DNA from: a virus | IMG/VR virus record: IMGVR_UViG_3300049259_000296 | Coordinates: 1-24,620 of that record | Length of the DNA: 24,620 bases | Direction: 5' to 3' (one strand) | In this document: positions 1 through 24,620 of the stretch, piece by piece | Layout of the letters: each line of letters starts with the position of its first letter | How positions within the stretch are numbered: position 1 is the first letter of the stretch | Translations under genes and position numbers: made by a program | The notes under the pieces: model-generated | Told to the model about the DNA's origin: nothing | Seen by the model: only the letters and a program-made list of their open reading frames with translations | The model's database searches: none

Positions 1-2
1 AC

Positions 3-3000
3 ATCGATGCGCACGGCGCGGGCGCCGGCCATGCGACGGATTCGGTGCTGAATACGGCAACGGCGGACAGCAACGAGACCAACCCGGTGACGTCGACGGC
101 GCCGACGCCGATCGACTACAAGCCGGGTCTGTCGATCCTGAAGACGCAGAAGGGCGTGGTTGTCGATACCAATCACGACGGTCTGGTCGATGCGGGCGAC
201 GTGATCAACTACAACGTCCATGTCACCAACAACGGCGACGTGACGCTGACCGGTGTGAAGGTGGCCGACCCGCTCGGCGGCGGCACCCTGGCCTCGGGCG
301 TGACGCTGGCGGTCGGCGCATCCGCCGATTACGCGGCGAGCCATACGCTGACGCAGGCGGAAATCAACAGCCACACCTCGTCGGCTGACGGCAGCGCCGA
401 CGACAAGCTCACCAACACGGCGACGGCGACCAGCGATCAGACCGGTACGAAGACGTCCTCAGTGGATACGCCGATCGACTACAAGCCGGGTCTGTCGATC
501 CTGAAGACGCAGAAGGGCGTGGTTGTCGATACCAATCACGACGGTCTGGTCGATGCGGGCGACGTGATCAACTACAACGTCCATGTCGCCAACACCGGCG
601 ACGTGACGCTGACCGGTGTGAAGGTGGCCGACCCGCTCGGCGGCGGCACCCTGGCCTCGGGCGTGACGCTGGCGGTCGGCGCATCCGCCGATTACGCGGC
701 GAGCCATACGCTGACGCAGGCGGAAATCGACAGCCACACCTCGTCCTCTGACGGCAGCGCCGACGACAAGCTCACCAACACCGCGACGGCGACCAGCGAC
801 CAGACCGGTCCGAAGACGTCCTCGGTGGATACGCCGATCGACTATAAGCCCGGGATGTCCATCATCAAGACGGTCAGCTCGATTGCGGACACCAACCACG
901 ACGGCGTGGTCGGCGACGTTGGCGACGTCATTACCTACAAGATCAAGGTCACCAACACCGGCGACGTGACCCTGACCAACGTTATCGTCAAGGACCCGCT
1001 GACCAACGGCGCCTCGAACATCACGCTGGCTTCGACACTGGGCGTTGGTGCGTTCGAAAACATCACGACCAGCTACACGATCCAGCAAAGCGACATCCAA
1101 ACCGCCAGCTCGAAGTTCGCTCCGGGCACGACGTCGATCTACGTATCCAAGATGGCGATGAGCCACGGATACATGAACGTGTCGTTCACGTCTTCGGCGG
1201 CCTGGGGCGGTGGCAGCAATATCATCACTGGCCAGCAGGATCTGACCTACAACATCGGCACTTCGTACAATGCGTCGGGCTCGATGCACACCTATGCGTG
1301 GTGTGTGGACGTGTTCCACAACATCAACGTCGGGTCCAACAGCATCATCTATACGCTGAACAATCTGGGCGTTACCGACGCCAGCGATATCGCCAAACTT
1401 GCAGCCTGGGGTGATGCGCAGCTTGCCAGCAATCCAAGCAATGCGTCGCTCATCTCGGCCGCGGTGCAGGCCGATATCTGGATGAAGGAGTACGGCGTTG
1501 GGCTGGCCGCGGGCACGAGCCAGGCGCTCATAAACGAGATCAACTACATCAACACCGCCGTGCTGCCGAGCTTGTCGGGGGCGACGGGCACTCAGCTCAT
1601 CACCAGCTCGCAATGCTACAATGTCTCCCAGAGCCTTTGTGTTGCGAACGGCTTCAACTCCGGAACGGTCGTCAATACGGCGACTGCCGACAGCGATCAG
1701 ACGAATCTCATATCGTCCTCCGTCAGCACGCCGATTGTCGCTGCCTCGCATTCGATTGCGATCGACAAGTCCGTGACGTCCGTGGTCGATACCAACTGCG
1801 ACGGCATCACCGATGCGGGCGATGTCATCAAGTACAGCGTGAAGGTGACCAACACGGGCGATACGGTTCTGACCGGTGCCACCGTCGTTGACCCGCTCAC
1901 TCAAACCACGCTTGCGAGCGGCTTAACTCTGGCGATTGGTGCCAGCGCGAGCTACAGCACCAAATACACGATCACCCAGGCCGACGTTGACGCCAACGGA
2001 AACCCCGCGGGCGGCGGCAAGATCGTCAACACCGCGACGGTCACCGACGCTCAAGGTGATTCGGCGTCGGATTCGGCCACCACGTCGATCTGCTACTCGC
2101 CCGACCTCGAGATCGAAAAGATGATCTCGGCGGATGGCGGCAAGAATTGGTATTTCACCAATCCGAACTGCTCGTCGAGCTCGGCGATTGCCGCGCTCAG
2201 CGAGGCCACGGGTATCAGCACGAACTACCTGCATGTCGGGACCCCGTCGGTCTTGGCCGGAACGACCGTTCTGTACAAGGTCGTCGTCATGAATACGGGC
2301 GACGTCACCGAAAAGAATCTTTCGGTGAAAGATACGTCCGACGATCCGACCCTCAACAACAAGAACTTCACGTTCGGCTCCGGCAATGCCACGACCGTGG
2401 CGAGCCTGGCACCGGGCGCTGCCCTCGTCTCGAACGCCCTGTCTGCGGTGGCCCTGGTCGGTTGCGAATCCGACACTGCGACGGTCACCGGCACCAACGG
2501 CAATTCGAACACGGTGCTGAAGCTCGACACCGACTCGGTGGCCTACACCGGGACGTTCTCCGCCGATTGCGACGCGCATACCGTCTCGTGGTGGAGCAGC
2601 CGTCACAGCTCTTGGGACGAGGCGATCGTCAATGGGCAGAAGGGCATTCTGCTCGGGGATTACAAGGGAACCGCATGGCTCGGCGGCAGCTCGACGTCCA
2701 CGCCTTCCTCGATGTCCTCGGTGCCGACCGGCATGCTGTTCATCACGGATGCAGCCGCGGTTCAGCTGCTGACCTACGGAGGTAGTTCTACCGACGTGCG
2801 CCAGCAAACCCTGGCACAGGCGATTGCCGCTCAGCTCAACATCGACAATGGCGTCAGCGATCCGGGCTACTATCCCGGCGCGAACCCGAATGGTCATGAT
2901 CTCATCGGGGAGGCCGTCAAATGGCTGACCGGCGCCGGGACCTTCGGCACCGGCGGCAAGGTCGATACGAACGGTGATCGTATCCTGCAAGCCGGTTCAG

Positions 3001-3314
3001 GCTCGTCTTATGAGTTCAACACGTCGAACCACTCGCTGACATCGGCGGCTCAGTCCACGAGCTCGAGCGCTTGGACCACCTATTACGACCCGAACACTAC
3101 GGTGGCGACCGGCGATATCATGGTGAACGGTCAGGACATCAAGAATGCGCTGGCTGCGTTCAACAACAGTGCGACGCAGCTCATCACTTCCATGGCCGGC
3201 TACCAGGTCGGCTGGAATGCCTCGTCCCCAACCGATGTTCACCTGAACAATCCGGACGCCTTCTGGGGGGTCTTGAAGGATCAGGGAGTGATCGCGGGGC
3301 CCACGCACGCTTAG
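3..3314 (+). CDS. Large repetitive secreted/surface protein with DUF11-like repeats, 5'-partial
   Basis: The reading frame is open from the window edge (frame 3), so the N-terminus lies upstream; about 1103 residues are visible. It is a chain of roughly 115-120-residue beta-rich repeats of the DUF11 type (PGLSILKT ... DVINYNVHVTN.GDVTLTGVKV.DPL ... LTNTATA.SDQT). Each begins with a DTNHDGLVDAGD loop that resembles a calcium-binding EF-hand or thrombospondin-3 loop. Two repeats are almost identical (111-836). A third is interrupted by an unrelated domain of about 170 residues (roughly 1110-1655) containing WCVDVF and AAVQADIW. A fourth follows (1746-2090), then a degenerate fifth. The last 250 residues form a different region starting near 2560 with HTVSWWSSRHSSW, reminiscent of W..H..W domains in other bacterial extracellular proteins. 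No membrane anchor or LPXTG-like motif is seen at the C-terminus. An exported adhesin or matrix protein is likely; the ligand is unknown. Confidence 0.85.
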   Translation: MDAHGAGAGHATDSVLNTATADSNETNPVTSTAPTPIDYKPGLSILKTQKGVVVDTNHDGLVDAGDVINYNVHVTNNGDVTLTGVKVADPLGGGTLASGVTLAVGASADYAASHTLTQAEINSHTSSADGSADDKLTNTATATSDQTGTKTSSVDTPIDYKPGLSILKTQKGVVVDTNHDGLVDAGDVINYNVHVANTGDVTLTGVKVADPLGGGTLASGVTLAVGASADYAASHTLTQAEIDSHTSSSDGSADDKLTNTATATSDQTGPKTSSVDTPIDYKPGMSIIKTVSSIADTNHDGVVGDVGDVITYKIKVTNTGDVTLTNVIVKDPLTNGASNITLASTLGVGAFENITTSYTIQQSDIQTASSKFAPGTTSIYVSKMAMSHGYMNVSFTSSAAWGGGSNIITGQQDLTYNIGTSYNASGSMHTYAWCVDVFHNINVGSNSIIYTLNNLGVTDASDIAKLAAWGDAQLASNPSNASLISAAVQADIWMKEYGVGLAAGTSQALINEINYINTAVLPSLSGATGTQLITSSQCYNVSQSLCVANGFNSGTVVNTATADSDQTNLISSSVSTPIVAASHSIAIDKSVTSVVDTNCDGITDAGDVIKYSVKVTNTGDTVLTGATVVDPLTQTTLASGLTLAIGASASYSTKYTITQADVDANGNPAGGGKIVNTATVTDAQGDSASDSATTSICYSPDLEIEKMISADGGKNWYFTNPNCSSSSAIAALSEATGISTNYLHVGTPSVLAGTTVLYKVVVMNTGDVTEKNLSVKDTSDDPTLNNKNFTFGSGNATTVASLAPGAALVSNALSAVALVGCESDTATVTGTNGNSNTVLKLDTDSVAYTGTFSADCDAHTVSWWSSRHSSWDEAIVNGQKGILLGDYKGTAWLGGSSTSTPSSMSSVPTGMLFITDAAAVQLLTYGGSSTDVRQQTLAQAIAAQLNIDNGVSDPGYYPGANPNGHDLIGEAVKWLTGAGTFGTGGKVDTNGDRILQAGSGSSYEFNTSNHSLTSAAQSTSSSAWTTYYDPNTTVATGDIMVNGQDIKNALAAFNNSATQLITSMAGYQVGWNASSPTDVHLNNPDAFWGVLKDQGVIAGPTHA
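111..836 (+). repeat. Two tandem 363-bp coding repeats, nearly identical
   Basis: The unit starts at 111 and again at 474, and the next diverged copy starts at 837, giving a period of 363 bp (121 codons). By eye only about ten bases differ between the two copies, causing five amino-acid changes. This implies recent duplication or gene conversion and a potential for copy-number change by recombination. Confidence 0.9.
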
Positions 3315-3772
3315 TGGATTGGCTCGGGTCCGAGATCGGCGACCAGCAACTCAAGTCGCAGAATTGCGCAGCTCTGCGCAAAAGTGGAGAACGTTGGATT
3401 TCAGTACGTCTCCCTCCGCCATCGCGACTGGGCGAGGTATTCTCCGCCGCTCCAACGCCCCCTTAAAAACGCAGCGTTTATCGAGTTCTCGACGGACACC
3501 TCCGCACTGCAGGCGGCGCTCGCAACCTAAAATTCTGTCTCTATGGCCCGTTTGTCTCCAAACCTCCCGACTCCGTGGATTTAGTACGGAATTCGCAAGC
3601 GGCTGGTTTTGATTTGGTTTTTCGCGCGGAGCGTTTTCCGGTTTCACCGGATTTACTCGGTGACCAAGACGGCCCGCGAACCTCCGATTAGTTTACTTCA
3701 GGTCGAGGAATTTAGTCATAAATCCACTTTGCGACGTGTTGGCAAGCAAGCAGGGCCGAATCGCTGATATTT
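3315..3772. other. 458-bp stretch without a supported gene
   Basis: No reading frame here looks coding. Two small dyads are visible. One is at 3364-3381 (TTGCGCAG, 2-nt centre, CTGCGCAA). The other is a hairpin at 3637-3651 (TCCGGT-TTC-ACCGGA). Neither is followed by a clear T-run. The last 51 bases (3722-3772) are in frame with the methyltransferase remnant, just after an in-frame stop at 3719-3721. They may be residual coding sequence of that broken gene. Confidence 0.5.
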
Positions 3773-5110
3773 GTGGCGAATGAGGCCGATTTGGTCCTGT
3801 ATTGGTTCGCGAAAGCGCATGACGCTCTAAAACTTGGACTGGCCAAAAGAATTGGATTCGTCGCAACGAATTCCATCCGTGGCGGGGCAAACCGACGGGT
3901 CGTTGACAGGATTTTGCAGGATGCGCGAATTTTCGAAGCATGGAGTGATGAAGCATGGGTAGTCGATGGCGCAGCGGTCCGAGTATCACTTGTCTGTTTT
4001 GGCACTAGCAAGGAACCACGATCCTTAGACGGGCGAACGGTTTCGACAATCAATTCCGATTTGACTGAGCATGCAAATGATCTAACGGTCGCGCAACGCC
4101 TCGTCGAGAACGCGAACATCGCCTTTATGGGCGATACCAAGGGCGGCCCTTTTGATATTCCTGGGGATTTAGCGCGCCAATGGTTGGCCGCGCCACTGAA
4201 TCCGAATGGTCGCTCGAATAGTGATGTAATTCGCCCTTGGGCCAACGGAGCGGAAATCGCGAAGAGGCCGCGCGATTTTTGGATCGTTGACTTCGGATGG
4301 ACCATGCCGGAGCGAGAGGCTGCCTTATACGAAGTGCCATTTCGCTATGCTTTCGAGCGGGTGCGCCCAAAGAAAATCTTGAACCGAAGAGAATCGTATC
4401 GAACCCGCTGGTGGCAGCACACCGAAGCACGACAGGGTTTCTGGAAAAACCTGGAAGGGCTGCGCCGCTACGTTGCAACCGTCCGTCATTCGAAGTTTCG
4501 CGCATTCAAGTGGTTCGATACACGAGTCGTTCCGGATAGTGCGTTGATCGCAATTGCTCGCGACGATGACACTGCGTTTGGAATTTTACACTCGCGCTTT
4601 CACGAATCTTGGTCACTCAGATTGTGTACTTGGATTGGTGTGGGCAACGATCCCCGCTACACCCCCACCACCACTTTCGAAACTTTTCCCTTTCCAGAGG
4701 GGCTGTCTCCTAACATCCCGGCGAAAGACTACGCTGCCGATCCGCGCGCCATTGCCATCGCCAAGGCAGCGGAGCAACTGGACAGGCTTCGCAATGCTTG
4801 GCTCAACCCGCGTGACCTTATCGACAAAGTTCCAGAAGTGGTGCCTGGCTATCCCGACCGCATCCTACCGAAGAACGACCAAGCCGCGACCGAACTAAAG
4901 AAGCGCACACTGACGAACCTCTACAACGAGCGGCCGCAATGGCTCGCCCAGGCGCACCGCGATCTCGACGCGGCCGTTGCTGCTGCCTACGGCTGGCCTA
5001 CGGACATCGCGGAAGAGGCGGCGATTGGCGAGTTGCTCAATTTGAATCGAGCGCGTGCCGGCCAAGGCGCGCCTGTGCAGAGCGATCTCCTTGATGATGA
5101 CGGCGAATAG
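3773..5110 (+). CDS. C-terminal part of an MmeI-like DNA methyltransferase / type IIL restriction enzyme (5'-truncated remnant)
   Basis: The 445 residues match the C-terminal half of MmeI-family class I SAM-dependent methyltransferases. EADLVLYWFAKA followed by GFVATNSIRGGANR (about 28-41) is the segment that normally lies just after the NPPY catalytic motif. Residues about 205-305 look like the target-recognition domain, ending near FETFPFPEG, and the helical C-terminal domain runs to the stop. The nuclease, the helical spacer, the SAM-binding motif and NPPY are all absent. The frame is closed upstream by a stop at 3719-3721, and full family members are roughly twice this length. The GTG at 3773 has no good ribosome binding site. 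It is probably a pseudogene: a DNA-recognition half without catalysis. The first 900 bases are noticeably more AT-rich than the neighbouring genes, suggesting transfer. Confidence 0.75.
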   Translation: MANEADLVLYWFAKAHDALKLGLAKRIGFVATNSIRGGANRRVVDRILQDARIFEAWSDEAWVVDGAAVRVSLVCFGTSKEPRSLDGRTVSTINSDLTEHANDLTVAQRLVENANIAFMGDTKGGPFDIPGDLARQWLAAPLNPNGRSNSDVIRPWANGAEIAKRPRDFWIVDFGWTMPEREAALYEVPFRYAFERVRPKKILNRRESYRTRWWQHTEARQGFWKNLEGLRRYVATVRHSKFRAFKWFDTRVVPDSALIAIARDDDTAFGILHSRFHESWSLRLCTWIGVGNDPRYTPTTTFETFPFPEGLSPNIPAKDYAADPRAIAIAKAAEQLDRLRNAWLNPRDLIDKVPEVVPGYPDRILPKNDQAATELKKRTLTNLYNERPQWLAQAHRDLDAAVAAAYGWPTDIAEEAAIGELLNLNRARAGQGAPVQSDLLDDDGE

Positions 5111-5302
5111 CAGAAGTAACCTGATTCAGTGTGCGGTGAAATGTGGGGTGGCCCTCCGGCAAAGTCTAACCGGGACTTAAAATTCGGCAATTTTCCACGC
5201 TTCCTGGCGGATGGAGTGGAAGTCGAACGGTCTATTTCAATTTCCTGCCCGATCCGGGCGTTGTTGTAACGTGTTCACACCGGGAACTCAGCGCCGATAT
5301 CC

Positions 5303-6159
5303 CTACATCAGAGGCTTGCCGCCAGTTACGGCGATCGTCGCACCAGACGTGAAGCTTGAAAGCGGATCGGCCAGCATAACGTAGGCCGTGGCAAGCTCCG
5401 CCGGCTGTGCCGGGCGCTTCATCGGGTACTTCATTCCGAAATTCGAAACGGCTTTCTCATCCATCGTTGATGGTATGAGAGGCGTCCACACGGGGCCGGG
5501 TGCAACGCAGTTGGCGCGGATACCCTTCTCGGCGAGGAGCTGTGCCAGACCTCCCGTAAAGTTTTGGATGGCGCCTTTGGTAGTCGCATAAGCAAGCAGC
5601 GACGGATTCGGCACGTCCGCGTTGATCGACGTGGTGTTGATGATGGCACTGCCGGGCTTCATGTGCGGCACAGCCGCCTTACTCAAATGAAACATCGCAT
5701 GGATGTTGACCTTGAACGTCAGCTCCCATTCCTCATCGGTAATTTCATCGATTATTTTAAGCTCGACTGATGGGCTGCGTTGTTGACCAGGATATTGACC
5801 CCGCCGAGATCCTTGACGGCTCGGTCGATGATTGATCGGCAATGCTGCGGCGACTGTATGTCGCCCGGCACGAGCACAGCCTTCCGTCCGGCCTTTTCAA
5901 CCCAGTGTTTTGTCTCCTCGGCATCCTTGTGTTCGCTCAAATAGGCGATCAGCACGTCGGCGCCTTCACGCGCGAAGGCAATGGCGACCGCGCGTCCGAT
6001 GCCGCTGTCCGCTCCGGTGATCACGGCCTTCAGGCCCGCGAGCTTTCCTGAGCCGTTGTAGGATTGCTCGCCGTGGTCCGGCCCGGGCGACATCTTGCTC
6101 GTCTCACCGGGCATTGGCTGCTGTTGCGACGGAAACGGCGGCTGGGGGTGCTTATTCAT
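5303..6159 (-). pseudogene. SDR family oxidoreductase, frameshifted
   Basis: Two overlapping leftward frames together give one short-chain dehydrogenase of the YhdF-like type, about 285 residues. The first part starts at ATG 6159 (GAGGAG about 10 nt upstream) with the typical proline/glutamine-rich leader and the cofactor motif TGADSGIG at residues 48-55, then NNAAH. It ends at a TAA at 5752-5754. The second part continues in another frame with DEITDEEWELTFKVNIHAMF, the catalytic serine in INTTSIN, the YATTK active-site pair and the family C-terminus TGGKPLM. The frames cross in a short A-rich tract at about 5752-5770, so one missing base (or two extra) would explain the break. The family reduces or oxidises small alcohols or sugars with NAD(P) and is often a general-stress gene. 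It is either a recent pseudogene or a sequencing error. Confidence 0.85.
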
Positions 6160-6184
6160 CGGGCTGGGGCTCCTCACGGAAACC

Positions 6185-6210
6185 AACACTGCCCGACGAA
6201 CACAAGTTCC
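6185..6210 (-). promoter_or_regulatory. Candidate EcfG (general stress) promoter for the SDR gene
   Basis: On the minus strand GGAAC (6210-6206) is followed after exactly 17 nt by TGTT (6188-6185). The alphaproteobacterial EcfG consensus is GGAAC-N16/17-CGTT, so there is one mismatch in the -10 element. A start site about 7 nt further would leave a short leader containing GAGGAG before ATG 6159, which fits well. Regulation by PhyR/EcfG is inferred from this match alone. Confidence 0.5.
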
Positions 6211-6354
6211 TAGCTCTCGTGGCACTTTCGACGGCAAGCGGACCGATTAGGCATCTAGAGGACGGGGACAGCTACGTCGCGTTGATTGAGCCTTTCAGCC
6301 CTATGAATGTGCGCCGTTAAGCGGTTACGATATCTGGAACACAGGGGGACTTTC

Positions 6355-6795
6355 ATGGCTCAGTCGATTCATCCGGCTGCTTCGCCTCATCTGCCGTCCT
6401 TTATCACCGCGCCCGGCGAAACAGACCTGCTCATGATCGTAATGAGCATCATCCTGGTGCTCGCCATTATGCTGTTTGGCAGCGTGTTCTTTCGACTCCA
6501 CACGTTGCCGGAGCGCATGGCGCATAAATCTCGCAAGATTCAATTCGAGATCGTTGCCGTCCTTGGCCTTCTGGCCCTCTTCACTCACATTCATCTGTTT
6601 TGGGTCGCAGGGCTGCTGCTGGCGTTGATCGACATCCCCGATTTCAGCGGCTCTCTGAACCGGATCGCAGGTTCGACGGAGAAGCTGGCCGGACTTCAGC
6701 CCGGAGAAGGCGCGGTCGATGTCCCGGAGCTTGCAGCCGTGCTGGCAACGCCAGCGACAACACCGGACAGCGCTCCGGCGCGCACGGGGCACTGA
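6355..6795 (+). CDS. Small inner-membrane protein paired with an HlyD-family protein
   Basis: The 146-residue protein starts at ATG 6355, with a GGGGG purine tract 6 nt upstream; an earlier in-frame ATG at 6307 lacks one. Two hydrophobic segments are visible: about residues 24-42 (LLMIVMSIILVLAIMLFGSV) and about 63-90 (VAVLGLLALFTHIHLFWVAGLLL). A polar loop with HTLPERMAHKSRK lies between them. The tail is alanine- and proline-rich. The gene ends 3 nt before the HlyD-family gene, so the two are one transcript. The arrangement recalls the E. coli YibI/YiaW (DUF3302)-YibH pairs, where a small membrane protein accompanies a membrane fusion protein. Membership in DUF3302 is an inference from the loop pattern and context. 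Its function is unknown. Confidence 0.7.
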   Translation: MAQSIHPAASPHLPSFITAPGETDLLMIVMSIILVLAIMLFGSVFFRLHTLPERMAHKSRKIQFEIVAVLGLLALFTHIHLFWVAGLLLALIDIPDFSGSLNRIAGSTEKLAGLQPGEGAVDVPELAAVLATPATTPDSAPARTGH

Positions 6796-6798
6796 ACC

Positions 6799-8031
6799 AT
6801 GCTCGAAATCTTTCTCTGCTCGCTGCTCACCGTCGTTCCCGACTATCTCATCCGCCGTTATGTCCAGAACAAACGGATCGGAAAAGAAATCACCATTTTC
6901 TCCGTCTGGTTCGAACTGCGCTACGGGATCACGGCCTGCTTCATTCTCGCCGTGGGCCTAATCACAGTCATCTTCTACAATCACCCTTCCACGACCAACG
7001 TCACGCTGTTCTTCCGGACGGTGCCGATCATTCCAGAGATCAATGGACGCGTCGCAGAAGTGTACGTCGAATACAACGGCCGGGTGGCCAAAGGCGCACC
7101 GATCTTCAGACTCGATAGTTCAAAACAGGAGGCAGCCGCGGAGACGGCGCGCCGCAAGATCGCAGAGACCGAGGCCGAACTCGCGCTGGCGCAAATCGAT
7201 ATCCAGAAGGCCGAAGGACAACTGCAAGAGGCCAGAAGCGCGCACCAGCAAGCCGTGGACGAACTGGAGACGAAGCGGGAATTGCAACGCCGCAACGCGG
7301 GCACCGTCGCGGCCCGCGACATCGAACGGCTTGAGGTTGCAGTGGCTGGCCGTCTGGGCACGATCGCTGCCGCCACAGCCGCAAAACAATCCACTGAACA
7401 GCGGGCATCAGCCGTACTTCCCGCGCAAAAGGCCAGCGCCGAAGCCGCGCTAGCCGAAGCCAAGGTGGACCTGGAAAAGACGGTGGTCCGTGCGGGCGTG
7501 AGCGGCGAAGTGGCGCAGTTCGCACTTCGGGTGGGAGATATCGTCAATCCGTTCACGCGTTCGGGCGGGGTCCTGATTCCCGACGGCGCCGGCCGCCGAG
7601 CCCTGCAAGCTGGATTCGGCCAGATCGAAGCACAGTTGATGAAAGTCGGGATGACGGCTGAAGTGACCTGCGTTTCCAAGCCATGGACGATCATCCCGAT
7701 GGTGGTCACGAATGTGCAGGACTACATCGCCGCCGGACAGTTTCGCGGAGGGGAGCAACTGGTGGATGCGCAGCAGGTGACGCGGCCGGGCACCCTTCTC
7801 GTGTTTCTCGAGCCCATGTACGATGGCGGGCTCGATGGCGTGACTCCCGGCAGCAGTTGCATTGCTAACGCCTATTCGAGCAACCACGATGTGATTGCCT
7901 CCAAAGACACCGGCTTCATCCGGGGTTTGGCTCTCCACGCTGTCGATGCGCTTGGGCTCGTGCATGCCTTGCTCCTGCGGCTCCAGGCGATCATGCTGCC
8001 CTTTAAAATCCTGGTATTCAGCGGCCACTAG
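6799..8031 (+). CDS. HlyD family secretion protein / membrane fusion protein (YibH/EmrA-like)
   Basis: The 410-residue protein has a cytoplasmic/membrane N-terminus with a clear transmembrane helix at about residues 43-62 (ITACFILAVGLITVIFY). A lipoyl half-motif follows (PIIPEINGRVAEVYVEYNGRVAKGAPIFRLD, about 76-106). A long alanine/glutamate-rich coiled coil spans about 108-230, and the second lipoyl half is VDLEKTVVRAGVSGEV. A beta-barrel domain covers about 245-350. This is the classic periplasmic adaptor layout that links an inner-membrane pump to an outer-membrane channel. Neither a pump nor a TolC-like gene is present in the window, as is common for YibH/AaeA-type adaptors. It is probably co-transcribed with the preceding small membrane protein. 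The substrate is unknown. Confidence 0.88.
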   Translation: MLEIFLCSLLTVVPDYLIRRYVQNKRIGKEITIFSVWFELRYGITACFILAVGLITVIFYNHPSTTNVTLFFRTVPIIPEINGRVAEVYVEYNGRVAKGAPIFRLDSSKQEAAAETARRKIAETEAELALAQIDIQKAEGQLQEARSAHQQAVDELETKRELQRRNAGTVAARDIERLEVAVAGRLGTIAAATAAKQSTEQRASAVLPAQKASAEAALAEAKVDLEKTVVRAGVSGEVAQFALRVGDIVNPFTRSGGVLIPDGAGRRALQAGFGQIEAQLMKVGMTAEVTCVSKPWTIIPMVVTNVQDYIAAGQFRGGEQLVDAQQVTRPGTLLVFLEPMYDGGLDGVTPGSSCIANAYSSNHDVIASKDTGFIRGLALHAVDALGLVHALLLRLQAIMLPFKILVFSGH

Positions 8032-8135
8032 TTGAAGCAAGCAACTGAGCCGTCCGCGCCCACAAATAACGCGGCAATGCATTATTCGCTCCCAGCAGAC
8101 CACCGCAAACTTAGGACGCGATACTCCTCCATCAC

Positions 8136-8149
8136 TATACGCGCGTATA
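8136..8149. promoter_or_regulatory. 14-bp perfect palindrome upstream of the small recombinase
   Basis: TATACGCGCGTATA is a perfect palindrome centred about 60 bp before the recombinase ATG at 8203. It could be an operator, a recombination half-site pair or part of a promoter. This assignment is inference. Confidence 0.35.
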
Positions 8150-8202
8150 ATTTCGCTCGCCTTCGGCTACGCGGAAGATGGGCGCTTTCATGAGCGCAGC
8201 CA

Positions 8203-8943
8203 ATGCCAAAAACCTTCTTGGGTAGGCACGTCCAGGATGACGCTACTTCCGGTAAAAAGATCGGGAGAAGGTGGGTCAGCTACTTGAGAGTGTCCACTGA
8301 GCACCAAGGTGTATCGGGGTTGGGAATTGGCGCGCAACGGAAGGCCGTAGAAGACTACCTCTCCTCAGTTAGCGGCGTCCTGACCGAAGAGTTTGTTGAA
8401 GTTGAGAGTGGCCGGCGTCCCGATCGCCCACAGCTCACACAAGCTTTGGCCTGTTGCAAAAGAAACAAGGCGGACTTGGTTGTCGCGAAGCTGGACCGTT
8501 TGGCGCGCAATGTCGCATTTATCTCCAAACTCATGGAAGCGGGTGTCCATTTCGTTGCAGCCGATATGCCCGAAGCCAACCGGCTAACCATTCATGTCAT
8601 GGCCGCCTTCGCCGAGTACGAACGAGAGCTAATCAGCATCCGCGTGAAAGCAGCACTCGCGGTCGCAAAATCTCGCGGCGTGAAGCTAGGAGGCCCGAAG
8701 ATTCGGGTGGCTCAAGCCAACGCTCGCATCTCCATTATGTCCAAGTACGCCCGGTTAGATGCAAACGTGCTGCCCATCATCCGGCAAATACAGAGCCAAG
8801 GCGTCAAAACGTATGTCGCGATAGCGAAGGCACTCACCAGCCGAAGCGTGCCGACACCGCGGGGGGCGGAGAAATGGTGCCCGTGCACCGTCGCTCGCAT
8901 ACTCGGACGCGCTGAGTACGCCGGCTATCTTTCCGTCGTTTGA
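8203..8943 (+). CDS. Small serine recombinase (resolvase/invertase family)
   Basis: The 246-residue protein carries the serine-recombinase catalytic domain. YLRVST holds the active-site serine (S31), with its arginine partner R29. SGLGIGAQR follows, then AKLDRLARN (about 105-113) and AAFAEYERELISIRVKAAL (about 140-158), where the long E helix begins. The C-terminal section (PIIRQIQSQGVKTYVAIAKAL...) is a recombinase-type helix-turn-helix arm ending in KWCPCTVARIL. Length and layout match the small resolvase-like proteins common in rhizobial islands. The N-terminus is about 20 residues longer than usual and the ribosome binding site at 8203 is weak, so the true start is uncertain. It is related to, but clearly diverged from, the recombinase at 21354. 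It probably moves or resolves the adjacent element. Confidence 0.88.
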   Translation: MPKTFLGRHVQDDATSGKKIGRRWVSYLRVSTEHQGVSGLGIGAQRKAVEDYLSSVSGVLTEEFVEVESGRRPDRPQLTQALACCKRNKADLVVAKLDRLARNVAFISKLMEAGVHFVAADMPEANRLTIHVMAAFAEYERELISIRVKAALAVAKSRGVKLGGPKIRVAQANARISIMSKYARLDANVLPIIRQIQSQGVKTYVAIAKALTSRSVPTPRGAEKWCPCTVARILGRAEYAGYLSVV

Positions 8944-8992
8944 CGGCGTCACCCGATGAATTCGAGCTCCCGGCGCTTCCGTCAGTTCGAGG

Positions 8993-9394
8993 CTAAGCGG
9001 AAAACTGGGCCGATTGATCCGTCCAGATCACCGGGAAGGGACGCATCAGCGATGCGAGATCTAAGCTCTGCGGATTTCTTTCGCTGACGATCAGTTCGAT
9101 GGTGTCCGGTGCCAGCAATGTCAGCCGTAGAACGCGCCCGACATATGCCTCGTTGATTCTCTCCGCCTCGGCGATCTCGACAATCGTGGCATAGGTCCCA
9201 TTTTCCAGAAGCTGCTGCCAGCGGAAGGCTCGCGCGAGGGCTTTGGCCATTGAGTTGTCGGTCCGATGGCTGAACGTGGGGATGCTTTTGCCGTCCGGAG
9301 CGAGGACCAGCTTCTTGCCGCCGCGCTTGCGGATGGTGATTGGAATACGGACGGTGATCGTGCGCTCGTCACTCTTGATCTTAGGCTTTGCCAT
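8993..9394 (-). CDS. Small conserved protein with an HTH-like segment, last gene of the recombinase operon
   Basis: The 133-residue basic protein begins at ATG 9394, overlapping the recombinase stop in TGATG; a GTG one codon earlier is the alternative. The N-terminus is lysine/arginine-rich (KPKIKSDERTITVRIPITIRKRGGKK). The centre (ATIVEIAEAERINEAYVGRVLRLTLLAP, about 67-95) resembles a KorB/ParB-like helix-turn-helix. From memory, this protein often follows DUF2924-associated recombinases in rhizobial genomes. It may be a DNA-binding accessory factor or regulator. No enzymatic motif is visible. Confidence 0.75.
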   Translation of the reverse strand: MAKPKIKSDERTITVRIPITIRKRGGKKLVLAPDGKSIPTFSHRTDNSMAKALARAFRWQQLLENGTYATIVEIAEAERINEAYVGRVLRLTLLAPDTIELIVSERNPQSLDLASLMRPFPVIWTDQSAQFSA

Positions 9395-10707
9395 CACGCC
9401 GCCCTCGCTTTTGTGCCCACCGCCCGGAGATCGTTGGTGATGTTCGCCAACCCTTCGATCCTGAGCCGAATGTCCAGCCCGTCGAGGCTCACATCAACCC
9501 GCTCGACGAGAAGCTGGACGACTCGCGCCTGCTCTGCGGGAAACAGCTCGTTCCAGAGTGGGTCTAGGCGATGGAGCGCTTCCCTCACCTCTCCTTCCGC
9601 GATGCCAGGTATCAACTGTTTCGCCTTGCGCCAGGTCCGGACGATAATTTCGGGCGCGCGGAGTAAGCCGCGCACTTGGTCGACAACAGCGTTTTCGATT
9701 TCGGCAGCCGGTACGCGGCGGATCGAGCAGTCGGACGCGTCGTGCTTCAGCAAATCGTTGGCGATGTAGTAGCGATAGAGTCGTCCGCGCTTCCGTGTAT
9801 GAGTCGGTGTCATGGCGCAGCCAGTCGGGCCGAAGATGATGCCCTTCAGCAAGGCGGGTGTTTGTGCCCGTGCCCGCGCTGACCGCTTACGAGCGTTCTC
9901 AGTGAGAGTGGCATGGACCTTGTCCCAAAGCTGGCGCGACACGATCGGCTTGTGCTCGCCTAGGTACGACTCGCCCTTGTGAACCGCTTCTCCGATGTAA
10001 ACGCGGTTCTTGAGCAGCTGGTAGAGGTAGCCTTTGTCCACTAGCCGACCATTCTTGCCCTTTACGCCTTCCGCGCGCAGCTGTCGCACCAGAACCGTCG
10101 CCGATCCGACTTTCGTGAACCGCTCGAAGATCATTCGAACGGCCGCGGCCTCCTGGTTATTCACCTCCAGCTTCCGATCCTTCACGTCGTAGCCGAGCGG
10201 CGTCCAGCCGCCCATCCACATGCCCTTGCGGCGGGATGCGGCAACCTTGTCGCGGATACGCTCGCCGATGACCTCGCGTTCGAATTGGGCGAATGAGAGC
10301 AGCATGTTGAGGGTCAGCCGTCCCATTGAGGTGGTGGTGTTGAACTGCTGCGTCACGCTGACGAAAGTCACCTTCTTAAGTTCAAACGCGTCCATGAGCT
10401 TCATGAAGTCCGACAGTGAGCGACTGAAGCGATCGAGCTTGTAAGCCAGCACGATGTCGACACGGTCGCTATCGATATCGGCCAAGAGACGCTTCAGCGC
10501 AGGACGGTCCAACGTGCCGCCGGACACGCCGCCATCGTCATAGCGGTCGGGGACCAGGACCCAGCCTTCGGCCTTCTGGCTTGTAATGTAGGCTTCGCAA
10601 GACTCGCGCTGAGCATCCAGCGAGTTGAATTCCATCTCCAAACCCTCTTCGGAGGACTTGCGGGTGTAGATCGCGCAGCGGAGCTTTCGCACGATGGGCT
10701 TCTTCAT
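9394..10707 (-). CDS. Large serine recombinase (recombinase family protein)
   Basis: The 437-residue protein has a resolvase-type catalytic domain (about 1-155). YTRKSS contains R16 and the catalytic serine S18, followed by SLDAQRESCEAYI, LAYKLDRFSRS and FAQFEREVIGERIRDK. A recombinase domain (about 175-280) contains GWTPLGYDVKDRKL and LLKNRVYIGEAVHKG. A degenerate zinc-ribbon region follows (about 295-340, GCAMTPTHTRKRGRLYRYY ... DCSIRRVPAAEIE), and then a helical C-terminal arm. It starts with an ATGA overlap on the DUF2924 gene and its stop overlaps the next start, so translation is coupled across the operon. Such recombinases integrate or excise elements between short att sites. It is the strongest candidate for having brought in the island. 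Confidence 0.92.
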   Translation of the reverse strand: MKKPIVRKLRCAIYTRKSSEEGLEMEFNSLDAQRESCEAYITSQKAEGWVLVPDRYDDGGVSGGTLDRPALKRLLADIDSDRVDIVLAYKLDRFSRSLSDFMKLMDAFELKKVTFVSVTQQFNTTTSMGRLTLNMLLSFAQFEREVIGERIRDKVAASRRKGMWMGGWTPLGYDVKDRKLEVNNQEAAAVRMIFERFTKVGSATVLVRQLRAEGVKGKNGRLVDKGYLYQLLKNRVYIGEAVHKGESYLGEHKPIVSRQLWDKVHATLTENARKRSARARAQTPALLKGIIFGPTGCAMTPTHTRKRGRLYRYYIANDLLKHDASDCSIRRVPAAEIENAVVDQVRGLLRAPEIIVRTWRKAKQLIPGIAEGEVREALHRLDPLWNELFPAEQARVVQLLVERVDVSLDGLDIRLRIEGLANITNDLRAVGTKARAA

Positions 10708-11153
10708 GCGACACCCTTGCGGTTCTTGAGACCAAAGAAGACCCAGCCATTCCAGCGCGTTCCAGTGATGGCCCGCGCGATGGCCGAGAGCGACTGATAG
10801 GGACAGCCCTGATATTCAAAGCCTTCGGTGCGCACCGTGACGCAGTGATCAATGCCTTGCCATTCACGGACCAGGCGCGTACCCGCAACAGGCCGATCTT
10901 GCGATCGTCGGCGGCTTCGAACGGCGGGATCGCCACCGTCGAGTACTTCGCCCAGCTTGCGGAGCAGTTTCACGGTCTCGGGTTTGAGCCCACCGTATGC
11001 CAGTTCCTGGATGCGATAGGCGAGCCGATGCTCCAGGAAGCGCCTGTTGTAGAGCGGCGGCTCGGTTTCGAAGAGATCGCGCCATTGTTGCTTCAGCTGC
11101 TTGATGGGCGCGTGTTTCAGAGCCGCGATGCGGGCCAACACGGTATCAGTCAA
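10704..11153 (-). CDS. DUF2924 domain-containing protein
   Basis: The 149-residue protein starts at TTG 11153, with GGAAGGAG about 7 nt upstream, and overlaps the preceding gene by TTGA. The features I recognise as DUF2924 are LKQQWRDLFETEPPLYNRRFLEHRLAYRIQELAYGGL (about 19-55) and the C-terminal CPYQSLSAIARAITGTRWNGWVFFGL, which resembles a small DNA-binding or intasome-type fold (SAIAR.ITG..WNG..FFGL). The family has no experimentally assigned function that I know of and is almost always next to a serine recombinase. Here the 4-bp overlap with that gene suggests stoichiometric co-production. A role as recombination directionality factor or DNA-binding partner is inference. Confidence 0.88.
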   Translation of the reverse strand: MTDTVLARIAALKHAPIKQLKQQWRDLFETEPPLYNRRFLEHRLAYRIQELAYGGLKPETVKLLRKLGEVLDGGDPAVRSRRRSQDRPVAGTRLVREWQGIDHCVTVRTEGFEYQGCPYQSLSAIARAITGTRWNGWVFFGLKNRKGVA

Positions 11154-11350
11154 CGAGGGTCTCCTTCCGACTTGAGATCATCGGCAGGACCGCTCTGAAC
11201 TCCGACACAGTCCAGCGCACTTTCTCCGAAGTGCGGAGATACAGGAGTTGACTGTCGGGCCCGAAGACGCAGCAGGCCCGATGTCAAGATTTGCGCGAGT
11301 TCACTTAACCGATCGGTGGTGCTGATTCCATTTGGCACGTGAACTGTCAT
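11150..11350 (-). CDS. Small conserved protein opening the DUF2924-recombinase operon
   Basis: The 66-residue protein starts at ATG 11350, with a near-perfect Shine-Dalgarno GGAGGTGA 7 nt upstream, and ends with a stop overlapping the DUF2924 start. The core ELAQILTSGLLRLRARQS ... FGESALDC..VQSG recalls small proteins that I remember upstream of DUF2924 genes in rhizobia. It is probably a small helical partner. No function is known. The strong ribosome binding site and overlap support it as a real gene despite its size. Confidence 0.75.
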   Translation of the reverse strand: MTVHVPNGISTTDRLSELAQILTSGLLRLRARQSTPVSPHFGESALDCVGVQSGPADDLKSEGDPR

Positions 11351-11491
11351 TGCGCGTCACCTCCGAGCTTTTGGAAGATGACCTCGCTTGGTCGAGAAAG
11401 ACAGCCCAACTGAAGTAACCAGCGCAACATTGCGCGCAAAAAATAAGCCGCGAGTGTTCATGCGAACAGCCCAGCGATTTTCGGAGTCACG

Positions 11492-12865
11492 ATGACAACG
11501 AATTTGGCGTCGATTTCAGCGCGAAACGAACTGCTCTCGGCCGCGCAGTACGGAGAAATCACGTCAGCAGAGGCCGAGGCCAAAGCTGCAGAAATGGGCT
11601 GGCCTCCATTCGAGAGGCAACCAGCACTTCCTGCATTCGACCCGATGCTCGAGGCTAGATGGTCACTGGTGATGACAGTGGCATGGATTGCCTGGCGTGA
11701 TCTCGCATTAGTCCGCGAGCAGCATAGTGGCTTCCGGGCTGATAGTACGCATTGGTTGTTTCGCGAATGGAACGGCCCAGCTCCAGAAGGTGGCGTGGAG
11801 CGTCATGCCGGCTATTTTGTTGAGACCTGGTCCAAATCGTCAGCGACGCGCCTTTCGCTTGTCGACATAATATTGGAAGGCCGAGACGAGTTTCCGCCAA
11901 CTCGTCAAATGTCCGTGGCGGATGCGCGGGAAATCCTATGGAGAGCCTTGTCTGAGGGGCGCTTGGTCGCTGAGGCTTTGGACTCATCTGGGAAACCGAT
12001 CGAAATACCGACGATCGAGTGGTCTTACCTGAAGCTCTATGAAGAGCGAGAACTCGACGTTCTCAAGCACAACGCACTGGACAACGGGGCTGCTTTTACC
12101 GACGTCAAATTCAGGCGCGAAGATGTGCTGGGGCTATGGCACCAAATTACTTATGTGAAAGCTGCATTGGAGGACACCTATCTGATAGACGAGTCCATGG
12201 TCGAACCTGTCGAAAATCAGACGGCGGGCTACGTTCCCCTTTGTTCGGCGCTTCACTGGATGATGACGCGAGGCGGAATGCTGCGGCTGCGCCTCGATGA
12301 CGAAGAGGCATGGGATGCGGCATGTGACAAGCTAATCCCGTCGATCCACGCCGGGCGTGTTGAACTCATCGGTTTGCCTCGGGGTGGTGCGCTCACAGAA
12401 AAAATCCCAGGCTACTCACTCCCTCTCGTCAAAGTTCTGCATCCTCTCAGATCCGATTTTTCTGATAGTGCGCTCTCCGCGCCTTCGCACATCGTATGCA
12501 CTCCCTTTGTCGATCAAGAGCACTGGTCCGCTGATTTCAATGATCGGCTGTATCTTAGAGGTCAAGCGCAGGCCGCCTGGACCCACCTTCAAGTCTGCAA
12601 ATCCGATGTATTGGACCGTTGCCCTCGTCCCGAGAAACGCGTGAAGCCGCAGCAGGATTGCTTTCATTGGCTGTTAGATCAGATGCGCGACAGTCCAAGC
12701 CGCCGACCGAAAACCAAGGAAATGTTCCGGAGAGAGGCCAACTCCAAGTTTTCGCTGCTGAAGGTCCGTCAATTCAATAGCGCCTGGGACCACGCCATAA
12801 TGGAGAGCGGCGCTTCGGCATGGTCCGCCCGGGGTCGGCCGAAATTAAATCAGAACGCTCACTGA
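11492..12865 (+). CDS. Hypothetical protein, 457 residues, divergent from the recombinase operon
   Basis: The gene starts at ATG 11492 with GGAG 6 nt upstream and is transcribed away from the recombinase operon across a 141-bp shared promoter region. I do not recognise a named family. Two halves appear to repeat one layout. An aromatic/hydrophobic helix (SLVMTVAWIAWRDLALV; VPLCSALHWMMTRGG) is followed by a D/E-A-..-L segment with A/GR(L/V) (ADAREILWRALSEGRLVAEAL; AWDAACDKLIPSIHAGRVELIGL) and then an EIP or KIPG turn. The tail (about 395-457) has SPSRRPKTKEMFRREANSKF ... RQFNSAWDHAI ... WSARGRPK, which looks like a basic helical DNA-binding end. Proteins with this tail occur in rhizobial mobile regions (from memory). 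A regulatory or DNA-binding role is only an inference. Confidence 0.75.
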   Translation: MTTNLASISARNELLSAAQYGEITSAEAEAKAAEMGWPPFERQPALPAFDPMLEARWSLVMTVAWIAWRDLALVREQHSGFRADSTHWLFREWNGPAPEGGVERHAGYFVETWSKSSATRLSLVDIILEGRDEFPPTRQMSVADAREILWRALSEGRLVAEALDSSGKPIEIPTIEWSYLKLYEERELDVLKHNALDNGAAFTDVKFRREDVLGLWHQITYVKAALEDTYLIDESMVEPVENQTAGYVPLCSALHWMMTRGGMLRLRLDDEEAWDAACDKLIPSIHAGRVELIGLPRGGALTEKIPGYSLPLVKVLHPLRSDFSDSALSAPSHIVCTPFVDQEHWSADFNDRLYLRGQAQAAWTHLQVCKSDVLDRCPRPEKRVKPQQDCFHWLLDQMRDSPSRRPKTKEMFRREANSKFSLLKVRQFNSAWDHAIMESGASAWSARGRPKLNQNAH

Positions 12866-12950
12866 AATCGTGACAGTTTTTTATCAAGGTTGATCGGACT
12901 AGGCATCCGCATGCGTTCGCAATGGCGCGGTCGCAAGCGGAGAAACGCCT

Positions 12951-13196
12951 TTGAACCCTCAGATCACCACAGCGCTCCCCCGAACTTTTTCTAATCCGCC
13001 AGACCTCCGTCACTTCAACCAGGTGCAACTGGCGCGACGTTGGAGCTTGAGCCCGCGGACGCTCGAACGCTGGCGTTGGCGCAGGCAAGGGCCTGACTTC
13101 CTGAAAGTAGGCGGACGCATCGTGTATCGCCTGGAGGACGTGGAAGCGTTCGAAATCGCCCAGTTGCACAGGCAGCCGCAGCAAAAACCGACATGA
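12951..13196 (+). CDS. Helix-turn-helix DNA-binding protein (excisionase/MerR-like)
   Basis: The 81-residue protein starts at TTG 12951 with GGAG 8 nt upstream; no other start codon fits. The sequence FNQVQLARRWSLSPRTLERWRWRRQGPDFLKVGGRIVYRLEDVEAFE (about 22-68) is a typical winged-helix HTH_17/excisionase fold: HTH, a tryptophan/arginine recognition helix, then the VGGR.VYR..DVE wing. It is the first gene of a five-gene chain joined by ATGA overlaps, and a natural candidate for a phage excisionase or regulator of the chain. Confidence 0.85.
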   Translation: MNPQITTALPRTFSNPPDLRHFNQVQLARRWSLSPRTLERWRWRRQGPDFLKVGGRIVYRLEDVEAFEIAQLHRQPQQKPT

Positions 13197-13462
13197 AAAA
13201 CCGGAGGTCGCGGGCGCGGCCTCCGGTCAGTGCGTTGCTCATTTCAACCAAGCCGCGCGGGCGCGCGACCAACACGGAACGATTTGCCATGTTCGAATAC
13301 ACCATCATCGCCACTCAACGCAACAAACGGCGCAGCCGCGGCAGCCGATTGCGCAGCATTCGTTGGCACGGCCCGCGTTTTATTCGCGGGCGCCGTGCCA
13401 GCAGGCTGACAACCGTCTGGACCCTCAAGCCGCGGCGCTTGAACCATGAGGTGCCGGCATGA
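13193..13462 (+). CDS. Small arginine-rich protein, second gene of the ATGA-linked chain
   Basis: The 89-residue frame starts inside the HTH gene's stop (ATGA, 13193-13196), and its own stop overlaps the next start (ATGA, 13459-13462). Junctions at both ends argue that it is translated. About a quarter of the residues are arginine or lysine, with no recognised domain; a central hydrophobic stretch reads MFEYTIIATQ. The gene also contains two strong hairpins, so the RNA structure rather than the peptide could be the conserved element. It is possibly a nucleic-acid-binding peptide or only a translational relay. Confidence 0.45.
   Translation: MKNRRSRARPPVSALLISTKPRGRATNTERFAMFEYTIIATQRNKRRSRGSRLRSIRWHGPRFIRGRRASRLTTVWTLKPRRLNHEVPA
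13200..13227. other. Strong hairpin at the start of the small basic gene, terminator-like on the minus strand
   Basis: ACCGGAGG (13200-13207) pairs with CCTCCGGT (13220-13227). Inner pairs including one G-U extend the stem to about 12 bp. An A5 tract lies on its left, so on the minus strand the hairpin is followed by TTTTT, the form of an intrinsic terminator for leftward transcription. On the plus strand it could attenuate or pause the operon. Confidence 0.55.
13365..13399. other. Long GC-rich stem-loop
   Basis: GGCACGGC (13365-13372) pairs with GCCGTGCC (13392-13399), and CCGCG (13373-13377) pairs with CGCGG (13385-13389). There is a 2-nt GC bulge on the right arm and a TTTTATT loop. No T-run follows, so this is not a simple terminator. 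Confidence 0.6.
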
Positions 13463-13677
13463 ACACCGACACCCTCTCCGACGACAACAGGCGCGAATAC
13501 ATCCTCGCGGAATTTCGCTGCGCTTTGATCAGAGCCCGACTTGCACAGTGCGACATCGAAGCTGTCGCGATCGCGCTCAAGAACAAGATCGTGACGCCCG
13601 AGCAGGCAGCGGCAATGTTCTGGGATTCCGAAGCCGTTCAGTTCCTAGGACTCGAACTGAATGGAGGCGGGCGATGA
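13459..13677 (+). CDS. Small hypothetical protein, third gene of the ATGA-linked chain
   Basis: The 72-residue acidic/helical protein (REYILAEFRCALIRARLAQC.IEAVAIALKNKIVTPEQAAAMFWDSEAVQFLG) starts in the ATGA at 13459 and stops in the ATGA at 13674-13677, directly upstream of the DUF3631 gene. It is predicted to be helical with no signal peptide. Small proteins of this kind precede DUF3631 genes in rhizobial prophages (from memory). Its function is unknown. The start is fixed by the overlap. Confidence 0.7.
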   Translation: MNTDTLSDDNRREYILAEFRCALIRARLAQCDIEAVAIALKNKIVTPEQAAAMFWDSEAVQFLGLELNGGGR

Positions 13678-15080
13678 ACAATCACGTAGCGAACGACTTG
13701 CGGTCCGACACCGCCGACAACGCCGAATTAGATGCCCAGGTGCTCGCCTTTAACGCCCGACAAGGTGAACGCGCCCTGCGCGCCGTCTACGACTTCTTAG
13801 GACGGTTCGTTTCGTATCCGAGCGAACATGCGCGCGTGGCACACGCCCTATGGATTGTTCACACTCACATGATGGCCCTTTGGGACTCGACCCCGCGGTT
13901 GGCATTTCTCTCGGCGGAGCCGGCGAGCGGCAAAACACGCGCCCTAGAAGTGACCGAGTTGTTGGTGCCGAACCCGGTCCCGACCGTGAACGTCTCTCCA
14001 GCCTATCTGTTTCGCAAAGTCGGAAGCGAAGAAGGAGCCACCATCCTCTACGACGAGATCGACACTGTGTTCGGGCCACGGGCGAAGGACAACGAGGACA
14101 TTCGCGGACTGCTCAACGCAGGACACCGGCGTGGAGCCACCACAGGCCGTTGCGTCATGCGTGGCAAGGAAGTCACGCTTGAGGAACTACCTGCCTATGC
14201 CGCCGTTGCACTCGCCGGTCTCGGGTGGTTGCCCGACACGATCTTGTCCAGATCGATCGTCGTGCGGATGAGAAGGCGCCACGCCGGCGAAAGGGTCGAA
14301 CCGTTCCGTCGGCGAATTCAGGAGATCGAAGGAATAGGCATCCGCGATCAGATCGCCGTTTGGGCACAATCGGTGCCATCTACGATTACGTACCCCGAGC
14401 TTCCCGAGCAAATCGTAGACCGAGACGCCGACATCTGGGAGCCGTTGATCGCTGTCGCAGATGCGGTCGGCGGTGGCTGGCCCGAAAGTGCGCGTGTGGC
14501 GGGTGTGGCGCTTGTGGCGGACTCCAAGGAAGCGGAGCCGAGCCTGGGCATCCGGTTGTTGCACGACTTGAGGGCCGTGTTCGGCGACGCCAAGGAGATG
14601 TCCAGCAAATCGATCCTTCGGGCGCTGCATGCGATCGAGGAGGGCCCGTGGGCCGACATGAAGGGCAAGCCACTCGATGAGCGAGGACTGTCCCACCGGC
14701 TGCGCCAGTACGGCATCAGGTCCAAGCCTGTCAGAACGGAGGGCGGAACACCAAAGGGCTACACCCGTGCCGACCTGCTTGATCAATGGACGAGGTATCT
14801 CCCCCCGTACCCCGCTATCTCCGCCACATCCGCCACATCCGCCACATCCGCCACGTCGATGCAGAACGGCGGGACAGGAGCGCAACAACCCTTTTCGGCC
14901 GATAATAAAGAAGCGAGTGAAATCAACGGTGTGGCGGATGTGGCGGATGTGGCGCTTCCCGGCGGTATGCGGCGGGTGTGTGCCCACTGCGACAAATCCG
15001 ATGGCGAGTTGCGCGAAGCGAGTGTCGGCGGCTGGCCGATTTGGTTGCATCCCGCCTGCACGCAGGCGTACCGGCCATGA
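13674..15080 (+). CDS. DUF3631 domain-containing P-loop ATPase, phage-type
   Basis: The frame is open further upstream, but the start is ATG 13674, which overlaps the preceding stop (ATGA), giving 468 residues. The N-terminal ATPase core has Walker A EPASGKT (82-88, K87) and Walker B ILYDEID (124-130). It then has LLNAGHRRGA and the VALAGLGWLPDTILSRSIVVRMRRR segment typical of DUF3631. The DUF3631 helical part (about 260-370) follows. The C-terminal tail holds SAT and VAD tripeptide runs encoded by 9-bp repeats. It ends in a small zinc-finger-like motif CAHC ... WLHPAC (about 440-462). DUF3631 proteins sit beside or are fused to primase/toprim domains in phages and islands, so a DNA-replication helicase-like role is likely. 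No primase is in the window. Confidence 0.85.
   Translation: MNNHVANDLRSDTADNAELDAQVLAFNARQGERALRAVYDFLGRFVSYPSEHARVAHALWIVHTHMMALWDSTPRLAFLSAEPASGKTRALEVTELLVPNPVPTVNVSPAYLFRKVGSEEGATILYDEIDTVFGPRAKDNEDIRGLLNAGHRRGATTGRCVMRGKEVTLEELPAYAAVALAGLGWLPDTILSRSIVVRMRRRHAGERVEPFRRRIQEIEGIGIRDQIAVWAQSVPSTITYPELPEQIVDRDADIWEPLIAVADAVGGGWPESARVAGVALVADSKEAEPSLGIRLLHDLRAVFGDAKEMSSKSILRALHAIEEGPWADMKGKPLDERGLSHRLRQYGIRSKPVRTEGGTPKGYTRADLLDQWTRYLPPYPAISATSATSATSATSMQNGGTGAQQPFSADNKEASEINGVADVADVALPGGMRRVCAHCDKSDGELREASVGGWPIWLHPACTQAYRP
14820..14957. repeat. Complementary blocks of a 9-bp repeat inside the DUF3631 gene
   Basis: Four copies of TCCGCCACA (last TCCGCCACG) run from 14820 to 14855. Their reverse complement TGTGGCGGA is repeated at 14931-14957, the third copy ending in CT. 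A perfect inverted match of 25 nt is possible, with a loop of about 75 nt and several slipped registers. A third block of the TGTGGCGNN type lies upstream at 14495-14521. In the protein these encode SAT and VAD repeats. Confidence 0.85.
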
Positions 15081-15397
15081 GAGGTCGGCAGCGGCTCCCC
15101 CAGCGCCGAGCGCACGAAGTCTTCGACTTCGAGCATGGCGGGCACCGCTACACCGCCGGTGTGGGAAGGTTCGAGGATGGAAGTTTAGCCGAGGTGTTCC
15201 TCAATGTGCCAGGACGGGTTGGCAGTAGCATCGAAGCCATGGCTCGGGATGCGGCCACACTCGCTTCGATCGCGCTCCAGTATGGCGCCCCGCCTGAGAC
15301 GCTTCGGCGGGCGCTTACAAGGAATGCAGATGGTAGTGCCGGAGGACCACTCGGAGTCCTCCTTGACTTGCTTGCCGTACCGCTGTCGTCTCGGTGA
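15077..15397 (+). CDS. Stand-alone TSCPD-domain protein (ribonucleotide-reductase C-terminal-like)
   Basis: ATG 15077 overlaps the DUF3631 stop (ATGA), giving 106 residues; an upstream in-frame extension would overlap the ATPase gene. HRYTAGVGRFEDGSLAEVFLNVPGRVGSSIEAMARDAATLASIALQYGAPPETLRRALTR matches the TSCPD fold found at the C-terminus of class II ribonucleotide reductases (GRF..G.LAEVF, then A.DAA.L.S.ALQ.G.P...I). The rest of the enzyme is missing. Free-standing copies occur in rhizobial phage-like regions (from memory). Its role is unknown, possibly nucleotide- or nucleic-acid-related. Confidence 0.75.
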   Translation: MRGRQRLPQRRAHEVFDFEHGGHRYTAGVGRFEDGSLAEVFLNVPGRVGSSIEAMARDAATLASIALQYGAPPETLRRALTRNADGSAGGPLGVLLDLLAVPLSSR

Positions 15398-15447
15398 TGG
15401 CGCAACGATCTCAGTCAGCCGAAGACAACAAAAACGAAGGCTAGGCA

Positions 15448-16068
15448 ATGATCGACCAACACAAGAACGTGCCGTACATCGCAGTGGGCGCTTCCGGTGG
15501 CGAGGGCTTAAACGATATACGGGCTCTCCTTGCCGCACTTCCGCATCCCTTGAAGGCGGTTTTTCTTATTGTGCTTCACCGGCCTCCAGACCGAACAAGC
15601 AATCTGAGGGAAGTATTGTCCCGCTCAGCAAAGATGCCTGTGCGAGTAGCGGGTCAGGAGGAAACTTTGCGGCCGGGTTGCGCCTACATAGGCGAGCCCG
15701 ACCAACACCTGACATTGCTGGGAGCAGATGCGGAGCTGGTATCGGACCAACGAAGCATTCATAGAAATCGCACGATAGACTTGCTCTTCCAGTCGGTCGC
15801 CGTGCAAGCCAAAGACCAAGCTATTGGCGTTGTTCTCTCGGGCTCGCTCGACGACGGTTCGCGAGGACTTGCATCCATTCATCAAGCAGGCGGGGTGACG
15901 ATGGTCCTTACCCCGGAGCGCGATCGGCCGCCTGGCATGCGAGAGAACGCGATCGACTTCGATGGGCCAGTCAACATCATCGGGGCGGCCGAATTCATAG
16001 CGGACGCAATCAAGAAAATAGTTGAAAATCCGGGCGCTCCTCGAAAGCAGATTTTCGAGCGCGAATAA
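15448..16068 (+). CDS. CheB-type protein-glutamate methylesterase domain protein, solitary
   Basis: The 206-residue protein consists of the CheB methylesterase domain alone. GASGGEG contains the nucleophile S16, LHRPP the histidine H44, and LSGSLDDGSRG the aspartate D136, giving the complete catalytic triad. R.R.IDLLFQSVA and the proline-rich ERDRPPGMRENAI loop are also present. The N-terminal receiver domain of chemotaxis CheB is absent. No CheR, chemoreceptor or kinase is nearby. The family removes methyl groups from, or deamidates, chemoreceptor glutamates; stand-alone copies act on unknown partners. It lies between phage-derived genes, with 50 bp before it and 182 bp after it, so it is probably its own unit carried as cargo. 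Confidence 0.88.
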   Translation: MIDQHKNVPYIAVGASGGEGLNDIRALLAALPHPLKAVFLIVLHRPPDRTSNLREVLSRSAKMPVRVAGQEETLRPGCAYIGEPDQHLTLLGADAELVSDQRSIHRNRTIDLLFQSVAVQAKDQAIGVVLSGSLDDGSRGLASIHQAGGVTMVLTPERDRPPGMRENAIDFDGPVNIIGAAEFIADAIKKIVENPGAPRKQIFERE

Positions 16069-16250
16069 ATCATCGGCGGGTTCGATCAGCCCTGCACGTC
16101 AGCCCACCGAAGCGTCTGCACCGGGGCCTCCGGCACTTCTTGCGCAGTCGCGCGTAATCATTCGAAGTCGACGGCAATTTCAAGCTACGTCACGGTGCAG
16201 TATGTTTGGGGTGCGGCGTAGCATCCTGCTGCAGACTACGAGGCCTGGAA

Positions 16251-16673
16251 ATGACGGACCGCAAGGATGATAATATTGTACCGCTGCCGAATGCCTCCGG
16301 CGTCGGCTACAAGCGCCCACCGGTGCACAGCCGGTTCAAGCCAGGGCAGAGCGGCAATCCGTCAGGCCGTGCCAAGGGCAGCCAGAACCTGAAGACGCTG
16401 TTCAACAAGATTCTGAAGGAACAGGTCTCGCTTCGTGAAGGCACCGAGGTCCGCAAGGTATCGAAGGCGGAGGCCATCATGCGTGGGCTGATCGTCGGCG
16501 CGTTGAAGGGCGACGGCAGGAGCATGGGGACCCTGTTTCGCTTCGCGGAGCAGACCGGACAGTTTGAAGAGCCCAAAGACCAGGTCGTGCAAATCCGAAG
16601 ATTGATCGTGGGCTGGAAGGACGGAGACGTCGAAGAGGAACTCCCAGCGATCAGGCAACTCAACAGAGACTGA
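16251..16673 (+). CDS. DUF5681 domain-containing phage-type protein
   Basis: The start is taken at ATG 16251 (140 residues); a longer frame from 16206 adds residues unlike the family. GYKRPPVHSRFKPGQSGNPSGRAKGSQNLKTLF (about 18-50) is the DUF5681 signature, followed by a helical region (EAIMRGLIVGALKGDGRSMGTLFRFAEQTGQFE). In phages and islands the family lies next to ParB-methyltransferase and terminase genes, as here (8 bp to the next gene). A small-terminase or DNA-binding packaging role has been suggested by context only. Confidence 0.82.
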   Translation: MTDRKDDNIVPLPNASGVGYKRPPVHSRFKPGQSGNPSGRAKGSQNLKTLFNKILKEQVSLREGTEVRKVSKAEAIMRGLIVGALKGDGRSMGTLFRFAEQTGQFEEPKDQVVQIRRLIVGWKDGDVEEELPAIRQLNRD

Positions 16674-16681
16674 CAAGGACC

Positions 16682-17938
16682 GTGCACGCGCCTCGCAAAA
16701 AGCCACAATGGCCGGCAGATCAAGTCGAACGCTGGCCCATTGCGAAGCTTGTGCCCAGCGCTCGCAATGCTCGGACTCACAGCGAGGCGCAGGTCGACCA
16801 GATTGCTGCTGCTATCCGTGAATGGGGCTGGACCACGCCAGTGCTGGTGACTGAGACCGGCACGATCATCGCCGGTCATGGCCGTGTCCGCGCGGCGAGG
16901 AAGCTGGGCTTGAGCGATGTGCCGGTCATGGTGGCCCGCGGCTGGACCAAGGCGCAGGTTCAGGCCTATGCGCTTGCCGACAACAAGCTGGCACTGAACG
17001 CCGGCTGGGATGACGCCCTCCTCTCAGTTGAATTGGCCGAGTTGCAGGAGATCGGTTTCGATATCGATCTGATCGGCTTCGACGCCGGCGAAATCGCGGC
17101 GCTCAATGCAAGCCAGTCAGTCGGCCTCACCGATCCTGACCAGGTGCCGGAGCTCCCACTCAATCCGACCTCACGGCTCGGCGATGTCTGGCTGCTCGGC
17201 CGGCATCGTCTGCTCTGCGGCGACAGCACTGCGCCGGCCGACGTGCAGAAGGTGCTCGGAAAGGTCCGACCAAACCTCATGGTCACCGACCCGCCATATG
17301 GCGTGAACTACGACCCGAACTGGCGCAATGATCGCGACCTGAGCCGATCGAAGCGCACCGGCAAAGTCGAGAACGACGAGCGCGCCGACTGGAGCGACGC
17401 ATGGGAGTTGTTTCCGGGCAGCATCGCCTACGTCTGGCACGCCGCCCTGCACTCACCGACATCCTATGAGAGCCTGCTCCGGACCGGGTTCACAATTCGA
17501 GCGCAGATCGTCTGGGCGAAGGAGCGACTCGTCATCGGCCGTGGCGATTATCACTGGCAGCACGAGCCCTGCTGGTATGCGGTGCGCAAGAAGGGCAATT
17601 GGACCGGCGACCGGAAGCAGACGACGCTCTGGAACATCCCGAACACCTGCCAGGACACCAAGTCGATCCACGGGACTCAGAAACCCGTCGAGTGCATGAA
17701 GCGGCCGATCGAGAACAACTCCTCGCCTGGCCAGGCCGTGTACGAACATTTCAGCGGCTCCGGGACGACGATTATCGCGGCCGAGATCGCTGGCCGCTCG
17801 TGTCATGCCATAGAGCTGGCGCCGCAGTACGTCGATGTCGCCGTCGAGCGGTGGCAGGCATTCACCGGCGAAGCCGCGCGACTGGAATCAGACGGTCGGG
17901 AGTTTGCTGAGGTTTCGACCGAACGGCGGCCATCATGA
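16682..17938 (+). CDS. ParB/Srx-domain-fused DNA methyltransferase (N4/N6 type, beta class)
   Basis: The 418-residue protein starts at GTG 16682 with AAGGA 5 nt upstream. Residues about 15-100 form a ParB/sulfiredoxin-like domain (IAKLVPSARNARTHSEAQVDQIAAAIREWGW ... IIAGHGRVRAARKLG). The methyltransferase follows, with the catalytic motif DPPYG at 203-207 and FSGSGTT at 357-363 (SAM binding), preceded by HGTQKPVE. Catalytic motif before SAM motif is the beta-class order, as in CcrM. It probably methylates adenine or cytosine amino groups in phage or host DNA. The ParB-like domain may bind nucleotide or nick DNA. No matching nuclease gene is adjacent, so it is an orphan methylase in the packaging operon. 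Its stop overlaps the next gene (ATGA). Confidence 0.9.
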   Translation: MHAPRKKPQWPADQVERWPIAKLVPSARNARTHSEAQVDQIAAAIREWGWTTPVLVTETGTIIAGHGRVRAARKLGLSDVPVMVARGWTKAQVQAYALADNKLALNAGWDDALLSVELAELQEIGFDIDLIGFDAGEIAALNASQSVGLTDPDQVPELPLNPTSRLGDVWLLGRHRLLCGDSTAPADVQKVLGKVRPNLMVTDPPYGVNYDPNWRNDRDLSRSKRTGKVENDERADWSDAWELFPGSIAYVWHAALHSPTSYESLLRTGFTIRAQIVWAKERLVIGRGDYHWQHEPCWYAVRKKGNWTGDRKQTTLWNIPNTCQDTKSIHGTQKPVECMKRPIENNSSPGQAVYEHFSGSGTTIIAAEIAGRSCHAIELAPQYVDVAVERWQAFTGEAARLESDGREFAEVSTERRPS

Positions 17939-18321
17939 GCCGGCCGGCATACAAGCCGGATGAAGCGCACCGACGTCAGGTCGAAGCCATGTCGGCCTAC
18001 GGCATTCCCGAGCCCGACATTGCCCGCGTGGTCGGAATCGATCCAAAGACGCTGCGCAAATACTACCGAGACGAACTGGACCTGGGATCGACCAAGGCCA
18101 ACGCTCAGGTGGCGGGGTTCCTGTTCAGCGCAGCCCGGAATGGGAACGTGACAGCGCAGATCTTCTGGCTGAAGACCCGCGCGCGCTGGAAGGAGACTCC
18201 CTCCGAGCACTGGCATACCGGTGCCATCGGGACCTTCGACATGACGCAGGTCACGGACGCGGTGCTGGAAAAGATGATCGGCACAACGCTCAAACTCGAG
18301 CCGATCACCGAGGACGGCTGA
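17935..18321 (+). CDS. Helix-turn-helix protein, probable small terminase subunit
   Basis: The 128-residue protein overlaps the methyltransferase stop (ATGA) and ends 2 bp before the large terminase. An HTH is visible at about residues 15-45 (RRQVEAMSAYGIPEPDIARVVGIDPKTLRKYY). It is followed by ANAQVAGFLFSAARNGNVTAQIFWLKTRARWKE, a segment I know from rhizobial phage proteins next to terminases. The small subunit recognises pac/cos DNA and loads the large subunit. The assignment rests on size, HTH and position. Confidence 0.8.
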   Translation: MSRPAYKPDEAHRRQVEAMSAYGIPEPDIARVVGIDPKTLRKYYRDELDLGSTKANAQVAGFLFSAARNGNVTAQIFWLKTRARWKETPSEHWHTGAIGTFDMTQVTDAVLEKMIGTTLKLEPITEDG

Positions 18322-18323
18322 CC

Positions 18324-19808
18324 ATGAAAGGTCCGCAGTCCACCGAGCAGGCTGCGGCGGAATTGCTCAAGCGCCGCAGGATCAGAAAGCATCTCGCTCA
18401 TTGGGGCCGGTACAAGGGCTTCGAGCCTGCACCGCATCATCAACTGATCTGCCAAGAGATCGACGCCTTCCTCGACAGCGATGACGAGGTGCTGCTGCTG
18501 TTCGCGCCCCCGGGTTCGGCCGAGAGCACCTGGGTGTCGGTTCTCTTTCCGGCGCAGTACCTGGCGCGGTTTCCCAAGAACAGCATCCTGGCAGCCACCC
18601 ACTCGGTCGAGTTCGCCCAGCGCTGGGGGCGAAAAGTTCGGAACGACATCGTGCTGGACTCGTCCGTACTGGGCATTGAGCTGGCACCGGATAGCCAAGC
18701 CTCTGATCGATGGGCACTGACCAGTGGCGGCGAATACTACGGTGTCGGTGCGGGCGTGGGCATTTCGGGCTTTCGTGCCGATCTCGGTCTGGGCGACGAC
18801 TTCTTCGGCAGCCGCGAGGATGCGTTCAGCGAGGCCGTCCGAAAGAAACGTTGGGAGTGGTACGTCGACGACTTCTCGGCCCGCCTGAAGCCCCGGGCCA
18901 AGCGGATTCTGATGAACACGCGATGGCACGCCGATGATGTGGCCGGGAAGGTCCTCGACCAGATCGAGCGAGGCATCGTCCGCGGCAGAGTCATCTCCAT
19001 GCCGGCCATAGCCGACGAGAACGACAGCCTTGGCCGGAAGCCGGGTGAGTTTCTCTGGGACGATCCGAACGGTTACGACTACGGCTCGTTCCTGCGCGCC
19101 CGGCAGCGCGAGACGTCGCCGATGATGTGGAGCGCGCTCTACCAGCAACGCCCCTCGCCCGAGGAGGGTGAATATTTCAAGTCGGATTGGCTGAAACCCT
19201 ACGACAAGCCACCGCCCCGCGAGACGCTCCGGATCTATGGCGCGAGCGACTACGCAGTGAGCGCGGACAAAGGCGATTTCACCGTTCATGTGCTGGTCGG
19301 GCTCGATCCCGAAGGCCGCATGTATCTCCTGGACGTTTGGCGCAAGCAGGCCAGCTCGGACGAGTGGATCGAGGCGTACTGCGACAAGGTCCTGCAATGG
19401 ACTCCGATGGAATGGGCCGAGGAGCAGGGTCAGATCAAAGCCGGCGTCGGACCGTTCCTCGACCGGCGCCAGCGAGAGCGGAATGCTTACTGCTACAGGC
19501 GGGCGTTTCCGACCCGCGGCGACAAGGCAGTCCGTGCCCAGTCGATCCGCGGGCGCATGGCACTTCAGGGGCTCTATGTGCCAATCGGTGCGCCCTGGTA
19601 TCCAGCCGTGCGATCGGAGTTGCTGTCATTCCCGGCCGGTAAACACGACGACATCGTCGATGCGCTGGGGCTGATCGGTCAGTTGCTCGACAACATGCTG
19701 GTGGGCCAAGCCCCTGCCCCTCCGCCAAAACCAAGTCTTGCCCGGGACTACGTCGCGTGGAAGCCGACCGGCATGTCGAACGATTGGATTGCCGATATCT
19801 GGCATTGA
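18324..19808 (+). CDS. Phage terminase large subunit with altered Walker A
   Basis: The 494-residue protein has the two-domain terminase layout. The ATPase part has FAPPGSAESTW (about 60-70), adenine/coupling segments (SILAATHSVEFAQRWGRKVRN, GISGFRADLGLGDDFFGSREDA) and RILMNTRWHADDVAGKVL. The RNase-H-like nuclease has YGASDYAVSADKGDFT (about 305-320), a central acidic EWAEEQGQIK, and AGKHDDIVDALG (about 438-449). The invariant P-loop lysine, expected as APPGSAKST, is glutamate here (GAG at 18522-18524, residue 67). The enzyme cuts and translocates phage DNA into a capsid. With K67E the motor is probably inactive, while the nuclease motifs remain. No portal gene follows. Confidence 0.92.
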   Translation: MKGPQSTEQAAAELLKRRRIRKHLAHWGRYKGFEPAPHHQLICQEIDAFLDSDDEVLLLFAPPGSAESTWVSVLFPAQYLARFPKNSILAATHSVEFAQRWGRKVRNDIVLDSSVLGIELAPDSQASDRWALTSGGEYYGVGAGVGISGFRADLGLGDDFFGSREDAFSEAVRKKRWEWYVDDFSARLKPRAKRILMNTRWHADDVAGKVLDQIERGIVRGRVISMPAIADENDSLGRKPGEFLWDDPNGYDYGSFLRARQRETSPMMWSALYQQRPSPEEGEYFKSDWLKPYDKPPPRETLRIYGASDYAVSADKGDFTVHVLVGLDPEGRMYLLDVWRKQASSDEWIEAYCDKVLQWTPMEWAEEQGQIKAGVGPFLDRRQRERNAYCYRRAFPTRGDKAVRAQSIRGRMALQGLYVPIGAPWYPAVRSELLSFPAGKHDDIVDALGLIGQLLDNMLVGQAPAPPPKPSLARDYVAWKPTGMSNDWIADIWH

Positions 19809-19990
19809 TCCACTGCGGACAAGCGCCAAGCGGCTGCTAAGGAGTGCAAAGCAGACATTGCGGAGACGCAGCTTAAAGTCGAAAATGACCCGATTGAGAC
19901 ATTGGTCGCCAGATTTTCTGCAACGCACGGCGCAGCAATTGTTCAGCGGTGTGGTAGGGTGCAATCCCTGGATTGAGAGGAGGCGCGAGC

Positions 19991-20962
19991 ATGAAGCGGC
20001 GCGACTTCATCACGCTCCTTGGCGGCGCGGCGGCGGCGTGGCCGCACGCGGCTCGGGGGCAGCCCGCCCCAAAGACACATTTCGTGCTATGGGTGTCGAC
20101 CGAGGCGCAGCCGGACCCCTTCATCGCCAGCTTTCGCGAAGGAATGCGCGAGCGTGGCTATGTCGAGGGGCAAAACCTCGCCTTTGTTCTCCGCTACGCG
20201 CCAGGCGATCCAGCGCGCCTGCGGGAAGCCCTTCCGGAACTCCTTGGCGTCCCGGCCGACTTAATCGTATCGAGCGGTCCGGCAATGCTAGCGATGAGGG
20301 CGGCGACCGGAAAGCCGATCCTGTTCGCAATCAGCGGCGATCCGGTCGAGTTGGGCATTGCCGAGAGCTTGGCGCGGCCGGGCAGGAATTTCACCGGGAC
20401 AACGTTCATGTCTTTGGACGTGGCGCAGAAACGCGTCCAGCTTTTGAAGGAGCTGCTGCCCGGCATGGGCAAGCTCGCGATACTGTCGCAGAAGAACCAC
20501 CCTGGCGAGCAGTCGGAGTACGGGGCCACGCGCGCTGCAGCGGACGCCATGTCCATCCATCTCGCCTACGTGCCTTTTGCAGCCGGTCCGGAACTCGACG
20601 GCGCTTTGCAGCGGGTCGCCGAAGCTGGCGCCAACGCCATGCTGGTCTTCCCCGATGGCGTGACGATGGTACATCGGGCAAAGATCGCAGACTTTGCTCT
20701 GTCGCATCGGCTGCCCTCGATGTTCGGATGGCGCGAGTACTGCGACGCAGGCGGCTTCGCCAGCTATGGGGGCAACCAGCGCGCGACCTATCGGCGGCTC
20801 GCGGCCTATGCGGACCGGCTCCTGCGCGGCGACAAGCCTCAGGATTTGCCGATCGAGCGGGTAACCCGGTTCGAGTTCGTCCTCAATCTCAAGGCTGCCA
20901 AGACGCTTGGCATGGACGTCCCGCCGACGGTGCTAGCTCGCGCGGATGAGGTGATCGAGTAG
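19991..20962 (+). CDS. ABC transporter substrate-binding protein, ABC_sub_bind type, Tat-exported
   Basis: The start is ATG 19991, with GAGAGGAGG about 8 nt upstream; a frame open from 19973 is less likely. The 323-residue protein opens with a Tat signal (MKRRDFITLLGGAAAAWPHAARG). The periplasmic binding domain shows FREGMRERGYVEGQNLAFVLRYAPGD, ADLIVSSGPAMLAMRAATGKPILFAISGDPVELG and the C-terminal FEFVLNLKAAKTLGMDVPPTVLARADEVIE, all typical of the PF04392 (TrpX-like) family. Bradyrhizobium genomes hold very many of these orphan binding proteins. No permease or ATPase is present here, so its transporter and ligand are unknown. Confidence 0.92.
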   Translation: MKRRDFITLLGGAAAAWPHAARGQPAPKTHFVLWVSTEAQPDPFIASFREGMRERGYVEGQNLAFVLRYAPGDPARLREALPELLGVPADLIVSSGPAMLAMRAATGKPILFAISGDPVELGIAESLARPGRNFTGTTFMSLDVAQKRVQLLKELLPGMGKLAILSQKNHPGEQSEYGATRAAADAMSIHLAYVPFAAGPELDGALQRVAEAGANAMLVFPDGVTMVHRAKIADFALSHRLPSMFGWREYCDAGGFASYGGNQRATYRRLAAYADRLLRGDKPQDLPIERVTRFEFVLNLKAAKTLGMDVPPTVLARADEVIE

Positions 20963-21353
20963 ACCAATCGATGTCCCCTTCTGGCACTTAGCCGACATTC
21001 AGACCTGTCCACTGTTCTGTCGCTATCGGGGGCAAAGCGGACATGGCCAAAATGGTCGCCGCCATCGCTCACCCGCGCGACACACGGCTGAGCCCCAGAA
21101 GGAAGTGACCCGCTTCGGGAGCGCGAGGGCCCTCGGCGGCCACAGCGACTTCTGGATTCGTTTTCTGCCCATATCCGAGGTGACGTAGCCTCGGGCGACA
21201 AACCGAGTCTGTGGCCATTTGTCGGAATCGTCGGGCACTTTTCGCTGCGCTTCGCACCGCTACGCTCATTCGCTGCTGCAACATGAAAACAGCAACTTAG
21301 TTGCTCAGAACTCGCCTACGTACAATCCGCAAACGGTGGTATGCCGTTTGTAC
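20963..21353. other. Intergenic stretch of about 390 bp with two dyads near its end
   Basis: No supported gene is seen. The left part resembles the repetitive non-coding tail that often follows these binding-protein genes in Bradyrhizobium (from memory). Near the end, AGCAACT-T-AGTTGCT (21291-21305) and CAAACGG-7 nt-CCGTTTG (21330-21350) lie upstream of the recombinase start at 21354. Confidence 0.5.
21291..21350. promoter_or_regulatory. Two dyads upstream of the second small recombinase (possible operator or res-type site)
   Basis: A 7+1+7 perfect dyad at 21291-21305 and a 7+7+7 dyad at 21330-21350 have centres about 42 bp apart, close to four helical turns. The second ends 3 nt before ATG 21354 and replaces any visible Shine-Dalgarno. 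Resolvase genes commonly bind dyads in their own upstream region. Assignment as res subsites or operator is inference. Confidence 0.4.
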
Positions 21354-22052
21354 ATGGAAAGCGCAGTCGCATATCTTCGAGTTTCGACGCAACGACAGCA
21401 GCGCTCTGGCCTCGGGATCGAAGCACAACGGGCAACCATCGCCAGGTTCGCCGAAGCCGAAGGCCTTACGATCATCGCGGAGTTCATCGAGGCCGAGTCC
21501 GGCAAGGGCGCCGATGCCTTGGATCGCCGGCCCCAGCTCGCGGCAGCCCTCGCAACAGCCAAATCGGCGAAGTGCAGCGTCCTGGTATCAAAGCTGGACC
21601 GATTATCGCGTGACGTCGCCTTCGTCGCGGGCCTGATGGCGCAACGCGTGCCATTCATCGTGGCCGAGCTGGGCCGGGATGCCGATCCCTTCATGATGCA
21701 CCTCTACGCGGCGCTGGCCGAGAAGGAACGACGGCTCATCTCCGAGCGCACCAAAGCCGCGCTAGCGGCGAAGAAGGCCAGTGGTGCCCGGCTGGGCAAT
21801 CCCTGCAATGTTGCGCAAGCCGGCGAACTGGGACGCAGCGCTCAGAGCGCGACCGCTGATGAGTTCGTCGCTGGATTGCTGCCGATCGTCCAGGCAATCC
21901 GCAGCATCGGTGCAGTGACACTGCGAGACATGACCGAAGCCCTCAATCAGCGCGGCATCCGATCTGCCCGCGGTGGTAGATGGCATGTGTCGTCGGTGAA
22001 GAACCTGCTTGCAAGAACGAGCACAATTCCGGGCACTGCAGCGCTTTCATAA
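21354..22052 (+). CDS. Small serine recombinase (resolvase family), second copy
   Basis: The start is set at ATG 21354 (232 residues), because [12 protein letters not shown] places the catalytic serine at S10 as in most resolvases; the open frame begins earlier at 21219 but its extra residues are not family-like. [22 protein letters not shown] (about 80-89) and [25 protein letters not shown] (about 122-146) complete the catalytic domain and E helix. The C-terminus ([42 protein letters not shown]) is the DNA-binding HTH. It has the same layout as the protein at 8203 but is clearly diverged from it. Together they bracket the island. Two dyads precede it. Confidence 0.9.
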
Positions 22053-22243
22053 GCGGGACGAAACCTCGCTGTCGAAAGCGAAAGAAGTCGGGTGAGGTAG
22101 CCAACCATAAAAGGCGCTGACAGAGGTCGTCCGGAGGGAGACAGGGAACCGCCACCGCGCTGTGACTTTGCGCACTTCACTTATGACAGCTCTCGGCAGA
22201 TACCTCCCATAAATAGCGGGGGGTCGATCGAAGGGAGGCCGTC

Positions 22244-22447
22244 ATGTACGACACCACCCAGAAATTCACTCCTCAGCCCCACACCGTCTTTGGCGGCGTT
22301 TATGTCCATGAGCAGCACAGCGACGAGACAGATCGCCATTTTCCGCCTTCAGATATCGGCAAAGTGATTGGGTCCCTGAAAGTCTCAATGCTTATCGAAT
22401 TGATGAAATCCTTGCGTTCCACCTTGTTAATTCGGCGGCAAGGCTGA
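22244..22447 (+). CDS. Hypothetical small protein, 67 residues
   Basis: ATG 22244 has a strong ribosome binding site (AGGGAGG, about 7 nt upstream). The sequence (HTVFGGVYVHEQHSDETDRHFPPSDIGKVIGSLKVSMLIELMKSL) has a histidine-rich first half and an amphipathic C-terminal helix ending in RRQG. It matches no family known to me. It faces the convergent FkbM gene, whose stop is at 22512. The good ribosome binding site is the main support. Confidence 0.5.
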   Translation: MYDTTQKFTPQPHTVFGGVYVHEQHSDETDRHFPPSDIGKVIGSLKVSMLIELMKSLRSTLLIRRQG

Positions 22448-22511
22448 GGGCTGAATGCCAGCGTAGATGCTTTGCTACCGCGTCACCGTTCGCGACACGG
22501 GCTCTCTGTCC

Positions 22512-23708
22512 TCACCAGGCGCAACTAGCCGAAATACGACCGCATGCAACGCAGAACTCGTTACTCGCCGCCGCGGCCCAGTAGAGGTCGCGAACCGTGG
22601 CCGTCGCTTTGAGGCCGAGTTCGTTCTTCCAGTCTGTAGTCCCAGGCGTTCCGAACAGATGCAGGTGTGCGTTTGCGGCGTCCCCAGTATTGGCTCGTCG
22701 ATCAAGGTCGCCGGCATCGAGGCCCTTCAAGAGTCGCTCAACCACAAGCTTTCTTGGCGCAAGTGGCAACCTCACCATGTCCATATCCTTCAGCAACTCG
22801 GCAAGTGCGTGGTCCGGATGCAATTCGTCTTCCAGCGCCGGTTTGAAGTCGCAGAATTTCGCAACATCGGGTGTTCGCTCTGATGAGGCGGCCAGGCGAT
22901 CCGCCAGGGCCGTATGCTCGTCACCGACATAATAGCGGTTCAGCCCGTCGAAGAAGACGAAGCGGAAATGGCTACCCGTTAGAGTCGCGTCCCAATCTTC
23001 CCAGGACGGCTGCATCGTGAGCGGCTCGATAGCCTCGGCGACAACGATCTTCGGACGGAAGCGTAGCCAGTCGGCTCCTTCAATTACTGTGCGCTCGGAT
23101 CCTTCCACGTCGATCTTCAGGAAGTCAATTTCCGCCGGCACATGGCTTTCACACAACATCTTTAGTGTCATGACCGGCATCGTCATCGTCTGAAACGGCC
23201 GGCCCAGTTTGGCCTGCGCCGAGCGCGCATGCTTTTCGATGGTGGTCGACAGCCCATGGAAGTGTTCAACAAGATAATAGGAAGCTTCGCCTGGAGCGTT
23301 TCCGACCAAAGCTTGTACATGCGTATCGCGTGGACGCACCGCTTCGCTCAATTGAGCGAGCCACGCATTTGGTTCGACGCTGACGCCACGCCAGCCGCGC
23401 AGATAAAACGCGAACGACACGTTGTCGTAGACTGGGTGGCCCGCACCGACATCGATGTAGAAGCCACTGGGTTTGTCACCGAAAATGCGCATCAAATGCA
23501 CGTCTTCGTAGCGCTGAGCGTAGGAGATCAGGTTCAACTCCACTGTGTTGTCTTCGACTTGATGTCCTCCTGCTCTCCGGCGCGACCGTAGACAGGAAGA
23601 TAGGCCAGCATTCTGGTCGTCTGTGAGCCCGTCTGGACTGTCAGAATACGTTGTGCCGGCCGTCCGATCGCGTGATTGCGCCGTAGACTTGAACGCATTC
23701 CGCTCCAC
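22512..23708 (-). CDS. FkbM family methyltransferase with C-terminal extension
   Basis: Numbering from 23708 gives 398 residues. The FkbM domain spans about 60-260: YAQRYEDVHL, the SAM-binding FYIDVGAGHPVYDNVSFAFYLRGWRGVSVEPN (about 83-114), and IDFLKIDVEGSERTVIEGADW (about 194-214). The first 50 residues are unlike the family, so the real start may be further in, for example GTG 23543 just before the conserved part. About 130 residues follow the domain (DHALAELLKDMDMVRLPLAPRKLVVERLLKG ... VRDLYWAAAASNEFCVACGRISASCAW), probably an added helical module. FkbM enzymes methylate sugar or polyketide hydroxyls; in rhizobia they often serve surface polysaccharides. No glycan genes are nearby. Confidence 0.85.
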   Translation of the reverse strand: MERNAFKSTAQSRDRTAGTTYSDSPDGLTDDQNAGLSSCLRSRRRAGGHQVEDNTVELNLISYAQRYEDVHLMRIFGDKPSGFYIDVGAGHPVYDNVSFAFYLRGWRGVSVEPNAWLAQLSEAVRPRDTHVQALVGNAPGEASYYLVEHFHGLSTTIEKHARSAQAKLGRPFQTMTMPVMTLKMLCESHVPAEIDFLKIDVEGSERTVIEGADWLRFRPKIVVAEAIEPLTMQPSWEDWDATLTGSHFRFVFFDGLNRYYVGDEHTALADRLAASSERTPDVAKFCDFKPALEDELHPDHALAELLKDMDMVRLPLAPRKLVVERLLKGLDAGDLDRRANTGDAANAHLHLFGTPGTTDWKNELGLKATATVRDLYWAAAASNEFCVACGRISASCAW

Positions 23709-23883
23709 CCATGCACAGTTACGTCAACATCGCTTTCTTGTCTCACTTGGGACCACCGGAATTATCCTGACACTCTGGTGCGAAAACTGGGCTGGGAACG
23801 CAGTTGCGAAAGTTCACTCTGCCCTCCTTCGTCTCTCAGTCAATCGGTGCGCGGTAACGCTCCAGCCTGTTCAGTAGGAATTC

Positions 23884-23952
23884 ATGTCCGAAACTAAGCG
23901 TACAAACGCCCGGGCCGAAACCCTGCGTCGCTTGTTTCGTTTGCCTCTATGA
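23884..23952 (+). CDS. 22-codon leader peptide overlapping the next small gene
   Basis: ATG 23884 has AGGAA 5 nt upstream and encodes a basic 22-residue peptide (MSETKRTNARAETLRRLFRL, then PL). Its TGA overlaps the start of the next gene in ATGA (23949-23952). The downstream gene has no ribosome binding site of its own, so the leader probably couples its translation. Arginine makes up almost a quarter of the peptide, which could make translation sensitive to charged tRNA-Arg. That regulatory idea is inference. Confidence 0.45.
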   Translation: MSETKRTNARAETLRRLFRLPL

Positions 23953-24113
23953 AGTCCGGCGAGGTCCTCCAACCCGAAGAGTACGAACGCAAGGCCGAGG
24001 AAGCCGAAGAACGGGCGCGCAAGTGCGGCGATAAAACGGCCCGCGAGACCTTTGAAGAGATCGCCCGGAATTGGCGTGAGATGGCCCTTCTGGTCCGCCG
24101 GATGGGGTTGTAG
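23949..24113 (+). CDS. Small charged helical protein, 54 residues
   Basis: The protein reads MKSGEVLQPEEYERKAEEAE and continues to REMALLVRRMGL. It is almost entirely a charged amphipathic helix (E/K/R/A heptad-like, YERKAEEAEERARKC ... ARETFEEIARNWREMALLV). The start is the only in-frame start codon after an in-frame stop at 23895-23897, and it overlaps a leader-peptide stop. Short proteins with this YxxKAEEAxxxA..FxxIAxxWRxMA pattern are common in Bradyrhizobium-type genomes (from memory), and none has a known function. The pattern makes a real gene more likely than chance. Confidence 0.7.
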   Translation: MKSGEVLQPEEYERKAEEAEERARKCGDKTARETFEEIARNWREMALLVRRMGL

Positions 24114-24251
24114 ACACCTGCATTCGTCCCGGACTCTCCACGCCCTAAAGCGCACCATGCAAACATTCCGACCGTCGTAGAGATGGCGAGGATTGTTCGA
24201 GTTAAACTCCGTGCCTCGACTGGAGGTCCGTTAGCACTCAGGGAGAGCGAA

Positions 24252-24518
24252 ATGGAAGAAACTCAGGTCGGATGGATCGCAGCCATCATCATCGGCGGTA
24301 TCGCAGGCTGGCTCGCTGAGCAGTTCATGCAAAGCCGAATGGGCCTGCTCTGGAACATCATTCTGGGCATCATCGGCGCGGCAGTTGCTAGCTGGCTGTT
24401 CGGTCCAGTTGGCGTTGGATTTGGTCCGGGCTGGCTAGGCTATCTCGTTGCCGGCCTTATCGGAGCCTGCATCCTAATCTGGCTTGCCCGATTGGTCTGG
24501 CGACCCGCTCAGACGTAG
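24252..24518 (+). CDS. GlsB/YeaQ/YmgE family stress-response membrane protein
   Basis: The start is ATG 24252 with GGGAGAG 5 nt upstream; the frame is open from 24183, but the extra residues are not family-like. The 88-residue protein has three hydrophobic segments: WIAAIIIGGIAGWLAEQFM, LWNIILGIIGAAVASWLFG and WLGYLVAGLIGACILIWLARL. The glycine-rich GGIAGWLAE ... NIILGIIGA pattern is the GlsB/YeaQ/YmgE (transglycosylase-associated) signature. In bacteria the family is induced by envelope, acid or general stress; its biochemical role is not settled. It appears monocistronic. Confidence 0.92.
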   Translation: MEETQVGWIAAIIIGGIAGWLAEQFMQSRMGLLWNIILGIIGAAVASWLFGPVGVGFGPGWLGYLVAGLIGACILIWLARLVWRPAQT

Positions 24519-24523
24519 TACCT

Positions 24524-24563
24524 ACAAAAATGGGCCGCTCGCAGAATCCCTACGAACGGCCCA
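24524..24563 (-). terminator. Hairpin with T-run on the minus strand
   Basis: TGGGCCG (24531-24537) pairs with CGGCCCA (24557-24563) around a 19-nt loop. On the minus strand the stem is followed by TTTTTGT. It would terminate a leftward gene entering from beyond the window; on the plus strand there is no T-run after it. A second small hairpin, CGCCC-AAAAGA-GGGCG, lies at 24579-24594, just after a GGAGG at 24571-24575. Confidence 0.4.
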
Positions 24564-24620
24564 AGTCTAGGGAGGAAACGCCCAAAAGAGGGCGGCGACT
24601 GAAGATGGTGATCGACCGTC

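Follow-up and report, generated by a model that had tools for sequence, protein, structure and literature searches.

The window spans a complete IMG/VR record (24,620 bases), and the large terminase subunit (TerL) that it encodes carries glutamate at the position of the Walker A lysine. The codon, GAG at 18522-18524, is codon 67 of the gene and lies within the stretch LLLFAPPGSAESTWVS. With modest confidence, the glutamate is read as a recent inactivating A-to-G change in an accessory TerL of an integrative element of about 11 kb. In broader terms, the glutamate most likely reflects either an accessory gene that has recently lost its function or a base-call error, rather than a novel enzyme. 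The substitution is probably the dead end of a single lineage or assembly; the element family around TerL is the more interesting result.

Glutamate at the Walker A position of TerL

TerL is encoded at 18324..19808 (+) by an open frame of 494 aa. The frame matched phrog_38 of the PHROGs (E 8.6e-90) and the curated TerL model TIGR01630 (47.4 bits, cut-off 41.65), and scored 20.7 against Pfam Terminase_6N, just under the cut-off of 22. On alignment, the P-loop reads APPGSAEST in the window versus APPGSAKST in relatives. The Walker B residues GDD (157-159) and the nuclease motif residues SDYA (308-311), AEEQG (365-369) and HDDIVDA (441-447) agree with those of relatives. Within a 12-sequence TerL alignment, D158, D159, D309, E366 and E367 were invariant and D442 and D443 nearly so, and each of these residues is present in the window. 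There is no lysine elsewhere in the window P-loop (residues 56-72) that could take over, so loss of ATP use is expected. By analogy with T4 gp17, the Glu67 protein should neither bind nor hydrolyse ATP and hence could not pump DNA; the abolition of ATP hydrolysis proposed in the earlier note is retained as an expectation on the same grounds. Judged by its sequence, the protein is a TerL by descent that is without one defining residue of a working motor, and the missing Walker A lysine lowers the claim that it is a working packaging motor.

An AlphaFold model was made with 12 natural sequences and had a middling mean pLDDT of 64, with values below 50 at residues 62-68. The model puts residue 67 in a loop that joins strand 56-60 to helix 70-82 and falls within this region of pLDDT below 50. 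Solved terminases were reached only through fold comparison. The model was matched to the D6E large terminase (5oea; Z 13.8, rmsd 7.0, 310 aligned) and, for T4 gp17, to both 3cpe (Z 13.2, rmsd 15.9, 339 aligned) and the ATPase domain alone (2o0j; Z 12.0, rmsd 4.3, 200 aligned). T4 gp17 and D6E TerL have the two-domain ATPase-nuclease fold that is also seen in the window model; identity to the window protein is 10-12%, and the Walker A lysine is absent from the window. A search of solved-structure sequences with the single TerL protein had given two chance matches (E 0.29 and 0.39), and the same search with a TerL profile returned nothing.

Lysine was found at the site in 99 of 99 TerL relatives covering it (92 distinct sequences, 26-80% identity), 93 of which have at least 50% identity to the window TerL. 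Left out of this count are 117 loci retrieved solely with a Lys-specific pattern, 8 duplicates, and loci such as L030 and L037 whose sequence misses the site. An earlier tally over viral scans 1 and 2 plus one MAG had given lysine in 86/86 relatives covering the site. Pattern scans of the viral collection, all of which omit the window's own record, returned no match to a PPGSAEST-type pattern (degenerate, plus T), and none for glutamate with a narrower pattern or with a variant using another serine codon. The PPGSAKST-type (Lys) version of the same degenerate pattern returned at least 120 matches. Together, the 99/99 lysines and the absence of glutamate pattern matches indicate that the substitution is private to the window record within the collections covered. 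Close homologues with glutamate, named in the earlier note as a route to refutation, were looked for and not found, and refutation by that route does not apply.

The lysine codons of relatives were AAG in 145 cases and AAA in 71 (216 in total, including Lys-selected loci), which places GAG one transition away. The replacement of the Walker A lysine by a single base change in an otherwise intact TerL, as described in the earlier note, is thereby upheld, with the frame open and the nuclease motifs kept.

Bacterial genome contigs were also searched with the protein. No relative was found in the first scan, and one MAG was found in the second. In 385 genomes of the class to which that MAG belongs, two matches were obtained at E up to 1e-100, and the MAG itself accounts for one. 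The genome G367 was picked because its DNA resembles the left part of the window, and 391 genomes of its family contained seven matches.

Conservation of the remainder of the protein was assessed over residues 20-440 using 44 relatives of at least 60% identity. These relatives share 101 invariant columns, and the window TerL breaks two of them (E47D and K67E). In a leave-one-out test (43 relatives plus the window), other TerLs depart at 0-6 positions and the window at 2; the departures in L029, L049 and L007 are gaps. Pairwise dN/dS of the window TerL against L028, L032 and L002 was 0.07-0.14, at a high dS of 1.5-2.8. The small number of departures at invariant columns suggests that the window TerL was under constraint until recently, and the gene gives no sign of long neutral drift. 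As the remainder of TerL is intact, loss of the ATPase, if real, would be recent, where recent is relative to a divergence of approximately 21% from the nearest relative, no closer one having been found for dating.

The same conservation bears on a second explanation, that the glutamate codon is a base-calling or assembly error and the true sequence has lysine. The change is a single transition, occurs in one record and in no relative, and sits in a TerL otherwise as conserved as other TerLs. A short-chain dehydrogenase gene on the minus strand of the same record is split over two frames, which may also be an error, and because of this split the error reading is kept under consideration. The split could equally be a true pseudogene, however, and the frames of the window TerL, TerS and methylase are without disruption. 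An error is considered rather unlikely, although it is weighted well above the functional alternatives discussed below.

The recombinase element and its flanks

TerS and TerL form the end of a recombinase element of about 11 kb. The element probably begins with a small recombinase-associated protein (8993..9397, -; phrog_14161, 6.7e-39), which is followed by a large serine recombinase, or integrase (9394..10707, -; Resolvase, Recombinase and Zn-ribbon domains; phrog_95 integrase, 1.1e-106) and a DUF2924 protein (10704..11153, -; Pfam 1e-51). Genes on the plus strand then comprise a protein of no known family (11492..12865; no Pfam or PHROG match), the C-terminal part of which is common to the sister element L241 (46%), an HTH_17 protein resembling excisionase/AlpA-like regulators (12951..13196; Pfam 5.1e-6, phrog_66 6.6e-6) and a DUF3631 protein (13446..15080; Pfam 3.6e-57). 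The DUF3631 protein is probably a replication gene; three plasmid relatives were found, all actinobacterial and below 60% identity. Next are a TSCPD-like protein (14978..15397, +; Pfam 3.6e-4, below the cut-off), which also precedes the methylase in the sister loci L248 and L250 (65-68% identity), and a CheB-methylesterase-like gene (15448..16068, +; Pfam 1.4e-37). The GC3 of the latter is 0.60 versus 0.71-0.80 for six other element genes, and it is possibly cargo. A DUF5681 protein (16206..16673, +; Pfam 3.5e-21) and a ParB-N / N6-N4 DNA methylase fusion (16682..17938, +; Pfam ParB_N and N6_N4_Mtase; phrog_498, 6.8e-140) precede the small terminase subunit-like TerS (17935..18321, +; 128 aa). 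TerS matched phrog_309 at 1.3e-16 and has relatives of up to 75% identity, with no Pfam or NCBIfam match.

Directly after TerL lies an ABC transporter substrate-binding protein (19973..20962, +; Pfam ABC_sub_bind 4.7e-30, no PHROG), and then a small serine resolvase common to the sister loci (21219..22052, +; Pfam Resolvase), the start of which is likely near 21354. With putative borders, the element would measure 10.8 kb from 8993 to the TerL end, or 13.1 kb if it extends through the resolvase. The attachment-site repeats of serine integrases can be very short; an attachment-site search for direct repeats of more than 12 bases between the flanks gave none in 9 loci. Upstream of the resolvase, the match to sister-locus DNA begins abruptly at 21271-21272 for 10 of 14 distinct loci (11 of 15 rows, L233 and L321 being one genome). 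Position 21271 is near a conserved block with an inverted repeat, and the sharp start is possibly a recombination site or an operator.

Both flanks consist of genes of bacterial type. The left flank holds a DUF11-repeat protein, part of a type IIG restriction-methylase, the split short-chain dehydrogenase and a long ORF (6799-8031); the right flank holds the ABC substrate-binding protein, the resolvase and a methyltransferase-like gene. The type IIG gene (3773-5110), directly after the DUF11-repeat protein, is truncated to a C-terminal restriction enzyme-methyltransferase fragment (PADLOC profile positions 597-1028 of 1136). The dehydrogenase (5306-6237, -) comprises two frames matching consecutive parts of the Pfam profile and is either a frameshifted pseudogene or a sequence error. 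A PHROGs search of 23 window ORFs turned up no gene for portal, capsid, tail or lysis, and TerS and TerL were the only head/packaging matches; several of the 23 match PHROG families of unknown function, or none.

Sister loci with and without TerL

A set of 19 sister loci was drawn from 259 TerS relatives, 80 of them listed, plus 3 of 12 genomes with a TerS match. It comprised the viral contigs L241-L256 (TerS identity approximately 61% or more) and the genomes G509, G726 and G729 (59-74%). ParB-methylase, TerS and mostly a resolvase are common to these loci. A methylase match precedes TerS in all 19, although in L256 this is the N-terminal part only, 2.8 kb upstream. Most of the viral contigs are 4-8 kb long, and capsid genes could lie further away.

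TerL follows TerS in 6 of the 19 (L241, L242, L244, L248, L249 and L256). In L241, L242 and L244 it is of the window's type (59-71%), and in L248, L249 and L256 of a distant type (26-28%). Lysine occupies the Walker A site in all five sister TerLs that cover it, L241 ending before the site. In a further 12 of the 19, TerS is followed by a resolvase related to that at 21219-22052 with no TerL match between; the remaining locus, L253, is truncated by the end of its contig. The 12 TerL-less TerS-resolvase intervals yielded no TerL remnant, the best matches (E 0.18 for DNA, 0.29 for protein) being at chance level. Several of these intervals resemble each other, as for L246 and L254 (81% over 538 aligned bases). 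Longer TerS-resolvase stretches occur in L247 and L323, and that of L247 holds other ORFs. By eye, from ORFs and the aligned interval, L246 (1690-2100), L247 (2031-2270), L254 and L252 seem to share a protein of approximately 80 aa between TerS and the resolvase.

Selection was estimated in sister pairs. TerL gave dN/dS 0.11 at dS 0.07 in L242/L244 and 0.019 at dS 0.81 in L248/L249, and TerS gave 0.051 at dS 0.70 in L246/L254. As L246 and L254 both have the arrangement TerS, interval, resolvase, this was probably inherited from an ancestor without TerL. Low dN/dS and remnant-free, mutually similar intervals are read as marks of working genes, and purifying selection on TerS and TerL in the sister pairs (dN/dS 0.02-0.11) makes the family look satellite-like. 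Some copies are evidently decaying, as 5 of the 19 loci (L245, L248, L249, L255 and L323 of G729) have a methylase broken into two pieces and the TerS of G729 carries an internal stop.

Under the favoured explanation, that of a recent inactivating change in an accessory TerL, the element would integrate and excise, now or formerly, through its serine recombinase, and TerS would mark element DNA for packaging. TerL would be optional, with a helper phage providing it in other cases, as for the TerS-only islands of PMC6092414. An A-to-G transition in codon 67 of this copy would have replaced the Walker A lysine by glutamate, and the resulting protein probably still folds and retains its nuclease site. 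The change would be tolerated because TerL is accessory in its carrier, sister loci often being without it. Purifying selection on TerL in L242/L244 and L248/L249 counts against this explanation, since it implies that TerL, where present, is not always free to decay. The glutamate codon with its uniqueness, the conservation elsewhere in the protein, the gene content and the sister loci are shown directly; from these observations we infer the loss of ATPase, its recency, integration and packaging, the dispensability of TerL in this host and the exact borders of the element. The weights attached to the explanations are approximate, and their sum slightly exceeds one because readings of the carrier and readings of the mutation are not strictly exclusive.

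The sister TerLs also bear on the suggestion, made in the earlier note, that the terminase was repurposed, here considered as an ATP-independent nuclease or DNA-binding protein. The intact frame and nuclease motifs are consistent with such a role, but a recent single mutation would equally leave the nuclease domain intact. The suggestion gained no positive support, as glutamate is shared by no relative, no second ATPase motif is altered and the site-covering sister TerLs keep lysine. Repurposing is regarded as highly unlikely. If the glutamate form were nevertheless functional, it would be a TerL without the ATP-binding lysine.

Relation to satellites and prophages

Phage-inducible chromosomal islands (PICIs), as set out in PMC6092414, have an integrase at one end, an alpA-like master regulator, a replication module (primase/initiator), no structural or lytic genes, a length of approximately 12-15 kb, defined attachment sites and mobilisation by a helper; some islands carry TerS only. 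The window element resembles these in having an integrase at one end (the large serine recombinase at 9394-10707, -), a candidate regulator-like HTH protein (HTH_17/phrog_66, E ~6e-6), a TerS and a putative replication gene (DUF3631). Structural and lytic genes are likewise absent from the 23 window ORFs as searched against PHROGs, and the size, 10.8-13.1 kb by its putative borders, would be close. Replication-type domains also occur in sister elements (Prim-Pol in L241; Toprim_3 and D5_N in L233). Unlike PICIs, the element has a large serine recombinase with DUF2924, a ParB-methylase and, in some members, TerL. It is satellite-like at most and is not classed as a PICI.

It is suggested tentatively, as plausible but short of probable, that the recombinase-DUF2924-ParB-methylase-TerS elements are a family of Alphaproteobacteria phage satellites with their own TerS, sometimes a TerL, and no capsid genes. 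If this is true, such a recurrent capsid-less element, with its terminase genes maintained under selection, would parasitise packaging in Alphaproteobacteria. No description of the family was found in titles and the beginnings of abstracts from the satellite, PICI and terminase literature under narrow search terms, and the literature looked at in this form held nothing relevant on Walker A substitutions in defective-prophage terminases.

TerL works as a ring. This property, together with the satellite-like character of the element, was counted in favour of a further reading, in which an ATPase-dead TerL is a poison subunit that joins and blocks the packaging motor of a co-resident phage. PMC6092414 lists interference with helper phages among the features of PICIs. 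Against a poison subunit, the site-covering sister TerLs have lysine and glutamate occurs in one record alone, and the reading is considered extremely improbable. The combined version, in which such a satellite family exists and the dead TerL is kept here to join and stall or redirect the packaging motor of a helper phage, is also very improbable.

The gene order downstream of TerL was compared with that of relatives. Of the 41 relatives with at least 4.5 kb of sequence downstream of TerL, 34 carry a portal gene within 6 kb, a count that omits Lys-pattern loci and duplicates (46 of 93 when these are included). Portals were found with two probes, both confirmed as phrog_156 portal. The seven relatives without a portal match were L042, L016, L239, L036, L040, L272 and L273. 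In the window, the ABC gene is first after TerL and there is no portal in the following 4.8 kb. The viral contigs L002, L032 and L028 have a TerL of the same TIGR01630 / phrog_38 type (75-80% identity) with nuclease and Walker B motifs as in the window, the L028 sequence ending at residue 376; glutamate replaces their Walker A lysine in the window. L002 and L032 have a small gene upstream (labelled KGG type in this analysis) and a phrog_156 portal downstream, whereas the window has ParB-methylase and TerS upstream and the ABC gene downstream. In L040, an in-frame insert of approximately 263 codons (8583-9371) splits TerL after residue 198, immediately ahead of TRWH; this insert matches the Pfam intein splicing domain (1.4e-11) and is an intein in the ATPase domain.

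These portal counts bear on the possibility of an ordinary decaying prophage in which the right arm (portal, capsid, tail) has been deleted and TerL is now accumulating changes. Phages with the window's TerL type usually have the portal downstream, and a fuller recombinase element is represented by L234, in which recombinase, DUF2924, HTH and methylase are followed by TerS, TerL and portal. The split methylases and the interrupted TerS of G729 are also consistent with decay. Some features recall phage WO of Wolbachia: in PMC10299305, the recombinase of WO-related regions adjoins DUF2924 and the methylase has an N-terminal ParB domain, as in the window. Those regions carry portal and baseplate genes (PMC10299305), and none were found in the window. 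On the other side, the layout with resolvase recurs in many loci, TerS is under purifying selection in L246/L254 and the 12 TerL-less intervals hold no detectable TerL remnant. A decaying prophage is considered unlikely. The earlier note had offered early decay of a prophage: early decay fits the nearly intact protein, and the prophage part is doubtful, given the lack of portal, capsid, tail and lysis genes among the 23 ORFs and the purifying selection in sister loci with or without TerL.

Other loci show the same backbone in shorter forms. At the left end of L233 (G509), the recombinase (70%), DUF2924 (67%) and HTH (60%) genes are accompanied by Toprim and D5_N genes; onward are the methylase, TerS and resolvase and then, by inspection, ORFs of bacterial type. 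A second lineage has a P27-type TerS (NCBIfam TIGR01558 for L228 and L230). In L228, L230 and L231 (G690, G424 and G610), short elements of recombinase, DUF2924, methylase and P27 TerS are followed by ORFs of bacterial type. With TerL and portal following in L234 and ORFs of bacterial type in L228, L230 and L231, fuller prophage forms and forms without nearby capsid genes share this backbone. L228 and L235 have the same downstream ORFs, which suggests one preferred site or common descent.
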